Source: Bradyrhizobium sediminis
GTDB taxonomy: Bacteria; Pseudomonadota; Alphaproteobacteria; Rhizobiales; Xanthobacteraceae
NCBI RefSeq assembly: GCF_018736085.1
Contig: NZ_CP076134.1
Location: forward strand, 1,250,501-1,314,500
DNA: 64,000 nt
Reading direction: 5' to 3'
Below are positions 1 through 64,000 of the stretch, one piece after another (positions within the stretch are counted from its first letter, which is position 1; each line of letters begins with the position of its first letter). The notes under the pieces are model-generated. The model did not search any database. It saw nothing but the letters and a program-made list of their open reading frames with translations, and was not told where the DNA came from. A program made the translations under genes and the position numbers.

Positions 1-242
1 GGGCTCGACTTCCGCAATCTGGCCTGGTGCGGCCGAAGAAGCCTCCGGCCGACGCACGAGGCCCGTGGGGAACGCCGTTCCGGCTCGGACTCCAATTGAC
101 TCGGATTCGGATTCCGCCAAAACTCCGCTGCAGCTTAAGGTAGCGTGCCGCAGGCAAATTCGCCTTTTTCAAATCAGGGCGAGTCAGTTTCATATTTTCA
201 TAATGCTTTTCAGGAATTCGTTGCTTTTCAGGATTCAGATCC
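1..242. other. upstream region, no gene seen
   Basis: No ORF here looks coding. The final third becomes AT-richer just before the cytochrome gene at 243, so a promoter may lie there, but I see no clear box. Confidence 0.4.
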
Positions 243-3041
243 ATGCAAGACGACAGCATTCATAGAGCGGGCGGCGCCGCTGTTTCGCAGATTCCGGTTT
301 CGCCCAACAATCCGTGCCCCTTCCTGCGCGCCGTCGTGGCGGAAGGTTTCGTCGGCGGCCACATCGTGCCGATCCCGGAGCTGTGCAGGACCGTCGAGGC
401 CGCCAGCGGCAAGACCGGACTGCAGATGAAGCTGGTCGGCCTGAAGACCTACCCGGTCGCCCTGATCGCCAACGGCCTTAGTCCCTTGCGCCTGTTGCGC
501 AGCTGGTGGTCAGGCGCAGAGCTCGACGCGCTACGCAATGGTCCCTTGGACAAGCATGGCGTCGGCTCGCGCATCCTGGACGCGAACGCCCAGGTGCACG
601 AGAACGAAATCGTCCGTCTCGCCGGATTCGGAAAGGAACGGCAGGACCCGTCCGGCGGAGTCGAGATCGGGCTGACGAGCAGCGAGATCACGACCTACAT
701 GAACGCGAATTTCGCGCGCGCCAAGGGGCACCGGCGCTGGTTCGACCGGCTGTTGATGAACGGCGAATGGCCGGTTTTGCTGGATATCATGGGCAAGGGT
801 GAGGGCAGGGGTCGCTACCTCAGCGTGGCGGAGATCAGAACGCTGTTCGTCGACCGCCGGCTGCCCGACCGCATCAACGCGCGCCTGGCGTCGCAGCCGG
901 CAACGGCGCCTGCGCACGGTCCGCTGCGCAAGGCCCTCAAAGTCGCGGTTTGGCTGGTGGCGTTGGCCGTCGCGGCGATCGTGGCGATCGCCGAATTTCC
1001 CAACCAGGTCGGCAAGATCGTGCCGCCGCTGGCGCAGGTGCTGCCGCCGCCGCTGCCGGACAGCGCCCCGGCAAAGGAAGCACATTGGCTCGACCAGAAC
1101 TGGCCGACGGAGAGGAGGCACTGGTTCCACCATGCAAGCCAGGGCACGGCGACCTTCCCGGTGCCCTATGCCTGGTTTCTCGCGCTGGAACAGCCAGGCA
1201 TTCACTTGTTCACCCGACCCGGCATGCTCGCCGACAGCGCTTACCTCGAGCGGTTCGGCTTTCTTCCAAGCCCCAAATCCGTCGATACGGATGCCGCGAG
1301 TCTGCGCCGCTTTGGCTATTCAGCTACCTCCGATGCCAAGACCGAGCCGGCGCCGAAATTGGCGGCGGGTTTGCAGCCGACGCCGGCCGAGAATTTCGAC
1401 GGCCTGCCGGTCGGTTTCGCGCGAATGAACGGGGTCACCAACCCCGGCACCGGCGCCCCCGAGGCCGACAAGATCGGGCTGACCTGTGCGGCCTGTCACA
1501 CCGGGCATATCAATTACAAGGGCGTCAGCGTGCGCTATGATGGTGGCCCGGCCACGGTGAACCTGAAAAAGCTCGAGCTCGCGACCGGCCTGTCCATTGC
1601 CTACACCACGTGGGTGCCCGGCCGTTTCAACCGTTTCGCGACGCGGGTACTCGGTCCCGATGCCAGCAAGGATGAGCGCGACAAGCTCAAGAAGGGGCTG
1701 ACGGAGATTCGCGACTTCCTGCTCGCCCAGATCAAGATCTATCAGAAAGCGATCGACAGCAGGAAAGGGTTCGACGGCAACAAGCAGAAGGATACCGAGG
1801 AAGGATTCGGGCGGCTCGACGCGCTGAACCGGATCGGCAATCAGGTCTTCTACACCGATCTGGTGATGTCGGGTCTCGCCGGATATGAAAAGAACCTGTA
1901 CGCGGTTGATGCGCCGGTCAGTTTCCCGCCGATCTGGAGCGTGCCGTGGTTCTGGTGGGCGCAATACGACGCCTCGATCGAGCAGCCCTTGATCCGCAAC
2001 GCCGGTGAGGCGCTCGGCGTTTCCGCGCTGGTCAATCTTTCACCCAATCCTCCCCCGGAGGCATTGTTCCGCTCGTCTGTCGCCCTCAACAATCTCGTCT
2101 ACATCGAAGACATGTTGCGCGGCCCCGATCCTTTTCGCCAGAATCCGAAAGGTTTCGCCGGGCTGAAATCGCCGGAATGGCCGTCCAGGATCTTCGCCGG
2201 CGATCCGGCATGGAAGATCAAACCCGAGCGCGTCGCCAGGGGCCGTGCGATTTACGCGGAGATCTGCGTCGAGTGCCATCTCGGACCGGTCGCCGACCCC
2301 GTATTCGGCACGCAATTCCCGGACAAGAGCTTCTGGTCCTCGGATCGCTGGAAGAACCGCGACAGCGCGGATCCCGTGCTGAACCCCGTCCAGAAGGGCG
2401 TGGCCGGCATGGGAACGGATCCCGCCCAGGCCAATGTTCTCGCAAAACGGCCGGTCGAGATTCCAGGCTTCTTCAACCTGCAGCCCGCACGCGACCTCGA
2501 CTCGCGGGGGAAATGTGCCGATCTTCCCGCCTACTCTTCGACGGAGATGCCGTTCGCCATCGCGCTGATGATCGTGGTGGACAAGGTCAGCGACAAATGG
2601 ATGAAAGACCGCAAGCTTTCGGAGACGGATCAGGCCGCGCTGTGGGGGCCGCGGAAGAACTGTCCCAATACCGCGCCAAACGGACCGCATTATCGCGCGC
2701 GCCCGCTGAACGGCGTCTGGGCGACCGCTCCCTATCTCCACAACGGTTCGGTGCCCTCGCTGTATTGGATGCTCAAGCCCGCGGCCGAGCGTCCGAAGCA
2801 GTTCTGCATGGGCGCCCGCGACTTCGATCCGGAACACGTCGGTTTTCGTGTCGCGACATCCTGCAAGACCGGCGAAACCCTGTTCTCGATGACGGACAGC
2901 GACGGCAAGCCGATCCACGGCAACAGCGTTCTCGGCCATTCGCTGGAGGGGACGCCGGGGCCAGGCAAGAACGGCGTGATCGGCCGGATGCTGACCGAGG
3001 ATGAGCGGTTCGACCTGATCGAGTATCTGAAGACGCTGTAG
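243..3041 (+). CDS. large membrane-anchored di-haem cytochrome c, RoxA / cytochrome c peroxidase-like
   Basis: A 932-residue protein. The first 220 residues form a cytoplasmic-looking domain that I do not recognise. One transmembrane segment follows at about 233-252, and the rest should be periplasmic. Two haem c motifs are visible: CAACH near residue 415 and CVECH near 675. The C-terminal stretch with WATAPYLHNGSVP (near 825) is typical of the di-haem peroxidase/rubber-oxygenase (RoxA) superfamily, which uses one haem for electron transfer and one for chemistry. The substrate cannot be told; RoxA proteins cleave polyisoprene oxidatively, while related peroxidases reduce peroxide. The fused N-terminal domain is not part of the usual family and makes the protein longer than RoxA (about 680 residues). 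It is a single gene, convergent with the membrane gene downstream. Confidence 0.75.
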   Translation: MQDDSIHRAGGAAVSQIPVSPNNPCPFLRAVVAEGFVGGHIVPIPELCRTVEAASGKTGLQMKLVGLKTYPVALIANGLSPLRLLRSWWSGAELDALRNGPLDKHGVGSRILDANAQVHENEIVRLAGFGKERQDPSGGVEIGLTSSEITTYMNANFARAKGHRRWFDRLLMNGEWPVLLDIMGKGEGRGRYLSVAEIRTLFVDRRLPDRINARLASQPATAPAHGPLRKALKVAVWLVALAVAAIVAIAEFPNQVGKIVPPLAQVLPPPLPDSAPAKEAHWLDQNWPTERRHWFHHASQGTATFPVPYAWFLALEQPGIHLFTRPGMLADSAYLERFGFLPSPKSVDTDAASLRRFGYSATSDAKTEPAPKLAAGLQPTPAENFDGLPVGFARMNGVTNPGTGAPEADKIGLTCAACHTGHINYKGVSVRYDGGPATVNLKKLELATGLSIAYTTWVPGRFNRFATRVLGPDASKDERDKLKKGLTEIRDFLLAQIKIYQKAIDSRKGFDGNKQKDTEEGFGRLDALNRIGNQVFYTDLVMSGLAGYEKNLYAVDAPVSFPPIWSVPWFWWAQYDASIEQPLIRNAGEALGVSALVNLSPNPPPEALFRSSVALNNLVYIEDMLRGPDPFRQNPKGFAGLKSPEWPSRIFAGDPAWKIKPERVARGRAIYAEICVECHLGPVADPVFGTQFPDKSFWSSDRWKNRDSADPVLNPVQKGVAGMGTDPAQANVLAKRPVEIPGFFNLQPARDLDSRGKCADLPAYSSTEMPFAIALMIVVDKVSDKWMKDRKLSETDQAALWGPRKNCPNTAPNGPHYRARPLNGVWATAPYLHNGSVPSLYWMLKPAAERPKQFCMGARDFDPEHVGFRVATSCKTGETLFSMTDSDGKPIHGNSVLGHSLEGTPGPGKNGVIGRMLTEDERFDLIEYLKTL

Positions 3042-3097
3042 AGGGCGGGGGCCGCCGCTTCAATTTGTGGGCCTCGAGCCTGCCGGCTTGCGGACGA

Positions 3098-3829
3098 CTA
3101 CACGCGGACGTGACGTAGTTCCGCCGATTTGGCGTCGAGCTGCAAACGCCGAAACAGGAGAACGTGGCCCAGGAGCGCCGTCGTCACGAACACGGTGGGT
3201 ATGAAGATGTAGGGGAGCGAGGCGACGAATCCCGCCGATGGCTCGTTGATGAACAGTCGCAATGGCCCGGGCATCGATGTCAGCGCGACGATCACGACGT
3301 TGGCCAGCAGTGCAAGCCCCACGATATTCCAGGCCATGAGCAGAGTGCGCGAGATTTTGCCATGCGCGGCGAGCCATGCCACAGGGAGCGCCGTCAGCCC
3401 CGTCAGGATGTCGAAATTCCACCCGCGATAGGTGATTTGAACCGGGGCTATTCCTTCGGCGTAGAGTGCATCAAGCAAGAGTTCGACGGGAATGCGGAAC
3501 GCCTGGAGGCCAATGAGTACAACGATTGGCAGACCAAGCGCCAGGCGGCGGCCGTACGGCGAAATTGATCCGAGGATCAGTGTGAAGACCAGGTGTGGAA
3601 AAAGGAAGCGCATCAAATAGGGTGGGGTGGCATCGAAGTTGGCGATGAGGCCGGAGACGGAAGCGGCAACGGACAGCAACAGGAGGGACGCCGCGCCGGC
3701 TCCGACGTATCCGGTGAAATAGGCGGCCTGTTTCAGCGGCAATCCCGTTCGCCGCGCGGAAAACCAGGCGGCAAGCAGGTGGCCGAGGACGACGGCGAGC
3801 ACCAGGGTGACCAACAAGGCTACGATCAT
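3098..3829 (-). CDS. polytopic membrane protein of unknown function
   Basis: About 243 residues with roughly six to seven hydrophobic segments and no recognised motif. I chose the start MIVALL (3829) because the protein then begins directly with a transmembrane segment. The longer frame to 3892 adds a proline-rich stretch and would overlap the end of the MarR gene. It lies 52 bp downstream of that gene on the same strand, so it is probably the last gene of the NmrA-MarR operon. A transporter or redox-linked membrane role is possible but unsupported. Confidence 0.6.
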   Translation of the reverse strand: MIVALLVTLVLAVVLGHLLAAWFSARRTGLPLKQAAYFTGYVGAGAASLLLLSVAASVSGLIANFDATPPYLMRFLFPHLVFTLILGSISPYGRRLALGLPIVVLIGLQAFRIPVELLLDALYAEGIAPVQITYRGWNFDILTGLTALPVAWLAAHGKISRTLLMAWNIVGLALLANVVIVALTSMPGPLRLFINEPSAGFVASLPYIFIPTVFVTTALLGHVLLFRRLQLDAKSAELRHVRV

Positions 3830-3881
3830 ATCGTTCTCATTTTGTGGAGGTGAACGGAGAGCGCGCGGCGGGGCGGGCACA

Positions 3882-4310
3882 TCACAGGGCAATCCTCGCC
3901 AGGGTCGTCAAGGCGCCCTGCACCGCGGTCCAGTCCCGTGCGCCAAGCTTGCGGCGCAGCTCGCTTTGCGCGTTCTCCCAAAGGGGCAGGGCTTGTGTGA
4001 GGCGTTTGTTGCCAGCCGCCGTCAGCATGACGTTACGAGTACGGCCATCGACATTGACGACCTTGATCAATCCCTCACGTTCAATCAATTGAAGATTGCG
4101 CGTCAGCGTCGTGCGCTCCATGCCCAATATGTCTGCAAGCTTCCCGAGCGGTGCGCCACCGGTTACGCCGGCGGCCCCCAGGATGTTGAGCTGGGTGACC
4201 CTGAGGCCGGATGGCCGAAGCGCCCTGTCATAGGCCCGCGTTACCGCGCGCGCCGCCTTTCGCGCCTTGAGACACGCGCAACTTGCCGCAGCGTCCTGGA
4301 GCGTCACCAT
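3882..4310 (-). CDS. MarR-family transcriptional regulator
   Basis: 142 residues, the normal MarR length. A winged helix-turn-helix is visible at about 50-105, with the recognition region around MERTTLTRNLQLIEREGLI and a wing carrying DGRTR. A cysteine pair near the N-terminus (SCAC, residues 10-13) could allow redox sensing, but this is inference. It lies 2 bp downstream of the NmrA-like gene and so is co-transcribed with it. It probably autoregulates through the repeated palindromic site at 5410-5433 upstream of the operon. Confidence 0.85.
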   Translation of the reverse strand: MVTLQDAAASCACLKARKAARAVTRAYDRALRPSGLRVTQLNILGAAGVTGGAPLGKLADILGMERTTLTRNLQLIEREGLIKVVNVDGRTRNVMLTAAGNKRLTQALPLWENAQSELRRKLGARDWTAVQGALTTLARIAL

Positions 4311-4312
4311 GT

Positions 4313-5392
4313 TCAGCGTTCCATGTTGGCAGCAGCGTGCGGGATCAGGTCGTGCACGGACATCCAGGCCGCCGAGTCCGCCGCGAGGACGGCGCGAGGG
4401 ATTTCTGGCGTGCAGCGCTTGTCAAAGGCATCAAGATCCGGAGCTCGGCCCAGCATCGCTCCCGCAACCCCCAAAGCGGCTTTGATGCGCGATCCGACGC
4501 TGCGCCTCGCATGGGGCGACGATGCGACGTAGCGCCCGACGATGGCGTCGAAATCCTCAGGCGCCTGTCCGCCGACCTCGCGCACGACGTCGGTCGGCGC
4601 GCCGACGGCAAATGCATTCTTCTGATAGTCCCTGAAGTACCAGGCCACCTGGGCGATCACGAACTCTGGAAAACCCATCGATCGGGCGACCCGGGCGAAC
4701 ATGCCGATGGGCGCATCGACATACGTGACTGTCCGGCCAAGCGCCCTGCCGAAGGCCGCGGCAATTTGCTGTGGCGAAAGCAGCCGCGGGCCGGTCGGGC
4801 GGTAGGTCTTGCCGGCATGCTGCAAGGGCTTGTCGAGGCCGCCCACGATAACCCTGGCGAGGTCCTCGTTGGAGGGCGGAGCGTTCAGTCCGTCACCCAA
4901 GGGCATCGGCAAGAGTCCGAACTGCGCGGCCGACTCCATGACCGTCATATAGTTGTCCGCAAACCAGCCGGGGTTGATGGTCATGACCGCAGTGCCCGGC
5001 ATCTGGGCAAACACGGAGTCGGCAAGCCAGGTCTCGCGCGTATGTGCGGATGGATGCGACGGGCAGGCGAGCCATTGGCTCATGACAACAATGGCTTCGA
5101 GGCGCCGCTCCTGCGCGGCGGTCGCGAAAATCACGCTGGCATTGAGGCAACCCGGAAGCAGCGGCGCACAGAAATAGGCGCGATGAACCCCTTCAAGCGA
5201 TTGCCGAACGTCATCGATGTCGTTGAGCGATCCGACGAAGATCTCCGCACCCTTGTCCTGGAGCGCTGCGCTTCGGCTGTCGGATTTGCGAACGAAGGCC
5301 CGAACCGGATAGCCCCTCGCCAGTAGTTGCATGCTGGCGGGAAAGCCGGTTTTGCCGGTGGCGCCGGTTACGAGGATTGTCGGCTTCGTCAT
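4313..5392 (-). CDS. NmrA/atypical SDR-family NAD(P)-binding protein
   Basis: 359 residues. The N-terminal GATGKTG (residues 9-15) is the glycine-rich dinucleotide loop of NmrA/HSCARG-type atypical short-chain dehydrogenases. An arginine-rich patch just after the second strand fits NADP binding. The body matches the quinone oxidoreductase/NmrA class, which includes redox sensors and quinone or isoflavone reductases. The C-terminal 60 residues extend beyond the usual 290-300 and are unassigned. First gene of an operon with marR and a membrane protein; the site at 5410-5433 lies just upstream. The pairing suggests MarR-controlled induction by an electrophile or quinone, by analogy only. Confidence 0.8.
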   Translation of the reverse strand: MTKPTILVTGATGKTGFPASMQLLARGYPVRAFVRKSDSRSAALQDKGAEIFVGSLNDIDDVRQSLEGVHRAYFCAPLLPGCLNASVIFATAAQERRLEAIVVMSQWLACPSHPSAHTRETWLADSVFAQMPGTAVMTINPGWFADNYMTVMESAAQFGLLPMPLGDGLNAPPSNEDLARVIVGGLDKPLQHAGKTYRPTGPRLLSPQQIAAAFGRALGRTVTYVDAPIGMFARVARSMGFPEFVIAQVAWYFRDYQKNAFAVGAPTDVVREVGGQAPEDFDAIVGRYVASSPHARRSVGSRIKAALGVAGAMLGRAPDLDAFDKRCTPEIPRAVLAADSAAWMSVHDLIPHAAANMER

Positions 5393-5409
5393 CGGTTGGC
5401 TCCAATTGA

Positions 5410-5433
5410 TGTAGATACACTAGTGTAGATACA
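5410..5433 (-). promoter_or_regulatory. probable MarR operator: two direct repeats around a palindrome
   Basis: TGTAGATACA occurs at 5410-5419 and again at 5424-5433, a 14-bp period. Their junction forms the perfect palindrome TACACTAGTGTA (5416-5427). It lies 18-41 bp upstream of the NmrA-like start, in an AT-rich patch, where a repressor would block transcription. Confidence 0.6.
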
Positions 5434-5521
5434 TTAATTTGTCAATCCCATTCTGATGACGCGAAGGATCTTCAGTATGCCGACGTGTCAGCCAGGAAGC
5501 CCCAAGGGCGCCCTGCGGATT

Positions 5522-6220
5522 TCAGGTTTTCGGATGGATCGAGAGTTGCGGAGGCAGCGCCGGCATGACGCGGGCGGCAACCCACGCCAGGGTCGGCCGG
5601 CCGAACGCGCACGCCAGTCCTGCAATCAGGGCTGCCACGCCGAGATTCCAGATCAGGATCATGATCGTTGCGTCGAGATCGTGGATCAGCGACAGCGCAA
5701 ACGACGTCATCGCAGCCACGGCCAGACCCCCGGCGGCACTGACCGCCGTCGGTCGCAGCAAGGCGGCATGGCGAAGCATGACCAGCATCGCGATCGAGAG
5801 CGGTACGCTGGTCAACAGCAGGGTCGCGAAGCACCGGGCCGCCTCGCCCATGCGCACGCCATCGGGGCTCATGCTGACCCAGTCGGTCAGGCACCCGTAG
5901 CCGATCGTCGACACCCAAACCCCAAGCGCCGGAAACGGCAGCAGGAGCCACCAGCGCGAACGATCCGGCAGGCTCAGCTTGAACGACGCCAGCGCTGCCA
6001 GGACGGCCGTGGCGAGCGCTCCGAACATGCTCACGACGAACACGGGTTGCTGCAACCGCGCGGCGATATCCGCTCGCACCCCGTGGGCAACGCCAAGCAG
6101 CCCCAGCACGACCACCGCCAGCGAAAGCCACAGGGCGGCACGCAGGAATGGCGGACGCAGGCGCCTGACCGGAGCCGCGGAATCGACGAGTTCATCGATG
6201 AGGTCGGATGTATTTCTCAC
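5522..6220 (-). CDS. nrsF: NrsF-like (DUF1109) membrane anti-sigma factor
   Basis: 232 residues with about six transmembrane segments after a short cytoplasmic N-terminus. This is the architecture of DUF1109/NrsF proteins, which hold an ECF sigma factor at the inner membrane. In Caulobacter, NrsF inhibits SigF and senses heavy metals through conserved cysteines. Cysteines lie in periplasmic-looking loops here (GYGCLTDW and ARCFA). The start overlaps the end of the sigma gene by 4 bp, so the two are translationally coupled. A metal- or oxidant-released anti-sigma for the neighbouring bufferin operon is the natural reading, inferred from family and context. Confidence 0.8.
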   Translation of the reverse strand: MRNTSDLIDELVDSAAPVRRLRPPFLRAALWLSLAVVVLGLLGVAHGVRADIAARLQQPVFVVSMFGALATAVLAALASFKLSLPDRSRWWLLLPFPALGVWVSTIGYGCLTDWVSMSPDGVRMGEAARCFATLLLTSVPLSIAMLVMLRHAALLRPTAVSAAGGLAVAAMTSFALSLIHDLDATIMILIWNLGVAALIAGLACAFGRPTLAWVAARVMPALPPQLSIHPKT

Positions 6221-6858
6221 GACGGTTCGCCCTTCAACAGCCGGCGCAGATTCCTGATGGCACGATGCGTCGCGACCTTCAGCGCCGTGACGGACCGGCC
6301 ACTCGCCTGCGATGCCTCCTTCAGGGACATTTCCTTGAGTTTCAGCATTCTGATCGCTTCGCGCTGATCCGGCGGCAGCTTGTCGATGGCGCCAACCAGC
6401 GCAAGCTCTGCCGATATCGTACTATCAAGGTTCGCCGGAGCCTCGGCAAAGGTTTCATGTTCGGCGGACAATTCGATTTCCCGGGCTTTCTGCCGGGCAT
6501 GCCGACGCAGCCGGTCGATGATGCGACGGTTGGCGATGGCCACCAGCCACGGACCGAACGGCCGTTTCGGGTCGTAGGTATTCCTGACGGCGTGGACGGT
6601 CAGCAGGACATCCTGAACGACGTCCTCGGCGTCGAAAGGCCGATTGAAGCACCTGATCGCTATCGATCGGACATAGGGCTCAATTTCCTTCAGCAGGGAC
6701 CGATAGGCATCGCGGTCGCCATCCTGCGCCCTGACCATCAGGACCGACCAGTCCGACTGGCCGCCGGAAGCCCGCTTGTTCGCAGGCTCGGTCGAGACGA
6801 CAAGCGTCAGCCTTGGCGTATGGGGATAGGGAGGGTCCTGCTTTCCGCAACTCGGCAT
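6217..6858 (-). CDS. sigF: ECF sigma factor, SigF-like, partner of NrsF
   Basis: Region 2 (DAEDVVQDVLLTVH, then WLVAIANRRIIDRLRR) and region 4 (LPPDQREAIRMLKLKEMSLK followed by a helix-turn-helix) are clear. I placed the start at the ATG at 6858 (213 residues); this leaves about 35 residues before region 2, so a shorter start is possible. A much longer open frame continues upstream to 7932, but that part is only antisense to the bufferin genes and is not coding. The gene is coupled to the anti-sigma gene downstream and is divergent from the operon it most likely controls. Confidence 0.85.
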   Translation of the reverse strand: MPSCGKQDPPYPHTPRLTLVVSTEPANKRASGGQSDWSVLMVRAQDGDRDAYRSLLKEIEPYVRSIAIRCFNRPFDAEDVVQDVLLTVHAVRNTYDPKRPFGPWLVAIANRRIIDRLRRHARQKAREIELSAEHETFAEAPANLDSTISAELALVGAIDKLPPDQREAIRMLKLKEMSLKEASQASGRSVTALKVATHRAIRNLRRLLKGEPS

Positions 6859-6961
6859 GCTTTCCGCCTGCTTCCCGGCCCTGACGTCAGCGATCGTCGG
6901 CGCGACCCAAAAATACAACGGCTGCAAGCGCCGCGACAGCAATGAATTTTTTCCAACCCCG

Positions 6962-6986
6962 CTAACCTTTCCGATTCGGCGGCGAA
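6962..6986 (+). promoter_or_regulatory. candidate SigF-type ECF promoter of the bufferin operon
   Basis: CTAACC (6962-6967), 15 nt, then CGAA (6983-6986), 50 nt before the DUF2282 start. It resembles the GTAACC-N16-CGAA sites reported for Caulobacter SigF, with one mismatch and one base less spacing. Confidence 0.45.
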
Positions 6987-7035
6987 CCTCGTGATGTGCG
7001 TTCCGCGATGGGACCCAACAGGAGAGGAAGACACC

Positions 7036-7347
7036 ATGAATCGTCGTCTGTTTGCCATTTCCACCTTGACCGCTGCCGTTGGTCTCGCGCTTGCGATGCA
7101 GGCTCCGGCCGTCCAGGCCCAGGGCATGGCCAATCCGCCCAAGGTCGTGAAGGACAACATGGAGCGGATGAGCAAGAACAAGCTCGAAAAGTGCTACGGC
7201 ATCAGCGCCGCCGGCAAGAACGATTGCGCCGAAGGCGCGCATTCCTGCGCCGGACAGGCAACACAGGCCCGCGATACGAAATCCTTCGTGCTGCTGCCCG
7301 CAGGCGACTGCGGCAAGATCCAGGGCGGCAAGACCACCGCGACTTGA
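7036..7347 (+). CDS. bufA: bufferin-type DUF2282 peptide (BufA/GigP-like)
   Basis: 103 residues. A signal peptide (residues 1-29, ending AVQAQG) precedes a short domain with four cysteines in the contexts EKCYG, NDCAEG, HSCAGQ and GDCGK. This is the DUF2282 pattern. Members called bufferins are reported to have cysteines modified by a DUF692 enzyme and to bind copper in the periplasm; in Cupriavidus the homologue is GigP of the gold-induced gig operon. A strong ribosome binding site (AGGAGAGG) precedes the ATG at 7036. First gene of the operon, with the candidate ECF promoter 50 bp upstream. Confidence 0.88.
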   Translation: MNRRLFAISTLTAAVGLALAMQAPAVQAQGMANPPKVVKDNMERMSKNKLEKCYGISAAGKNDCAEGAHSCAGQATQARDTKSFVLLPAGDCGKIQGGKTTAT

Positions 7348-7356
7348 GACGGTTGG

Positions 7357-8241
7357 ATGATGCGCGTCCCCAGCATCAGCGAAGGCGGCCTGATTCCGGC
7401 GCAAGCCGGGATCGGGTTGCGCTTTCAGCATCATCAGGCCGTGCTCGACACCCGGCCCGCGGTGACCTGGATGGAAGTCCACACCGAGAACTACATGGGC
7501 GGCGGCACGCCGCTGCGCTATCTCGACGCCATCCGCCGCGATACGCCGATCTCGCTCCATGGCGTGGGGCTCTCGCTCGGAAGCGCGGAAGGGATCGATC
7601 CCGCTCATCTCGAACGCATCCGGAAGGTCGCCGAACGCATCGAGCCCGGCCTGATGTCGGAGCATATCGCCTGGAATGTCGTGGGCGGGACCTATCTGGC
7701 CGATCTGCTGCCGCTGCCGATGACGGAAGAGGCGCTCGAGGTCGTCTGTCGCCATGTCGACCAGACCCAGACCTATCTGAAGCGGCGAATCCTGGTCGAA
7801 AACCCGTCGACTTATATTGCCTTCGGCAATTCGATCGTCCCGGAATGGGAGTTCATGACGGCGGTCGCCGCGCGCACCGGCTGCGGCATCCTCTGCGACG
7901 TCAACAATATCTGTGTCAGCGCCCACAACCACGGCTGGGATGCGTCAGCCTATATCGCGGCGTTGCCACCCGACGCGGTCGGCGAGATCCATCTCGCGGG
8001 ACACAGCATCAAGACCCTTGCCGACGGCAGCACCCTGCGCATCGACGACCACGGCTCTCGGGTCAGCGATGAGGTCTGGGCGCTGTACCAGGAGGCGATC
8101 GCGCGCTTCGGCGCCGTTCCCACCCTGATCGAGTGGGACAACGACGTGCCGGCGCTGGAGATCCTGCTTAAGGAGGCCGAACACGCAGGCCGGTTCATTG
8201 ACGGCTCAAGAAGGGCTTCGAGTCATGCCGACGCTGCTTGA
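7357..8241 (+). CDS. bufB: DUF692 multinuclear iron oxidase (BufB/GigA-like)
   Basis: 294 residues, a TIM-barrel enzyme of the MNIO (DUF692) family. Visible metal-ligand regions are the EVHTENYMG segment (about residues 36-44), the SEHIAW segment (near 104), the LVENPSTY segment, the CDVNNICVSAHNHG region (near 180) and GEIHLAGH. These enzymes convert cysteines of a partner peptide (here the DUF2282 protein) into oxazole-type groups, usually with help from a DUF2063 partner. It lies 9 bp after bufA and its end overlaps the start of the DUF2063 gene. Confidence 0.9.
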   Translation: MMRVPSISEGGLIPAQAGIGLRFQHHQAVLDTRPAVTWMEVHTENYMGGGTPLRYLDAIRRDTPISLHGVGLSLGSAEGIDPAHLERIRKVAERIEPGLMSEHIAWNVVGGTYLADLLPLPMTEEALEVVCRHVDQTQTYLKRRILVENPSTYIAFGNSIVPEWEFMTAVAARTGCGILCDVNNICVSAHNHGWDASAYIAALPPDAVGEIHLAGHSIKTLADGSTLRIDDHGSRVSDEVWALYQEAIARFGAVPTLIEWDNDVPALEILLKEAEHAGRFIDGSRRASSHADAA

Positions 8242-9001
8242 ACTTCAAACGGCGATGCGGGCGAGTCTCGTTCACCGGGACGGGCAGGCGGTTGCCGCGA
8301 TGCTCGCCCGGCACATCGGCGCGGACCGGCTGGATGTCTATCGCAATACCTTCATCCATACCCTGACCAGGGCGCTCCGGTTGTCCTTCCCGATAACGGA
8401 ACGACTGGTCGGCGGGGAGTTCTTCGAAGGCGCCGCGCAGATCTTCGTTGCCCAGCATCCGCCGCGGGCGGCATGGCTCGATCAGTATGGCGGCGAATTC
8501 GCCGGCTTTCTGCGTTCGCTCCCGCAGGCGAGGTCGCTGGTTTATCTCAGCGAGGTGGCGGAGCTGGAATGGGCCGTGAATGCTGCGCTGCACGCCGCGG
8601 ACGTATCGCCGCTGGACGTTGCCGCTCTCAGCGCCGTCGAACCCGAAAGCCAGGGACTGGTCTCCTTCGTTGCCGATCCCTCGATCCGATTGTTGCGGCT
8701 GGAATACCCGGTCGACGTCATATGGCGCGCAGTGCTCGCCTCCGACGACGATGCGCTGGGCAGCGTCGATCTCGGTTCCGGCCCGATCAAGCTTCTGATC
8801 GAGCGACGCGCGACCGGCGTTGAGGTCGAGCGGCTCACCGATGAGGCCTGGCGCTTCCTGTTGGCGCTTTGTGCCGGCCGATCCATCGAATCGGCCCTCG
8901 ACGATATCAAGGATTTCGATTGCACGACGGCGCTGGCGGAGCATCTCGCGCTCGGCAGGTTTGCCGAATTCGTATTGCCCGCAACACCGGCTGCCGAGTG
9001 A
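8225..9001 (+). CDS. bufC: DUF2063 partner protein (BufC/GigB-like)
   Basis: 258 residues from the ATG at 8225, which lies inside the last 17 bp of bufB, so translation is coupled. The N-terminal DUF2063 domain (about 1-100) contains YRNTFIHTLTRALRLSFP. The protein should present the precursor peptide to the DUF692 enzyme. The order DUF2282-DUF692-DUF2063-DoxX is the same as in the gigPABT operon of Cupriavidus. Confidence 0.88.
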   Translation: MPTLLELQTAMRASLVHRDGQAVAAMLARHIGADRLDVYRNTFIHTLTRALRLSFPITERLVGGEFFEGAAQIFVAQHPPRAAWLDQYGGEFAGFLRSLPQARSLVYLSEVAELEWAVNAALHAADVSPLDVAALSAVEPESQGLVSFVADPSIRLLRLEYPVDVIWRAVLASDDDALGSVDLGSGPIKLLIERRATGVEVERLTDEAWRFLLALCAGRSIESALDDIKDFDCTTALAEHLALGRFAEFVLPATPAAE

Positions 9002-9011
9002 GGAAGACCGC

Positions 9012-9500
9012 ATGACGGACGCTGCCAGAACCACTCAGCCGTCCCGGGGGATTTCCGGCATGCTCTGGGACATCCGCCGCGCGCTCGACGGCGTCAGCTA
9101 TACCTGGCTGGCGCTGCCGCTGCGCTTTGCGGTCGCAACCATATTCTGGAATTCGGCGATGGCGAAGCTGGCGAACTGGGACACGACCTTGTCCCTGTTT
9201 GCCGACGAGTATCAGCTGCCGCTCATTCCTCCGGTCATCGCGGCCGATGTGGCGACGGCTGTCGAACTGACCGCGCCCGTCCTGTTGCTGCTCGGCCTTC
9301 TGACGCGGCCGGCAGCCCTCGTCCTGCTCGGCATGACCGCGGTGATCGAGATATTCGTCTATCCCCTGGCATGGCCCACGCACATTCAGTGGGCGGCAAT
9401 GCTGCTGGTCTTGCTGTGCCGAGGTCCCGGCGCGCTGTCGGTTGATCATTGGCTGTTGGGCCGCTTTGGACCGCAGGTTCTTGCGCAAAAGAGTCCGTGA
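9012..9500 (+). CDS. DoxX-family membrane protein (GigT-like)
   Basis: 162 residues with four transmembrane segments after a 30-residue cytoplasmic head; the FWNSAMAKL motif in the first segment is typical of DoxX. It starts 10 bp after bufC with AGGAAG as ribosome binding site. DoxX proteins are often linked to thiol or quinone redox chemistry. Here it is the fourth gene of the bufferin operon and may pass electrons for oxidation of the precursor peptide, which is inference. Confidence 0.85.
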   Translation: MTDAARTTQPSRGISGMLWDIRRALDGVSYTWLALPLRFAVATIFWNSAMAKLANWDTTLSLFADEYQLPLIPPVIAADVATAVELTAPVLLLLGLLTRPAALVLLGMTAVIEIFVYPLAWPTHIQWAAMLLVLLCRGPGALSVDHWLLGRFGPQVLAQKSP

Positions 9501-9560
9501 CCGAGCGTAACATTTTCGCCCTCAAGATCGAAACTCCCTGAACCAAGATAGGAGAATTTC

Positions 9561-9968
9561 ATGTTGTCCCGCCGCTCAATTCTGGTCGCCTCCCTCGTTG
9601 CAAGCTTCCTCGTGATGGCGCCCGCGCTTGCCGAAACGGCGCCGGCATTCGATGCCAAGGTTTTTGATGCCAAAATCTTTGCCGACGCGCAGAAGGCCGG
9701 CAAACCGATCCTGATCGCGATCCACGCGTCCTGGTGCCCCACCTGCAAGGCGCAGGCGCCGATCCTCAGCGAGCTCAGGGCCGATCCCAGGTTCAAGGAC
9801 CTTGCCTACTTCGTCGTCGACTTCGACAGCCAGAAGGATGTAGTCAAGCGCCTCGGCGCCAACATGCAGTCGACCCTGATCGCCTTCAAGGGCGAGAAGG
9901 AAGAGGGACGTTCGGTCGGCGACACCAGGCGGGCGTCGATCTACGCGCTGGTCGAGAAGTCGATCTAG
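9561..9968 (+). CDS. periplasmic thioredoxin-like protein
   Basis: 135 residues. A signal peptide with a twin arginine (SRRSILVAS, cleavage after ALAE) is followed by a small thioredoxin fold with the active site WCPTCK near residue 58. Downstream PILIAIH and FVVDFD fit the core strands. The order thioredoxin, TlpA-like, CcdA suggests that CcdA supplies electrons to this protein across the membrane. It is 60 bp from the DoxX gene and probably in the same transcript. Confidence 0.85.
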   Translation: MLSRRSILVASLVASFLVMAPALAETAPAFDAKVFDAKIFADAQKAGKPILIAIHASWCPTCKAQAPILSELRADPRFKDLAYFVVDFDSQKDVVKRLGANMQSTLIAFKGEKEEGRSVGDTRRASIYALVEKSI

Positions 9969-9970
9969 CC

Positions 9971-10636
9971 TTGCCGACCTTGCCAGGACAACTCCGCAGC
10001 CGCGAAGCAAGCAGCGTCCGGTCCCCGGGGCCGGCAGCCGGGTTGCCTTCGCGGCGCAGCGCCGTCGCCGGCGGACTGGCCGCAGCCGGATCCTGGCTCT
10101 TGCCGGACAGCGTTGTGGCGGCCCAACCAGCCCTGCCTCCCTCATTCACGTCGGGAAGGCATCAATTCACGCTTCTCTCTCCGCAGCGTATCCTGCCGTC
10201 CGTCCGTCTCTTCAGTCTCGGCGGAGGGTCGTTCGACCTTGCCACGCTTCGCGGTCAGCCAATTCTTCTGAATTTCTGGGCGACGTGGTGTGCCGCCTGC
10301 CGGATCGAACTGCCAATTCTTGACCAACTCGCCGAACCAACGCGCAACGACGACTTGAAGGTCATCGCCGTATCGGAAGATCGAGTTGGCCGGGAGCAGG
10401 TAAGCCGCTTCGTCCAATCCCTTTCGATTCGAAACCTCCCGATCTACCTGGATCCGAACGGCTACGTCGCCCACTCGGACCCGGACAACAGGACCGAAGC
10501 TCCATTTGCCCTTTACGGAATGCCGATCACCTACCTGATCGCAAGTTCGGGCCGGATCGTCGGCTACATGCCCGGTGCGGCGAACTGGGCCGAGCCGTCG
10601 GCAAGCGCGCTCATCGAATACCTCGCCGGCGCGTGA
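9971..10636 (+). CDS. TlpA/ResA-like periplasmic thiol-disulfide oxidoreductase
   Basis: About 221 residues. The frame has no ATG at its beginning. I placed the start at the TTG at 9971, two bases after the preceding stop; a TTG at 9980 is the alternative. A twin-arginine signal (PSRRSAVAGG, near residue 30) precedes a TlpA/redoxin domain whose active site is TWCAACR (about residue 107). The extended N-region before the RR motif is longer than usual. It probably reduces disulfides in the periplasm, fed by the CcdA homologue next to it. Confidence 0.75.
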   Translation: MPTLPGQLRSREASSVRSPGPAAGLPSRRSAVAGGLAAAGSWLLPDSVVAAQPALPPSFTSGRHQFTLLSPQRILPSVRLFSLGGGSFDLATLRGQPILLNFWATWCAACRIELPILDQLAEPTRNDDLKVIAVSEDRVGREQVSRFVQSLSIRNLPIYLDPNGYVAHSDPDNRTEAPFALYGMPITYLIASSGRIVGYMPGAANWAEPSASALIEYLAGA

Positions 10637-10672
10637 CGAGATGAAGATGGTCAACAGAGGCGGCTTGATGCG

Positions 10673-11395
10673 ATGACGATCGGCCATACGTTCCTGGCAT
10701 TCGCAGCAGGGGTTCTTTCGATCCTTTCGCCCTGCGTGCTGCCGATCCTGCCCGTTGTTCTCGGCACCGCCGCGTCGAGCCATCGGCACGGCCCGCTGGC
10801 GCTTGCCGCGGGCCTGTCGCTCTCGTTCGTGGCCATCGGATTGTTCCTGGCCACCATCGGTCACGCCATCGGCCTCGATGCGGAACGGCTTCGCTATGTC
10901 GCGGCCTCGCTGGTCATGATCGTCGGCGCCGTGCTGCTGTTGCCGCCCTTGCAGGCGCGGCTGGCGGTTGCCGCCGGGCCGATCGGCAATTGGGCCGACA
11001 GCAGGTTCGCCGGCAACCGCAGCGCCGGCATCGCCGGGCAATTCTGGATCGGCGTTCTGCTCGGTGCGGTCTGGAGTCCCTGCGTCGGGCCGACATTGGG
11101 GGCCGCGTCCCTGCTTGCGGCCCAGGGCACGAACCTGGCGCAGGTCGCGCTCACGATGTTGGCCTTTGGCGTCGGCGCGGCGCTTCCCCTGCTGGGGCTC
11201 GGATGGCTTTCGAGGGAAACCATGGTGCGCTGGCGCAGCAGCCTGTTGTCGGCCGGCAGCGGCATGAAATCCGCGCTCGGCGCCGTGCTGCTGATCGTCG
11301 GCGCGCTGATCCTGACCGGGATGGATAAGGCGGTCGAGGCCGCGCTGGTCGAAGCCTCTCCGGCATGGCTGACCGATCTCACCACGCGCTTCTAA
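10673..11395 (+). CDS. ccdA: CcdA-type membrane electron carrier
   Basis: 240 residues with six transmembrane segments. The paired cysteines lie in SPCVLP (near 19) and SPCVGP (near 141), the hallmark of CcdA/DsbD-gamma proteins, which move electrons from cytoplasmic thioredoxin to periplasmic thiol proteins. Last gene of the thiol-redox block behind the bufferin operon. It may serve the two thioredoxin-fold proteins just upstream rather than general cytochrome c maturation. Confidence 0.88.
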   Translation: MTIGHTFLAFAAGVLSILSPCVLPILPVVLGTAASSHRHGPLALAAGLSLSFVAIGLFLATIGHAIGLDAERLRYVAASLVMIVGAVLLLPPLQARLAVAAGPIGNWADSRFAGNRSAGIAGQFWIGVLLGAVWSPCVGPTLGAASLLAAQGTNLAQVALTMLAFGVGAALPLLGLGWLSRETMVRWRSSLLSAGSGMKSALGAVLLIVGALILTGMDKAVEAALVEASPAWLTDLTTRF

Positions 11396-11410
11396 CCCCC
11401 ACAAACAAAA

Positions 11411-11432
11411 ACCCCGCCATTTGCGGCGGGGT
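11411..11432 (-). terminator. rho-independent terminator of ctrA
   Basis: An 8-bp stem (ACCCCGCC with GGCGGGGT, loop of 6) is followed on the minus strand by a T run. It sits between the convergent ccdA and ctrA and could act for both. Confidence 0.75.
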
Positions 11433-11478
11433 CCAGTCTGGGAGGAGAGAGCCAGAGGCCCTCGGTAGAGCTCTTCGA

Positions 11479-12180
<702 letters not shown>

Positions 12181-12545
12181 GCCAGTCCCCTATAGTCGCC
12201 GCTCCGGGCGTCAGGTCGGCCGCACTTGCGGCACTCAAAACGCCTTTGAACAACTGATTCGGATCCTGACGACATATGGTTAACAAAATCTGATTCCTGT
12301 TCGCAAGGTCTTTCAGTGCAATTTTCATCGAATCGCCCTAAGATATTGCGGTGAAGCAAGTTTTCGTAACCACTCCCGTTCAGTTTTCACATTAAGAGAC
12401 GGGCCTAACCGACTCTCGCGACTCGTCCTTCTTCTGATGGGCGAGCGCTCTCAGTCACCAAAGACAGTGACGCAATGATTAACGATGCGGGTAAACACGA
12501 AGTTAAGGGTAGGGCCCTAAAGCGCTTAAACTTAAGGTTTTCGCA
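12181..12545. other. ctrA-fliI intergenic region
   Basis: 365 bp without a gene, AT-richer than its neighbours. Several TTAA half sites occur, mostly within the last 70 bp before fliI. The nearest to a CtrA box is TTAA at 12479 followed eight bases later by GTAA. I see no exact TTAA-N7-TTAA pair. Promoters for both genes must lie here. Confidence 0.5.
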
Positions 12546-13871
12546 ATGAAGGCGCTCGCCGAGCAGATCAGCGACATCGACGGCGTCAATATATATGGCC
12601 GGGTTGTGGGCGTCCGCGGCCTGATGGTCGAGATCGCGGGGCCGATCCATGCGATGTCGGTCGGCGCCCGCATCGTCATCGATACCGGCGGCAACCGTTT
12701 CATTCCCTCCGAGGTCATCGGCTTTTCCGGCAACAACGCCGTGGTGATGCCGTTCGCCGGCCTCGAAGGCGTGCGCCGTGGCTGCCGGGCGGTGATCGCC
12801 AATGCCGCAAGCCAGGTGCGGCCTTCGCCGTCCTGGCTCGGCCGCGTCATCAACGCGATGGGTGAGCCGATCGACGGCAAGGGGCCGCTGCAGCAGGGCG
12901 CCTCGCCGATGCCCTATCGCAACTCGCCGCCGCCGGCGCATTCGCGCAAGCGGGTCGGTGCGCCGCTCGATCTCGGCGTGCGCTCGCTCAATACCTTTCT
13001 CACCTGTTGCCGCGGCCAGCGGCTCGGCATCTTCGCCGGCTCCGGCGTCGGCAAATCGGTGCTGCTGTCGATGCTGGCGCGCAATGTCGATGCCGACATC
13101 ACCGTGATCGGACTCGTCGGTGAACGCGGCCGCGAGGTGCAGGAATTCCTGCAGGATGACCTCGGCGAGGAGGGCCTGGCGCGCTCGGTGGTGGTGGTGG
13201 CGACCTCCGACGAGCCTGCGCTGATGCGGCGGCAGGCGGCCTATCTGACCTTGGCCATCGCGGAATATTTCCGCGACGAAGACAAGGACGTGCTGTGCCT
13301 GATGGATTCGGTGACGCGCTTTGCCATGGCGCAGCGCGAAATCGGCCTGTCGGCGGGCGAGCCGCCGACCGCCAAGGGCTATACGCCGACCGTGTTCACC
13401 GAGCTGCCGAAGCTGCTCGAGCGCGCCGGACCGGGGGTCGGCGCCGGCACCATCACCGGTATTTTTACGGTGCTGGTGGACGGTGACGATCATAACGAGC
13501 CGATCGCCGACGCGGTCCGCGGCATTCTCGACGGCCATATCGTGATGCAGCGCTCGATCGCCGAGCGCGGCCGCTATCCGGCGATCAACATTCTCAAATC
13601 GGTCTCCCGCACCATGCCGAAATCGGCCGATCCGGCCTATCTGCCCGTCATTACCCGGGTCCGCCAGGTGATGGCGACCTATGCCGACATGGAGGAACTG
13701 ATCCGGCTCGGGGCCTATCGCCAGGGCTCCAGCGCTGAGGTCGACGAGGCGATCCGGCTGCACGAACCCCTGGAAAGCTTCCTGCGCCAGGCCAAGGACG
13801 AGACCACCGGCCTGAACGAGGGCTACCGGCAGCTTGAGCAAATCCTGAAGGACTTGGAAACGGAACGCTAA
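12546..13871 (+). CDS. fliI: flagellar export ATPase FliI
   Basis: 441 residues. Beta-barrel domain at 1-95, then the ATPase core with Walker A GSGVGKS (near 164) and the Walker B region [13 protein letters not shown] (near 250). The segment [20 protein letters not shown] identifies the type III/flagellar branch of F1-like ATPases. It powers export of flagellar subunits and works with FliH and FliJ. The FliJ gene follows after 109 bp. Confidence 0.97.
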
Positions 13872-13980
13872 CTTTGTCAGGCCATCATCCGCGCCACACA
13901 ACGAGCTGCACCGGCGGGGCCCCTGAGGGGCGCCGGTTCCGTCCCGCGTTCAGGCCGGGACTTCTGGGGAGTATGAGTCG

Positions 13981-14400
13981 ATGAAGTCACGTGAAACGCT
14001 GATCCGCCTGAAGAAATTTCAGGTCGACGAAAAGCGCCGAAGGGTCGCCCAGATCGAGGGCATGATCGCCGATTTCCAGCGGATGTCGGTCGACCTGGAG
14101 CGCGAAATCCAGACCGAACAGGAGCGCGCCGGGATCAACGATCCCACGCATTTCGCCTATCCGACCTATGCCAAGGCCGCGATCCAGCGGCGTGAAAATC
14201 TGACCCGCTCGGCCGACGAATTGCGGATCCAGCTCGAAGACGCCAAGAGCCTGTTGGGCGAGGCGTTCGACGAACTCAAGAAAGTCGAGCTCCTAGACGA
14301 GCGCGACCAGGCCCGCGAACGGGCCGAGGAGAGCGCCCGGGAACAGGCCGATCTCGACAGTATCGGCCTGATGCGCGCCCGCATCGGGGCGGTTGCCTGA
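13981..14400 (+). CDS. fliJ: flagellar export chaperone FliJ
   Basis: 139 residues, almost entirely charged alpha-helix with heptad-like spacing, as expected for the FliJ antiparallel coiled coil that inserts into the FliI ring. It starts MKSRETLIRLKKFQVDEKRR, close to the family pattern. A short ribosome binding site (GGGGAG) precedes it. It follows fliI and ends before a strong terminator. Confidence 0.9.
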   Translation: MKSRETLIRLKKFQVDEKRRRVAQIEGMIADFQRMSVDLEREIQTEQERAGINDPTHFAYPTYAKAAIQRRENLTRSADELRIQLEDAKSLLGEAFDELKKVELLDERDQARERAEESAREQADLDSIGLMRARIGAVA

Positions 14401-14433
14401 CGGCTTCGATTCCGAGATTTCAGCAAGATCGAG

Positions 14434-14457
14434 AACCCGGGCCGCAAGGCCCGGGTT
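14434..14457 (+). terminator. terminator after fliJ
   Basis: A perfect 10-bp stem AACCCGGGCC/GGCCCGGGTT with loop GCAA, 34 bp after the fliJ stop. The T tail is short. Confidence 0.7.
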
Positions 14458-14606
14458 TGTCGTTGGCGGGGTTGTCGTTGGAATGTCCACAGGCCTGTCA
14501 TCGGCGACTTGGTGGCCCGCTCCGGCGCAAGGTATGATACTGACATGTCAGGACTGCCGCTCCGGTATGTGAGAAGCGATGGGGCATCGCGATTTGGGGA
14601 CGCTGA

Positions 14607-15152
14607 ATGCTGACGCCGGCTGAGTTGGTCTGGCTGATTGCCGCCGTTGCCAAAGGGGATCAGGCCGCTTTCGAGCGGCTTTACGCGGCCACGCGCGCGA
14701 AACTCTTCGGCGTGGTGCTGCGTATCTTGCGGCGACAGGATCTCGCCGAGGAGGTCCTCCAGGAGGCTTACGCCAGGATATGGAACGGCGCCGGGCAATT
14801 CAATCCCGGTCTGTCGTCGCCGATCACGTGGATGGCGTCGATCGCCCGCAACCGGGCCATCGACATCGTGCGCAAGCGCAGCGAAGTCTCGATCGAAGAG
14901 GAGCCCTCGGCCATGGAAGTGGCCGCCGACAGCCCGGATCCGCTGGCGCGCCGGGAGATGACGGAGGAGTTGAAGCGGCTCCTGGAATGCGTCGGCCGCC
15001 TCGAACCGGACCGGCAGAAGCTGGTGCTGCTGGCCTATTACAACGGCTGGAGCCGCGAGCAGCTGGCGGCGAAGTTCGAGACGCCGGTGAATACGGTGAA
15101 GACATGGCTGCGCCGCAGCATGATGGATATCCGGGAGTGTCTCGGGCTTTGA
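14607..15152 (+). CDS. ECF sigma factor, SigK-like
   Basis: 181 residues. Region 2 contains EEVLQEAYARIWNGAGQF and region 4 contains LEPDRQKLVLLAYYNGWS followed by a helix-turn-helix ending NTVKTWLRRSM. The gene directly downstream encodes an RskA-like anti-sigma, the standard partner of SigK-type factors. Such systems answer redox or envelope signals; the regulon here is unknown. Confidence 0.9.
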   Translation: MLTPAELVWLIAAVAKGDQAAFERLYAATRAKLFGVVLRILRRQDLAEEVLQEAYARIWNGAGQFNPGLSSPITWMASIARNRAIDIVRKRSEVSIEEEPSAMEVAADSPDPLARREMTEELKRLLECVGRLEPDRQKLVLLAYYNGWSREQLAAKFETPVNTVKTWLRRSMMDIRECLGL

Positions 15153-15169
15153 GAGATCTTGGACTCTAG

Positions 15170-16045
15170 ATGATGGCCTACAGCGAAGACCATATCGCGC
15201 TCGCCGCGGAATATGCGCTCGGCACCCTCGATGCCGACGAGCGCGCGCAGGTCGAGACCATGATGTCCGTCGACAAGGACTTCACGGCGATGGTCGAGGC
15301 GTGGCAGCGCAAGCTCGGCGTCCTGAACCAGATGGTCGGATCGATCGAGCCGAGGCCCGAGGTCTGGGACAAAATCAAGACCGCGATAGGACATTCCGAG
15401 CCGCAGTCGCCGCTGGTGCTTCCCGAAGCGCCGCCACCGCCGGCCGCGCCCGAGGTCAGCGAGCCCGCTGCGCCCGTCGACACCTCCAACGTCATCCGGC
15501 TGTCCGCACAGGCCCGGCGCTGGCGCAACATCGCGACGCTCACGACCGCGATGGCCGCAGCACTGGTGGCGATGATCGCGACCCAGCTTTACCAGCCGGA
15601 TCTGCTGCCCGACGGCCTGCGCCCGAAGGTGCGGACCCGGGTGGTCGAAGTGAAGACGACCGTTGCGCCGACGCCGTCGGCGCAATATGTCGCCCTGCTG
15701 CAGAAGGACAGCGGGTCGCCCGCCTTCATTCTCACGGTGGACGGCACCACCAAGAACTTCACGGTGCGTCGGGTCGGCGCGACCCCCGAGCCCGGCAAGA
15801 GCTACGAACTGTGGCTGGTCTCCGACAAGCTGCAGCGGCCGCGTTCGCTGGGCGTGATCGGCGGCAATGATTTCACGATGCGGCCGGCGCTGGCGTCCTA
15901 CGACACCGACACGGTGAACAAGGCGACCTATGCCGTGACGGTCGAGCCGGAAGGCGGCTCGCCGACCGGCGTCGCCACCGGCCCGATCGTGTTTACCGGC
16001 AAGCTGATCGAGAGCGTTCCGCCGGCGACTGCTGCGCCCCGCTGA
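15170..16045 (+). CDS. RskA-family membrane anti-sigma factor
   Basis: 291 residues. The N-terminal zinc-less anti-sigma region (1-90) begins with HIALAAEYALGTLDADER, as in RskA. A proline-rich linker at 85-110 and one transmembrane segment near 125-145 follow. The periplasmic RskA domain (160-285) contains PEPGKSYELWLV. Release by regulated proteolysis is expected from the family. It starts 17 bp after the sigma gene; a second ATG follows the first directly. Confidence 0.9.
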   Translation: MMAYSEDHIALAAEYALGTLDADERAQVETMMSVDKDFTAMVEAWQRKLGVLNQMVGSIEPRPEVWDKIKTAIGHSEPQSPLVLPEAPPPPAAPEVSEPAAPVDTSNVIRLSAQARRWRNIATLTTAMAAALVAMIATQLYQPDLLPDGLRPKVRTRVVEVKTTVAPTPSAQYVALLQKDSGSPAFILTVDGTTKNFTVRRVGATPEPGKSYELWLVSDKLQRPRSLGVIGGNDFTMRPALASYDTDTVNKATYAVTVEPEGGSPTGVATGPIVFTGKLIESVPPATAAPR

Positions 16046-16060
16046 GGCAGCCGACAAAAG

Positions 16061-16087
16061 AAAACGCCCGTGGGGAGCGGGCGTTTT
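16061..16087 (+). terminator. terminator of the sigma/anti-sigma operon
   Basis: Stem AAAACGCCCG/CGGGCGTTTT (10 bp, loop of 7) ending in TTTT, 15 bp after the stop. Confidence 0.85.
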
Positions 16088-16181
16088 CCGTAGTCAACTT
16101 GGGGGTAGTTGGGGTCTTCTAAATATCCACGTGGCGACCTTGGGGGGCTGATAAAGAGCCGCGTGAATTCCGTGAATTCCG

Positions 16182-16382
16182 TTAGCGAACCGTCGAGGTG
16201 GTCGCGCTGGTGATCGCCACCGGCTTGCCGGCTTTGATGACGCGCGCGGTCTGGGTGTATCCTTCATCTGACGTGGTGCGTGCCAAGACGCTGAAGCCTG
16301 CCACCGCGATACCAGCAACGAGCGCCACGACCACGATCTTCAGATGGGTCGAGCGATCTGCGCTGTAGATCGAATGGTTCAT
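16182..16382 (-). CDS. small single-span membrane protein
   Basis: 66 residues. A short polar head (MNHSIYSADRSTHLK) leads into one hydrophobic segment (17-33) and a basic, Thr/Ser-rich tail. The sequence type recurs as a conserved hypothetical in Bradyrhizobium genomes, but its function is unknown. A ribosome binding site (GGAGG) lies just upstream. It is a single gene. Confidence 0.65.
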   Translation of the reverse strand: MNHSIYSADRSTHLKIVVVALVAGIAVAGFSVLARTTSDEGYTQTARVIKAGKPVAITSATTSTVR

Positions 16383-16694
16383 GGAAGCCTCCTGCCGCCT
16401 TCCTGCTTACGGAATTTGTCTGGTGCATCCGCCGACAGGTTCAACGTCTCCCGGCTGGAAACGTAGGGATTCGGCCTTTGGTTCCTAAGATGCGATCACA
16501 AGGCAGTGAAAAGACTTGAACGCCCGCGATCCGGTTGCAGGGCAACAACCCTCGAGACAGCAAGTTATCGAATTATTGCAGTATGTTATATTTTTCTGAC
16601 TTGCCGCGGTGCAAAATGACGGCAATTGGCGCTGATCAAGAAAACATTTGCCTGTGGCGAAAAAGTCCACCTCTTCCGCACTGATTTGCGCCGC
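16383..16694. other. intergenic stretch, weak FNR/FixK-like site only
   Basis: No gene. The right half is AT-rich. TTGGC-N4-ATCAA at 16626-16639 resembles a degraded FNR/FixK box (TTGAT-N4-ATCAA), but it lies behind ubiV and 244 bp before the small membrane gene, so its relevance is doubtful. Confidence 0.3.
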
Positions 16695-17624
16695 TCAGTG
16701 CGGCGCCGTGCCGGTGAGGGCGGTCCAGCCGTAGCCGGGGCGGCCGTGATGGAAGCCGTTCGAGAACGGTGCATCGAGCGGCAGTTCCTCAAGGCAGGCC
16801 AACGCCTCCGCGACCGTCAGATCCCCGTCCAGCACGCTGCGAAAGGCGGTCGCAACCCGGACCATGTCGCAGCTGTGCGGCGACAGCCGGTAGCGGGAAA
16901 CGCCGGCAGCTTTCAGAGCCGGGATTTCCTGGACCAGGTTCAGGTACTCCCACGACAAGGTCTGCACGCCGTTGGCGACGAGAAACGGCTTCCGCTCCAG
17001 CGTCGAAAGTACCAGCCCGTCGGGATCGTTCTCGCAGACGAACAGGCAGGTGTCCTTGGTGCGGCCGTGCGCCCGGGCGTGATAGCACCGCGCCGAAAGC
17101 GCCAGCGACTGGCGGCCGAACACCTGAACCTCGATCGTCACCTTCGCAGGTCCTGCGGCCGCGCAGAGCACGCCGATCGCGGAAGACGGCAGCTCGATCG
17201 GGAGACAGATATTCTGCGCGCCTTTGGCTGCGAGAAAGCGCAAGGTCTCTTCGTTATAGACGTTCATCAGCGGGCCGATGCAATGCGGCCGCCCGCGCAA
17301 ATGGAACGCCGCCGAGGCATCGTTGGCTTCGACCAGCTCCGACGTCCGCTCGCAGACGTCGCTGACCAGCCGACGGTCGAGCCGCGAAGCGGTTTCGCCG
17401 AGCGTCGTATGCACCACGGTCTTGCCGGCTGCGCGCAGACGTTCGGCAACCGCCTCGTAATGATCCCGGAACAGCGGCGCGCGCTTGGAGCAGATGGTTT
17501 CGCCGAGATAGACCACGGATACCGGCGCTTCTTCGGCGATGCGGAAATAGAAGTCGCGCCAGGTCTCGGGTGCCCAGTTGAACAGGTTCGGGCCAAGCGT
17601 CAGTTCGGTTCGCGCGCCGCTCAT
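16695..17624 (-). CDS. ubiV: ubiquinone biosynthesis protein UbiV (U32 family)
   Basis: 309 residues. U32 peptidase-type fold. Cysteines in GETICSKR (near 45) and in a C-X12-C-X3-C cluster (CYHARAHGRTKDTCLFVC) match the 4Fe-4S ligand spacing of E. coli UbiV. With UbiU it performs oxygen-independent hydroxylation steps of ubiquinone synthesis. It is 6 bp downstream of ubiU in a ubiT-ubiU-ubiV operon. Confidence 0.92.
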   Translation of the reverse strand: MSGARTELTLGPNLFNWAPETWRDFYFRIAEEAPVSVVYLGETICSKRAPLFRDHYEAVAERLRAAGKTVVHTTLGETASRLDRRLVSDVCERTSELVEANDASAAFHLRGRPHCIGPLMNVYNEETLRFLAAKGAQNICLPIELPSSAIGVLCAAAGPAKVTIEVQVFGRQSLALSARCYHARAHGRTKDTCLFVCENDPDGLVLSTLERKPFLVANGVQTLSWEYLNLVQEIPALKAAGVSRYRLSPHSCDMVRVATAFRSVLDGDLTVAEALACLEELPLDAPFSNGFHHGRPGYGWTALTGTAPH

Positions 17625-17630
17625 GTTCGG

Positions 17631-18647
17631 TTATCTCCAGCTCTTGCTCTGAAAGGCGCCCTGGGTCTCCTTGTGGCCCTCGGTCAGCGCGATCAGGTCG
17701 GTCAGCGACGGTTGTTTGCCAGTCATGATCTCGTCGACCGCCTTGCGAAAGGCGGCGACCACGGATCTGACATAGGCGCGGCTGCGCTGGCGTCCCTCGA
17801 TCTTCAGGGCGGTGACCCCGGCGCGCATCAGGTCGGGCAACAGCGCCGAAAGGTTCAGCGAGCGCGGCTCCTCGAAGGCGTAATAGGGCTCGGGCTGCGC
17901 CGAGCAGGAATACCGTCCCTTGCAGATGGTCGGATAGCCGCCGTTTTCGCCGCAGCCATAGCGATCGATGACGAACGATCCGAGCTTCGTCGTCAGCGTG
18001 CCGTCGGCTTCCTCTTCATAGTGGACGTCGGCCGCCGGCGAACACACGCCGTCCATGTTGGTCGAGACGCCGGTCACGTAGTTGGTCAGGCTGCAGCGGC
18101 CTTCGGCCATCATGCCGATATTGCCGAACACGAACGCCTCGATCTCGCAAGGGATCTGCCGGTGAATGTCGGCGATCTCCGCCACCGTCAGGATGCGCGG
18201 CAGCACCACGCGCCTGACGTTGAATTCCTCGCAGTGGAAGCGGATCGCCTCCGGCGACGACGCGCCGGCCTGCACCGACAGATGCAGACGCAGTTGCGGG
18301 AACTCGCGCGCGGCATAGGCCGCAACCCCGATGTCCGCGACGATGATCGCATCCGCCGCGACGGAAGCCGCAATTCCGATTGCATCCTTCCAGAGCTGGA
18401 ACTGGCCGGCGGGGGGAAAGGTATTGACGGCCAGGAGAACCTTGGCTCCGCGGGCATGGGCATAGTCGACCGATTTTCCGAGCTCGTCGGGCGAGAAATT
18501 CAGTCCGGGAAAGTTCCGCGCATTGGTCGCGTTCTGCAGGCCGCAATAGACGGCGTCGGCCCCGGCATCGACCGCGGTGCGCAGGCTCGCCGGCGTGCCG
18601 GCCGGGCAGACCAGTTCGGGACGGCGGGGGGCGACATGGTCATTCAT
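17631..18647 (-). CDS. ubiU: ubiquinone biosynthesis protein UbiU (U32 family)
   Basis: 338 residues from the ATG at 18647; the frame extends further, but that part is the end of ubiT read in another frame. It carries the U32 signature ALKIEGRQRS near 280 and cysteines in GRCSL, GVCSP and GCGENGGYPTICKGRYSC that supply the iron-sulfur ligands. It forms a heterodimer with UbiV that hydroxylates ubiquinone precursors without O2, using prephenate as oxygen donor in E. coli. The start overlaps the ubiT end by 8 bp. Confidence 0.92.
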   Translation of the reverse strand: MNDHVAPRRPELVCPAGTPASLRTAVDAGADAVYCGLQNATNARNFPGLNFSPDELGKSVDYAHARGAKVLLAVNTFPPAGQFQLWKDAIGIAASVAADAIIVADIGVAAYAAREFPQLRLHLSVQAGASSPEAIRFHCEEFNVRRVVLPRILTVAEIADIHRQIPCEIEAFVFGNIGMMAEGRCSLTNYVTGVSTNMDGVCSPAADVHYEEEADGTLTTKLGSFVIDRYGCGENGGYPTICKGRYSCSAQPEPYYAFEEPRSLNLSALLPDLMRAGVTALKIEGRQRSRAYVRSVVAAFRKAVDEIMTGKQPSLTDLIALTEGHKETQGAFQSKSWR

Positions 18648-19194
18648 GGTTTCTTCCTCTGCCGCCAAGTCCTCTGCTGCCAAGTCCTCGGCCGCCAAGC
18701 GTGCGCATATGGGAGACCGTCATCGCGGCGACGCCGGAGAGCGGACCGAAAGCCTTGGTGATGCTTTCCACGACCCCGCCGTCGACGTCGTCGAGCGCGT
18801 TGCGCAAGGCGACGACGGCTTCGGTGTCGCCGGTGACGCGGAGCTTGCGCGAGAAGAACAGGGCGTCGCCGTCGAGCGAGCCGTCGATCAGGTCGAACAG
18901 ATTGAGAAACGAGCCCGCGATCCGCGCATGCGAATGAGGTGCGCTGTCGCGGCGCCAGGCGCTGAGCGCGGGAGCCTCGGGTTTCGGTTTCAGCACCAGC
19001 ACGAACGGAAGATCGGTCGGATCGATGACGAAGGATTTCTGCGCGTGCGGCCCGAGGCGCGAGAAGACGTCGGGCTGGGCTTTCGCAACCTGGGTGCCGA
19101 TGAGAGTGAGAATAGGTTGCAGGAGCGGAAGTGGCACTAGGCGAAGCAGTGGAAGGGGCCAGGGAAGATCAGGTGCGCGCGGCGAAGCCAACAT
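18640..19194 (-). CDS. ubiT: SCP2 lipid-binding protein UbiT
   Basis: 184 residues with an SCP2 sterol-carrier-type domain at about 55-160. UbiT binds isoprenoid intermediates for the anaerobic ubiquinone pathway. The C-terminal 20 residues are an unusual Gly/Arg-rich tail made of five-residue units (LGGRG, LGSRG, LGGRG), encoded by three 15-bp tandem repeats at 18655-18699. The tail runs into the ubiU start region. First gene of the operon. Confidence 0.85.
   Translation of the reverse strand: MLASPRAPDLPWPLPLLRLVPLPLLQPILTLIGTQVAKAQPDVFSRLGPHAQKSFVIDPTDLPFVLVLKPKPEAPALSAWRRDSAPHSHARIAGSFLNLFDLIDGSLDGDALFFSRKLRVTGDTEAVVALRNALDDVDGGVVESITKAFGPLSGVAAMTVSHMRTLGGRGLGSRGLGGRGRNHE
18655..18699 (-). 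repeat. three 15-bp tandem repeats at the ubiT 3' end
   Basis: Three copies of a TCCTCTGCCGCCAAG-type unit, differing at one or two bases, encode the Gly/Arg tail of UbiT and lie just upstream of the ubiU start, where they could affect its translation. Confidence 0.8.
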
Positions 19195-19342
19195 GGCGCT
19201 TCAGTAGCGCCGCGATGTTTCGACAGCAAGCGCGTCACCCGCAGCCTTGAACAATTCTAGTAAAGAATTTTTCTGCGCATGACACGCAACTTCAATCGCG
19301 AAATCAACGCGGCGTTCAGACGCTGCCGACGGTCTGTCTCGA

Positions 19343-19855
19343 TCATTCCGCCACGATGGTTCTTGCGCCCATCGCGGTCTTGAGGTGTTCGAGCGGCAAG
19401 GGGCCCCCGGACTTTAGGGTCTGGATCGCGATGTTACTGCGTACTTCGCGTACCTGCGGCAGGTTGAGCAGCTTTCCCACCAGAAAGCGCTGGTAGTCAG
19501 CGAGCTCCGGTACGACGACTTCAAGGAAATAGTCCGCCTCACCCGAGACGAGATGACACGCTACGACTTCCGGCATCTCGACGACGGTCTGCTCGAAGGC
19601 CATTGCGCAGTCATTGGCGTGGCCATTGAGCTTGACGCCGATGAAGACCGAAAATCCCAGACCAACGCGGTCCCGCTGCAGCGCTGCGCGATAGCCTTGA
19701 ATATACCCTTCCTGCTCCAGCCGCTTGACGCGGCGCAGGCACGGCGATGGCGACAAGCCGACCTTGTCCGCGAGTTCGACGTTGCTCAGGCGGCCGTCGG
19801 ATTGAAGTTCGGCGACGATGCGGCAATCGATGGCATCAAGGTCGTGTTTTGGCAT
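19343..19855 (-). CDS. Lrp/AsnC-family transcriptional regulator
   Basis: 170 residues. N-terminal helix-turn-helix (about 8-60, with LADKVGLSPSPCLRRVKRLE) and a C-terminal RAM/AsnC effector domain (70-150). Usual family length. Such proteins sense amino acids. No amino-acid gene lies next to it; the NTF2-like gene is divergent on the right and a target cannot be named. Confidence 0.9.
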   Translation of the reverse strand: MPKHDLDAIDCRIVAELQSDGRLSNVELADKVGLSPSPCLRRVKRLEQEGYIQGYRAALQRDRVGLGFSVFIGVKLNGHANDCAMAFEQTVVEMPEVVACHLVSGEADYFLEVVVPELADYQRFLVGKLLNLPQVREVRSNIAIQTLKSGGPLPLEHLKTAMGARTIVAE

Positions 19856-19982
19856 GGCTATGAACTTCTGGGGATCGAAGAGGTGAGTAATTGCTAATCG
19901 ATGGCCAATTCTAGCATGTTTCGCAAGGACATGGCGCAGGGTTCGGTGACATCTTTAGGCGTCTTCACGGAGTGACATGGCG

Positions 19983-20378
19983 ATGTCCGATCCTGCGACC
20001 ATCCAGTCTCTGCTTGCCGCCATCGAGCATTACTTCGACCTGATGTTCGACAATGATATGTCGCGCTTCGATCTGGTGTTCGCTTCGAGCGCCCAATTGC
20101 ACGGGCTGCGCGACGGCAATTTGCGCCTGTTGCCGGCGCAAGACTACAAGAAGGCACTTGCGTCCGGGCCATCGCCGAAATCCAAGAACGCCCCGCGCCA
20201 TCAGGAAATACTGCTGGTCGATTTCGCATCAGCCGTTCAAGCGGTGGCGAAGGTTCGAGTCAGGATCGATGCACTTCAGTATCTCGACTACCTATCCTAC
20301 CACCGTATCGATGGTCGATGGCTGATTACGGCCAAGTCCTTCCATATCGAGCGAAGATACGATGCGTCGACCGCCTGA
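19983..20378 (+). CDS. NTF2-like (SnoaL fold) protein
   Basis: About 131 residues from ATG 19983; an ATG at 19977 adds two residues. The pattern of an N-terminal helix (LLAAIEHYFDLMFDNDMSRFDLVF) followed by strands with DFASAVQAVAKVRVRIDALQ and ending in GRWLITAKSFH is that of small NTF2-like proteins, which bind or convert small hydrophobic molecules. It is divergent from the Lrp gene and convergent with flhA. Confidence 0.7.
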   Translation: MSDPATIQSLLAAIEHYFDLMFDNDMSRFDLVFASSAQLHGLRDGNLRLLPAQDYKKALASGPSPKSKNAPRHQEILLVDFASAVQAVAKVRVRIDALQYLDYLSYHRIDGRWLITAKSFHIERRYDASTA

Positions 20379-20395
20379 CCGGCTTTAGATTTGTC

Positions 20396-22522
20396 TTACA
20401 CGCTGCCGACGGTCTTCAGCCGCGCGCGCGGGTGAATTTCCGCCTGCGACAACACGGTAGTTTGCGACCTGAAGCGTTCCACCAGCGAACGCACGAACGG
20501 CCTGATCGCCGCCGAGGTGACCAATACCGGCGCCTCGCCTTCGCGCGCGGCCTGCTCGAAGCGGTCGCGCACCACGGTCATGAATTCCGACAGTTTCGAC
20601 GGCTGCATCGCCAGGCTGCGTTCCTCGCCGGTGCCGATCATCGACTCGGCGAAGGCCTGTTCCCATTTCGCCGACAGCGCGATCAGCGGCAGGTAGCCGC
20701 TGTGGGAAGTGTTTTGCGCGCAGATCTGCCGCGCCAGCCGGGCGCGTACGTGCTCGACCATGGTCGCCGGGTTGCGCGAGAACGCCAGCGCGTCGGCGAT
20801 GCCCTCGAGGATGGTCGAGAGGTCGCGGATCGAGATGCGTTCGGCCAGCAGCAGCTGCAGCACGCGCTGGATGCCGGAGACCGTGACCTGGCTCGGCACG
20901 ATGTCCTTGACCAGTTCGCCCTGCTCCTTCGGCAGGTCCTTCAGGAGCTTCTGCACCTCGCCATAGGACAACAGGTCCGACATGTTGTTCTTGAGCAGTT
21001 CGGTGAGGTGGGTCGAGAGCACGGTCGCGGCGTCCACCACCGTATAGCCCTTCAGCGAGGCTTCCTCCTTCAGGCTGGCGTCGACCCAGGTCGCCGGCAG
21101 TCCGAAGGTCGGCTCGATGGTGTGAATGCCGGGTACCCCGACCTGGTTGCCGGCGGGGTCCATGACCATGAACTGGTTCGGCCAGATCCTGCCGGTGCCG
21201 GCATCTACTTCCTTGATCTTGATGACGTAGGTGTTGGCTTCCAGCTGCACGTTGTCGAGAATGCGCACCGCCGGCATCACGAACCCCATTTCGACCGCGA
21301 GCGAGCGGCGCAGCGCCTTGATCTGTTCGGTCAGGCGGTCGGTGCCGTCGGGTCCGTTGACCAGCGGAAGCAGCGCGTAGCCGAGTTCGATCTTGAGATC
21401 GTCGATCTTCAGCGCTGTCGAGATCGGCTCTTCCGCCGCGGCCGCGGCGGCGGCGGCATCCGGAGCGGCGGTCGCGACAGCCTCGGCTGCCGCGGCGGCA
21501 TGTCTCTTTTTGCGCGCGGACAGCGCCAGGTAGGCAGCGCCGCCGCCCAATGCGAGGAAGGGGATCATCGGAATGCCCGGCAGCATCGCCAGCACCAGCA
21601 TGACGCCGGCCGACATGCCCATCGCCTGCGGATAGCCGGACAGTTGCTTCATCAGCGCCTTGTCGGCGGCGCCGGTGACGCCGGCCTTCGAGACCAGCAG
21701 GCCCGCCGCGGTGGAGACGATCAGCGCCGGGATCTGCGTCACCAGGCCGTCGCCGACGGTCAGCAACGTGTAGGTGCGCGCGGCATCGCCGAAGCCCATG
21801 CCCTGCTGGGCGACGCCGATGATGATGCCGCCGATGACGTTGACGAACACGACCAGGAGGCCCGCGACCGCGTCGCCGCGCACGAACTTGGAGGCGCCGT
21901 CCATGGCGCCGAAGAAGCCGCTTTCGTCCTCCAGCGCCTTGCGGCGCTCCTTGGCGGTCCTCTCGTCGATCAGGCCGGCGCCGAGGTCGGCGTCGATCGC
22001 CATCTGCTTGCCCGGCATGGCGTCGAGGTGGAAGCGCGCCGCGACTTCCGCGATGCGGCCGGAACCCTTGGTGATGACGACGAAATTCACGATCACCAGA
22101 ATCGCGAAGACGATAATTCCGATGACGAAATTGCCGCCCATCACGAAATTGCCGAAGGCTTCGATGACATGGCCGGCGGCGGCGGTGCCCTCATGCCCCT
22201 TCGACAGGATCAGCCGGGTCGAAGCCAGATTGAGCGACAGCCGCAGCATGGTCGAGATCAGGAGGATGGTCGGAAACGACGAGAATTCCAGCGGCGCCTG
22301 GATGAACAGCGACGTCATCAGGATCAGGATCGACAGCGTGATCGAGATCGCGAGAAACAGATCGAGCACCACCGAGGGCAGCGGCAGGATCAGCACCACC
22401 AGAATGGTGAGGATGCCGAACGCCAGCCCGAGATCGCCGCGCTTCAGGATCCGGCCCATCTCGCCAAAACCGGGAAATCCGCCCGTTGCGCCCGCGCCGT
22501 GACCCGCCGTGACATCGACCAT
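20396..22522 (-). CDS. flhA: flagellar export gate protein FlhA
   Basis: 708 residues from the ATG at 22522, which has a strong ribosome binding site (GGGGGGAAG). A GTG at 22624 in the same frame adds 34 residues that look non-conserved. Eight transmembrane segments fill residues 30-330, with the FHIPEP-family region GKQMAIDADLGAGLID near 165-180 between them. The cytoplasmic export-gate domain follows an Ala-rich linker near 355-380. It forms the ring of the flagellar type III gate and receives FliI/FliJ-delivered subunits. Confidence 0.96.
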   Translation of the reverse strand: MVDVTAGHGAGATGGFPGFGEMGRILKRGDLGLAFGILTILVVLILPLPSVVLDLFLAISITLSILILMTSLFIQAPLEFSSFPTILLISTMLRLSLNLASTRLILSKGHEGTAAAGHVIEAFGNFVMGGNFVIGIIVFAILVIVNFVVITKGSGRIAEVAARFHLDAMPGKQMAIDADLGAGLIDERTAKERRKALEDESGFFGAMDGASKFVRGDAVAGLLVVFVNVIGGIIIGVAQQGMGFGDAARTYTLLTVGDGLVTQIPALIVSTAAGLLVSKAGVTGAADKALMKQLSGYPQAMGMSAGVMLVLAMLPGIPMIPFLALGGGAAYLALSARKKRHAAAAAEAVATAAPDAAAAAAAAEEPISTALKIDDLKIELGYALLPLVNGPDGTDRLTEQIKALRRSLAVEMGFVMPAVRILDNVQLEANTYVIKIKEVDAGTGRIWPNQFMVMDPAGNQVGVPGIHTIEPTFGLPATWVDASLKEEASLKGYTVVDAATVLSTHLTELLKNNMSDLLSYGEVQKLLKDLPKEQGELVKDIVPSQVTVSGIQRVLQLLLAERISIRDLSTILEGIADALAFSRNPATMVEHVRARLARQICAQNTSHSGYLPLIALSAKWEQAFAESMIGTGEERSLAMQPSKLSEFMTVVRDRFEQAAREGEAPVLVTSAAIRPFVRSLVERFRSQTTVLSQAEIHPRARLKTVGSV

Positions 22523-22713
22523 CGTAGCTGCTTCCCCCCGCGAATGCCGGTCCCGGGCGCCAAACGTCTGCGCGGCGGCCGAAGGGCCACCGTTTCGAAA
22601 GTGAGGCACCGCACTGGCGTCCACGGGGGCTCTCCCGTCTTACGCGGCTGACGACACTCGACTTCACTGGGCAATTTTTGCCCGGTTTATGGTTAGGAAA
22701 GGGTTAACGGCAC

Positions 22714-22794
22714 GTCATTCCGGGGCGCCGCGGCAGCGGCGAGCCCGGAATCTCGAGATTCCGGGTCTGGTCCTTCGGACCATCCCGGAATGAC
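22714..22794. repeat. dispersed palindromic intergenic repeat
   Basis: Terminal inverted repeat GTCATTCCGGG/CCCGGAATGAC, an internal 22-bp perfect palindrome centred on CTCGAG (22744-22765), and a small GGTCC-TTC-GGACC hairpin. This layout is typical of the short repeats scattered through Bradyrhizobium-type genomes. Confidence 0.8.
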
Positions 22795-22822
22795 ACTTAC
22801 GGCCCTGCTGCACCGCATCTGC

Positions 22823-24115
22823 ATGCCCAATATCGCGCCATGTGGCTTGACCCCGGCGCAGCGGGCGACGAACTTGCCGCCCGTGCACGCTCCCTCCAGC
22901 CACAGAGATTCGCGCCGCTTCACCCCCGACTCCGGTCAGGCCTGGGTACGGCTTGCGCTCGCGGTTTTGATTGGCTCGATCGGCAGCGTCGGCATGTGGT
23001 CGGTCGTGGTGGTGCTGCCGGTGGTGCAGACCGAATTCGCCGCCACCCGCGGCGCTGTGTCGCTGGCCTTTACCCTCACCATGCTCGGTTTCGGCCTCGG
23101 CGGCGTCGCCACGGGGCGGATCACCGACCGCTTCGGCATCGTGGCGGCGATGGCGCTCAGCATCGGCTTCCTGGGAATAGCCTATGTGCTCGCCGGCCTT
23201 TCGAGCACGCTGTGGCAATTCATCGCGGTGCACGTCCTGATCGGGCTCGGCACCTCGGCGACGTTCGGCCCGCTGATGGCGGAAGCCTCGCACTGGTTCG
23301 AGCGCTATCGCGGGCTGGCGGTGACCATCGTCGCCAGCGGCAACTATGTCGGCGGCACGATCTGGCCGCCGCTGGTCAATTGGGGCATGCAAACCTGGGG
23401 CTGGCGCACCACCCATATCGCCATCGGCATCTTCTGCGCGGTGGCGATGACGGTCGTGCTCATGGTGCTGCGCGCGCAGATCGGCGGCGCTGTGGCGCAC
23501 GATCACGCGAATGCGCCGCCGCCGCGGGTCGATCTGCAGCTCTCGACCAATACGCTGACGGCGCTGTTGTGCATCGCCAGCATTTCCTGCTGCGTGGCGA
23601 TGGCGATGCCGCAGGTCCATATCGTCGCCTATTGCGGCGATCTCGGCTACGGCGTGGCGCGCGGCGCCGAGATGCTGTCGCTGATGATGGCGTTCGGCGT
23701 CGTCAGCCGGATCGGCTCGGGATTCCTGGCCGACAAGATCGGCGGCATCCGCACCCTGTTGATCGGATCGGTGGCGCAGGGCTTTGCGCTTTTCTTCTAT
23801 TTGTTCTTCGACGGCCTCACCTCGCTCTACGTCATCTCCGCGATGTTCGGCCTGTTCCAGGGCGGCATCGTGCCGAGCTATGCCATCATCGTGCGTGAAT
23901 CGATGCCGGCGCGCGAAGCAGCGACCCGCGTCGGCATCGTGATCATGGCTTCCGTGGTCGGCATGTCCGGCGGCGGCTGGGTCTCCGGCGTTATCTTCGA
24001 CGCCACCGGCTCCTATGCCGCGGCGTTCCTCAACGGCGTCGCCTGGAACGCCGTCAACGTCGCCATCGTTGTGGCGCTCTTGATCCGGGCGCGCTCGCGG
24101 CTGGCGCTGGCGTAG
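22823..24115 (+). CDS. major facilitator superfamily transporter
   Basis: 430 residues with twelve predicted membrane segments after a 45-residue cytoplasmic head. The loop 2-3 motif GRITDRFG and the matching loop 8-9 motif SGFLADKIG are standard MFS signatures. The overall type resembles the oxalate/formate-monocarboxylate branch, but the substrate is uncertain. I chose ATG 22823, because an earlier ATG (22790) lies inside the palindromic repeat. Confidence 0.85.
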   Translation: MPNIAPCGLTPAQRATNLPPVHAPSSHRDSRRFTPDSGQAWVRLALAVLIGSIGSVGMWSVVVVLPVVQTEFAATRGAVSLAFTLTMLGFGLGGVATGRITDRFGIVAAMALSIGFLGIAYVLAGLSSTLWQFIAVHVLIGLGTSATFGPLMAEASHWFERYRGLAVTIVASGNYVGGTIWPPLVNWGMQTWGWRTTHIAIGIFCAVAMTVVLMVLRAQIGGAVAHDHANAPPPRVDLQLSTNTLTALLCIASISCCVAMAMPQVHIVAYCGDLGYGVARGAEMLSLMMAFGVVSRIGSGFLADKIGGIRTLLIGSVAQGFALFFYLFFDGLTSLYVISAMFGLFQGGIVPSYAIIVRESMPAREAATRVGIVIMASVVGMSGGGWVSGVIFDATGSYAAAFLNGVAWNAVNVAIVVALLIRARSRLALA

Positions 24116-24140
24116 CGGTAGCGCCGCGATAGGATTTGCA

Positions 24141-24530
24141 CTACGTGGTCCCGTGCCTGTCATAGGCTTCACCGCGCCCGAGCGACCAGTCGATCGGGCT
24201 GTTTTCGATCAGCGTCACCATCACATCATCGGAACGGAAGCCGGCTGCAACAGCACCCGCCACGATCGCCCTGTACAGCGAGCGTTTCCGGTCGTCGCTC
24301 CGCCCGGCCAAGAAGATGATTTCCACGATCGAGGCATCAGCCGAGCGCTCAACCTCCGGGAATGTGGGATCGAGAAGCATGTCCTTGTCTTCGAACCGCG
24401 ACACGAGCTGAAACCGGTCGTTCGCCGGCACGTTGCACGTCGATACCAACGCTTCATGCACCGCGTCGGCCAGCGCCAGCGCCTTGGCGGCCGCCAGATG
24501 CGAGGGAATTGAAATACGTGCCAGCGGCAT
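24141..24530 (-). CDS. tautomerase-family protein
   Basis: 129 residues. Begins Met-Pro, so the N-terminal proline needed for catalysis in the 4-oxalocrotonate tautomerase/MIF superfamily is available after Met removal. Two beta-alpha-beta units can be traced (PLARISIPS and VMVTLIENS), which fits the longer tautomerase class of about 130 residues. Divergent from a LysR gene that likely controls it. The natural substrate is unknown. Confidence 0.82.
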   Translation of the reverse strand: MPLARISIPSHLAAAKALALADAVHEALVSTCNVPANDRFQLVSRFEDKDMLLDPTFPEVERSADASIVEIIFLAGRSDDRKRSLYRAIVAGAVAAGFRSDDVMVTLIENSPIDWSLGRGEAYDRHGTT

Positions 24531-24596
24531 TGCGTGCTCCTCAAGTTGACCAAACTGTCACTTCGCGTGATATTGCATCATAAAATAGCGATAAAT

Positions 24597-24611
24597 ATGC
24601 AATTCTTGCAT
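24597..24611. promoter_or_regulatory. LysR-type operator (T-N11-A)
   Basis: The perfect inverted repeat ATGCAA-TTC-TTGCAT contains the T-N11-A core of LysR sites. It lies between the divergent tautomerase and LysR genes, 35 bp before the LysR start. Confidence 0.65.
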
Positions 24612-24645
24612 TCAATACGTACTTCTTGTCACGAATGGAGAATCG

Positions 24646-25557
24646 ATGAATCCCTCCCACGACATTGCCGTGTTCATCCGCGTCGTAGATCTGGGCAGCT
24701 TTGCCGCTGTGGCCAAGGAGGCCAATCTTTCGCCCTCGGCGGTTTCGAAAATTGTGTCGCGACTGGAAGACCGTCTCGGCGTCAAACTGCTGCAGCGGAC
24801 GACGCGTCGGCTGGTTCTTAGCCAGGAAGGTGAGACCTATTCCATCCGCGGCCGCGAAATTCTGGCCGCAATTGAAGCCGCCGAGGCCGAAGTAACCGCC
24901 GGCCGCGGACAGCCGCGGGGGCACCTTCGCATCAACACCGGAACGGCCTTTGCCAAGCACCGATTGGCGCCGCTATTGCCGGAATTCTTGAAGAAGTACC
25001 CGGATATGACCGTCGAGCTTTCAGTGACCGACCGCCGCGTCGATGTTGTTGCCGAACAAGTCGACGTCGCCATTCGTGTCGGCCCGTTGGGCGATACTTC
25101 GCTTGTTACGCATCGTCTCGGTGAAGTCCGGCGTATTATTGCGGCAAGTCCAGCCTACCTTAGACGTCACGGCACACCGAAGCAGGCGCGCGACTTGCTA
25201 TCGCACAACTGTTTGCACCTCCGCGGCTTCTCGCGTCTCGCGGGCTGGCCAATGTACGTAAACGGTGAGCGGGTTCTGTTGCCCGTGACGGGATCAATGA
25301 GTTCCGATAGCGCCGACCTGTTGCTCGATCTTGCCGTCTCCGGAATCGGCATCGTTCGTCTCGGAGATTTCCTGGGCGAAGCCGCCCTTTCTGCCAAACA
25401 ACTCGTTCCACTTCTCGAGACCTGCCACGATGATGACCCGACGCCGTTGAATGCGTTGATGCCTCCCGGCAGGCAGAACATTCCCCGCGTTCGAGCCTTC
25501 GTGGATTTTCTTGATGGCAAACTAAGAACGGCAAACCAACGCAGCATCAGGGGCTAG
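24646..25557 (+). CDS. LysR-family transcriptional regulator
   Basis: 303 residues, standard length. Winged helix-turn-helix at 1-62 (SFAAVAKEANLSPSAVSKIV), linker helix, then a periplasmic-binding-protein-like effector domain (90-295). Sequence style is that of the DsdC/AaeR-like group. Divergent from the tautomerase gene with a LysR box between them, so it probably controls that gene and itself. Confidence 0.92.
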   Translation: MNPSHDIAVFIRVVDLGSFAAVAKEANLSPSAVSKIVSRLEDRLGVKLLQRTTRRLVLSQEGETYSIRGREILAAIEAAEAEVTAGRGQPRGHLRINTGTAFAKHRLAPLLPEFLKKYPDMTVELSVTDRRVDVVAEQVDVAIRVGPLGDTSLVTHRLGEVRRIIAASPAYLRRHGTPKQARDLLSHNCLHLRGFSRLAGWPMYVNGERVLLPVTGSMSSDSADLLLDLAVSGIGIVRLGDFLGEAALSAKQLVPLLETCHDDDPTPLNALMPPGRQNIPRVRAFVDFLDGKLRTANQRSIRG

Positions 25558-25607
25558 TGCGCCAGGTTTGAAGCCCTCTCATGTCACGCTGCATGGGCGG
25601 CGCGCCG

Positions 25608-25985
25608 CTATCCCTTTTCGACCTCGCCGCCGGCATCGAGCCAGCCCTTGAAGCCGCCGAGGTTGCGGACGTTTTCGTAGCCCATTTCCTTCAGCGTCTT
25701 GAGGACCAGCGCCGAACGTCCGCCCGACGCGCAGTAGGCAACCACGGTCTTGGCCCGGTCGAATGCCGCATCGTGCAAAGCGGAAGCCGGATCGGCGCGA
25801 AATTCCACCAGTCCGCGCGGGATGGCGAGGGCACCCGGGACTTTTCCCGATGCCGCGACCTCGGCCGGTTCGCGGACGTCGAGAAACAGCACGTCGGGCC
25901 GGCCGACCAGTCCCTTGGCTTCCTCGGGACTGATCCGCGGCACCACGGCTTCGGCCTCGGCGAGCATTGCCTGCACTGTTTTCAT
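25608..25985 (-). CDS. single-domain rhodanese-like protein
   Basis: 125 residues from the ATG at 25985, chosen for its strong ribosome binding site (GGGAGAAG); the frame continues upstream to 26210 but does not look coding. Rhodanese fold with DVREPAEVA (near 45) and the active-site loop CASGGRS (near 90), where the cysteine carries persulfide sulfur. Small proteins of this type move sulfur or detoxify cyanide or sulfide. It is convergent with the LysR gene. Confidence 0.88.
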   Translation of the reverse strand: MKTVQAMLAEAEAVVPRISPEEAKGLVGRPDVLFLDVREPAEVAASGKVPGALAIPRGLVEFRADPASALHDAAFDRAKTVVAYCASGGRSALVLKTLKEMGYENVRNLGGFKGWLDAGGEVEKG

Positions 25986-26451
25986 TTGAGTCTTCTCCCG
26001 GATAAGCATGCACACGCGCTGTGCGGGCAAGTAACGCCCAACTCTCAACCAATGCAATTCAAAAAAGTCTGCGCTGGAAAGCGTCTCATACCGGCGCGGG
26101 AGGGAGAGGCGAGGCCGATCAGGAAGGCGACGAGCAGGAGGAAGGCGCGCATGACGTTGCTCCGCTTGGCGGTGGTCGTACCCCTCGGATACGCAGCTGC
26201 CCCCGCACAAGGTTCAACCATGCCCCGCGACCGCTGCTTCGTTCCGTCGCAGGCGATGCAAAAAAGGGGCATTCCGCGGGAAATGTGCGGCAGCTTCTGC
26301 GATGAATCAAATGCCGGGAGCCCGAAGCCGATAAATTTTCTGTCACCCGGCGGGAGTTCGGTCATGGTCCCTTGCGAACTTCCTGTAGCATCCAGGGTAC
26401 GGATCCCGCCCAAAGTCCAAATAAATACCCAGCAAATACCCAGCAGGTGAA
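25986..26451. other. intergenic region with one possible tiny gene
   Basis: 466 bp between the rhodanese and the P-type ATPase. Apart from the 35-codon frame at 26045-26152 I see nothing coding. Two copies of AAATACCCAGCA lie in tandem at about 26421-26442, just before the ATPase start. Confidence 0.4.
26045..26152 (-). CDS. possible tiny secreted peptide
   Basis: 35 codons with a ribosome binding site (GGAG, 8 bp before the ATG) and a plausible signal peptide (MRAFLLLVAFLIGLASPSRA). The mature part would be only about 15 residues. It may be chance. Confidence 0.28.
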   Translation of the reverse strand: MRAFLLLVAFLIGLASPSRAGMRRFPAQTFLNCIG

Positions 26452-29028
26452 ATGCCCGACCAAACGCCATCGCCCGCCCCGGTTCCCGGCCTCAGCGAGG
26501 CGGATGCCCAGATCAGACTGAAGACCGAAGGCTATAACGAGCTGCCGAGGCCGGACCGGCGCACGCCGCTGCGCATCCTGCTTGAGGTGGTGCGCGAGCC
26601 CATGCTGGCGCTGCTGCTCGGCGGCGGCGCGATCTATCTGCTGCTGGGCGACCTGAAGGAAGCCGTTATCCTTGCCGTCCTTGCGACGCTTTCAGTGGCG
26701 ATCACGGTGATCCAGGAAACCCGCACCGAGCGCGTGCTGGAGGCGCTGCGCGACCTCACCAGTCCGCGCGCGCTGGTCATCCGCGACGGCGTGCGCAAAA
26801 GGATCACCGGCCGCGAAGTCGTGCGCGGCGACGTCCTCGTGCTGGCCGAAGGCGACCGGGTGCCCGCCGACGCCGTGATTCTCGAATGCCGCGACCTGCA
26901 GACCGATGAATCGCTGCTGACGGGGGAATCGGTCCCGGTGCGCAAGACCACGCGTGCCGGCGCCGTCCATTCGGATCGCCGGCGGCCCGGCGGCGATGAT
27001 CTTCCATACGTGTTCTCCGGTTCGCTCGTGGTGCGCGGGACCGGAATGGGCGAAGTGGTGGCGACCGGCATCCGCAGCGAGATCGGCAAGATCGGTCATT
27101 CGCTCTCGACGCTGGAGACCGAACCGCCGCGGCTGCAGGCGCAGACCCGGCGCCTGGTGCGCGTTTTCGCCATGTTCGGAGCTGCGGTCAGCATTCTGGC
27201 GGTGCTGCTCTATGGCACCATGCGCGGCGGCTGGCTGGATGCGGTGCTGGCGGGCATCGCGCTTGGCATGTCGATGCTGCCGGAAGAGTTTCCGGTCGTG
27301 CTCGCCGTGTTCATGGCGATGGGCGCGTGGCGGATCTCGCAGGCGAGGGTGCTGACCCGGCGGGCCGCCGCCATCGAAACCCTCGGCTCTGCCACGGTGC
27401 TTTGCACGGACAAGACCGGGACCTTGACCGAGAATCAGATGACCATCGCCGAATTGCGGCTCCGCAACGACGAGACCTTCCGTCCGAGGGAGACACCAGG
27501 CGCAGCCATGCCGGAGCGCTTCCATGCCCTGGCCGAATGCGGAATCCTTGCCAGCGCGCGCGATGCGTTCGATCCGATGGACAAGGCGTTCCATCTGCTC
27601 GGCGGCGAGCGGCTGGCCGGCACCGAACATCTGCATGATCCCCAGTGGAAGCTGATGCACACCTATGGGCTGCGCCCCGGGCTGCTGGCGATGTCGCGGG
27701 TCTGGCAATCATCCGAGGACAGCCAGCCATTCGTCGTCGCGGCCAAGGGCGCGCCGGAAGCGATCGCCGAGCTTTGCCGCCTCGGCCCCGCCGAGCTTGC
27801 CGCAGTGAAGCGCTCAGGGGACGCGATGGCGGCCGAAGGCCTGCGCGTCCTGGGTGTCGCCCGCGCCACCTTCGCAGGCCACACATGGCCTGCCTCGCAG
27901 CACGAATTTGCATTCGAGTTCGCAGGCCTGGTCGGCCTTGCCGATCCGCTGCGGCAGAGCGTGCCCGCCGCCGTCGCCGAGTGCCGCTCCGCCGGCATCA
28001 GGGTGGTGATGATCACTGGCGACTACCCGGCGACGGCCAGGGCCATCGCCCGGCAGGCGGGTCTGGACACTCACGATCTCATGACCGGAGAAGAACTCGA
28101 AGCGCTCAGTGAAGCAGAACTGGCGCAGCGCGTACGGACGGCAACGGTATTCGCGCGGATCATGCCCGAGCAGAAGCTGCGCATCGTCGAAGCGCTCAAG
28201 GCCAATCGCGAAATCGTCGCCATGACCGGTGACGGCGTCAACGACGCGCCGTCGCTGAAGGCGGCGCATATCGGAATTGCGATGGGCGGCCGCGGCACCG
28301 ACGTGGCGCGCGAGGCGTCCTCGATCGTGCTGCTCGACGATGACTTCGGCTCGATCGTGCGGGCGGTCCGGCTCGGCCGCCGCATCTACGACAATCTCCT
28401 CAAGGCGATGGGGTTCATCTTCGCCGTGCACGTGCCGATCGCGGGACTGGCGCTGCTGCCGCTGTTGTTCGGCCTGCCGATCATATTCGGGCCGATTCAC
28501 ATCGCGTTTCTCGAGATGATCATCGACCCCGTATGTTCGCTGGTGTTCGAGGCCGAAACGGAAGAGGACGACGTCATGCGCCGTCCGCCGCGGCCACCCG
28601 AGCAGCCGCTGTTCTCGGCCAACCTGATCGGGTGGAGCCTGGTGCAGGGAACGCTCGCGTTTGCGCTTGTCGCCGTCATCTACCTGGTTGCGATCGATCG
28701 CGGCGTGCCGGAAGCGGAGGTGCGGGCGCTGACGTTCTTCTCGCTGGTGCTGGCCATTGTCAGCCTGATCTTCGTCAACCGATCCTTCTCGGCGTCGCTG
28801 ATCACGGCGCTGCGGCGGCCGAACGCCGCGCTGGCATGGGTGCTGCTGGTGGTGCCCGTGATGCTGGGCGTGACGTTGCTTGTCCCATCCGTCAGCGCGC
28901 TGTTCCGTTTCGGACCCTTGCACCTCGACGATCTCGCCTTGACGCTGGGGGCAGGCATTGTAGTGCTTGTTGCCCTGGAAGCCCTGAAGTCCATTTCCCG
29001 CGGTCGGCTCAGTTTCACGTTGCGGTGA
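26452..29028 (+). CDS. P-type cation-translocating ATPase (P2-like)
   Basis: 858 residues. Order of domains: N-terminal cation-ATPase domain (1-65), TM1-2, actuator with TDESLLTGES (near 160), TM3-4 with the PEEFPV ion-site sequence (near 282), phosphorylation site DKTGTLT (near 320), nucleotide domain, hinge GDGVNDAP (near 595), and TM5-10 at the C-terminus. The layout is that of calcium-type P2 ATPases, but PEEFP and FLEMIIDP in TM4/TM6 differ from classical calcium pumps, so the ion is uncertain. The next gene starts 2 bp after its stop. Confidence 0.9.
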   Translation: MPDQTPSPAPVPGLSEADAQIRLKTEGYNELPRPDRRTPLRILLEVVREPMLALLLGGGAIYLLLGDLKEAVILAVLATLSVAITVIQETRTERVLEALRDLTSPRALVIRDGVRKRITGREVVRGDVLVLAEGDRVPADAVILECRDLQTDESLLTGESVPVRKTTRAGAVHSDRRRPGGDDLPYVFSGSLVVRGTGMGEVVATGIRSEIGKIGHSLSTLETEPPRLQAQTRRLVRVFAMFGAAVSILAVLLYGTMRGGWLDAVLAGIALGMSMLPEEFPVVLAVFMAMGAWRISQARVLTRRAAAIETLGSATVLCTDKTGTLTENQMTIAELRLRNDETFRPRETPGAAMPERFHALAECGILASARDAFDPMDKAFHLLGGERLAGTEHLHDPQWKLMHTYGLRPGLLAMSRVWQSSEDSQPFVVAAKGAPEAIAELCRLGPAELAAVKRSGDAMAAEGLRVLGVARATFAGHTWPASQHEFAFEFAGLVGLADPLRQSVPAAVAECRSAGIRVVMITGDYPATARAIARQAGLDTHDLMTGEELEALSEAELAQRVRTATVFARIMPEQKLRIVEALKANREIVAMTGDGVNDAPSLKAAHIGIAMGGRGTDVAREASSIVLLDDDFGSIVRAVRLGRRIYDNLLKAMGFIFAVHVPIAGLALLPLLFGLPIIFGPIHIAFLEMIIDPVCSLVFEAETEEDDVMRRPPRPPEQPLFSANLIGWSLVQGTLAFALVAVIYLVAIDRGVPEAEVRALTFFSLVLAIVSLIFVNRSFSASLITALRRPNAALAWVLLVVPVMLGVTLLVPSVSALFRFGPLHLDDLALTLGAGIVVLVALEALKSISRGRLSFTLR

Positions 29029-29030
29029 CC

Positions 29031-29633
29031 ATGACAACCGGAAACACAAACGATTCGATCGAGCTGCGTGTCGACGAGATCGCGCAGCTCTTCGATACCC
29101 TGGACCCGTTTCCGTTTCGGGAGCGTGACCTCGACCGCGAGGCGGAGGAATTCATCGTCGGCTGGGCGCGCGAACTGCCGGTCGACCAGCCCATCCGAAT
29201 TGTCGTCCATTTCCCGGAAAGCGACCTTCAGCGCAAGGCGGCGCAGGATTTGGCCGAAGCCTTCCGCAGGTATTTTTCCTACAGGTCGACCGTCCAGCAG
29301 CGCGACCTGACCGAACTGTTCCGGATCGGCCGTCGTTCGCTCGGCATCGGCGTGATCGTGCTGATCGCGTGCTTTGCCGTCGCTCACCTCGCAAGCGGGT
29401 TTGTCGAGAGGCCGCTCAGCCGCATGATCGAGGAGAGTTTCCTGATCCTGGGCTGGGTCGCGAACTGGCGCCCGCTCGAAATCTTCCTGTACGACTGGTG
29501 GCCGATCGCTCGACGCCGCGATCTGTATCGCCGTCTTTCCGGCGCGGTTGTCGAGGCCCGGCCGTTCCCGGCAAGCCAATCGGGTGCGGATGCTGCCGGC
29601 AAATTGGCACCGGGCGTGCTTCCGTCACACTAG
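29031..29633 (+). CDS. uncharacterised protein with a single membrane segment
   Basis: 200 residues. An acidic N-terminal domain with FPFRERDLDREAEEFIVGWA, then RIVVHFPESDLQ and a helical stretch, a membrane segment near 110-128, and a basic C-terminal tail. The N-terminal part resembles small uncharacterised cytosolic domains found near ion ATPases, without a known role. It begins 2 bp after the P-type ATPase and may modulate that pump. Confidence 0.7.
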   Translation: MTTGNTNDSIELRVDEIAQLFDTLDPFPFRERDLDREAEEFIVGWARELPVDQPIRIVVHFPESDLQRKAAQDLAEAFRRYFSYRSTVQQRDLTELFRIGRRSLGIGVIVLIACFAVAHLASGFVERPLSRMIEESFLILGWVANWRPLEIFLYDWWPIARRRDLYRRLSGAVVEARPFPASQSGADAAGKLAPGVLPSH

Positions 29634-29693
29634 CGATGTATCAGGTTGATCCAAATCAACCATATTCCCGTCGTCTCTGGCTATGGAACAGCC

Positions 29694-30269
29694 ATGCAAA
29701 TCTTCAACTCGCCGACGCGCTACGGCGCCGTTGCACAGTCGCTGCACTGGCTTGTGGTGGTGCTGGTGATCCTGGCCTGGGTGCTCGGCGTATCGGACGA
29801 CCTGCTGCCGAAGGGACCGGCGCGGGAGGCGGGGCTTTACATTCATATCACCGCCGGATTGCTGGTGATCGTGTTGACGTTCGTGCGCCTGCTGTGGCGC
29901 ACGGTGGATCCGTCGCCGCCGGCCGAGAGCACCGAATTCGGCGACTGGTCGTTTGCCGGCTGGATGGGCCTCGGAGCCAAACTGGCGCATTTCGGGTTGT
30001 ACGTGCTGCTGGTGGCGGCTCCCCTGGTCGGCATCGCGGTGCAGTTTGCCCGGGGGAATGGCTTGCCGGTGTTCGGGCTGTTCGAGATCGCTTCGCCGTG
30101 GCCCGCCGACCGCGCTTTCGCGCGCGATCTGAAGGGAATTCACGAATTGCTGTCGCATGGGCTGTTGGCATTGGCCGCCCTGCATGCCGCGGCGGCGCTG
30201 GTGCATCATTGGGTGTTCGGAGATCGCACGCTGACCCGGATGCTGCCGGGATCGGATGCCGGCCGATAG
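29694..30269 (+). CDS. cytochrome b561-type membrane protein
   Basis: 191 residues with four transmembrane helices. Histidines suited to haem ligation are in SLHWLV (near 18), YIHITAG (near 51), and the paired LSHGLLALAALHAAAA region (near 155-165). This is the prokaryotic cytochrome b561/YodB family, which carries electrons from quinol, often to periplasmic acceptors or superoxide. ATG 29694 was preferred over 29646, which only adds non-conserved residues. Confidence 0.88.
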   Translation: MQIFNSPTRYGAVAQSLHWLVVVLVILAWVLGVSDDLLPKGPAREAGLYIHITAGLLVIVLTFVRLLWRTVDPSPPAESTEFGDWSFAGWMGLGAKLAHFGLYVLLVAAPLVGIAVQFARGNGLPVFGLFEIASPWPADRAFARDLKGIHELLSHGLLALAALHAAAALVHHWVFGDRTLTRMLPGSDAGR

Positions 30270-30339
30270 GCAGGCGGCTTCCGCGTTCGAGCCCGGTAGT
30301 GGCGTAGACACTCGCCGCGGAATCCTTCAGAAACATGCC

Positions 30340-31392
30340 ATGTTCGAAAGCCGTTCGCTCACCCGCCAAGCCATTTCGAATATCGCGCTGGCTCTGGGCC
30401 TCGTTCTCGGTGCCGTGCTTTGCTATTTGCTCGCAGTGCCGTTTCTTGCCGCGATCGTCTGGTCGGTGACGCTTGCGATCCTGTTTTCGCCGCTCGACGC
30501 GAGAATCGGAAAGAAAATCAGATTTCCCGGTCTGTCCGCGGCCGCGACGGTCGCCATCACGGCGATCATCGTCGTCGTTCCCGGCATCCTGGTGGCCGGT
30601 ACCCTGGTCAACGAGGCGGTGCGCAGCGCGCCCGTCATCAACGGCTTGATAGACGCGCACGGCTGGACGCGTGCGATGGATGCCCATCCACGGCTCGCGC
30701 CGGTGCTGCAGTGGATCAGCGAGCGGCTCGACATTCCCGATCTGCTCCGCACGCTGGCTTCGTGGCTGGCGGGATGGAGCGGATCGGTGGTGCGCACTTC
30801 GTTTTCGGGGTTGGTCAGCCTGTTCCTGACTTTTTACTTCCTGTTCTATCTGCTGCGCGACAGGTCGGAAGCCGTCGCGGTCATCCAGCAGAATTTGCCC
30901 TTGTCGGAAAGCGAGTTCGGAAGGGTAGCCGACCGGGTCGTCGACACCATTTTCGCCACGGTGCTGGGGACGGCGGCCGTGGCCGCGCTGCAGGGCGGGC
31001 TCGGTGGCGCGATGTTCTGGTGGCTGGGATTGCCGGCGCCGGTGTTCTGGGGCGTGCTGATGGGACTGCTCGCCATCGTTCCATTCCTCGGGGCGTTTGT
31101 GATCTGGGCGCCGACGGCGGCAGTCCTCGCGCTCAGCGGCAATTACTCCTCCGCCATCATTCTGGCGGTCTGGGGCACCATCGTCGTCGGCCTGGTCGAC
31201 AATGTCGTCTACCCGATACTGGTCGGCAACAAACTCAAGATGCACACCGTGCTTTCGTTCATCGCCGTGGTCGGCGGCCTGATGCTGCTGGGCGCGCCCG
31301 GCGTCGTGCTGGGCCCTCTCATCGTCGCCGTCTCCCTGACGTTGATCGAGATCTGGCGGCAGCGAGCCGCGGATCGCGTCGAGGCGGCTTAG
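30340..31392 (+). CDS. AI-2E/PerM-family membrane transporter
   Basis: 350 residues from ATG 30340. Seven to eight membrane segments with the PerM/AI-2E pattern, including FLTFYFLFYLLRDR in the middle and the GPLIVA segment near the end. Members are proposed exporters of autoinducer-2 or Na+/H+ antiporters; the substrate is not clear here. It is on the same strand as the b561 gene, 70 bp downstream. Confidence 0.85.
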   Translation: MFESRSLTRQAISNIALALGLVLGAVLCYLLAVPFLAAIVWSVTLAILFSPLDARIGKKIRFPGLSAAATVAITAIIVVVPGILVAGTLVNEAVRSAPVINGLIDAHGWTRAMDAHPRLAPVLQWISERLDIPDLLRTLASWLAGWSGSVVRTSFSGLVSLFLTFYFLFYLLRDRSEAVAVIQQNLPLSESEFGRVADRVVDTIFATVLGTAAVAALQGGLGGAMFWWLGLPAPVFWGVLMGLLAIVPFLGAFVIWAPTAAVLALSGNYSSAIILAVWGTIVVGLVDNVVYPILVGNKLKMHTVLSFIAVVGGLMLLGAPGVVLGPLIVAVSLTLIEIWRQRAADRVEAA

Positions 31393-31411
31393 CGCGCAGG
31401 AAGCCCCGAGC

Positions 31412-32917
31412 TTACCGGATCGAGCCGCCGAGGTTGTCGATGTCGGGCGAGGGGCGGGCGGGGAACAGCCGCGCGGTCGACGAGTTGGTGTAATTGCGTT
31501 TGCATTTCGGCTCGTCGGCCTCGTCGGAGCCGTCGCGCTTTCTGGCGAAGACGTCGTCCAGGCGGTTGACGATCAGGCTTGCGTGATCGCGCTCCAGCGT
31601 ATCGGGGTTCTTGTCGGGGTTCTTGCGTCCCGATCCGGAGCGAAAGGCGCCGTTGACGATCTTGCCTGTCATCTCGTAGTCGCAGCCGGCCTTCCAGTCG
31701 CCCTGGTCCCATTTCCAGCCCTCGGCCTTCAGGCCGCCGTCCTTTGTCGCGGTCACTTTCAGGATCGCGTTGTAGCCGAGCCAAATGCCGGCCAAGCCGC
31801 TGCGCTTGTCGTCGAAGCCGTCGAGCAGCGCGATCCGTTCGCGCTGCAGCCGGTCCAGCTTGTCGCGCGCGTCTGACGTGAAATGCATGTAGGACGTTGT
31901 CTTCTCCCAGGCGGGATGCAGGAACTGCGGATACTGGTTGGTCTGCGAACCGACCCAGTTGCGCTGGTCCTCGGTCAGGGCGCGGCGCGTCGCCTCGTCG
32001 AGCCGCGGCAGCAGCGCTTTCCACGCCCGGTTCAGCTTCCGGTCGTTTTCGGCCAAATCAGGATCGGCGCAGATCTCCTCGTCGCTCGCTGTAATCGGCC
32101 GCGTGCAGTCGAAGGTCGGCGCAACGAATGAAGCGTCGGCCTTGTCCGCCGCCGCCACCGCGTCCGGTCTGCCGTCGGCGAAATAGCTCGCGGTGACCTG
32201 CCACATATATTCGCAGCTCGGCCGCTCTTCGTCGAGCCATTGCTGGCCGCCGATCACGCGTAATGTCTCGCCCTGACGCCTCATCTTGATGCCGCCGCCC
32301 TCCGCCTTCGCCGGCTTCGCATCGTCGGGCAGGACGACGCCGGTCAACCAGCCTCCCGGCCCAGGCCTGACTTCAGCCATCGCCTTGCATTCCCGGCGGC
32401 GGTCGCTGCCGGTGCCGTAAACCGCGCTGGTGTCGATCGCCAGCCGATAGCCGCCGTCGGCCGGGGTCACGGTCACGCTGCCGAAGGCATTGACCCATCG
32501 CCCGGCGACGCCGGGGCGGCCAAAACCTTGCGCTACGCCTTCGAGCGTGGTGGCGCGCCGGCGCAGCGTCGCCACGAACGCCTCCCGAAAATCGTCATCG
32601 GGTTGTGTCATCGATTCCGCCGCATTCAGCATGATTTCATTGAACCATGCCTGGTCGCGCTTCAACAGCGGCCGGATCGTCGCCGGCGCCTTGGCGAGCG
32701 CAACCTGCAGCGCCTTCTCGATTCGAGCGGTCAGCGCGTCCAGATCCATTTCCGTGCAGGCGGCGGACGAGGCCGCCGCGCCGGCGCCGCCGCACAGTCC
32801 GAGCAGGGTCGGCCCGTGACTTGAGGCGCGCAGATATTCGTCCATGGCGTTGGCGGAAACGGGTACCAGACATGCGGCGGCGACGGCCAGTGCCGAGAGA
32901 CGGCGTGAAGCGGACAT
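31412..32917 (-). CDS. secreted LprI-like (DUF1311) protein
   Basis: 501 residues. Signal peptide (1-24, cleavage after SANA). The middle contains a DUF1311/LprI segment: CTRPITASDEEICADPDLAE (near 275) with the family's cysteine pair, then a helical stretch to about 360. The flanking halves are beta-rich and unassigned. In mycobacteria LprI inhibits lysozyme; whether that applies here is unknown. It is convergent with the AI-2E gene. Confidence 0.75.
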   Translation of the reverse strand: MSASRRLSALAVAAACLVPVSANAMDEYLRASSHGPTLLGLCGGAGAAASSAACTEMDLDALTARIEKALQVALAKAPATIRPLLKRDQAWFNEIMLNAAESMTQPDDDFREAFVATLRRRATTLEGVAQGFGRPGVAGRWVNAFGSVTVTPADGGYRLAIDTSAVYGTGSDRRRECKAMAEVRPGPGGWLTGVVLPDDAKPAKAEGGGIKMRRQGETLRVIGGQQWLDEERPSCEYMWQVTASYFADGRPDAVAAADKADASFVAPTFDCTRPITASDEEICADPDLAENDRKLNRAWKALLPRLDEATRRALTEDQRNWVGSQTNQYPQFLHPAWEKTTSYMHFTSDARDKLDRLQRERIALLDGFDDKRSGLAGIWLGYNAILKVTATKDGGLKAEGWKWDQGDWKAGCDYEMTGKIVNGAFRSGSGRKNPDKNPDTLERDHASLIVNRLDDVFARKRDGSDEADEPKCKRNYTNSSTARLFPARPSPDIDNLGGSIR

Positions 32918-33185
32918 GGATGTCAGGCCCTCGAAGGCGGGCGGAATGCCGCTCCCGCGCTTTAAGTCGCACCGTTTGCGGTCGAGGTTCAGGCCGATCT
33001 CCGCGGACGGGCCTCAAACAGGCCGATCTGGCGTCTCGCTTTCAAACAATGTTCTACGGCTGATTTCCACGCTGCAATCCCGGCGTCCTGACGCAAGTGC
33101 AAAGCGCGGATTACTGGTATAGTAAGCACAAAAGCGCCGATGTCGTCTGTCGTCGACGTCAAAAAGACATGGACCGGAGCGGAGC

Positions 33186-34865
33186 ATGACCGAGGAAACC
33201 AAGTCACACTACGAGGTCATCGTCGTTGGCGCGGGTGTGGCCGGGATCTATCAGATCAAGCGGCTCGCCGACCTCGGGGTGGATGCCCTGGTGCTCGACG
33301 GAGCCTCCGACCTCGGCGGCACTTGGTACTGGAACCGCTACCCGGGCGCCCGGTTCGACTCCGAGAGCTACACCTACGGCTATTCGTTCTCCAGGGAAGT
33401 GCTCGACGAGTGGCACTGGAAGGAACGGTTTTCGAGCCAGCCGGAGAACCTGCGCTATCTCAACTTCGTCGCCGACAAGTTCGGCTTGCGCAAATACATG
33501 CAGTTCAACTGCAAGGTCGAGGCGGCGCATTTCGACGAGGCGCGCGACCTGTGGCGACTCCGGATCAGCGACGGCCGCGAGCTGACCTGCCGCTTCGTCA
33601 TCATGGCGGTCGGGCTGCTCTCGGCGCCGACGCTGCCGCGGATTGAAGGCATGGACCGCTTCAAGGGCCGCTCGTTCCACACCTTCTACTGGCCGCACCA
33701 GCCGGTCGAGATGGCCGGCAAGAAGGTCGCCATCATCGGCACCGGCGCCACCGCCATCCAGATCATCGGCGAGATCGCCGACAAGGTCGGCGAACTGACG
33801 GTGTTTCAGCGCCGGCCGAACTGGAGCGCGCCGCTCAACAACTCGCCGATTTCGGACGCGGAGATGACCGACATCCGCTCGCGCTACGACGAAATCTGGG
33901 CGACCTGCGCCCGCACCCCCGGCGGCTTCGAGCATGAGCCTGATCGCCGCGGTTTCTACGAGGTGACGCGCGAGGAACGGCTGAAGCTGTGGGACCGGCT
34001 CTACGACGAGCCCGGTTTCGGAATCTGGCTGAGCAATTTCCGCGAGATCTTTACCGACGAGGCGGCCAATGCGGAGTTCTCCGCCTACATTGCCGACCGG
34101 ATCCGCCGCCGCGTCAGGGATCCCGTGGTCGCGGAGAAGCTGATCCCCAGGGATCACGGCTTCGGCGTGCAGCGGGTGCCGCTGGAGACCAATTATTTCG
34201 AGGCCTATAACCGCAGCAACGTGCACCTCGTCGATATCAGCGAGACGCCGATCGAGCGGATCACCGAGACCGGCCTGCGCACCAGCGCGCGCGACTACGA
34301 CTTCGACATCATCGTCTATTCCACCGGCTTCGACGCCATCACCGGCGCGTTCGACCACATCGACATCAGCGGGGTCGGCGGCGAGAAATTGTTCGACAAG
34401 TGGAAGGACGGCCCGTCGACCTTCCTCGGCATGCTGGTTCACGGCTTCCCGAATCTGTTGATGCCGACCGGGCCGCAGAGCGGCTCGGCGTCGACGAACT
34501 TTCCGCGCGGCATCGAAACCGGCGTCAACTGGTGCACCGCTCTGCTCCAGCACATGTGGGACCGCGGCTATGCGCGCGCCGATGCGACGGCCGCGGCCGA
34601 AGCGCGCTGGACCGCCCACGTCACCAAGATGTATTCGATCATGCTGATGCGAAAGGCCAAGTCCTGGTTCACCGGCTACAACTCCAACGTCCCCGGCCAC
34701 GAGCAGGGCAAGGTCCGCTACTTCGTCTACAATGGCGGCGCGCCGAAATATGTCGCCGCCATCAGCGAGGTCGCCGCCATGGGCTATGAGGGGATCGTCC
34801 TCACCCCGGAGATACGGCCCTCGGTCAGGCCGCTGGCCGCGAGCGTCGATGCCAAGGCGGGCTGA
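33186..34865 (+). CDS. Baeyer-Villiger-type flavin monooxygenase
   Basis: 559 residues. Two dinucleotide folds: GAGVAG (near 16) for FAD and GTGATA (near 185) for NADPH. Between them is the Baeyer-Villiger signature FKGRSFHTFYWP (about 160-171), and DLGGTWYWNRYPGARFD (near 42-58) is also typical. The enzyme should insert oxygen next to a carbonyl, as in cyclohexanone or steroid monooxygenases. Substrate unknown. Single gene, convergent with the gamma-glutamyltransferase. Confidence 0.92.
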   Translation: MTEETKSHYEVIVVGAGVAGIYQIKRLADLGVDALVLDGASDLGGTWYWNRYPGARFDSESYTYGYSFSREVLDEWHWKERFSSQPENLRYLNFVADKFGLRKYMQFNCKVEAAHFDEARDLWRLRISDGRELTCRFVIMAVGLLSAPTLPRIEGMDRFKGRSFHTFYWPHQPVEMAGKKVAIIGTGATAIQIIGEIADKVGELTVFQRRPNWSAPLNNSPISDAEMTDIRSRYDEIWATCARTPGGFEHEPDRRGFYEVTREERLKLWDRLYDEPGFGIWLSNFREIFTDEAANAEFSAYIADRIRRRVRDPVVAEKLIPRDHGFGVQRVPLETNYFEAYNRSNVHLVDISETPIERITETGLRTSARDYDFDIIVYSTGFDAITGAFDHIDISGVGGEKLFDKWKDGPSTFLGMLVHGFPNLLMPTGPQSGSASTNFPRGIETGVNWCTALLQHMWDRGYARADATAAAEARWTAHVTKMYSIMLMRKAKSWFTGYNSNVPGHEQGKVRYFVYNGGAPKYVAAISEVAAMGYEGIVLTPEIRPSVRPLAASVDAKAG

Positions 34866-34891
34866 TACGTTCGCCGATCAGACCGCTTCAT

Positions 34892-36484
34892 CTATCCCTC
34901 CGCCACCGCGTCGCCCCAGGGCTGCGCGATTTCGGTGGCGCCTGAGTTGGTCTCGCCGTTGCGCAGTACCACGCTCGGGCAGGCGAACTTCATCGGGAAC
35001 GTCTGCACCCGCGCCTCTTCGTAGTCGAAGCGTCCGCGCAAGGTTTCCCGCACCTGCGCCGGCAGGCGAACGTCGCCGATCACGACCGCGCCTTCGCTGG
35101 CATCGATGCGCGGGGTGTGGATCGCCGATTCCAGGTCCATGCCGTAATCCATCACGAACGACAGCAATTGCGTCACCGCCGGCAGGATGCGTCGTCCACC
35201 CGAAGCGCCGACCGCGAGCCGCCGGCCGTCGGCGGCCTCCGCCAGTACCGGCGTGTAATTGGTCAGGCAGCGCTTGCCCGGCTCGAGCGAGTTCGGCTGG
35301 CCCGGCGTCGGATCGAACCACATGATGCCGTTGTTCATGGTGATGCCGCTCTGCGGCGTCACGAATTTCGAGCCGAAGGTCGACAGCAGGGTTTGCGTCA
35401 CCGCCGCCATGTTGCCGTCGCGGTCGACGATCGAAAAATGCGTGGTGCAGCTGGGGGCCAGATGCTCGGCGCCGAGCGCGCGGCGGCCGTCGGCGTCGCC
35501 CATGTCCTGCAGGCGTTCGCGATAAGCCGATTGCAGCGCCAGCGCATATTCGGTGTAGGCGGCCGCATCCGGCCCATTGCGCCCGGGTTTCAGGTTCTGC
35601 TGCAGCAGGCGCAGCGTATGCGCCAGCGTCGGGCCGCAGGTCAGCTCCGGCGTCGCGTAGACGTTGCCGCCGCGATAGGGAATGGCCAGCGCTTCGCGCC
35701 CGTAAGCGCGGAACGCAGCGAGGTCTGCGGCCGACAACGAGCCGCCGGCGGCCTGCACGTCGGTTGCGATGCTGCGTGCGAGGTCGCCCTGGTAGAAATC
35801 GCGCGGGCCTTCGGCGGCGAGGTAGGACAGCGTCGCTTTCAGCCGGTCCTGCGGCAGCCGCACGGTCGACTTGATGCCCCATTGCGCGTTCGGCGGCAGG
35901 CCGTCCTTGAGATAAGCGGCGGCGCTGGCGGGGTAGCGGCGCAGGTCGGCAGCGGTGCTCGCAATCATCAGCGTGGTCCACCAGTCCACCGAGAGGCCCT
36001 TGCCGGCGAGATCGACGCTCGGCGCCAGCAGGTCCTGCCACGGCATCCTGGCGTGGCGGCGATGCGCCTCCTCCATGCCGGCGACCACGCCGGGCACGGC
36101 GATCGAGCCGGGGCCGTGCAGGTTGCGGTCGTCCGTGACCCGCGGCCAGGGGAAGATGTCGGAGGCGGCACCTTCGCCGGTCAGCGGATAGTCCGCAGGG
36201 TTGAGGCTGTTCGGCGCGCGCATGCCGTAGTCGATCACCTCATAGCGGTTGTCGCGGGCGCGGTAGAGCACCATCACCCCGCCGCCGCCGACGCCGCTCA
36301 TCCAGGGCTCCAGCACCCCGAGCGCGAACGTGGTGGCGATCACGGCGTCGACGCAGTCGCCGCCATCAGCCAGCACCGCGGCGCCGATCTCGGCGGCCTT
36401 GCGCGACTGCGCGGCGACGATGCCGCCTTTGGAGGATATGGCGGGTTTGCGGATCTGCTGGGCGTTGGAGAACTGGTCGCTCAT
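34892..36484 (-). CDS. ggt: gamma-glutamyltransferase family protein
   Basis: 530 residues from the ATG at 36484. The catalytic threonine that appears after self-cleavage is in the CTTHFSIVD segment near residue 348. ASGGRRI near 440 and MSGVGGGG near 63 are family motifs. No signal peptide is visible, which suggests a cytoplasmic enzyme, unlike the periplasmic glutathione-degrading type. Divergent from the enoyl-CoA hydratase gene with 99 bp between. Confidence 0.9.
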   Translation of the reverse strand: MSDQFSNAQQIRKPAISSKGGIVAAQSRKAAEIGAAVLADGGDCVDAVIATTFALGVLEPWMSGVGGGGVMVLYRARDNRYEVIDYGMRAPNSLNPADYPLTGEGAASDIFPWPRVTDDRNLHGPGSIAVPGVVAGMEEAHRRHARMPWQDLLAPSVDLAGKGLSVDWWTTLMIASTAADLRRYPASAAAYLKDGLPPNAQWGIKSTVRLPQDRLKATLSYLAAEGPRDFYQGDLARSIATDVQAAGGSLSAADLAAFRAYGREALAIPYRGGNVYATPELTCGPTLAHTLRLLQQNLKPGRNGPDAAAYTEYALALQSAYRERLQDMGDADGRRALGAEHLAPSCTTHFSIVDRDGNMAAVTQTLLSTFGSKFVTPQSGITMNNGIMWFDPTPGQPNSLEPGKRCLTNYTPVLAEAADGRRLAVGASGGRRILPAVTQLLSFVMDYGMDLESAIHTPRIDASEGAVVIGDVRLPAQVRETLRGRFDYEEARVQTFPMKFACPSVVLRNGETNSGATEIAQPWGDAVAEG

Positions 36485-36583
36485 GGTGTCGCCTTGTTGT
36501 TCTTGACCTTGCGCCGAGTTGGCGAAGTGCTGCCAACAATGCCACATTGCCAACGATCGAGACAAACGCGAAGGAGAGCAAGC

Positions 36584-37357
36584 ATGGCCGGTGTGAAGCA
36601 GACGCGGGACGGCGCCGTCGGCCTCTTGACCCTGAGCGAGCCGGCGAGCCTGAACGCCATGACGCCCGACCTGCTCGGTGCCTTGGCTGCGGCCATCGCC
36701 GAGATGACCGCTGACGCTGAGGTGCGGGCGCTGGTGCTGACCGGCGAGGGCCGCGGCTTCTGCTCGGGCCAGAACCTCAAGGCGTCGGAGGCGCTGGGCA
36801 GCGACATCGCCGCCGGCGTGATGCGTTTCTATTGGCCGGCGTTCCGGGCGCTGCGCGAATGCCGCGTGCCGGTCGTGGTCGCGGTCAACGGCGTTGCGGC
36901 CGGCGGCGGCTTCAGCCTGGCGATGGCAGGCGACATGATCGTCGCGGCGCGTTCGGCGAGCTTCATCCAGGTCTTCAGCCGCATCGGCCTCGTGCCCGAT
37001 CTCGGCTCGACCTGGCTGCTGCCGCGCCTGATCGGCCGCCAGCGCGCGCTCGAACTGATGCTGCTGAACGAGCCGCTTTCCGCCGAGCGGGCGCTGGAAT
37101 GGGGCCTGGTGCGGCAGGTCGTCGATGACGCGAACCTGCTCGACGAGGCGGTCAAATTGGCCCAGCGCCTCGCCGCAGGACCGACCCGGGCGCTGGTCGC
37201 GACCCGCGCGCTGCTCGAGGAAAGCGAGCACGCGACTTACGCCGCACAATTCCGCCGCGAAATCGAGACGCAGGCCGAGATTCGCAAGAGCGAGGATGCG
37301 CTGGAGGGCCGCAATGCGTTCGTGGAGAAGCGCGCGGCGCGGTTCAGCGGGAGGTAG
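36584..37357 (+). CDS. enoyl-CoA hydratase/isomerase family protein
   Basis: 257 residues. Crotonase fold: the first oxyanion-hole region is GEGRGFCSGQNL (near 55-65) and the second is NGVAAGGGFSLAMAGD (near 100-115). LVPDLGSTWLLPRLIG is near 140 and resembles PaaG-type hydratases of phenylacetate degradation. The ribosome binding site is AAGGAG. The last 170 bp of this gene and about 70 bp beyond recur as a diverged copy at 39417, past the Fic and acetyltransferase genes. Confidence 0.9.
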   Translation: MAGVKQTRDGAVGLLTLSEPASLNAMTPDLLGALAAAIAEMTADAEVRALVLTGEGRGFCSGQNLKASEALGSDIAAGVMRFYWPAFRALRECRVPVVVAVNGVAAGGGFSLAMAGDMIVAARSASFIQVFSRIGLVPDLGSTWLLPRLIGRQRALELMLLNEPLSAERALEWGLVRQVVDDANLLDEAVKLAQRLAAGPTRALVATRALLEESEHATYAAQFRREIETQAEIRKSEDALEGRNAFVEKRAARFSGR

Positions 37358-37430
37358 TGTTCTTTGCTCTGCGAGTTCCAGTCCGGTCTTCGCTTTTGCT
37401 TTGCTCGAGCTGCGTCGGACACGCTTCCAA
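37188..37430 (+). repeat. direct repeat, copy 1: 3' end of enoyl-CoA hydratase gene
   Basis: The last 170 bp of the gene, including its stop, align without gaps to 39417-39586. Similarity continues with small gaps to a shared GGACACGCTT. The two copies flank the Fic and GNAT genes. Confidence 0.85.
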
Positions 37431-37448
37431 CTTCCCGCGTCGAGACCC

Positions 37449-37503
37449 ATGAGCTATAGAATTTGTTGCTATAACTCATTTTTAGCGTAATAATGAGTTA
37501 TAG
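37449..37503 (+). promoter_or_regulatory. three-copy operator upstream of the fic gene
   Basis: ATGAGCTATAG (37449-37459), its inverse CTATAACTCAT (37469-37479) and ATGAGTTATAG (37493-37503) lie 18-72 bp before the Fic start. Fic proteins with a C-terminal winged helix often autoregulate, so this is a likely binding site. Confidence 0.6.
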
Positions 37504-37520
37504 AGAGGCGCCCAAGGCTC

Positions 37521-38633
37521 ATGAGCTGGAACTGGGAAAAACCGGATTGGCCGAATTTCACATATGATTCAACGGCTTTGGCGCCGCTGGAAGAGCGGTT
37601 CCTGCTCCAGTCCGGAGAGTTCATCGGCGCTTTCAAGCATATAGGGGCTGATGACCAGGATATCCTCAAAATCGAGCTCATCAGCGACGAGGCCGTAAAA
37701 ACCTCCGAAATCGAGGGCGAAATCCTCAACCGCGACAGCGTTCAATCGTCGCTGCGCCATCAGCTTGGGTTGGGAGCAGAAGGGCCCGGCATAACACCGG
37801 CTGAACGCGGCATCGCGAAAATGATGGTCGATCTCTACCGCAGCTTTGCGGACTCACTTACCGACAAGACGATGTTCGACTGGCACCGCATGTTGCTGGG
37901 CGCCGACAGATCCATCCGGGTCATCGGCGGCTACCGGACGCACGCCGAAGCCATGCAGGTCGTCTCGGGCCCGATCCATGAACCCACGGTGCATTTCGAG
38001 GCCCCGCCGTCCAGCCGCGTGCCGGACGAGATGAAGCGGTTCGTCACTTGGTTCAACGATACTGCGCCCGGAGGCAAGACTCCGTTGTCGCCGCTGACGC
38101 GCGCCGGCGTTACCCATCTGTACTTCGTGTGTATTCACCCGTTCGAAGACGGCAACGGCCGCATAGGCCGCGCCCTCGCGGAAAAATCCCTCGCGCAAAA
38201 TCTTGGTCAACCCAGCCTGATTGCGCTCGCCTATACGATTGAGCGGAAGCGCAATGATTATTACGCCTCCTTGGAGCGCAATAACAAAGAGACCGAGATC
38301 ACCAGCTGGCTCAAATATTTTGCGAACACGATTCTGGAAGCCCAGAACAACACCATCAGGCGTGTGGATTTCTACGTCGCCAAGGCGAAGTTCTACGAGA
38401 AGCATCGCGGCACGATCAACAAGCGTCAGGAGAAAGTCATCGCCCGGATATTCCGCGAAGGCATCGACGGCTTCAAGGGCGGCTTGAGCGCAGAGAACTA
38501 TATCAGCATTACCGGAACCTCCCGCGCCACGGCGACGAGAGATTTGCAGGATCTTGTCGAGAAGGGCGCATTGACCAAGACCGGAGAGCTGCGTCACACC
38601 CGGTATCAGCTTAATTTGGCCAAGCCGTCGTGA
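37521..38633 (+). CDS. Fic-domain AMP-transferase with C-terminal winged helix
   Basis: 370 residues. The N-terminal DUF4172-type start is WNWEKPDWPNFTYD. The inhibitory helix motif SEIEGE lies near 61-66. The Fic core has the complete motif HPFEDGNGRIGR near 206-217, and a DNA-binding winged helix is at about 300-365. The inhibitory glutamate and Fic motif on the same chain define class II Fic enzymes, which AMPylate target proteins when inhibition is relieved. The base composition is less GC-rich than the chromosome, consistent with transfer. It may act as a toxin or stress regulator; the target is unknown. Confidence 0.92.
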   Translation: MSWNWEKPDWPNFTYDSTALAPLEERFLLQSGEFIGAFKHIGADDQDILKIELISDEAVKTSEIEGEILNRDSVQSSLRHQLGLGAEGPGITPAERGIAKMMVDLYRSFADSLTDKTMFDWHRMLLGADRSIRVIGGYRTHAEAMQVVSGPIHEPTVHFEAPPSSRVPDEMKRFVTWFNDTAPGGKTPLSPLTRAGVTHLYFVCIHPFEDGNGRIGRALAEKSLAQNLGQPSLIALAYTIERKRNDYYASLERNNKETEITSWLKYFANTILEAQNNTIRRVDFYVAKAKFYEKHRGTINKRQEKVIARIFREGIDGFKGGLSAENYISITGTSRATATRDLQDLVEKGALTKTGELRHTRYQLNLAKPS

Positions 38634-38791
38634 ACTGCACGGGGGCGCGTAGCTAGAGTCGTGTTCGCTGTCGGACGAAAAGCGGAAGTAACCTGCTCAA
38701 GTTGAGCTTTTCGGCTCGTGACCCAGCGCCGGCGAGAGAATGCTCTGATCCTTTCGTGTGTACGATAAGTCAGGCAGCGTCAGGCAGGGGG

Positions 38792-39331
38792 TCAAGCGTT
38801 TGCTGGCCTTCGCCGATGTCCTGGAACGTGTACAGCGATTGGCGAGCGATAAATCACAACCTGGTCGCCGTGATATATCCCGCTCCTCTCGAGGATAAAT
38901 TCTGCTCTTTCCAGAACGTGCCGGGACGCCGTATTCTCGACAGCTACCACGCCGACCAGGGACGGCAACTTGAGCTGCACCAGACCGAGGTTCATCAGTG
39001 CCTTCGTGATTTCGCTCGCCAATCCCTGGCCCCAAAGTGCGCGCTTGAACGTGTAGGCAATCTCGACCTCGTTTACGCCATCGAGGACGAGATGTCGGAT
39101 CCCCGCTCGCCCGGCGAACTCTCCCGTATGCGTCCTCAATACCCAGAGCCCAAATCCATGCCGCTCCCAATGTGCGATGTTGACGGTTAGGTACGTCTCC
39201 GTCGCCTCCGGTGAACGCACGCCACCCAGGTAGCGAGAGACGTCCGGGTCGAGGTGCAGCGCCACCAGGTCGGCAAGATGGCCTTCGTGTAGCTTCTCCG
39301 CGGTCAACCTGCTGGTGCTGAAGTGTTCCAT
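38792..39331 (-). CDS. RimJ/RimL-type GNAT acetyltransferase
   Basis: About 179 residues from the ATG at 39331; an ATG nine bases earlier is possible. GNAT fold with VEIAYTFKRALWGQGLASE (near 90-108), which contains the acetyl-CoA loop, and VENTASRHVLERAEF near 131. Such enzymes acetylate the N-terminus of ribosomal proteins or small amines. Its specificity cannot be told. It lies inside the repeat-bounded insert beside fic, on the opposite strand. Confidence 0.85.
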   Translation of the reverse strand: MEHFSTSRLTAEKLHEGHLADLVALHLDPDVSRYLGGVRSPEATETYLTVNIAHWERHGFGLWVLRTHTGEFAGRAGIRHLVLDGVNEVEIAYTFKRALWGQGLASEITKALMNLGLVQLKLPSLVGVVAVENTASRHVLERAEFILERSGIYHGDQVVIYRSPIAVHVPGHRRRPANA

Positions 39332-39416
39332 GGAACTCAATAGCTGCCCGCACCTTTCATTGTCGAATCGTATGGAAAAACGTCGATCGCTGGATGAAAT
39401 TCCTTCTGATCACTGC

Positions 39417-39652
39417 GGGCGCAGGTCGCCACCCGCGCGCTGCTCGAGGAAAGCGGGCATGCGACTTACGCCGCGCAGTTCCGTCGTGAGATCGAGACGC
39501 AGGCCGAGATTCGCCGCAGCGAGGACGCGCTGGAGGGCCGACGGGCGTTCGTGGATAAGCGCGCGGCGAGGTTCAGCGGGAAGTAGGCATTCTTGGGCCA
39601 GCGAAGTCCGTCTTCGCTTTCGCCGCGCTCAAGCTACGCCGGACACGCTTCG
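39417..39652 (+). pseudogene. direct repeat, copy 2: diverged tail of an enoyl-CoA hydratase gene
   Basis: Reads in frame as about 56 codons ending at a stop at 39584-39586, matching the last residues of the hydratase at 37357 with a few substitutions (for example RRSEDALEGRRAFVDKRA against RKSEDALEGRNAFVEKRA). It has no start region. Either it is the original gene end displaced by the insert, or the insert brought it. The differences are mostly synonymous, which shows that it once coded under selection. Confidence 0.85.
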
Positions 39653-40034
39653 TCCTGGCGTGGTTTGCCGAGCCGTAGCTCGCGGGCCGAGTAGCCCACC
39701 TTTGCCCCATGGGCTCCGGCGTGGCGAGCCTTCACTCGCTCGCGCGTATGCGGACTACGAAAGAACGATTCGGCTAACTGCTTGATATCACATGGGGTCG
39801 CTTTTCAAGAACGACTCGGTTTCCCCTCTATGAACGCCTCGATTTGGGGGGCGACAAGAACGATTCGATTTCGTTATGTTGCTGGAGGCAAAGATAAATT
39901 CATCCAGAATTTTGTGAATTTATTGGGCTTGGATTGCCTCGGATTTAGTTCAGGTCACTGACAATCTGGATACACAAGCGAATTGTGCAGAACGCCCGCC
40001 TCAACTACCGTGATCCAAGGATAGGAGGGGGGGT
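39653..40034. other. intergenic region with a dispersed repeat
   Basis: 39666-39749 holds a GC-rich repeat (GCCGAGCCGTAGCTCGCGGG and onward) related to those at 44494-44575 and 44592-44628. The rest, up to the next gene, is AT-rich and probably holds its promoter. No coding signal. Confidence 0.6.
39666..39749. repeat. dispersed GC-rich repeat, copy A
   Basis: Roughly 80% identical by eye to 44494-44575; contains CGAGCCGTAGCTCGCGGG and TTCACTCGCTCGCG. Confidence 0.65.
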
Positions 40035-42059
40035 ATGGCAATAGAGACGCTTTCGCTTTCCTTTTCGTCGTGGCGGGAAGGACTGCTCGCGCTGGCCGGC
40101 GCCCTAGAGGATCCCCACCGCGAACGGATCGTGGTCGATAGACTTGAGGCGACCGCCGCGAGAATAGGGATTAAACCACGGGACATTTGTTCGCTGGCAC
40201 TGCTTGTCACATCGCGGGCTCGTATCGAATCCTTTCCGCGACCCGCACCGCCTCCCGAAATAGCTCGCTTGATCGAGGTCGCAAACGCGAGTGGCGAGCT
40301 CAATCGGCTAATGGTGGGCATCGTCGACGATATCGAGTCCCGGCAGGAGGCCCAGAAGAGAAAGGTCTTCTCCGCGTTCCCGGAAACCGATCCGAGACGA
40401 CTACTGAACGATACGACCTTCGGGTCCGCTGCCGCCGAGTTATCAGACGTCGCGCAGAGGCTGGGCGAAGCCGATCCATTTTCGCGCATGGCTGTTCGCT
40501 TGTCTCTGTGGTTCAAACGCTTCGACGACTTTTCGCGTTACGGCTGTCCCTTTCCCCACGATGGTTGGGCAGTGGTCGGTCTCGTTCGTCGCCTCGCCGA
40601 GACCCTCCAATGCGATGATGCGGACAGGGTCAAAAGGCTGATCGCGATCTGGTCTGGCGACGTGGAGGTGCTGTCGGGTCGCGAAGGGGTCGAAGCCCTG
40701 ACTTCGCTGCTGCCAGGGCCGGACAAACTATTCGGCATGGATAACCTCGACGTCATTCTCGTCTTGGAGATCCTCGGAGAACTGGCCGGCGATAGCGAGA
40801 ATTTCGACGTCGAGATGATCGAGGAGATTCCACGGGTCCTCGAAAGACTGCCCAGACGCTTGGACGATGGCCGACCGAGGACGGCAGACTTGATGGCCTG
40901 GCTCGACGCGCAAGAGCCCGACGGAAGCAATCGCTTTAGACTGGTCTACGATCCAGGTCCCGCATTCTCGTCGGCCAAGTATTCCGATCAGGCTGACGTC
41001 CTCGAACCTTTGCTCGAGGCGACGCTCGAACTGACGAGTCAGGCCGGTCATTCGGTCTTTCCGACCGGACCGTTGCCCATGCGGGGGACAATTTTTGAGC
41101 CCGGGCGGAAGATGAGGCGAACGCTTGAGGAAAAGGCTCCAGAGGCCTTCGAGTTGTTCAGACTGTTCGGCATCGGAGGCGATCGGAACGAGATGGACGG
41201 GCCGCATCCCTGTCAATCCTTATGGACCGGCGATCACGATCCTAGCGCGATAACGTTTCCCGAAGTAATCGCCAATGCTGCCGAGCGGGGGGACCACGCT
41301 CTGTGCGACATGTTAATCGGCGGATGGCTGTTGTTTTGCACGCTTCATCGCCGCGAACCGCTACCGGACCTCGTCGTACTTGCTCGGCTGATAACAGGGT
41401 TGCCGGCCGATCACCGGTCGAGCGTCTACGCAGTTCTTGGTATCCTCAAAAGGGAGTCGGCCAACATTCCGCAATTGCGCCGCGACGTCGGCGGCGTCTT
41501 GTCATGGCTTCCGCTGATCGACACGGCGCCGCAGGAAGACTTCTCGTCGATCCTGCGCGAGGTGTTTTCTCCTGCAGTTTGGGACACGATCGGACGCGAG
41601 GAAAAGGATAGTCTGGTCGAGGCCGAGTCCTTGTTCCTCCGGGCCCGTCGCATGCGACAACATGAACGGAATAGAGAGCCTATCGACGCGATGATCGTCC
41701 GCTGGTCCAGGGTAGCGGAGTCCATCCTACGGCGCGTGCTTTCGGTGTTGGGTACACCTGCAGAGGGGAGACCTCTAGGTCAACTGATCAGGGCGGCGAA
41801 GAAGACCTTGGAGCAAAAGAGCGGTTCCTGGAGCCCGGAAGACCAAGAGCGGTTTCGGTTCCTGCCGGTCGCGCTGCACGAACTCGACCGCTTAGATCTG
41901 GTCAACAAGAAGGGCGTCAAACATACCGACGGTCTGGAGTTGAAGTGGACGCACGTCGTCCAGATTCACACCGGTATCCATTGGACGATGAAGACCCTAT
42001 TGGAAGCCGAACTCGGTCCCGCAGATCACGGATCAACCAAGCTTCGCTTCGTGGAGTAA
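40035..42059 (+). CDS. uncharacterised 674-residue protein
   Basis: I do not recognise a domain with confidence. The protein is acidic, soluble and mostly helical. Its strong ribosome binding site (AGGAGGGG) and intact long frame support coding. The C-terminal 150 residues (from about 540) look like a small helical domain, with a basic LVNKKGVKH stretch near 635 followed by an amphipathic end. I considered a HEPN-type domain, but the R-X4-6-H signature is not clear. It lies in the accessory region, convergent with a secreted protease. Confidence 0.65.
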   Translation: MAIETLSLSFSSWREGLLALAGALEDPHRERIVVDRLEATAARIGIKPRDICSLALLVTSRARIESFPRPAPPPEIARLIEVANASGELNRLMVGIVDDIESRQEAQKRKVFSAFPETDPRRLLNDTTFGSAAAELSDVAQRLGEADPFSRMAVRLSLWFKRFDDFSRYGCPFPHDGWAVVGLVRRLAETLQCDDADRVKRLIAIWSGDVEVLSGREGVEALTSLLPGPDKLFGMDNLDVILVLEILGELAGDSENFDVEMIEEIPRVLERLPRRLDDGRPRTADLMAWLDAQEPDGSNRFRLVYDPGPAFSSAKYSDQADVLEPLLEATLELTSQAGHSVFPTGPLPMRGTIFEPGRKMRRTLEEKAPEAFELFRLFGIGGDRNEMDGPHPCQSLWTGDHDPSAITFPEVIANAAERGDHALCDMLIGGWLLFCTLHRREPLPDLVVLARLITGLPADHRSSVYAVLGILKRESANIPQLRRDVGGVLSWLPLIDTAPQEDFSSILREVFSPAVWDTIGREEKDSLVEAESLFLRARRMRQHERNREPIDAMIVRWSRVAESILRRVLSVLGTPAEGRPLGQLIRAAKKTLEQKSGSWSPEDQERFRFLPVALHELDRLDLVNKKGVKHTDGLELKWTHVVQIHTGIHWTMKTLLEAELGPADHGSTKLRFVE

Positions 42060-42162
42060 GCTCGGAAGGAAAGGCGTCGGGCGAAGACCGATACTTGCGA
42101 GCAGGTCTTCTCTTCCCCGCGGCCCACTCCTATACGGTTCCGTCCCTTGTTGGCGTAACGCG

Positions 42163-43146
42163 CTATTGTGCCGGTTCGGTAGGCTTGATTGAGGCGGGCT
42201 CTTGGGGCTTCTTATCTCCACCGATGGCCGCCCGCATTTTTACCAACGGTTCGGAGTACAGAATATCGTGCAAAAGGTGAGCGGGTGTAACCGCGGCAAT
42301 GCCGATGTTCTGAGTTGAGAAAGGAATCACAGCTGTCGGGGACTGCCTAAACTGAATTGGTGATCCATTCAGGAATGTGCCTCGCATAACCCCGGCGAGC
42401 TTAATGTCTGCGCCGGTGAAAAGCTGGCCCGGAATGCGGTCTGGCCCCAAATAGAAGAATACGGGGGAACCACTATTACCTCCGTAGGATTGCGTTTCAA
42501 GAAGGTACAAGTCTGCCTCTTGGATTGGTTGGCTCGGTCCATCTCGCCATGGAATCTTTTCGTCCGAAATCATGGCTACTCGCCCAAAGCGAGCGATTGG
42601 GAAGTTCTTGCGCTGCCCGTAAAAGCTAGTGAACAATCCAACAAAGAAAACGTCGGACCCTTCGCCTATCTTAAGCTCTTTGAGCGACTGTTTGGTGGTT
42701 AGCAGTTCCTCGCCGATGAATCTGAAGTCCAAAATGCGTTCGTCCAACGCGACCGGAACAACGGCAAGGTCTACCGTAGCATCACTGTGAGTGTAGACAT
42801 TCGAAGCTCCCGGTAAAACATCTAGGGGTGCGAGATTTGGGTCTCCCTCTTTTGAATTCACCCGGACATAGACTCTTTTGCGATATCGACCTTGTTCGTC
42901 CTTCAGGACATGCTTGGCAGTAACAAAATAGATGCCCGACTTCGTAGGGTCTTCCAGCTTGATTCCGATAAAAAAACCGGTCCCCATAGGTATTGGCTTT
43001 TTTGAATCGTCTCTCGCTACATTCCCAGTGTCGTCGGCGTGGAAGATAAACGAGACGACCTTCGTAACATCTGGCGGGAGCGGAGCGGCACTTGCGGGCA
43101 CCCACATGCCCGCAGCCGCGAATACAACGGACAAGAGCCACTTCAT
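42163..43146 (-). CDS. secreted trypsin-like serine protease
   Basis: 327 residues from ATG 43146, which has a GGAG ribosome binding site; the frame runs on to 43254, but the signal peptide begins at 43146 (MKWLLSVVFAAAG). The catalytic triad is visible: H79 in FVTAKHV, D127 in TVDLAVV, and S225 in GGNSGSP. There is no PDZ domain, so it is not a DegP. The C-terminal tail is Pro/Lys-rich. The gene is less GC-rich than the core genes. Its substrate is unknown. Confidence 0.8.
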   Translation of the reverse strand: MKWLLSVVFAAAGMWVPASAAPLPPDVTKVVSFIFHADDTGNVARDDSKKPIPMGTGFFIGIKLEDPTKSGIYFVTAKHVLKDEQGRYRKRVYVRVNSKEGDPNLAPLDVLPGASNVYTHSDATVDLAVVPVALDERILDFRFIGEELLTTKQSLKELKIGEGSDVFFVGLFTSFYGQRKNFPIARFGRVAMISDEKIPWRDGPSQPIQEADLYLLETQSYGGNSGSPVFFYLGPDRIPGQLFTGADIKLAGVMRGTFLNGSPIQFRQSPTAVIPFSTQNIGIAAVTPAHLLHDILYSEPLVKMRAAIGGDKKPQEPASIKPTEPAQ

Positions 43147-43265
43147 ACTCCGCTCCCATAATTCCACCGATTCGACTAAACTTATCACGAATAAGCAGCT
43201 TTCTCGCTTCCGTTTAGCGAAACCCGCAACGCTGCCGAAGGTGGTGGTGTTCAAACCTACTCAGA

Positions 43266-43502
43266 TCACTTCATCTCCTGCAGCAACTTCCGCGCTTCGC
43301 CCAGCAAGGCCCGAATCTGCTTGCGCTCGGCAATCGCCTCCCCGGTGAACAGGCCGTGCCGGCGCGCGTTCCGGTTTCCTTTTTGAGCGCCGGATCCCGG
43401 CGCACCGCCGTGCATGCGGCAGCGCCGCTTGCCGCGCACCGCCGGCGAGCGGCACGATCCGCCGGCGTGGGTTTTTGCGCCGCACCGCGGGCTCGCCCGC
43501 AT
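43266..43502 (-). CDS. small conserved protein with HGGxPGSG-QKGNRNA motif
   Basis: 78 residues from ATG 43502. Four cysteines or histidines cluster in CGAKTHAGGSCRSP and CRMHGGAPGSG, followed by QKGNRNARRHG. The same motif is seen in short proteins of phages and alphaproteobacterial accessory regions; it looks like a small zinc or nucleic-acid binding unit. Function unknown. It lies 26 bp downstream of the next entry and is probably co-transcribed. Confidence 0.7.
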   Translation of the reverse strand: MRASPRCGAKTHAGGSCRSPAVRGKRRCRMHGGAPGSGAQKGNRNARRHGLFTGEAIAERKQIRALLGEARKLLQEMK

Positions 43503-43528
43503 CGGGCCGGTATTGCGGGCGTGATTGC

Positions 43529-44170
43529 TCAAGCCTGGGCCCGCCGCTCGGCGTGCCCGTCCGACACGATCACGTTCGCATGCTGCGTGACGTTGCCGAC
43601 GATGGCGTTGCCGCCGTCCGCGACCGACACGTTCTGCACGGTGATGGCAGGCTCGCCATTGTCGCGATAGCGGTTGAGCGCGTCGATCTGGGCCGGAAAC
43701 GTGCGGGCCAGCCGGGCCAGTGCGCGCCCGGCGCTGTCTTGTTGAGCGATGTCTTCCGCGTTGGCGAGGTGATGGGCGCATCGCATCGCCATCACGTGAA
43801 CGGATACCATCTGCGCCACCAGCATGGCCTCGACGGAATCCCTGGGCTTGATGCTCTTCACCATCGCAATCATGAAGGCGAGGTTGACCTCGTCTGGTCT
43901 CCCGCCCTTCACGCTGGCCTTCACCAGTTGCCGGAGCATGCCATGCATCGCATCGCGATCGGCGACCCCCAATGCATCAGCCATCAGCTGTTCGCCAAGC
44001 TCCGGATCCGGATGGTCGATCGCGAATCCGTGTGACGAGAGTTTTACCCGCAGGGGCGGGCATCGCCCTTCGGTGCTCGCCCGCCCGCTACGCACAGCGC
44101 CTGCAGCAGCCCTGGTTTGACCGGTTGCGGCCAATGCCGTTGCCTTGTCGGGATCGGAAATTGCGTTCAC
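43529..44170 (-). CDS. conserved uncharacterised protein of accessory regions
   Basis: 213 residues with a GTG start at 44170, chosen because GAGGAG lies 9 bases upstream. A helical middle (AEDIAQQDSAGRALARLART, near 150) is followed by a beta-like tail VTVQNVSVADGGNAIVGNVT. This type of protein often precedes the HGGxPG gene in Bradyrhizobium genomes. No function is known. Confidence 0.7.
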   Translation of the reverse strand: MNAISDPDKATALAATGQTRAAAGAVRSGRASTEGRCPPLRVKLSSHGFAIDHPDPELGEQLMADALGVADRDAMHGMLRQLVKASVKGGRPDEVNLAFMIAMVKSIKPRDSVEAMLVAQMVSVHVMAMRCAHHLANAEDIAQQDSAGRALARLARTFPAQIDALNRYRDNGEPAITVQNVSVADGGNAIVGNVTQHANVIVSDGHAERRAQA

Positions 44171-44629
44171 GTCGATTTCTCCTCGGGCGCGCGCATGGCA
44201 AGCGCGCGGGTTGCGGCAACGCGCAGGCAATCGTTCGCTGCGGCGAGCCGGTGCAACTTCAATTGTCGGGATTTTTGGCTTGCAATCGCGCCGAACAGCC
44301 GTTTGGCAGGGCCAGGGGCGGTTCTAAAAATTGCGCGATAGTGGAAGTGTGCCGGTGATTTGCCCGACGTGTCAAAATGTTTTTGCCGACCAGGCATCCA
44401 TGCCGGCGACCCCCTTGTTACTTTGCATGGGGTTGTTTTCGATATTTTGGTTGGGAGCGAGAACCGCGTCGGCCGTGCGGTTGGGAAGTGTGGCTCGCCG
44501 AGCCGCAGGCTCGCGGGTCGAGCAGCCCGCCTTCGCCCTTTGGGCTTCGGCGCGGCAGCCTTCACTCGCTTCGCGTTGGATAGACCTTTGCTGGCTTGCC
44601 GAGCCGTAGCTCGCGAAGCGAGCGAAGGC
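44171..44629. other. repeat-bearing intergenic region left of the tRNA fragment
   Basis: No gene. 44494-44575 and 44592-44628 carry GC-rich repeats related to 39666-39749, built on GCCGAGCCGnAGCTCGCG and CTTCACTCGCTTCGCG. This is probably the old chromosomal sequence downstream of the tRNA gene. Confidence 0.6.
44494..44575. repeat. dispersed GC-rich repeat, copy B
   Basis: Related to copy A at 39666. A shorter relative follows at 44592-44628 directly beside the tRNA fragment. Confidence 0.65.
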
Positions 44630-44677
44630 TGGTGGGCCCGGCAGGACTCGAACCTGCAACCAGACCGTTATGAGCGC
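44630..44677 (-). other. 3' fragment of tRNA-Met(CAU): probable attachment site
   Basis: On the minus strand it reads anticodon loop CTCATAA, 3' anticodon strand CGGTC, a complete T-arm (GCAGG-TTCGAGT-CCTGC), the acceptor 3' strand and CCA. The 5' strand of the anticodon stem does not pair (CGGCG where GACCG is needed) and no D-arm follows, so only the 3' half is present. The integrase stop lies 32 bp away. This is what remains when an element inserts at the anticodon loop; the restored tRNA should be at the other end, outside the window. Confidence 0.88.
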
Positions 44678-44708
44678 CGGAAAGAGCCTTCTTGCAGCGT
44701 GAATGTCC

Positions 44709-45917
44709 TTATTTTCCAGGCATCTTGACGACGTTCGTGCTCATTTCTGTCACTCGTTTCTGAGGCATAACTGAGGCGGTAGGCTTGGCCGCAATCTTGG
44801 CTACGGCATCTTTCATATGGTCCGGGTGATGGTGGCCATAGACCTCGATCAGCATCTTCACCGACATCCCAAGGAAGCCGGCCGACTCCCAAGGATCGGC
44901 CGCATTCTGCATCAGCCAAGTTGCTGCCGTATGACGCAGGGTGTGGGGAGATACGCCCTTTCCTAGTTCGGCCAGTGTGACGGCTCGCTTGAAAGCGGTT
45001 TTAACGGACTTGACCGGCTGCCCATTGAACTCAACAAAGTATCGCTGGATGATGCCGCAGCGGTGCCACCGTCGGAGGTGCGCCAGCAAACGAGAAGGGA
45101 CGCGGACGGGGGTTTGGCGCTTATTCGTTTCTTGCTTGCCGTGTGCGCGGCGGTAGTAGACGCCGCGCTCCAGGTCAACAAATGAGCGGCCAATGGCAGG
45201 GGTAGGGGATGCTGACGCAATAGCCGCGGCTCGGGTGCCGGTGTAGAGACCAATCAAGATGAATCTGGCCAAATGCCGAAGTGGTCGCTTGTCCGTCTCG
45301 ATTTTCTGACCCTTCAGCGGTCCGCGATGTACCGTCTGAATTTCGCGAGCTCGCCAGCAGGACCAAATAAGGGACGCCGCTTCGGCTCGTGTCAGCCATC
45401 GATCACGTGGCGGTCCCTTCCTAGGCAGCTTTACCTTGACGACGCCGCGGTGAAAGCCTTCGTCCGCGTGGTGTTCGACAGCTGCACGAAGATCCTCTAG
45501 GTCGCGTCGAGCACCACCGGTATTTCCGCGTTCCTTAACGTATTCGTTGCACTTGGCCTTCGTGATCTCCGAAAGCGTAAGCTTGCCCCAAAAATCTTTG
45601 AGGCGGCCCATGCGGGCGATGTACTTCTTGGCATCGGGATTATCGATGTACAAGTCAGGGCGGTCGTCGATAAAGATCGAAAGTACGTCCGCGATCGGAA
45701 TTCGCTCTAGCTCGCGCTCCTTCCGTTGCGGCGCGTATTTCTGAGCGATGTAATCCTTGAGCGCCCGCTCAGCCTTTGCAACTTCGCGCTCAGAGCATCC
45801 AGTGGCGTAGTAACCAATGCCATCTCGGATGACCCATGTTGCCTGATGGGTGAGCCGGCCATTCTTGTATCGCGCCGGCCTGAGATGGAGTCGGGCGCCT
45901 TTGCTTCTACGCGACAT
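44709..45917 (-). CDS. int: tyrosine recombinase (integrase) of the element
   Basis: 402 residues. Core-binding region at about 70-160 and catalytic domain at 170-365. Catalytic residues: R229 in GLYTGTRAA, H325 and R328 in PHTLRH, and Y360 in EVYGHHHPDH. The usual LGH histidine is replaced by methionine (LGMS, near 351), as in a known subgroup. It reads towards the tRNA fragment and should recombine at the tRNA-Met anticodon loop. Confidence 0.93.
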   Translation of the reverse strand: MSRRSKGARLHLRPARYKNGRLTHQATWVIRDGIGYYATGCSEREVAKAERALKDYIAQKYAPQRKERELERIPIADVLSIFIDDRPDLYIDNPDAKKYIARMGRLKDFWGKLTLSEITKAKCNEYVKERGNTGGARRDLEDLRAAVEHHADEGFHRGVVKVKLPRKGPPRDRWLTRAEAASLIWSCWRAREIQTVHRGPLKGQKIETDKRPLRHLARFILIGLYTGTRAAAIASASPTPAIGRSFVDLERGVYYRRAHGKQETNKRQTPVRVPSRLLAHLRRWHRCGIIQRYFVEFNGQPVKSVKTAFKRAVTLAELGKGVSPHTLRHTAATWLMQNAADPWESAGFLGMSVKMLIEVYGHHHPDHMKDAVAKIAAKPTASVMPQKRVTEMSTNVVKMPGK

Positions 45918-46123
45918 CGCTCGCGCATCCTCCGTATCTCACCGAGTGTGACAAACAGTCGTCCCGCGATACGCTCGGAAGTCAGCCGCCCCCGTCTGAT
46001 CTCACGCCGAAGACTATTGGCCGTCAGTGAACCGTCAGGAAAGGCAAGCCGTGCGGCAACTTCGAGCCGAAGAGGAACATCCTCAGCCACTGACCCAAGC
46101 GATTCTATGGTGTCCAGAGTCAT
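45707..46123 (-). CDS. excisionase-like HTH protein overlapping int
   Basis: 138 residues. The first 70 form an excisionase/AlpA-like helix-turn-helix: LEVAARLAFPDGSLTANSLR then GRLFVTLGEIRRM. The last 70 codons overlap the start of int in another frame by 211 bp. The same overlapping pair is familiar from rhizobial islands, so I take the overlap as real. It probably sets the direction of recombination. Confidence 0.7.
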   Translation of the reverse strand: MTLDTIESLGSVAEDVPLRLEVAARLAFPDGSLTANSLRREIRRGRLTSERIAGRLFVTLGEIRRMRERCRVEAKAPDSISGRRDTRMAGSPIRQHGSSEMALVTTPLDALSAKLQRLSGRSRITSLRNTRRNGRSAS

Positions 46124-46161
46124 AGGTCACCAGATTTTTGCTCCGTTTCAACCGAGAAAGC

Positions 46162-46563
46162 TTAGCGTACGTCGGGTAACCGACGGCGCTCATGAGAGGA
46201 AGCAAACCTAGGGGGAGGCAATTTTGTTACGTTGCGGACGGAATTCTTTCGTAAAATGCCTTGTTCGAAAGACCAGGCGACGAACGCCTGTATCAATACG
46301 AGAGTGAAATTTCCAAACCTCCAACCGCGCTCACGAGCCGCCTTATCGCGCAACCTGCTAGCGAAGGTGGCGCTGATTCTTTTCAAAGGCGTACATGCCT
46401 CCCGAGCTGGCATCCAGACGATTATGGTTTGAAAACTCATTCGCACTGACAGAGGGTAGATGCGAAACTGATCTGAACTAACGAATTCACGCAAGCCGTG
46501 GATAAGGGACGTTTGCTGTGGGGTTAGATCGCTTTGGGTTGCATTTTGAGTTGCCTGGGGCAT
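46162..46563 (-). pseudogene. relic of a second tyrosine integrase (core-binding part only)
   Basis: 133 codons from ATG 46563. Residues 70-125 (ATFASRLRDKAARERGWRFG and FVAWSFEQGILRKN) match the core-binding domain of alphaproteobacterial phage-type integrases, including the LPPPR link to the catalytic domain. No catalytic domain follows; the frame ends soon after. It is a decayed remnant of an earlier insertion. Confidence 0.6.
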
Positions 46564-46949
46564 GGCACACCTACCCACAAGCACAGCTTGAGAACTTGAA
46601 TTCGGACGAGCCGCAGCACAGCACAAGGCATTCGCCACTGCATTGGCGCTGTCGTGGGGTAGCCAGCCCAGTCCCAAGCTGCGGCTCGGTATCTTGACGC
46701 CGGGAAGATTGTGGCTCTAAATTATTGCAACTATTGCGAAATTTGGGTTCTATGGCAGTATTAGGCATGCGCGCGACTCCGGTGAGAGTTGCGGCCGATC
46801 GAGTGGCTCTGGTAAAGCCGACTCGGTGGGCCCCAGGGGATGATTCCCCTGGGGTTCTCTGTCTCATATGAGCTTGGTCCGTTACATGTCGTCGAGCTGC
46901 GGGATTCTTCTGTCAAAGAACCGCAGAAAACCCGCAAGGGAAGAAACAA
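46564..46949. other. intergenic region before the XRE gene
   Basis: 386 bp without a supported gene. It contains the hairpin at 46831-46854. The promoter of the XRE gene should lie after that hairpin. Confidence 0.5.
46831..46854 (+). terminator. strong hairpin, possible terminator
   Basis: Perfect 10-bp stem CCCCAGGGGA/TCCCCTGGGG, loop TGAT, followed by TTCTCT. No gene is obvious to its left on this strand, so it may end a non-coding transcript or serve as a protein site. Confidence 0.5.
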
Positions 46950-48203
46950 ATGGCCGGCGCGGGGGGGACTATCGGAGCGAGGATCCGCTACTACAGAACA
47001 GCAAATAATCTAACTCAGGCGAAACTCGCTGAAGCAACAGGGGTCAGTGACGGCCAGGTCTCTCGTTGGGAAAACGGAAAGGAAATTCCAAACCAAACGA
47101 GCATAGGTAGGTTAGCAAGTACGTTTGGTATCCACGTCCGCGCGCTTACAGTGGGCGATAAAACCACGTGGCCTCCCCATGACTCCGCGGAGGTTCGTGA
47201 GGAGACTTCCGGCCACGATTCGAACATTTGGAACTACCCGAAACTCCGAACTCTATTTTTTGAAGAGCGGATAGCGCGCGGGCCATTCTCGTACCAGGGA
47301 GAAACCGTGCTCCTCTACGAGCCACGCCCCTTTCGTAGTTTTCAAACGGTAGCCCTGCACAGGGCCTCATTTGAGGGCACGGGACTTCCAGAGAAGCCCA
47401 CACTTTCGGATCTCCTCGCGTACATCGACAGCCTGCGCTCGCGCTTCCGTCCGGACGTTATCGAGTATTTGATCCGACGTGCCAATATGCCCAACACGAC
47501 CTCGGGGATTAAGTTTTCCGATGAAAAGGTTGGCGTCGAAATGATTAGCCTACCAACGCCGATCCACCGCCAGGTCGCGCTCTCGGTGTTTTGCAGTTCG
47601 TTTTGGCTAGAGCGCGAACTTAATCGTCGAATTGTCTTGCCAAGCGTCGAGTCGGCACTCTTAGAACTAGCTCGACGCGAATGGCACCACTGTCTGATGC
47701 CTCATGTTCAGGTTGTGGATCTGTACACACCCAGTACCTTGTACTTGGAGATGGCGATAATAACTCAGGACGAAGACTTGTTGCTGTTGCGGAAAGCGCC
47801 GAGTGTGCCAAATTTTTCTGTATGGTCTTGTTCTGTCGAACGTGGATTTCGATGGGGAAACGCCATTCGTGAAGCGGAATTGCCCGTTCAAGAGGCGCTA
47901 AACACCTGTCTTGGAGAGGAATTACAACTAAGCAAAGCATCCGTGTGTGATTGGGGGCTTCTCGGTATAGGACTTCAGGTACACTTAAACACTTGCATAC
48001 TGGGTTTCGTAAAGCTGTCCCTTTCGACTCGGCAACTCCAGGATCATCTCAATGAATTCATCCAAGATTCGGATCACTTCACTGAGTATAAATTTCTGCC
48101 AATGAGAGAAGTTTGGAGCCAGTTAGCGGACATGGAGAACGAGTTGCACCCTTCGGCTTTATTGAGAGTGCACTTGGTGCTGAAGGCATACGGCCATCTC
48201 TGA
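46950..48203 (+). CDS. XRE-type regulator with degenerate Nudix-like domain
   Basis: 417 residues. Helix-turn-helix at about 7-62 (LTQAKLAEATGVSDGQVSRW). The middle (95-245) is unassigned. From about 255 to 385 the strand pattern looks like a Nudix fold: AIITQDEDLLLLRK, then WSCSVERGFRW, then a degenerate Nudix box VQEALNTCLGEELQL (313-327) in which the EE pair is kept but the RE pair is lost. A catalytically dead Nudix domain could sense a nucleotide and control DNA binding. This is inference from pattern only. The gene is AT-rich compared with the chromosome. Confidence 0.65.
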   Translation: MAGAGGTIGARIRYYRTANNLTQAKLAEATGVSDGQVSRWENGKEIPNQTSIGRLASTFGIHVRALTVGDKTTWPPHDSAEVREETSGHDSNIWNYPKLRTLFFEERIARGPFSYQGETVLLYEPRPFRSFQTVALHRASFEGTGLPEKPTLSDLLAYIDSLRSRFRPDVIEYLIRRANMPNTTSGIKFSDEKVGVEMISLPTPIHRQVALSVFCSSFWLERELNRRIVLPSVESALLELARREWHHCLMPHVQVVDLYTPSTLYLEMAIITQDEDLLLLRKAPSVPNFSVWSCSVERGFRWGNAIREAELPVQEALNTCLGEELQLSKASVCDWGLLGIGLQVHLNTCILGFVKLSLSTRQLQDHLNEFIQDSDHFTEYKFLPMREVWSQLADMENELHPSALLRVHLVLKAYGHL

Positions 48204-48263
48204 AAGGACGAATGCTAGGAACACCGCAACAATTGAGCTGCCGGCGTTTTGAGATCTCATTTT

Positions 48264-48824
48264 ATGAAGAAGGTTCTGTACACCTGGCTAGAGGGACCTG
48301 TTGCCGCCTTTGCGGTGCTTTGCGTTGTCTTCCCATTGGTTGTCTTCCCGATAGTGCTCTTGCTTGAGCTCCTCGGTGTGAACCCGGTTCAATGGTTCGG
48401 GGAGCTGGCGGTGGCGCTACGCGTGGTCGCCTTTCTAGCGGTGGGTATCTTCCTTTGGAGTTTCTCGCGTCAGATTGAGCGGGATCGCGGCAAATGGTTA
48501 GCGGAACAAGCCGAGAGGAAAGCTAAGGCATTGCAGACGATAAAGCAGCCGTCCTATTGGTCTAGCAAGACAGAGTTGTCCAAAGAGCCCGGTCAAAGGT
48601 TACAGTCTCCGGTCACGCCGGAAATTATGACTTTGAGGAGGTATCTCGCGAAACAGAGAGTTAAGAATGAAATGAAGAGCCAAGGATTGCACGTAAGCCA
48701 GTTCACGGCGGCAGACGTTTCCAAAGCCGCCGACGCGCTCCTTTCAGTGCATGGCGAAAGCCTACTTGACGAGGCAATCCGTCTCAGTCGAACCATGAAC
48801 CTTGGACGTCGCCGCCGACATTAA
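48264..48824 (+). CDS. small membrane protein of unknown function
   Basis: About 186 residues from MKKVLYTW at 48264; an ATG at 48249 adds five. Two membrane segments near 10-35 and 48-67 are followed by a charged cytoplasmic tail with a C-terminal helix (LLSVHGESLLDEAIRLSR). Not recognised. It lies 60 bp after the XRE gene on the same strand. Confidence 0.55.
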   Translation: MKKVLYTWLEGPVAAFAVLCVVFPLVVFPIVLLLELLGVNPVQWFGELAVALRVVAFLAVGIFLWSFSRQIERDRGKWLAEQAERKAKALQTIKQPSYWSSKTELSKEPGQRLQSPVTPEIMTLRRYLAKQRVKNEMKSQGLHVSQFTAADVSKAADALLSVHGESLLDEAIRLSRTMNLGRRRRH

Positions 48825-48838
48825 AAGAAAATCCCACC

Positions 48839-49051
48839 TCATTGCTGGGTGGGTGGTTTGCCTCGAAGGAACACGCCGCAAAACGTTTCAAGGTGGACGT
48901 ACAGCTCGCGGCCTAGGTCCCTTTCTACCATCTCTCGTAGGTCAACGTAGGGACCTTGCCAGTCGCCGCCGTTGGTCGAGAAGTAATGGCCGTCATGGCG
49001 TAACTCGACTTCGAGTGCCCAGAGTACCTGGGTGCGAGGATAGTCACTCAT
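48839..49051 (-). CDS. small uncharacterised protein
   Basis: 70 residues. Its ATG overlaps the stop of the tiny upstream gene in an ATGAGTGA arrangement, which supports both. Contains HYFSTNGGDWQGPYVDLREM. No known family. Confidence 0.5.
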   Translation of the reverse strand: MSDYPRTQVLWALEVELRHDGHYFSTNGGDWQGPYVDLREMVERDLGRELYVHLETFCGVFLRGKPPTQQ

Positions 49052-49190
49052 CCGCTAATGCCCTCAGTATTCGCTCAACGTACATTTCGATACGGAGTTT
49101 AAGTCGCTCGTTCTTGGTTGCTGCGTGGAGCGCCATGAGGTCTGGAAGCAAGTCGTGTAGAACCTGCTCCATTAGAGCGCAGTTGCCCAT
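49044..49190 (-). CDS. tiny gene coupled to the next one
   Basis: 48 residues beginning MGNCALMEQVLHDLLPDLM, helical and amphipathic. An AAGGAG ribosome binding site lies 6 bases before the ATG, and the stop overlaps the start of the 70-residue gene, so the two are translated together. Confidence 0.5.
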   Translation of the reverse strand: MGNCALMEQVLHDLLPDLMALHAATKNERLKLRIEMYVERILRALADE

Positions 49191-49380
49191 TGCAAGCTCC
49201 TTGATGAGTTTAGCCCCGCCCGCTGGTGGAGCACTGCGTCGACTTGAACGACGTACAGGGGCGATCTCGGACGGTCCCCCAACAAAGGAATAGCGCTCGC
49301 CTGCGCATGATCCGTTGCTGGCCTAGGCGGGAGGAGCGGGGCTAACCGGTGAACTTCTGACCCTATTATATCGCCCAAAG

Positions 49381-49405
49381 AAAAAGGCCCCGTCAAAGCG
49401 GAGCC
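49381..49405 (-). terminator. terminator of the small-gene operon
   Basis: On the minus strand the stem GGCTCCG/CGGGGCC (7 bp, one G-T pair, loop of 6) is followed by TTTTTCTTT, 8 bp after the stop at 49413. Confidence 0.8.
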
Positions 49406-49412
49406 GAAGCAA

Positions 49413-49649
49413 CTATCGATCGCGCCGGCCGCGGCTGTTGTCGCGCCGTTGCTGCGGAGGCGGGTCTTCTTGGCCGTCCCGCGGCGGCCGAAGAACAATC
49501 TTGCCGTCGATCGGCAACGCCTGAAGGACAACGTTCAGGCCCTTCCTGTCTTGATGCTCGAACGCGGCACCGATGCACAGCCAGAAGTCGTCCTGGCCTT
49601 CGCGCTTGGATACCGTGTAGGCCTGATACGTCGGCTGTTGATTAGCCAT
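49413..49649 (-). CDS. conserved small protein of integrative elements
   Basis: 78 residues. The core YTVSKREGQDDFWLCIGAAF, then LNVVLQALPIDGKIVLRPP, is seen in short proteins of many proteobacterial integrative elements. The tail is Arg/Gln-rich. The ribosome binding site AAGGAG is clear. Last gene of a four-gene operon of tiny genes. Function unknown. Confidence 0.75.
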   Translation of the reverse strand: MANQQPTYQAYTVSKREGQDDFWLCIGAAFEHQDRKGLNVVLQALPIDGKIVLRPPRDGQEDPPPQQRRDNSRGRRDR

Positions 49650-49668
49650 TGCGATCTCCTTCTGGGTT

Positions 49669-50013
49669 TCAATACTCCGACGAAAACATGAGCGTCAGCA
49701 CGCGCGTAGTTTTGGTTGGATCGGCGGGGTCTTCCGAGCCCGCCTCCATAGTCTCATCGTAGTAGTCGATCTTCCAAAAGATCGTTTCATCGCCGACTTC
49801 GATGCTGCCGAAATCGTGCTGACCATGCGGGTCGTTTTCCCGATCAAACTCGGAAAACTGTTGAACCGCTAGGACTGCTCTTGCCTGCAGATCAATCGGC
49901 AGCGCTGCGACGCCCGCGGTCATGACAACCCGACCACCAAGGAAGGTGGATCGGAAGAAGTCATTGAGGACACGAATGCGCCGCGACTGATCACTCGCTT
50001 CTGCGGTGCTCAT
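49669..50013 (-). CDS. DUF3768 protein
   Basis: 114 residues. RIRVLNDFFRSTFLGGRVVM near the start, MTAGVAALP and DPHGQHDFGSIEV in the middle, and FWKIDYYD at about 79 match DUF3768, a family common on plasmids and integrative elements and without known function. The stop of the upstream zinc-ribbon gene overlaps its ATG. Confidence 0.85.
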   Translation of the reverse strand: MSTAEASDQSRRIRVLNDFFRSTFLGGRVVMTAGVAALPIDLQARAVLAVQQFSEFDRENDPHGQHDFGSIEVGDETIFWKIDYYDETMEAGSEDPADPTKTTRVLTLMFSSEY

Positions 50014-50171
50014 GGTGGGGCTCCTCCATCTTCGTTGTCGTCGACGTCTTCAGAGTCATGCGGCGAGCAGGAAGTCCCGCAGGTCGGACAACGATCGTCA
50101 CAGGTAGCCGACCACACGTCTTGCCATCGCGTCCCGCAGGGGCAGCGATAGAAGTTCCGAAAGAGGGCCAT
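50010..50171 (-). CDS. small zinc-ribbon protein
   Basis: 53 residues from ATG 50171. Cysteines in CPCGTRW, TCDDRCPTCGTSC form a compact zinc-ribbon pattern, followed by an acidic tail. It overlaps the DUF3768 start (ATGA). Zinc ribbons of this size recur in the same operon context on other elements. Confidence 0.65.
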   Translation of the reverse strand: MALFRNFYRCPCGTRWQDVWSATCDDRCPTCGTSCSPHDSEDVDDNEDGGAPP

Positions 50172-50178
50172 GGCGACC

Positions 50179-50442
50179 TCAGCTAAGCTTGTGCGAAGTG
50201 CTGGTCGTCGGTTCGCCAATCCGCACATGCGCGCGGATGAGCGCAATCAATTCGTCGAACGATGAGATAGCGCTGTCGACCACTTCGATGTCGACAAGTT
50301 CGGGCTCTTCAGGATCAACCGATGTTGCCGTGATCGAGGCGAAGACTCTGCCGTCGGCAGTCTGCGACAGTGACAATCTGACGAATTCGGGGGCGGGGAA
50401 GAGAGGCGTAGCCGCATGCAAGCGGCTCGTGATGTCAAGCAT
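50179..50442 (-). CDS. small uncharacterised protein, first of the operon
   Basis: 87 residues, acidic, with alternating strands (VRLSLSQTADGRVFASITAT) and a final helix. GGAG ribosome binding site. 7 bp before the zinc-ribbon gene. Not recognised. Confidence 0.55.
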   Translation of the reverse strand: MLDITSRLHAATPLFPAPEFVRLSLSQTADGRVFASITATSVDPEEPELVDIEVVDSAISSFDELIALIRAHVRIGEPTTSTSHKLS

Positions 50443-50708
50443 CTGGTTGCTCCGTGTTGCGACCGGCGCCCGGAAATCAGGCGGCGGTAGCAGCGCGGGG
50501 CTCTAATTGAATCGTACCCCACCAGCGCAGGACCGCAACCGCTCGCCGTTGACAGAGCGACACGACTCTGCGAAGAAAATGTCCAGTAAGCCATTGAAAA
50601 TACGGAATAAAATGGACTTAGACGAGGGGGGATGCGGCTAACTCCAAAGAGGCACAGGAGAATTTTTGGGACTGCAGGAAATTCGAGAATCTTAGCGAGG
50701 AGTAACAG

Positions 50709-51176
50709 ATGGACGGCGTTTCGTTCGCGCTCTTGATTGGTGTGGTGTTGGTTGCCGCCTTCCTCATCTGCGGCCTCCTTATCGACAACCAAAATCTGAG
50801 AAACCGGCGGTCTTGGGAAGAACGCGACCGAAAACTCAAGATTAAAAGGCTGCGCGAAGAAAACGAGATTATCGCGCTGGAGCAGCACAAGAAATTCCTT
50901 GAGGAAATCAGGCCGCTCAAAACGGAGGCGAAGGGCGCAAGCCTGCTCAAAATTCGCGATGAACAAACCGTCGACGCGCTCCTGGCACGCGACGCACTCT
51001 CAAAGACCATTGAAATGCTTCGCGGCGCTCCACGCCTGATAGACGGCAACCCGCTCGCATCGTCCGTAAGCGCTTTGGTGGAAGAGATTGAAAATCGGCG
51101 CGCCGACGGCGCCGAAACCACTGAGCTCGAAGAGATCGTGCGGCAGCTGCGCACAATTCCGGCAGGACGGTCATGA
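50709..51176 (+). CDS. membrane-anchored coiled-coil protein A
   Basis: 155 residues. One N-terminal membrane helix (6-26), then a long charged helix (30-75) with coiled-coil character. The C-terminal segment EIENRRADGAETTELEEIVR closely resembles the end of the next protein (EEKKADGAETRTLEELLR), so the two are probably paralogues. First gene of a run of five with overlapping stops and starts. Possibly a structural part of a membrane complex for the ATPase downstream. Confidence 0.7.
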   Translation: MDGVSFALLIGVVLVAAFLICGLLIDNQNLRNRRSWEERDRKLKIKRLREENEIIALEQHKKFLEEIRPLKTEAKGASLLKIRDEQTVDALLARDALSKTIEMLRGAPRLIDGNPLASSVSALVEEIENRRADGAETTELEEIVRQLRTIPAGRS

Positions 51177-51736
51177 CGGGTGGCCAGATCGCTTTCGCAT
51201 TCGTCGTTGCCGTCATCGTCGTTCTGGTGATGCTCTATTGGGACGAGCGGTCCAAGCCTGCGCCTGCCGATCCTGAAGCGGATGAACTCCTTGCAGAAAT
51301 CGCCGCCCTGCAGAGCGCGGCGGATGACGCGGATCGCTTTGCAGCCGCTCTTCGACGGGAGCATGCCGAGCTCACGGGTCCGCGAGACACGCTGCGGCAT
51401 GCAATAGCGGTCGTTAATGCGGCGCGTACGGGCTGGCACTCGATGCAGTCGCAGCAAACCAATAACTTGCGCTTGCAGCAGGAAGTGCTGGTGGCTGCGC
51501 ACGACCGCGATTCGAGATGGATCGATGCATTCCTGATGGCGCAGGCCCGCTCGGAGATTGTGGGAGGAGGGAAGGAACGGAAGGACTTGGCGGGCGAACT
51601 CCAAGGCAACCTTCGCGCGCTGATCGAAGAGAAAAAGGCAGATGGGGCAGAAACCCGAACGCTCGAAGAGCTGCTGCGGGCACTGGATGCCTACACGATA
51701 GAGACCAACGCGAGAGGCTCCCATGAACGCGTATGA
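51173..51736 (+). CDS. membrane-anchored coiled-coil protein B
   Basis: 187 residues. One N-terminal membrane helix (4-22), then Ala/Glu/Arg-rich helices. Ends with the KADGAETRTLEELL motif shared with protein A. Starts within the last bases of the preceding gene (ATGA). No family recognised. Confidence 0.7.
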   Translation: MTGGQIAFAFVVAVIVVLVMLYWDERSKPAPADPEADELLAEIAALQSAADDADRFAAALRREHAELTGPRDTLRHAIAVVNAARTGWHSMQSQQTNNLRLQQEVLVAAHDRDSRWIDAFLMAQARSEIVGGGKERKDLAGELQGNLRALIEEKKADGAETRTLEELLRALDAYTIETNARGSHERV

Positions 51737-52139
51737 ACGCCGGCAACGCTACTTGAGAGGCCTCAAGAACGAGGTCCACCGACAAAAGAAGCGATGCCGA
51801 GAGGCGCTATGGCGAGCGCGAAAGTCAGCTTGCGAAATACGCTACCTGCAAAATGCCTATGATGAGCAGTATGTCGAGCTCATAGCTGTCTTGACCTCCC
51901 TTGAAGGTTCAATCCGAGAGGGGAGTGCGGAGAGCATCCTCGTGGCCCACCACGGGAAGGGAGCGGGCCAGGTGCTCCGCGGGGCTTCGTCAGAGCGTGC
52001 TCGTATGTGCCAGCTAAATATTCAGCGCGTGGACGTCTGGCTCGCTGAATTTGGACGCGCGGTCGATGATATCGATCAACCGGCTATTCGAGCGGCGGTT
52101 GCCCCTCTCTCGACGGAGCTGAGGAACATACCAATATGA
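51723..52139 (+). CDS. basic helical protein of the ATPase operon
   Basis: 138 residues, no membrane segment. The first 45 residues are strongly basic (RRQRYLRGLKNEVHRQKKR), suitable for nucleic-acid or phospholipid contact. Overlaps both neighbours (14 bp with protein B, 4 bp with the ATPase). Function unknown. Confidence 0.65.
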   Translation: MNAYERRQRYLRGLKNEVHRQKKRCREALWRARKSACEIRYLQNAYDEQYVELIAVLTSLEGSIREGSAESILVAHHGKGAGQVLRGASSERARMCQLNIQRVDVWLAEFGRAVDDIDQPAIRAAVAPLSTELRNIPI

Positions 52140-54682
52140 AGAGTCCGGCCAGCCGCATCGCTCAAGCGCAAGAACGACTTTGGACGCGGTTTCCGCAGCT
52201 CCGGCCCAGCCCGCGGTCCACGGTAAACGAGCCTCGGCTCGTGCTCGGCCGGGACGGCGCTCAGATGCCCTTTGGGCTCGATGTCCGTGCGCTCTCTGGC
52301 CACGTCGGAATTGTCGGCGGCATTGGTGGCGGCAAGAGCAACGCCATGCGCCACATCGGATGGCAGCACATGGAAACCGACGGTGCACTAATCCAAATCG
52401 ATCCGCACGGTACCCATGAGGATTCACTACATCGAACGACGATCCGGCGGGCAGTCGATACTGGACTGTATAAGCGCCAGCGGGTCTGCATCATCGATGC
52501 GAACAGCGAATGGTGTACCGGGCTACGGCTTCTCGCCGGCACACCAGTACCGAGCGTTATGGCCGATCACATGATCGAAGCGTTTGAGCGCATGCAGGGC
52601 GACGAAACGCTGCTTGAGAAACCCACGCTGCGACGCGCGCTGCATGGGCTGCTTGCCGTGCTCTCGGAATTGAAGCTCTCCCTTGCCGAAGCCGATCTGC
52701 TGCTGGATCCGGTCGACCCACACGGGCTGCGAGCCTGGGCGCTCGACAAGGTGCGGGACCGGTATGCCGCAAAGGCGCTGATGCGGCTAGAGCGCCTAGC
52801 CAATGAGCCGCGGCTCATGAAGGAGTTCGAAGTCGAGACCATTGGCACAGAAAACCGGTTGGCTCCGCTCCTTTCGTCGCCAGCGATGCGAGCGATCGTC
52901 GGCTGTCAGATGCTCGATATGGTCGATGTCCTCGATGCTGGTGCCAAGGTGTTTATCAACACCGGCGGGCACGACGCCGCGAGCGAAGCGGCCGGCGACC
53001 TCTTGGGCAAGCTCGTCTTGCGCGCCGTGCTCTTTGCCGCAAAACGAAGGCGGACTGCCACGCCGGCACTGGTCATTGCGGACGAGTGCGCCCGCTACGT
53101 CAGCCAGGACTGCGAAAGGGCACTCGCAGAGCTCAGGAAATACCGCGTCGGATTGATCCTGGGCTTTCAAACGTTTGCCATGTTGGGCAAGCCCGGCGAC
53201 CCGGTCCGCGAAGCGATCGAAAAGATACCCGCAACGCGCATGGTGTTCCGATTGAACTCGATGGAAGAAGCCACGGCGCTCGCGCCGGAAGTGATGGAAC
53301 TCAACCTCGAAATGCCCGTCGAAGTGCTGAGGGCGCCGGCCGTCGTGGGATACGAAGTACGCCGGCTGCAAAGCGCGTCTCAAGGTAGCGCACTTACTCA
53401 TACCCGCCAGGCGGCGACGACCCAAACCGAAGGCACGGGGACAACGGATACGATAGGTGAGGCGACCGGCGACAGCTACACCTACGGCACCAACCAGGCA
53501 CGTTCGCACACTCGCTCGGCCACGAACAGTCTCGGGCGAAACTACGGTGCACAATACAGTCAGGGGAAAAGCTCCAGCCAAGCCGAAATGAAGGGAGAAT
53601 CGCACAGTGAAACAGATAGCAGGTCGGAGACCGTCGGCAGCAATTACAGCCGTTCTAGGTCGGAGGGCGAGTCATCGGGTGAGGTGACGAGCGACACGCA
53701 CAGCCACAGCCATACGCGAGGCGGTGGTCGCAGCAACCAAACGAGCGCCTCGCGCGGTTCCAATTTCGCGCAAGGCTTCGAGGTCGATGTGGATATTTGG
53801 AGATCCGGGGAGCAGCAGTACCGGAGAGCCGTGGGCTGGCCGGGAGATGCCAAGAGCCGCAACGTGCAGGCCGGATATAACGAGAGCACTTCGCAGGGAA
53901 CAGCAGCCGCGGAGAACTGGAGCGAGTCGGATGCAACGAGCACTGGCCGGTCCACGCAGCAGAGTTGGTCGACGAGCGTTTCAGAAGCGGTAGGCGAGAG
54001 CGAAGCTCGGTCTCGCGGCCAAGCCGTACAGCGTGGCCGCTCACGCAGCACGGCTGACACCGTCGGCACATCAGAAACGACCGGCATCTCATTTGGAACA
54101 AGCGAACAGCAGGCAGAGGGCGAAGCAGATACCGAAAGCTACGGAAGCTCGCAGGCCTGGGGCACTCACAAGGACCGCAGCCGCAGCCACGCAAGGTCGG
54201 TACAAAAATCGATAGGTCAAATGAAGGGTGAAGCCCAGGCGAACGGCACCACGCTATCGCGGGGCTGGTCAGAAACGCTGGCTCCGATCCTAGAGGTCCG
54301 ACCTACCTCGGTGCATAGTCTGCCGAACGTGACGTACATGGCGGCGCGTACACTGTGCACACTGCCCACCGGCGTTGCCGTGGTGCGGACCATCAGAGGA
54401 AACCGGGTCGACGCCGCTGTGGTGCTTATGCCTGAGCGCCGCAGTCCGCCCGTGACCGACCAGCAATATGCTGCCGATCTGTCATTGCTCGTGCCCCGAA
54501 GCGAGGTCGGCCTGCCAATGCGGAATGCCGAGCGGGCGATCGAACAACGTCAGAGTGAGCTCATTGAAGAGGCACAGCTGTGCCGGCTCCCTCCACCTGA
54601 GCCGGCATCGGCCGCAGAATTTAGAGTGCCCATCAAGAAAGTCACCAAACCTAAGTCCAAGAAAGGAACGAAAGATGATTGA
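52136..54682 (+). CDS. HerA/VirD4-like ATPase with a long Ser/Thr-rich insert
   Basis: 848 residues. Walker A GGIGGGKSN at 61-69 and Walker B ALVIADE near 312-318; between them is IIDANSEWCTGLRLL, which fits a DUF87/TraG-type motor. From about 411 to 705 the chain is low complexity, rich in Ser, Thr, Gly, Glu, Gln and Arg with units such as TGTSxG and SRSRSEGESSGE. Then a short C-terminal domain follows (MAARTLCTLPTGVAVVRTIR near 740). It probably moves DNA during conjugation or mobilisation. The insert is remarkable and may be a flexible stalk or a multimerisation region. It shares an operon with two membrane-anchored proteins. Confidence 0.8.
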   Translation: MKSPASRIAQAQERLWTRFPQLRPSPRSTVNEPRLVLGRDGAQMPFGLDVRALSGHVGIVGGIGGGKSNAMRHIGWQHMETDGALIQIDPHGTHEDSLHRTTIRRAVDTGLYKRQRVCIIDANSEWCTGLRLLAGTPVPSVMADHMIEAFERMQGDETLLEKPTLRRALHGLLAVLSELKLSLAEADLLLDPVDPHGLRAWALDKVRDRYAAKALMRLERLANEPRLMKEFEVETIGTENRLAPLLSSPAMRAIVGCQMLDMVDVLDAGAKVFINTGGHDAASEAAGDLLGKLVLRAVLFAAKRRRTATPALVIADECARYVSQDCERALAELRKYRVGLILGFQTFAMLGKPGDPVREAIEKIPATRMVFRLNSMEEATALAPEVMELNLEMPVEVLRAPAVVGYEVRRLQSASQGSALTHTRQAATTQTEGTGTTDTIGEATGDSYTYGTNQARSHTRSATNSLGRNYGAQYSQGKSSSQAEMKGESHSETDSRSETVGSNYSRSRSEGESSGEVTSDTHSHSHTRGGGRSNQTSASRGSNFAQGFEVDVDIWRSGEQQYRRAVGWPGDAKSRNVQAGYNESTSQGTAAAENWSESDATSTGRSTQQSWSTSVSEAVGESEARSRGQAVQRGRSRSTADTVGTSETTGISFGTSEQQAEGEADTESYGSSQAWGTHKDRSRSHARSVQKSIGQMKGEAQANGTTLSRGWSETLAPILEVRPTSVHSLPNVTYMAARTLCTLPTGVAVVRTIRGNRVDAAVVLMPERRSPPVTDQQYAADLSLLVPRSEVGLPMRNAERAIEQRQSELIEEAQLCRLPPPEPASAAEFRVPIKKVTKPKSKKGTKDD

Positions 54683-54884
54683 AGAGAAGATTGCGCGAGT
54701 GAAAAAGCTCATCGAGCAGCGCGAGGCTATCGATGCCGAGCTCGCTACCTTATTCAACGTTTCGACAGCAAAACGGGGTCGGCCGAGAAAGGATAGTGGG
54801 GCAGCCGAGGAGGGGAGGGAAGAGCGGAGCGAAGCCACGCAGAAGCTCCAGACTGACATTCTGTCTCAATCTCGTCCGTCGTAA
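54675..54884 (+). CDS. small coiled-coil protein with AT-hook-like motif
   Basis: 69 residues. A helical N-terminal half (EKIARVKKLIEQREAIDAEL), then KRGRPRKD, an AT-hook-type minor-groove binding motif, and a polar tail. Overlaps the ATPase end by 8 bp, so it is translated with it. It may direct the ATPase to AT-rich DNA, which is inference. Confidence 0.65.
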   Translation: MIEEKIARVKKLIEQREAIDAELATLFNVSTAKRGRPRKDSGAAEEGREERSEATQKLQTDILSQSRPS

Positions 54885-55018
54885 GCATGGGAGGCAAGCT
54901 GCTGCCGGAGCGGAAGCTGTCAAGGGCGGGTGACCCGCCGCGCAGCGGTTCCCTTGATAGCGAAGCAAGGCAGCAATGCTCCCCACAGCTGGAGACAATC
55001 CCGGGGTAGAATTGCGTG

Positions 55019-55978
55019 ATGGAAACGCTCTTCGGCAAAAAGCAAAGGGTCAATCGATTCCGACGGACAGACAGTCCACGCAACATGCGATTGACCGAGC
55101 GCGACTTGAATCTCATTCGTCACGTCGCCAAGCACCGATTCCTAACGACCGAACAACTGCAGGCCTTGGATGGCGGAAGCCAGCAAAACGTTAGCCGAGC
55201 TCTGCGAGCCCTTTATGACCACGGCTATCTCGACCGTCCCGGCGCACAAATTGCGTCAATAGTGCTCGATGGCCCCAAGCCCACGGTGCACGCGCTCGGT
55301 AAGCGTGGCGCTCAAGCGCTTCGCGAGCGCGGCCATAAGACAAGTAGCGACGTGGACTGGACCGAAAAAAACAAGCGAGCTGGCGCGGTGTTCATTGAAC
55401 ACACGCTCGAAAGAGCGTCATTTATGACCGCAATGGAAATCGGGTGCCGGGAAAAGCCCGGTATTGAGTTGTTGGACGCATCAGCAATTATTGCACAAGC
55501 CCCCGAACCTACGCGACGCGCACGCGAGCCACTGCGCTGGGTAGTTGAGCGTCTCGAACGCGGCCGAAAGGAGATATTCTCGGTGGTACCAGACGGCCTA
55601 TTTGGCTTGTCATTTCCTGACGAAACCGCGTCGTATTTTCTGCTGGAGATCGATCGGGGTACCATTCCTCTCCGCCGCACGGACACGTATGGGACGGCGG
55701 CATGGCGAAAGAATATCGAATACAAATTCCGAACCTACTACGAAGGGTGGCGGGCGGACCGCCACATGAAGCAGTTTGGCGTAAAGCAGCTGCGCGTTGT
55801 CTGGGTGACGAGCTCGCAGACCCGCCTTGAACACATGCTCGAACTCCAGCGCGACGTTGCGGGCGGAAATGGATCTGCATTTTTCTTGTTCGCGGACAAT
55901 GACCATTTGCGGTCATCCAATCCGCTTGACCTTGAGTGGGTGAATGGAAAAGGCGAGTTACTCAATCTCGCGGCCTAG
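55019..55978 (+). CDS. Replic_Relax-family protein
   Basis: 319 residues. N-terminal winged helix (about 30-95: LIRHVAKHRFLTTEQLQAL, then ALYDHGYLDRP). Middle region with a conserved acidic strand YFLLEIDRGT near 205 and a helix ending RVVWVTSSQTR near 260. This matches the replication-relaxation family of plasmids and integrative elements, believed to assist replication or DNA processing; the activity is not settled. A GTG just before the ATG is possible as start. Confidence 0.8.
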   Translation: METLFGKKQRVNRFRRTDSPRNMRLTERDLNLIRHVAKHRFLTTEQLQALDGGSQQNVSRALRALYDHGYLDRPGAQIASIVLDGPKPTVHALGKRGAQALRERGHKTSSDVDWTEKNKRAGAVFIEHTLERASFMTAMEIGCREKPGIELLDASAIIAQAPEPTRRAREPLRWVVERLERGRKEIFSVVPDGLFGLSFPDETASYFLLEIDRGTIPLRRTDTYGTAAWRKNIEYKFRTYYEGWRADRHMKQFGVKQLRVVWVTSSQTRLEHMLELQRDVAGGNGSAFFLFADNDHLRSSNPLDLEWVNGKGELLNLAA

Positions 55979-56005
55979 GACTTCCTGAGCGTGGTACTAG
56001 AAGAT

Positions 56006-58309
56006 TCAAAGTTCCCTGGCCGCCTTGACCAATGGGTCGGGAGAGGTCATTGGGGCTGCCAGTATTTGACGGACTCGAAATGTTTCGGTTCTATTTGGCC
56101 TCCACAAATCTAAGCCCCGGTATCTTGATTTCTCGGCAATAGAAAACCTCGCAATTAGGTTGAGGACCTCAGGAACGATGCGCTCCGCTCGTGAATCAAG
56201 TGCGCCGCGGTAGAACGCTGCTTCTTGTCGTCCAGAGCCCGGCTGAAGAAAGAGCTTTCTCAGCACGGTTAGGAGTATCTTCAAGCCTTCTGGAATATCC
56301 AAGTGAAGTATCTGAGCAGCTGTATTTCCTCCAAGAACGAATGATGAAACATCACAGTCTCTGAAATTCATGGGAAGATCACTCCCCCCAAAGAAGCCGT
56401 CGAGTGTGCCGAAGACACATTTCTCGAACTGAGGAAGGTTGTCTGGGTGCACATCTCGCGAAATCTCGCAAGTATTAAATAGACAATCCTGAAAAATCAA
56501 ATTTGAGAACTTGCGGGAGAAATCGTCGATCAAGAGATAGTCACAAACCGCGGCTCTAATAATGGCCTTATCTACCAGTGCGACCTCAGGAGAGCGGGTT
56601 AGGATATTTGCCAGATCCATCGCGAGCTGAGAATTTATGTCTGGGTTACAGGCGACGTTGAGCGCGTTCAGAAAGATTGCTGGCTTGATGGTTTGAGCGG
56701 ATATCTTGTTAGAGACAATATTGATTGCGATTTCGCCTAACGGACAGACGACTGACTCGAAGGCGTTTGCCGCAGAAGCGTAGGGATGCTCCACATAACG
56801 AATGACATCGCCCGCGCGAGCAGCATCCGCAATTTGCGGATCCACAAATTCCCGAGAGCTGTCTTCAAGCGAGGAGGGACCTAGCGCGGGAAGTCTCAGA
56901 ATAAATTGCTGTGCGGCGTCATCAGGAGGAAAACCTGCTACATCCCGAAAGGTATTTTGTATTGTTAGGATATCGATTCGGCCTCTTCCATCCTCCGTTG
57001 AGCGTGCAATCGTCGCAAGTCTCTCGATGATCAATCTAACAGTCGTCGGGTCAAGCCGACTATCTTGCTGTGCTTCTCGCTCGCAGATCATAGCCAGTAG
57101 ATGATCCCAACCTTCTGCAGGCCCGAGATCGACCGACTGTTTAGCGGCAGACGCTTGCAAAAATCCTCTTCCCGCCAAATAGGCTAGCAATAGCGGGCGA
57201 CGTGGCATCCAGTCTGGGAGGGGGCTCGCAATTCCCAATAAGCTCAGAAACTCTCTTGCTTGGGCCTCCGAGAAATCTTGGGTGTACAGAATCTGGAAGC
57301 CACGCTCCACCCCCAGCGATTTTGCCATTTCCTTCGTGCTATCGAAGAAGTTGTGGCGACCGGCAACTATGATTGAGGTGTTTGAAGGTGATTCGGACAC
57401 AAATCGCCTAACTAAAGTCATTCCACTGAAACGATGAGCTTGAACTTTTTGTAAAGATCCTCCCCAACCCGTCGTGGCCATTTCGTCGAAACCGTCTAGC
57501 AGCAAGTTGACCAACCCACCACGCCATGCCCTGACAAGGTCGCTCGAGCTACCGGGATAGCCAATAATTCTGGCGTGGCGCTCAAGCGCTTCAACTGGCT
57601 CGGACTGACCCGTATGATCTCTGAGATTCAAATAAACGGGCACGACATGTGAGGTGTTACGAAGGTATGCGTCGTTGCATCTGAAGAAAAAATTACGGAG
57701 CGTCATGCTCTTTCCGGAGCCATACTCACCCAGAAGGACAGTTCGCGTGACACTCCCAGTGATGAGGCCCTGGATGTAGGAGTCCTGATTGATTGCGGTT
57801 TGCGCGGCTTCGTTGAAGAGATCAATTGGAATGATCTTTGCGTCCGTAATGGCGGCCTTGGTGATCGGATCGGCCACACTTCCAAACCGATATGGCACAC
57901 GGCATCTCAAGTATTCGGCGCCATTAAACAGCTGACTACGAAATTGTTCAAAGCCAAGGATTCTTACGCTGTGTTCAAACCTCTGGATCGCCGTTCGCTG
58001 GTCTGCCGTCGGTTCGTCTCTCGTAACGAGCCATCCGTTGACGTGCTTCCGGCTCGTTTTTCGGTACTTTTGGACTAGCTCAGCGGTTTTCTTCGCATCC
58101 TCGACAGCTTTGTCACGCGAACGCGAAATCGTGCACTCAACTACGTGAACAGCATCACGTGTTTCGAACACGCCGTCGCGCTCGCGGTCATCAACGATTT
58201 GAGCGCCGCCGAATTGAGCCTCGGACCAGAGTAGCCGGGCTATTCGTCGAACATCTTTTTCAAAATTCTGTCCAGAGAGCGTCAGCTTAGGCCTCCATAC
58301 GGTCTGCAA
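56006..58309 (-). CDS. NACHT NTPase with nuclease-like N-terminus, candidate defence protein
   Basis: 767 residues with a TTG start at 58309 (no ATG nearby; the ribosome site is weak, so the start is uncertain). Residues 35-60 resemble a Mrr/PD-(D/E)xK nuclease core: D45-G46-V47, then strand and E58-C59-T60, with Thr where Lys is usual. The NACHT core has Walker A GEYGSGKS (194-201) and Walker B LLLDGFDE (269-276), the latter being the NACHT hallmark, then SIIVAGRHNFF near 335. The C-terminal half is helical with a stretch like pentapeptide repeats (LIFQDCLFNTCE). Bacterial NACHT proteins defend against phage. The gene is AT-rich, stands alone, and differs from its neighbours in composition. 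Confidence 0.82.
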   Translation of the reverse strand: MQTVWRPKLTLSGQNFEKDVRRIARLLWSEAQFGGAQIVDDRERDGVFETRDAVHVVECTISRSRDKAVEDAKKTAELVQKYRKTSRKHVNGWLVTRDEPTADQRTAIQRFEHSVRILGFEQFRSQLFNGAEYLRCRVPYRFGSVADPITKAAITDAKIIPIDLFNEAAQTAINQDSYIQGLITGSVTRTVLLGEYGSGKSMTLRNFFFRCNDAYLRNTSHVVPVYLNLRDHTGQSEPVEALERHARIIGYPGSSSDLVRAWRGGLVNLLLDGFDEMATTGWGGSLQKVQAHRFSGMTLVRRFVSESPSNTSIIVAGRHNFFDSTKEMAKSLGVERGFQILYTQDFSEAQAREFLSLLGIASPLPDWMPRRPLLLAYLAGRGFLQASAAKQSVDLGPAEGWDHLLAMICEREAQQDSRLDPTTVRLIIERLATIARSTEDGRGRIDILTIQNTFRDVAGFPPDDAAQQFILRLPALGPSSLEDSSREFVDPQIADAARAGDVIRYVEHPYASAANAFESVVCPLGEIAINIVSNKISAQTIKPAIFLNALNVACNPDINSQLAMDLANILTRSPEVALVDKAIIRAAVCDYLLIDDFSRKFSNLIFQDCLFNTCEISRDVHPDNLPQFEKCVFGTLDGFFGGSDLPMNFRDCDVSSFVLGGNTAAQILHLDIPEGLKILLTVLRKLFLQPGSGRQEAAFYRGALDSRAERIVPEVLNLIARFSIAEKSRYRGLDLWRPNRTETFRVRQILAAPMTSPDPLVKAAREL

Positions 58310-58521
58310 TAGGGGAATTCGCGTGGCGCCTGCTAAAGAACGGGAGCCCGCCCAGAGGAGCTTTCAAAGTTTGCTGCTGAATAGTTAAACCAAGAGCCTC
58401 CTGATAATGGTACCACCCACGGTGGTGGCGTCAATATTGCTCAAGATTGCAAATTTATTGGAGGCATTGGGTCCACATGCAAAAGATCCCAATCATCTCA
58501 TAGATGGAAGGAATGCGCCGG
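58310..58521. other. gap between the NACHT and VirD4-like genes
   Basis: 212 bp with no gene. A short inverted repeat CCACC-CAC-GGTGG lies near 58413. It probably carries the promoter of the NACHT gene. Confidence 0.4.
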
Positions 58522-59757
58522 TCACTTCGGCCGACGTTGATTGTGGGCTCTGAGAGAGCGGCCGAAATTTCTGCGGCTTTGAGCGACCGTTAGCTCTTTT
58601 CGGTTGAGCGGAAGAAATAGCCGCGGCTCGATAAACGCGACCCGGTTGTTGTCTTCCAAGCGACGCAGCCAAGCCCGGAATGGTGGTTGGTCAACGAGTT
58701 CTGGTGCCGGCAGTGGATGAAATTCGGGTGCCAGCACCTCGGCGTCCGCCGCAGAGACGCGGAACGCCATGAGCGTGCCAACGTTGCCAAGCACTGACGC
58801 ACGCACCGTGGGGGAGAGCTGCTCGGTGTATTGGCCGACGAGGCAGAATCTGGTTTTGAATTTGCGAGACTCTGAGAGGAGGGAGGCGAGCGCATCGGTC
58901 GCGAACGATTGGACCTCATCGATGTGGCAGTAAAAGGGAACACGCTCTTGCTCGGGTATCTGGGAGCGGGCCATAGCGGTTAGCTGCAAATGAGAGATGA
59001 AGAGTGACCCGAGAAGGTTGGCAGCCTGCTCACCAATTTGTCCTTTGGCCAGGTTGGCAATGAGTATTCGGTGATGGTCCATCGCGTAGGCGAGGTCAAA
59101 TTTCGGAGCGTATTGCCCCAGGATATTTCGCACGGGAGGGGAGGCGGTAAACTGTCCAACCTTGTTCAAAATCGGCGCTGTTGCCTCGGCTAAAAGCCGT
59201 TGATCGTAGCTTGGAAATTCCTGCTGCCAGAACCGGGCGACGATGGGGTCCGTGACTTTCCGGACGAGTCGGTCGCGAAACTCCTGGTCAACAAATACGC
59301 GCGATAGGTCGGTCAGCACCGGCCGGGGGCCGGCGAGCAATGCGGAAATGCCCTGAAATAGAAAATATTCGAGCCGCGGTCCCCAGCTGTCGCTCCACAA
59401 GTGTTTGAATGTTGAAACGATGCCGGCGGCGGCGAGCGCGTGCCGCTCTGGCGGTACGCCCGCGAGCGGATTAAATCCAACCGGAAAGTCGGTGTCAGCC
59501 ACATTTAGGTAACAGACATCGTTTGTCCGGCTCGGGGGCAAAGCATCCAATATTGCTTGAGCCAGGTCGCCGTGGGGGTCGAGCACGGCGACACCTTCGC
59601 CCGAACAGATGTCGTGCATTGCTAGGTTAAACAGCGCAGTGCTTTTGCCCGAGCCGGACTTCCCGACAATGTATACATGCCGCTCGCGCTCTTCGGGCGA
59701 GAGAGCAATGCCGCCGCCGGTCGACGATCTGGCGATGATTGGGGGTTGGCGCTCCAT
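58522..59757 (-). CDS. VirD4/TraD-like coupling ATPase
   Basis: 411 residues from ATG 59757; an ATG at 59856 would add 33 residues with no conserved look. Walker A VGKSGSGKST (31-40), then VAVLDPHGD near 56, and Walker B CHIDEVQSF near 278, followed by FCLVGQYTEQL. The type is the DUF87/TraM-recognition class of coupling proteins, but without an N-terminal membrane segment. It should bring DNA to a secretion channel or move it through one. No mating-pair genes are in the window, so the element may be mobilised by another system. Confidence 0.85.
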   Translation of the reverse strand: MERQPPIIARSSTGGGIALSPEERERHVYIVGKSGSGKSTALFNLAMHDICSGEGVAVLDPHGDLAQAILDALPPSRTNDVCYLNVADTDFPVGFNPLAGVPPERHALAAAGIVSTFKHLWSDSWGPRLEYFLFQGISALLAGPRPVLTDLSRVFVDQEFRDRLVRKVTDPIVARFWQQEFPSYDQRLLAEATAPILNKVGQFTASPPVRNILGQYAPKFDLAYAMDHHRILIANLAKGQIGEQAANLLGSLFISHLQLTAMARSQIPEQERVPFYCHIDEVQSFATDALASLLSESRKFKTRFCLVGQYTEQLSPTVRASVLGNVGTLMAFRVSAADAEVLAPEFHPLPAPELVDQPPFRAWLRRLEDNNRVAFIEPRLFLPLNRKELTVAQSRRNFGRSLRAHNQRRPK

Positions 59758-59857
59758 AAATCCGGGACAGCCCCTCGTGCGAAACACCCGCGGATGCGAT
59801 GTGTCGGCCTGAGATCCCAAGAGCTCGTGTTGTGGAGTAGGCCCACCATGGGCCAAA

Positions 59858-60083
59858 TGGAGAAGGGGAGAGGCCCGCCGGGCGTGCTTGTGGAGGAGCG
59901 TTGCCGGCGCGGTACGCAGGGGCTGTCCCGAGCCGTGAGCGGGACCGCCGCTCTATGAAGTATACGGCTGCGTCGAAGTTGGTAGGGTGTGGATAGCCAT
60001 GGTTAGCACATCGCCGATGTGAGTACCGAGGAGCGCCAGCGATCCGCGTGAGAAATTGTGCCTTCAGGTTGGGATCGGCCGAG
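59858..60083. other. non-coding stretch before the structured region
   Basis: GC-rich, no gene. GGCCCA-CCA-TGGGCC is an inverted repeat just left of the VirD4-like gene start. The rest holds no feature I can name. Confidence 0.45.
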
Positions 60084-60407
60084 CTTTACCCCCCGCATTT
60101 GTCGGCAGACCGCACACCGTAGGGCGCCCCAGCGCCCAAGGGCACCCGCCCCAGCGGGTGTGCGGTCGGCGGCGAAGCCGCCCGACCCCGTGCGCCCAGC
60201 CGAGCACCGCAAAGCCTCACGGCTGCGGAGCGCAGCCTCCGCGTGCTCTATCGCGCGGAGGTCGGCGATTTTGCCCGTCCACGGGCAAAATTCGCGGAGA
60301 GCCCCCAGCTCAGCCTAGCTTTGGCAAACGCACGCTACAGCGCCGTGTTTGCAGGCTGAGTGGGGGCACGGGGTCGGGCGGAAAGCCCGACAAATGCGGG
60401 GGGAAAG
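60084..60407. ncRNA. highly structured non-coding element (RNA or origin DNA)
   Basis: Closed by a 17-bp perfect inverted repeat (60089-60105 with 60387-60403), extended by CTTT/AAAG after one bulged base. Inside are: an 11-bp stem (60108-60118/60157-60167) holding two CCCA-loop hairpins; a GGCGGC-GAA-GCCGCC hairpin (60168-60182); a 15-bp stem (60179-60193/60366-60380); and, within that, hairpins at 60221-60237 (7 bp), 60236-60261 (8 bp), 60268-60291 (11 bp) and 60309-60360 (8 bp outer). Some stems compete for the same bases. No ORF here looks real. It could be a large structured RNA, a single-strand origin or oriT. Strand and identity unknown. Confidence 0.7.
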
Positions 60408-60412
60408 AGTGA

Positions 60413-60436
60413 GCACCTGCAAGGATTTGCGGGTGC
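60413..60436. repeat. hairpin next to the structured element
   Basis: GCACCTGCAA-GGAT-TTGCGGGTGC, a 10-bp stem with one G-T pair. Confidence 0.7.
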
Positions 60437-60452
60437 GGAGTAAGGACGCGAG

Positions 60453-60484
60453 GGTACAAACATAGATGTACCCCTGTTTGTACC
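60453..60484. repeat. inverted repeat, operator-like
   Basis: GGTACAAACA and TGTTTGTACC, perfect over 10 bp, 12 bp apart, in the sequence leading to the iterons. Confidence 0.75.
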
Positions 60485-60619
60485 TCAACGATCGCGCCTT
60501 TCCTTATTCAAAGAGAACACACCCTGTGTATTGAATATATTAGATTCTATTAGAGCGGAGCGATGATTTCACAATAGCTTTTGCTTGCAACGTATTTTGC
60601 CGATGTACATCGAAAATCG

Positions 60620-60679
60620 TTGGGTCAAACCCCCCAGGACGTTGGGTCAAACCCCCCAATGTCTTGGGTCAGACCCCCC
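60620..60679 (+). repeat. three iterons with exact 22-bp period
   Basis: TTGGGTCAAACCCCCC begins at 60620 and 60642; a third copy with one change (TCAGAC) begins at 60664. The spacing equals two helical turns, as expected for direct repeats bound by a replication initiator on one DNA face. Confidence 0.85.
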
Positions 60680-60800
60680 GGGTCTGAGCAACGATATCCA
60701 CACCGGACGCAGCCCGTTATTCAACCAGTCTTATGAGAGGTGGCTCGTTGACGGATTTCAATTTGTGTGTCGGAAAACAGATATTGTCCGACGCTTATAT

Positions 60801-60857
60801 ATGGCTCTGTTGAGCCATATTTTGGCGACGCCTTATTTTGTGGCTCTGCTGAGCCAT
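60801..60857. repeat. two related hairpins
   Basis: TATGGCTC-TGTT-GAGCCATA at about 60801-60820 and TGGCTC-TGCT-GAGCCA at about 60841-60856. Both are followed on the plus strand by TTTT, so they can act as terminators on that strand, facing the end of the ParE gene. Confidence 0.7.
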
Positions 60858-60860
60858 TTT

Positions 60861-61139
60861 TCAAAACGGTCGACGCGACGTGTGGCGAATGTGGATCACC
60901 TGCAGCTCCATCCCGTGCGATCGGTAGAAAATTCGGTACGGCAGCCCGGGCACCGCTGCGGCCCAGAAGTCACGATCAACTAGCTTCGGTGCGATATCTG
61001 GAGCGAGTGAAATCCGTCGAATGGCGAGGCGTAAGCGGGCTTCGACGACGCCAGCGATTTCTGGAGAGGCTACTCTGCCGTAATAGCCTGCGATTGCGTC
61101 AATGTCGGCGAGGGCCTGCTCGGAGTACCTAACCCTCAT
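60861..61139 (-). CDS. parE: ParE/RelE-superfamily toxin
   Basis: 92 residues from ATG 61139. Typical ParE pattern: VRYSEQALADIDAIAGYYG at the start, ARLRLAIRRISLAPDIAPKL in the helices, and the C-terminal strand YRIFYRS followed by ELQVIHIRHTSRRP. ParE toxins poison DNA gyrase; other members cut mRNA. Its start overlaps the end of the antitoxin gene by 11 bp, so they are co-translated. In this setting it stabilises the element. Confidence 0.9.
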   Translation of the reverse strand: MRVRYSEQALADIDAIAGYYGRVASPEIAGVVEARLRLAIRRISLAPDIAPKLVDRDFWAAAVPGLPYRIFYRSHGMELQVIHIRHTSRRPF

Positions 61140-61377
61140 GACTCCTGAATTTGGCGAATGCGGCCTCGACGGCCTTCTCTGACGCGAACTGTCCCCTATC
61201 AATTTCCGCTAGCGCAGTGTCCAATACGCGCAATTCCTCCTCGCTCGCGTGGTATTCTCCCGAGCGCCACTCATCAATCTGTCGGGCCGCATTATCGAGC
61301 ATCTCAAGGTCATCCTCAGACCATGAGGCTACCCTTTCGTTTATCTGATTGAGTATTTTATCGGCCTTTTTGCTCAT
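61129..61377 (-). CDS. antitoxin partner of the ParE toxin
   Basis: 82 residues from ATG 61377. Mostly helical and acidic (ERVASWSEDDLEMLDNAARQ). The end FASEKAVEAAFAKFR resembles the toxin-wrapping tail of RelB/ParD-type antitoxins. AGGGAA precedes the ATG, and TATAAT (61384-61389 on the minus strand) lies just before it, so the transcript may start almost at the ATG. It probably represses its own operon. Confidence 0.82.
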   Translation of the reverse strand: MSKKADKILNQINERVASWSEDDLEMLDNAARQIDEWRSGEYHASEEELRVLDTALAEIDRGQFASEKAVEAAFAKFRSHEG

Positions 61378-61384
61378 TTCCCTA

Positions 61385-62902
61385 TTATACCACATTCGGC
61401 CTATCGCTGCCGCCTCGGCGGCTAGCATCCCAGGTGGCTAAGTCATCGATCTTGTCAGGATACCGTTCGGCCGTGATGCGAGCCCGCGCCATGTCAGCCA
61501 GATAGGATTTCATCGGACCACTTCCCTTCTCCCCCAGTTCACTCTGAACGAGAGCCAATATTGCCTGCTGTTCGTTGAGCGGCAGGGACGCAAACAACGC
61601 GTCTGCGGCTCTTCGCCGGTACGTGCTGTACTCGATGCGGTCATCTTCGGCGCGCTTCTCGGCGGCAGCCCGCTCGGCGGTCTTAGCATCGCTCCGTCGG
61701 CGTTCCTGGCGGTTGATATAGCTGGTTAGATACTGCTTAAGGCCTCCAAGCGTCTTCACGTCAAAACTTGTCTTCTTGGCCTCCGAAAGCGCGTAGGAGA
61801 GGAATTGGGGCATCTCATCGAATGAGACCTCAGTCAGTAGAAATTTGGCCGTCTCCACGTCCTTAGACGGAACATAAGGTATGGCGGAGGTCGGCTGGCC
61901 GGTCCTCTTTTCTAGAAACATGTACGCAACCTTGAGCGGCTCGGCTGTTTCCTGTTTGTCGCTTTGGAATTCGAACTGCATTTCTGGCTGATGTCGACCA
62001 CGATAAAAGCGATCGTAATCATGAATAAACGCAATACCCGGACGGAAGGTCAGGATAAGGCCCTTGCCGTCTGCGGCGGCTGCAATGCTGTAGGAAGCCA
62101 GAAAGCCCACTTCGCGCAATTTGCGAAGATGCGACCCTAACTGATCTCGCTCAATGACAGATGGCTGGGTGTGCACGGTGATGCCGCCGAGCCATTCGGT
62201 GCAGATGTCCTCGTAGCGCTTTCTGAATGTCGGTCGTTTGCGCGGATTGTCCGTGTACAAGTTTGCGAAGTGGAAGAAGAGGCGCATGTAGAGCGCTTGA
62301 CCAATCGTACCGAGTTCAGCCATGAGCGTATGATTCAGACACGTAAAATGCTCATCGTTCAGTGACGAAATTATCGGGCGAGCCAGCGTTACCGTGCATC
62401 GCTCAACAGGATCATGCTCGGACTCCCTTCGTTCGAGATACACTTCCGGAAAGATATTGAATGTGTGCTCGGCGAAATGACCTCCACTCGTTTTAAAAGC
62501 GGTACGGACAAAGGCGTATTGAATTTCGTGAAGTGCTCGCGTCAATTCCTCGCTGTCGCGACCACCCCACTGCTTGCGTCCGATTAGGCGGACGAGTTCG
62601 CGTTTCGTGAAAGAGATATCACTCTGGATCGGCCGGCCGTAATTTGAGTGCTTTTTTATCAGCGCCACAAAGATTTTGTGCGCAAGTGGTCCGGGCTGGC
62701 CAAGCGCTGGATCGGGGCGAATATAAACGGCTCTATCTTTAACGTTCGAATTGAGCGCAATCTCTCGTGTTCGTGTCGAAGCGCGCTTCGGATCGTGACA
62801 AAACAATGCACCGGAAACACGCAAGAGCGTGTTCTCCATGTACAGCTTTTCGACTGGGGTAGGCGCTGCCTGGCTCGTCGTTTTCGTTTCGCTTGCTGCC
62901 AT
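61385..62902 (-). CDS. plasmid-type replication initiator protein
   Basis: 505 residues. Contains the sequence style of alphaproteobacterial plasmid replication initiators: VYIRPDPALGQPGPLAHKIF near 55-75, then KRELVRLIG and paired winged-helix-like segments up to about 320 (for example GSHLRKLREVGFLASYSIA near 260). The C-terminal 130 residues are helical and charged with RQERRRSDAKTAERAAAEKR. It likely binds the iterons at 60620-60679 and starts replication of the excised element. The symbol is left open because the exact Rep class is not certain. Confidence 0.78.
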   Translation of the reverse strand: MAASETKTTSQAAPTPVEKLYMENTLLRVSGALFCHDPKRASTRTREIALNSNVKDRAVYIRPDPALGQPGPLAHKIFVALIKKHSNYGRPIQSDISFTKRELVRLIGRKQWGGRDSEELTRALHEIQYAFVRTAFKTSGGHFAEHTFNIFPEVYLERRESEHDPVERCTVTLARPIISSLNDEHFTCLNHTLMAELGTIGQALYMRLFFHFANLYTDNPRKRPTFRKRYEDICTEWLGGITVHTQPSVIERDQLGSHLRKLREVGFLASYSIAAAADGKGLILTFRPGIAFIHDYDRFYRGRHQPEMQFEFQSDKQETAEPLKVAYMFLEKRTGQPTSAIPYVPSKDVETAKFLLTEVSFDEMPQFLSYALSEAKKTSFDVKTLGGLKQYLTSYINRQERRRSDAKTAERAAAEKRAEDDRIEYSTYRRRAADALFASLPLNEQQAILALVQSELGEKGSGPMKSYLADMARARITAERYPDKIDDLATWDASRRGGSDRPNVV

Positions 62903-62970
62903 AAATCGGCAGCTAAATTATATCCCGAATGTTGGCGCGGGTCCTTTGCTACCGTGTGGAGAGCGGCCTG

Positions 62971-63552
62971 CTACTGTATCTCTCCCCCATTTCGGTTCTC
63001 CGGAGCAATCAGCAACGGTGCGAGCATTGATTGAAGGCGGTGGATCAGAGTGTTCGTTTCCTTTGATCGCTCCGTAAGCTCGTGTATCTGGGTGTTCTTT
63101 ACCGAAATCTCGCCGCGCAAGAAATCGTTCTCGCGTTCCAGAGCTGCGACATATCGCGAATCTTCTTCACGAACAGTCGCGACTTGTCGCGTCTGGTCGG
63201 GACTTGTCGTCGCTTGTCGCGGCTCTTCCTGGACCTTATTTCCCAACGGCCGAATGGTCGCGTCCGGTCGCGAATTGTCGCGACTAGTCGCGCCCGGTCG
63301 CGACACTTCTTTAATGTATTTTATGTGCCGCTCAACAGAGTAGGGCGCGACAAGATATCTCTCGCCGGTTGGCGTCTCCGCCTTATGGCAGTCGAGTTTA
63401 TCGAGGGCGCAATAGCGCTGGATAGCGCGCGGGGTGCGGGGAAAGCCCGCCTCCTCGTACATGTCCGCGACCTCATCGATCGACAGGGAATAGAGCTCGT
63501 TGGGCGAACGGTCGCGACTTGTCGCGTCCTGTCGCTTCTGATCGTCTTCCAT
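62971..63552 (-). CDS. HTH and coiled-coil protein upstream of the replication gene
   Basis: 193 residues from ATG 63552. The N-terminal helix-turn-helix is MerR-like (YSLSIDEVADMYEEAGFPRT followed by RAIQRYC). The middle (about 95-140) is an Arg/Thr/Asp-rich low-complexity stretch (SRPGATSRDNSRPDATIRP and RQATTSPDQTRQVATVRE). The end is a coiled coil (EENDFLRGEI-type heptads). This is the layout of plasmid partition or replication-control proteins. The gene itself contains the three arrays of the 10-bp GTCGC repeat, which it may bind. Confidence 0.7.
   Translation of the reverse strand: MEDDQKRQDATSRDRSPNELYSLSIDEVADMYEEAGFPRTPRAIQRYCALDKLDCHKAETPTGERYLVAPYSVERHIKYIKEVSRPGATSRDNSRPDATIRPLGNKVQEEPRQATTSPDQTRQVATVREEDSRYVAALERENDFLRGEISVKNTQIHELTERSKETNTLIHRLQSMLAPLLIAPENRNGGEIQ
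63176..63220. repeat. 10-bp repeat array 1 (five units)
   Basis: GTCGC (one copy GTCGG, one GTCGT) begins at 63176, 63186, 63196, 63206 and 63216, exactly 10 bp apart, inside the coding sequence. Confidence 0.85.
63256..63305. repeat. 10-bp repeat array 2 (five units)
   Basis: GGTCGCG-type units begin at 63256 and recur every 10 bp to 63296. Most contain the GTCGCG core; the palindrome GTCGCGAC is reached in some. Confidence 0.88.
63511..63540. repeat. 10-bp repeat array 3 (three units)
   Basis: GTCGC at 63511, 63521 and 63531, the same unit and period as the other two arrays, near the 5' end of the same gene. Confidence 0.85.
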
Positions 63553-63648
63553 GGTTTGATGATAACCGGCAGCCCTCCACCTGCCGCCGGTTATCCCCAC
63601 CGCGATGCACGCTCAATGTGACGGCTAATACTGAAGCTTGCTGAAGCG

Positions 63649-64000
63649 TTACACGTTCCAAGCTCCGGTAATATCCTGTTTGGGCGACGTAGTTGTTAGC
63701 CAATCAGAGACGCGGTCCGTTAGCTCGTTTAGGTTCAATCTGGCTCGACCTCGCAATGCGCATTCCCAAACCTTGAGGATTCTCCAACCATCGCGCTCCA
63801 GCTCAATTTCGGCAGCGATGTCGCGATCGCGATTTCGCAGAATTTTTGCGTTCCAAAAAACGGCGTTCGTCTTTGGCATCACCCCCTTGGGACAATCGTG
63901 GCCGTGCCAGAAGCAGCCGTGGACGAAAATAATAGCTCGGTGCGCGGGGAATACGATATCCGGGGTACCTCGCAGAGTTTTCACGTGCAGACGATAGCGG
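63649..64000 (-). CDS. vsr: very short patch repair (Vsr) endonuclease, cut by the window edge
   Basis: 117 codons visible; the frame is open at the right edge, where it reads RYRLHVKTLRGTPDIVF, so the true start is outside. TPDIV holds the catalytic aspartate, and VHGCFWHGHDCP carries the zinc ligands and His typical of Vsr. VWECALRG near the end is also conserved. Vsr nicks at T:G mismatches produced when 5-methylcytosine deaminates, and its gene usually accompanies a cytosine methyltransferase, which would lie to the right. Confidence 0.9.
   Translation of the reverse strand, partial: RYRLHVKTLRGTPDIVFPAHRAIIFVHGCFWHGHDCPKGVMPKTNAVFWNAKILRNRDRDIAAEIELERDGWRILKVWECALRGRARLNLNELTDRVSDWLTTTSPKQDITGAWNV

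Follow-up and report, generated by a model that had tools for sequence, protein, structure and literature searches.

The described systems closest to the locus studied here are MOBC-type mobilisation regions; the articles on them are cited in this text from excerpts. In pMET1, HPI-ECOR31 and CloDF13 the order is oriT-mobB-mobC, with two nic sites because the nick lies inside inverted repeat 2 (PMC2262945). ICEKp1 joins them by description, and a 1760-bp region between its virB11 and mobB acted as oriT in mating (PMC6761156). An N-terminal membrane segment is essential in MobB of CloDF13 (PMC7431656). TraX, the MOBC relaxase of pAD1 oriT2, combines a winged helix with a restriction-endonuclease-like active site and binds five direct repeats away from nic (PMC12857230). 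A table in PMC5357655 gives the Pfam family PF13814 as the domain of the MobC relaxase. Putative streptococcal integrative and mobilizable elements carry a VirD4-like coupling protein of their own together with a MobC relaxase (PMC5704250, PMC5357655). TdtA, known from transjugation in Thermus, belongs to an integrative element and is a hexameric, HerA-like translocase of DNA; it occurs together with NurA and a restriction enzyme, and a relaxase or oriT is not identified in the part of the article cited (PMC5365140). Because oriTs rarely share sequence (PMC6414798), they are hard to recognise in integrative elements.

The window, a stretch of 64,000 nucleotides of Bradyrhizobium sediminis (contig NZ_CP076134.1), contains a hairpin-packed element for which the original prediction, made from the letters of the DNA, had offered three readings: a large structured RNA, a single-strand replication origin or an oriT. 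The evidence presented here points to the last of these and away from RNA. With a probability of about 80%, the element serves as oriT for an integrative and mobilizable element 26.5 kb long, whose mobilisation module is of the MOBC type. This reading is based on linkage to a coupling-protein-like ATPase gene, on a PF13814 relaxase candidate that this mobile element encodes and on the same architecture in the CloDF13 mobilisation region. Likeness to the oriTs of pMET1, HPI-ECOR31 and ICEKp1 lies, by description, in their gene order and in the two nic sites of inverted repeat 2. TraX of pAD1 and the window candidate have the relaxase family in common, again by description, but the repeat search listed no set like the five of pAD1 inside the window element. 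The gene plan of the streptococcal elements is like that of the window; however, they come from a different phylum, and oriT structure is not described in the excerpts of the two articles cited for them. TdtA is comparable as a HerA-like translocase on an integrative element. A literature search, which drew on parts of articles, returned no description of the architecture reported below in Alphaproteobacteria.

The host island and its genes

Perfect direct repeats of 47 bp bound an island of 26.5 kb that extends from 44630 to 71169 in window numbering, its right end lying beyond the window. The GC content is about 51-62% over 38-71 kb, a stretch wider than the island, versus about 61-71% outside. 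The island holds an integrase, att repeats and a relaxase gene, the last a candidate by family only, and with these it has the makeup of an integrative and mobilizable element. Pfam recognised no mating-pore gene among the island proteins scanned, which were part of all frames. The features are compiled in Table 1.

The product of the ATPase gene 58522-59856 matched PF10412 with 28.3 bits (cut-off 20.5) over residues 48-101 only, and TrwB by sequence with an E value of 4.3e-5 over residues 32-99. It is a P-loop ATPase related to TrwB, as is expected of a VirD4-type coupling protein. No membrane segment was seen in it, the top 19-residue hydropathy being 1.18 compared with 2.31 in a CloDF13-type MobB, and it is for this reason named coupling-protein-like only.

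The relaxase candidate scored 66 bits against PF13814 (cut-off 25.3). Its homologues are named replication-relaxation proteins, one of them, from Bradyrhizobium guangzhouense, being 73% identical. Among the best 50 PDB matches listed there was no nuclease, all places being filled by winged-helix proteins, and a profile comparison of the window relaxase group with MobC was weak (probability 15%). The gene does not directly follow the ATPase gene; it lies on the opposite strand, behind a NACHT-like gene.

Several further genes of the region are recorded as observations. The NACHT-like (STAND) protein of 767 residues between the relaxase and ATPase genes (56006-58309, minus strand) reached 25.7 bits (cut-off 26.7) and gave no match in PADLOC; it is possibly defence cargo. 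A ParE-like toxin is encoded at 60861-61428 on the minus strand with a small family-less gene upstream, which is likely to be its antitoxin. A Vsr-like endonuclease gene (63649-63984) and genes for an AAA protein, an McrBC protein and a C5 methylase, located beyond the window at 7782-12864 of the fetched locus L191, likely form a restriction cluster towards the right end. At the island right end is a frame of 418 residues without a Pfam match. A DUF3768 gene occurs within the island (49672-50013) and also directly beside a related ATPase gene in a Sulfitobacter plasmid (L196, 5184-5714).

Table 1. Features of the island and of the predicted oriT (window numbering)
Feature	Position	Strand	Basis or remark
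Left copy of 47-bp direct repeat (att site)	44630..44676		
Tyrosine recombinase (Phage_integrase), island left end	44709..45917	-	Pfam
Second HerA-like ATPase, 848 aa, serine-rich insertion of ~300 residues	52136..54682	+	
Relaxase candidate, PF13814 Replic_Relax (MOBC), 320 aa, N-terminal winged helix	55016..55978	+	
Coupling-protein-like (TrwB/HerA-type) ATPase, 444 aa	58522..59856	-	
Nested inverted-repeat element, predicted oriT	60086..60406	-	inverted repeats, relatives at same position
P1 3' arm	60086..60105	-	partner of 60387-60406
Hairpin between P2 3' arm and P1 3' arm	60105..60170	-	stem 60105-60118/60157-60170
P2 3' arm	60178..60198	-	second copy of predicted nick boundary, minus strand 60187/60186
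Variable P2 interior with several more hairpins	60199..60360	-	repeats, folding
P2 5' arm (inner long stem)	60361..60381	-	21 nt, 95% complementary to 60178-60198
Core hairpin GTCGGGC-TTTCC-GCCCGAC (minus strand)	60373..60391	-	
P1 5' arm (outer stem)	60387..60406	-	95% complementary to 60086-60105
Accessory hairpin, one T-G mismatch	60413..60436		stem 60413-60422/60427-60436
Accessory perfect 10-bp inverted repeat	60453..60484		stem 60453-60462/60475-60484
Three 22-nt direct repeats (likely replication iterons)	60618..60683		
RepA-like replication initiator	61385..62902	-	PF10134, 26.8 bits, just under cut-off 27
Right att copy, part of tRNA-Met, past window edge	71123-71169		

Anatomy of the nested inverted-repeat element

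Read on the minus strand, the element lies about 230 bp ahead of the coupling-like ATPase gene, which starts at 59856. The 17-bp perfect inverted repeat noticed at the outset is real and forms the perfect part of stem P1 (arms 60089-60105/60387-60403), enclosing an interior of 281 nt. Further stems lie in this interior: a second long repeat, P2, is accompanied by several hairpins, among them 60268-60278/60281-60291 and 60303-60316/60353-60366. The claim that some pairings are mutually exclusive also held, since the core hairpin shares sequence with the 5' arms of P1 and P2 and competes with both. Only the description of two more perfect hairpins beside the element was slightly too strong: the repeat 60453-60484, possibly an operator, is perfect over 10 bp, whereas 60413-60436 contains a T-G mismatch.

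In the usual plan, the P1 5' arm ends in GTCGG and is followed by a hairpin GTCGGGC-loop-GCCCGAC, the second half of which opens P2; on the 3' side, the P2 arm ends in GTCGG and the P1 arm starts with CCGAC. The P1/P2 junction therefore holds four alternating copies of one short motif.

The stability of the fold exceeded chance, as the original prediction had held. Compared with dinucleotide shuffles, the folding energy of 60060-60500 gave z = -10.8 for the plus-strand RNA, -11.3 for the DNA (plus strand) and -9.0 for the minus-strand RNA, and in each of the three tests 0 of 100 shuffles were equally stable. Frames open across the element, such as one of 118 aa on the plus strand, look non-coding by codon-position GC (GC3 0.68, GC2 0.70), in agreement with the view that no reading frame explains the structure. 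A DNA search found the element as a single copy in its own 5.55-Mb genome.

Relatives of the element and linkage to the ATPase gene

Relatives were sought by means of the 58522-59856 ATPase, which was found in 29 of 397 genomes of the order and in 27 of 296 genomes of the family (E up to 1e-30), and at class level in 8 of 385 genomes (E up to 1e-75), the own genome being counted in every ATPase search. The element is real and conserved. Besides the window, 28 relatives were recovered, of which 26 precede such an ATPase gene on the same strand, a count to be read with the fact that most were found by searching near the ATPase. In 21 cases the element lies upstream of the ATPase within the fetched neighbourhood and in five at 1.5-6.8 kb; of the remaining two, L225 is cut by the contig end and L125, a contig of the viral collection IMG/VR, has its element (15800-16047) on the other strand than the ATPase, 4.7 kb from it. 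Except for L125 and for L085, which belongs to a metagenome bin titled Akkermansia, all hosts are from the window's own order. Among the fetched ATPase loci of at least 56% identity, a set that leaves out two partial matches at 60-63% in genome G929, four of five (L162-L165) carry the element; in the fifth, L187, the sequence extends only about 0.5 kb upstream.

Independence is clearest for L002/L150. A DNA search of 197 genomes gave ten weak matches outside the window, of which L002 is a true element by structure; found by the DNA similarity of the element alone, it is located directly upstream of such an ATPase gene. The other nine matches had no core-based element.

A search with the core pattern only yielded 24 places in the 397 genomes and 30 in the 296 overlapping genomes, together 51 distinct loci; the reversed pattern, used as control, gave 8 and 9. 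Of the 51 loci, 15 had P1 as well as P2 (score at least 9), the window included. An ATPase frame of this family was located at most 1.5 kb downstream on the same strand at 9 of these 15 loci versus 2 of the other 36, and those two are elements with a weak P2. Five more of the 15 had a same-strand ATPase further downstream, at 1.5 kb (L246), 1.9 kb (L230), 3.7 kb (L227), 4.9 kb (L244) and 6.8 kb (L229), and in L225, the last of them, the sequence stops 0.7 kb past the core. Five of the 36 have the appearance of cut or decayed copies. Three of these (L205, L221 and L239) stop 101-277 nt after the core, so that P1 cannot show; the other two (L245 and L247, both from G960) have the 5' arms and lack the 3' partner, with a run of N beside the core in L247. 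Most core loci are in genomes that the ATPase search had already reached, and a single genome (G201) contributes two of them on separate contigs, so that the core-pattern and ATPase-based tests are not fully independent.

A motif-free test asked for nested stems with a summed length of at least 22. Of the 65 loci given, four were dropped for short upstream sequence. Such stems were found upstream of the ATPase at 15 of 61 loci (window included), compared with 0 of the 59 loci with enough downstream sequence and 0 of 305 shuffles. Ten of the 46 failing loci have a core-based element that was missed or lies further upstream (L019, L022, L162, L163, L166, L168, L172, L184, L188 and L189). At 36 of the 61 loci, mostly with distant ATPases, neither the motif-free nor the core-based search found an element. 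Upstream of the ATPase in L024, L037, L040 and L185 we observed nested fold-backs with other cores (ACGGC-TAAC-GCCGT in L040), which may follow the same plan and differ in the recognition word; the core-based counts leave out all four, but L185 contributes to the 15 loci of the motif-free test.

Wider searches delimited the distribution. A genome-wide ATPase scan covered 80 of at least 568 relatives, mostly from Patescibacteria, and a viral scan added 17; of these 97 loci (L044-L140), only L085 and L125 had a core-based element, and further nested stems among them had unrelated arms. None of the seven new loci of the class-level search (L155-L161) had the element. L153 gave a match (19406-19799) whose core is degraded and which lies at a great distance from the ATPase; it was taken as chance. 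Plain DNA similarity to plasmids gave matches covering 9-11% of the query, two of which, in a cysP-cysT gap of Thioclava, were likewise ascribed to chance.

The neighbourhoods also bear on whether the element is a replication origin, either a single-strand origin or part of the oriV of a RepA replicon. Iterons and a RepA-like gene adjoin the element, extensive single-strand folds such as those seen here are typical of single-strand origins, and a gene of 209 aa beside rep falls into one cluster with a gene that lies near the element in L141. The original prediction had expected rep genes as the shared neighbour. That role is taken by the coupling-like ATPase instead: the window RepA had no counterpart in 14 neighbourhoods, ten of them with the element, whereas the ATPase cluster was present in all 14. 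Thirteen of these had been picked by the ATPase, and the fourteenth, L150, which had been detected only through the element's DNA similarity, also has it. With the window RepA as anchor no plasmid match was obtained, and the proteins scanned included no recognisable rolling-circle initiator. We consider an origin of replication unlikely, although a secondary replication role after transfer may exist.

Covariation of the stems and selection on DNA

Pairing was analysed in 32 distinct elements, 29 of the window type and three of the CloDF13 type, taken at a loose threshold as the best per locus. At this threshold the finder gave 15 matches in 1.16 Mb of shuffled sequence (none at the strict threshold) and 8 other matches in the real window. 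Weak members of the set are L184 (135 nt) and L166, L169 and L170 (P2 score 7.8), L170 holding a run of N; some elements are closely related, so that the 32 are not independent cases. Pairs 6-13 were 99.2% Watson-Crick in P1 and 89.1% in P2, percentages that are inflated by the choice of register by best complementarity, which builds in some pairing. When partners were swapped between elements, at most 58% (P1) and 54% (P2) were Watson-Crick, and after one arm was slid, 32-51% (P1) and 21-38% (P2). All four pair types occurred at P1 positions 7-11. P1 and P2 covary strongly. The covarying pairs that the original prediction had hoped for in homologues were thus found by a simple pair count, and the conserved nested plan is at odds with its refuting alternative, unrelated palindromes placed next to one another.

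A stable fold of this kind could belong to a large structured non-coding RNA or to a 5' leader whose minus-strand transcript controls the ATPase. The element indeed sits on the ATPase strand at a short distance upstream, and it folds very stably as RNA. However, P1 and P2 of the 32 elements comprise 931 Watson-Crick, 20 G-T, 15 A-C and 31 other pairs. The wobble share of 2%, somewhat lowered by a finder that scores G-T below Watson-Crick, is without strand bias and contrasts with 60 G-U among 788 pairs (7.6%) in 34 minimum-energy-folded tRNAs from the fetched loci. A helix acting as RNA would be expected to accept G-U but not A-C on its own strand; the two kinds of pair are scarce here and similar in number, which favours selection on DNA, single-stranded or extruded. 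The proposed search with Rfam models gave no family at gathering scores over the window. At E values up to 1 over 59800-60900 nothing was matched within the element, and the sole match, PinT at 60747-60821, lies outside it and was judged chance (26 bits, cut-off 60). A leader would be unusually distant from its gene in L227, L244 and L229, where 3.7-6.8 kb separate element and ATPase. An RNA or leader is therefore regarded as very unlikely.

Comparison with CloDF13 and the predicted nick site

The same nested plan occurs at 9650-9783 of CloDF13 (NC_002119), the prototype plasmid of the MOBC class (MOBC1), upstream of mobB. There, P1 is 14 bp long, the core reads GTCAGGC-TCAC-GCCCGAC with one A-C mismatch, and P2 starts at the core. 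Plasmids of Enterobacter sp. and Klebsiella aerogenes typed MOBC keep the plan, and their core GTCAGGC/GCCTGAC is fully paired. The genes that follow in the K. aerogenes plasmid encode a TraM-recognition (MobB-like) protein and then a 'MobC family replication-relaxation protein'. MobC of this CloDF13-like plasmid scored 80.9 bits against PF13814 (cut-off 25.3). In the CloDF13 record (L193), the mobilisation frame 7649-9247 is shorter than in the relatives, perhaps through sequence errors, and PLSDB types the plasmid as non-mobilizable.

Window and CloDF13 resemble each other in the P1/core/P2 plan, in a near-identical core and in a PF13814 relaxase. The coupling-like gene begins about 230 bp from the window element; the coupling-protein gene begins about 240 bp from the element in two CloDF13 relatives and 0.4 kb from it for the listed CloDF13 frame. 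The two elements differ in length, 134 nt in CloDF13 versus 321 nt in the window. The main structural difference is the span of P2, which is 79 nt in CloDF13 compared with 196 nt in the window (84-203 nt across window-type elements). Moreover, MobB of CloDF13 has membrane segments and the window ATPase has none, and mobC follows mobB in CloDF13 whereas the relaxase candidate gene is elsewhere in the island. The window element would be a variant of the MOBC oriT that is enlarged inside P2 and, for such islands, undescribed in the portions of literature searched.

We take the nic sequence of CloDF13 to be GGGTG/GTCGGG. Its place is the P2/core boundary of the strand complementary to the core as written. 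The GTCGGG side at this boundary is common to the window element and CloDF13; the half-site GGGTG is not. By this comparison, a nick is predicted on the plus strand between 60372 and 60373, and a mirror site is predicted on the minus strand at 60187/60186.

The CloDF13 likeness also weighs on a function in double-stranded form, namely a recombination, resolution or partition site bound by a protein that travels with the ATPase. Four alternating GTCGG copies at the P1/P2 junction would suit such a protein, and the ATPase is HerA-like and free of membrane segments, a type of translocase that could act in segregation. Nevertheless, the mobilisation region of CloDF13 has the same plan, and double-stranded binding would not require long covarying stems. 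We give this idea the least credence of those weighed here.

Proposed mechanism and implications

In the oriT reading, the recombinase would excise the island as a circle. The relaxase, with its winged helix and possibly a restriction-endonuclease-like domain, and the ATPase would bind the four GTCGG copies at the junction, and one strand would be nicked at the P2/core boundary. The strand could then be exported via the pore of a helper element. In the recipient, the incoming single strand would refold into P1, P2 and core and so offer the cut site to be rejoined. The additional hairpins within P2 may make the single-stranded fold more stable or serve second-strand synthesis.

A bolder version, which we put forward as speculative and rather improbable, makes the element the cis-site of a distinct transfer system of Bradyrhizobium-like and related bacteria. 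Here the two membrane-segment-free HerA-type ATPases would replace the coupling protein, and the multi-branched P1/P2/core junction, with its exchangeable pairings, would act as a strand switch: its four GTCGG copies would let the site fold and be cut on either strand, so that transfer could start from, or end on, both.

For the favoured oriT reading, the model names a precise nick position. It also raises the question of how a coupling-like ATPase can work with a mating pore when it has no membrane segment. Since the architecture of P1, core and P2 is recognisable both in chromosomal islands of the same order and in enterobacterial plasmids, a simple descriptor of it could find MOBC-type oriTs.
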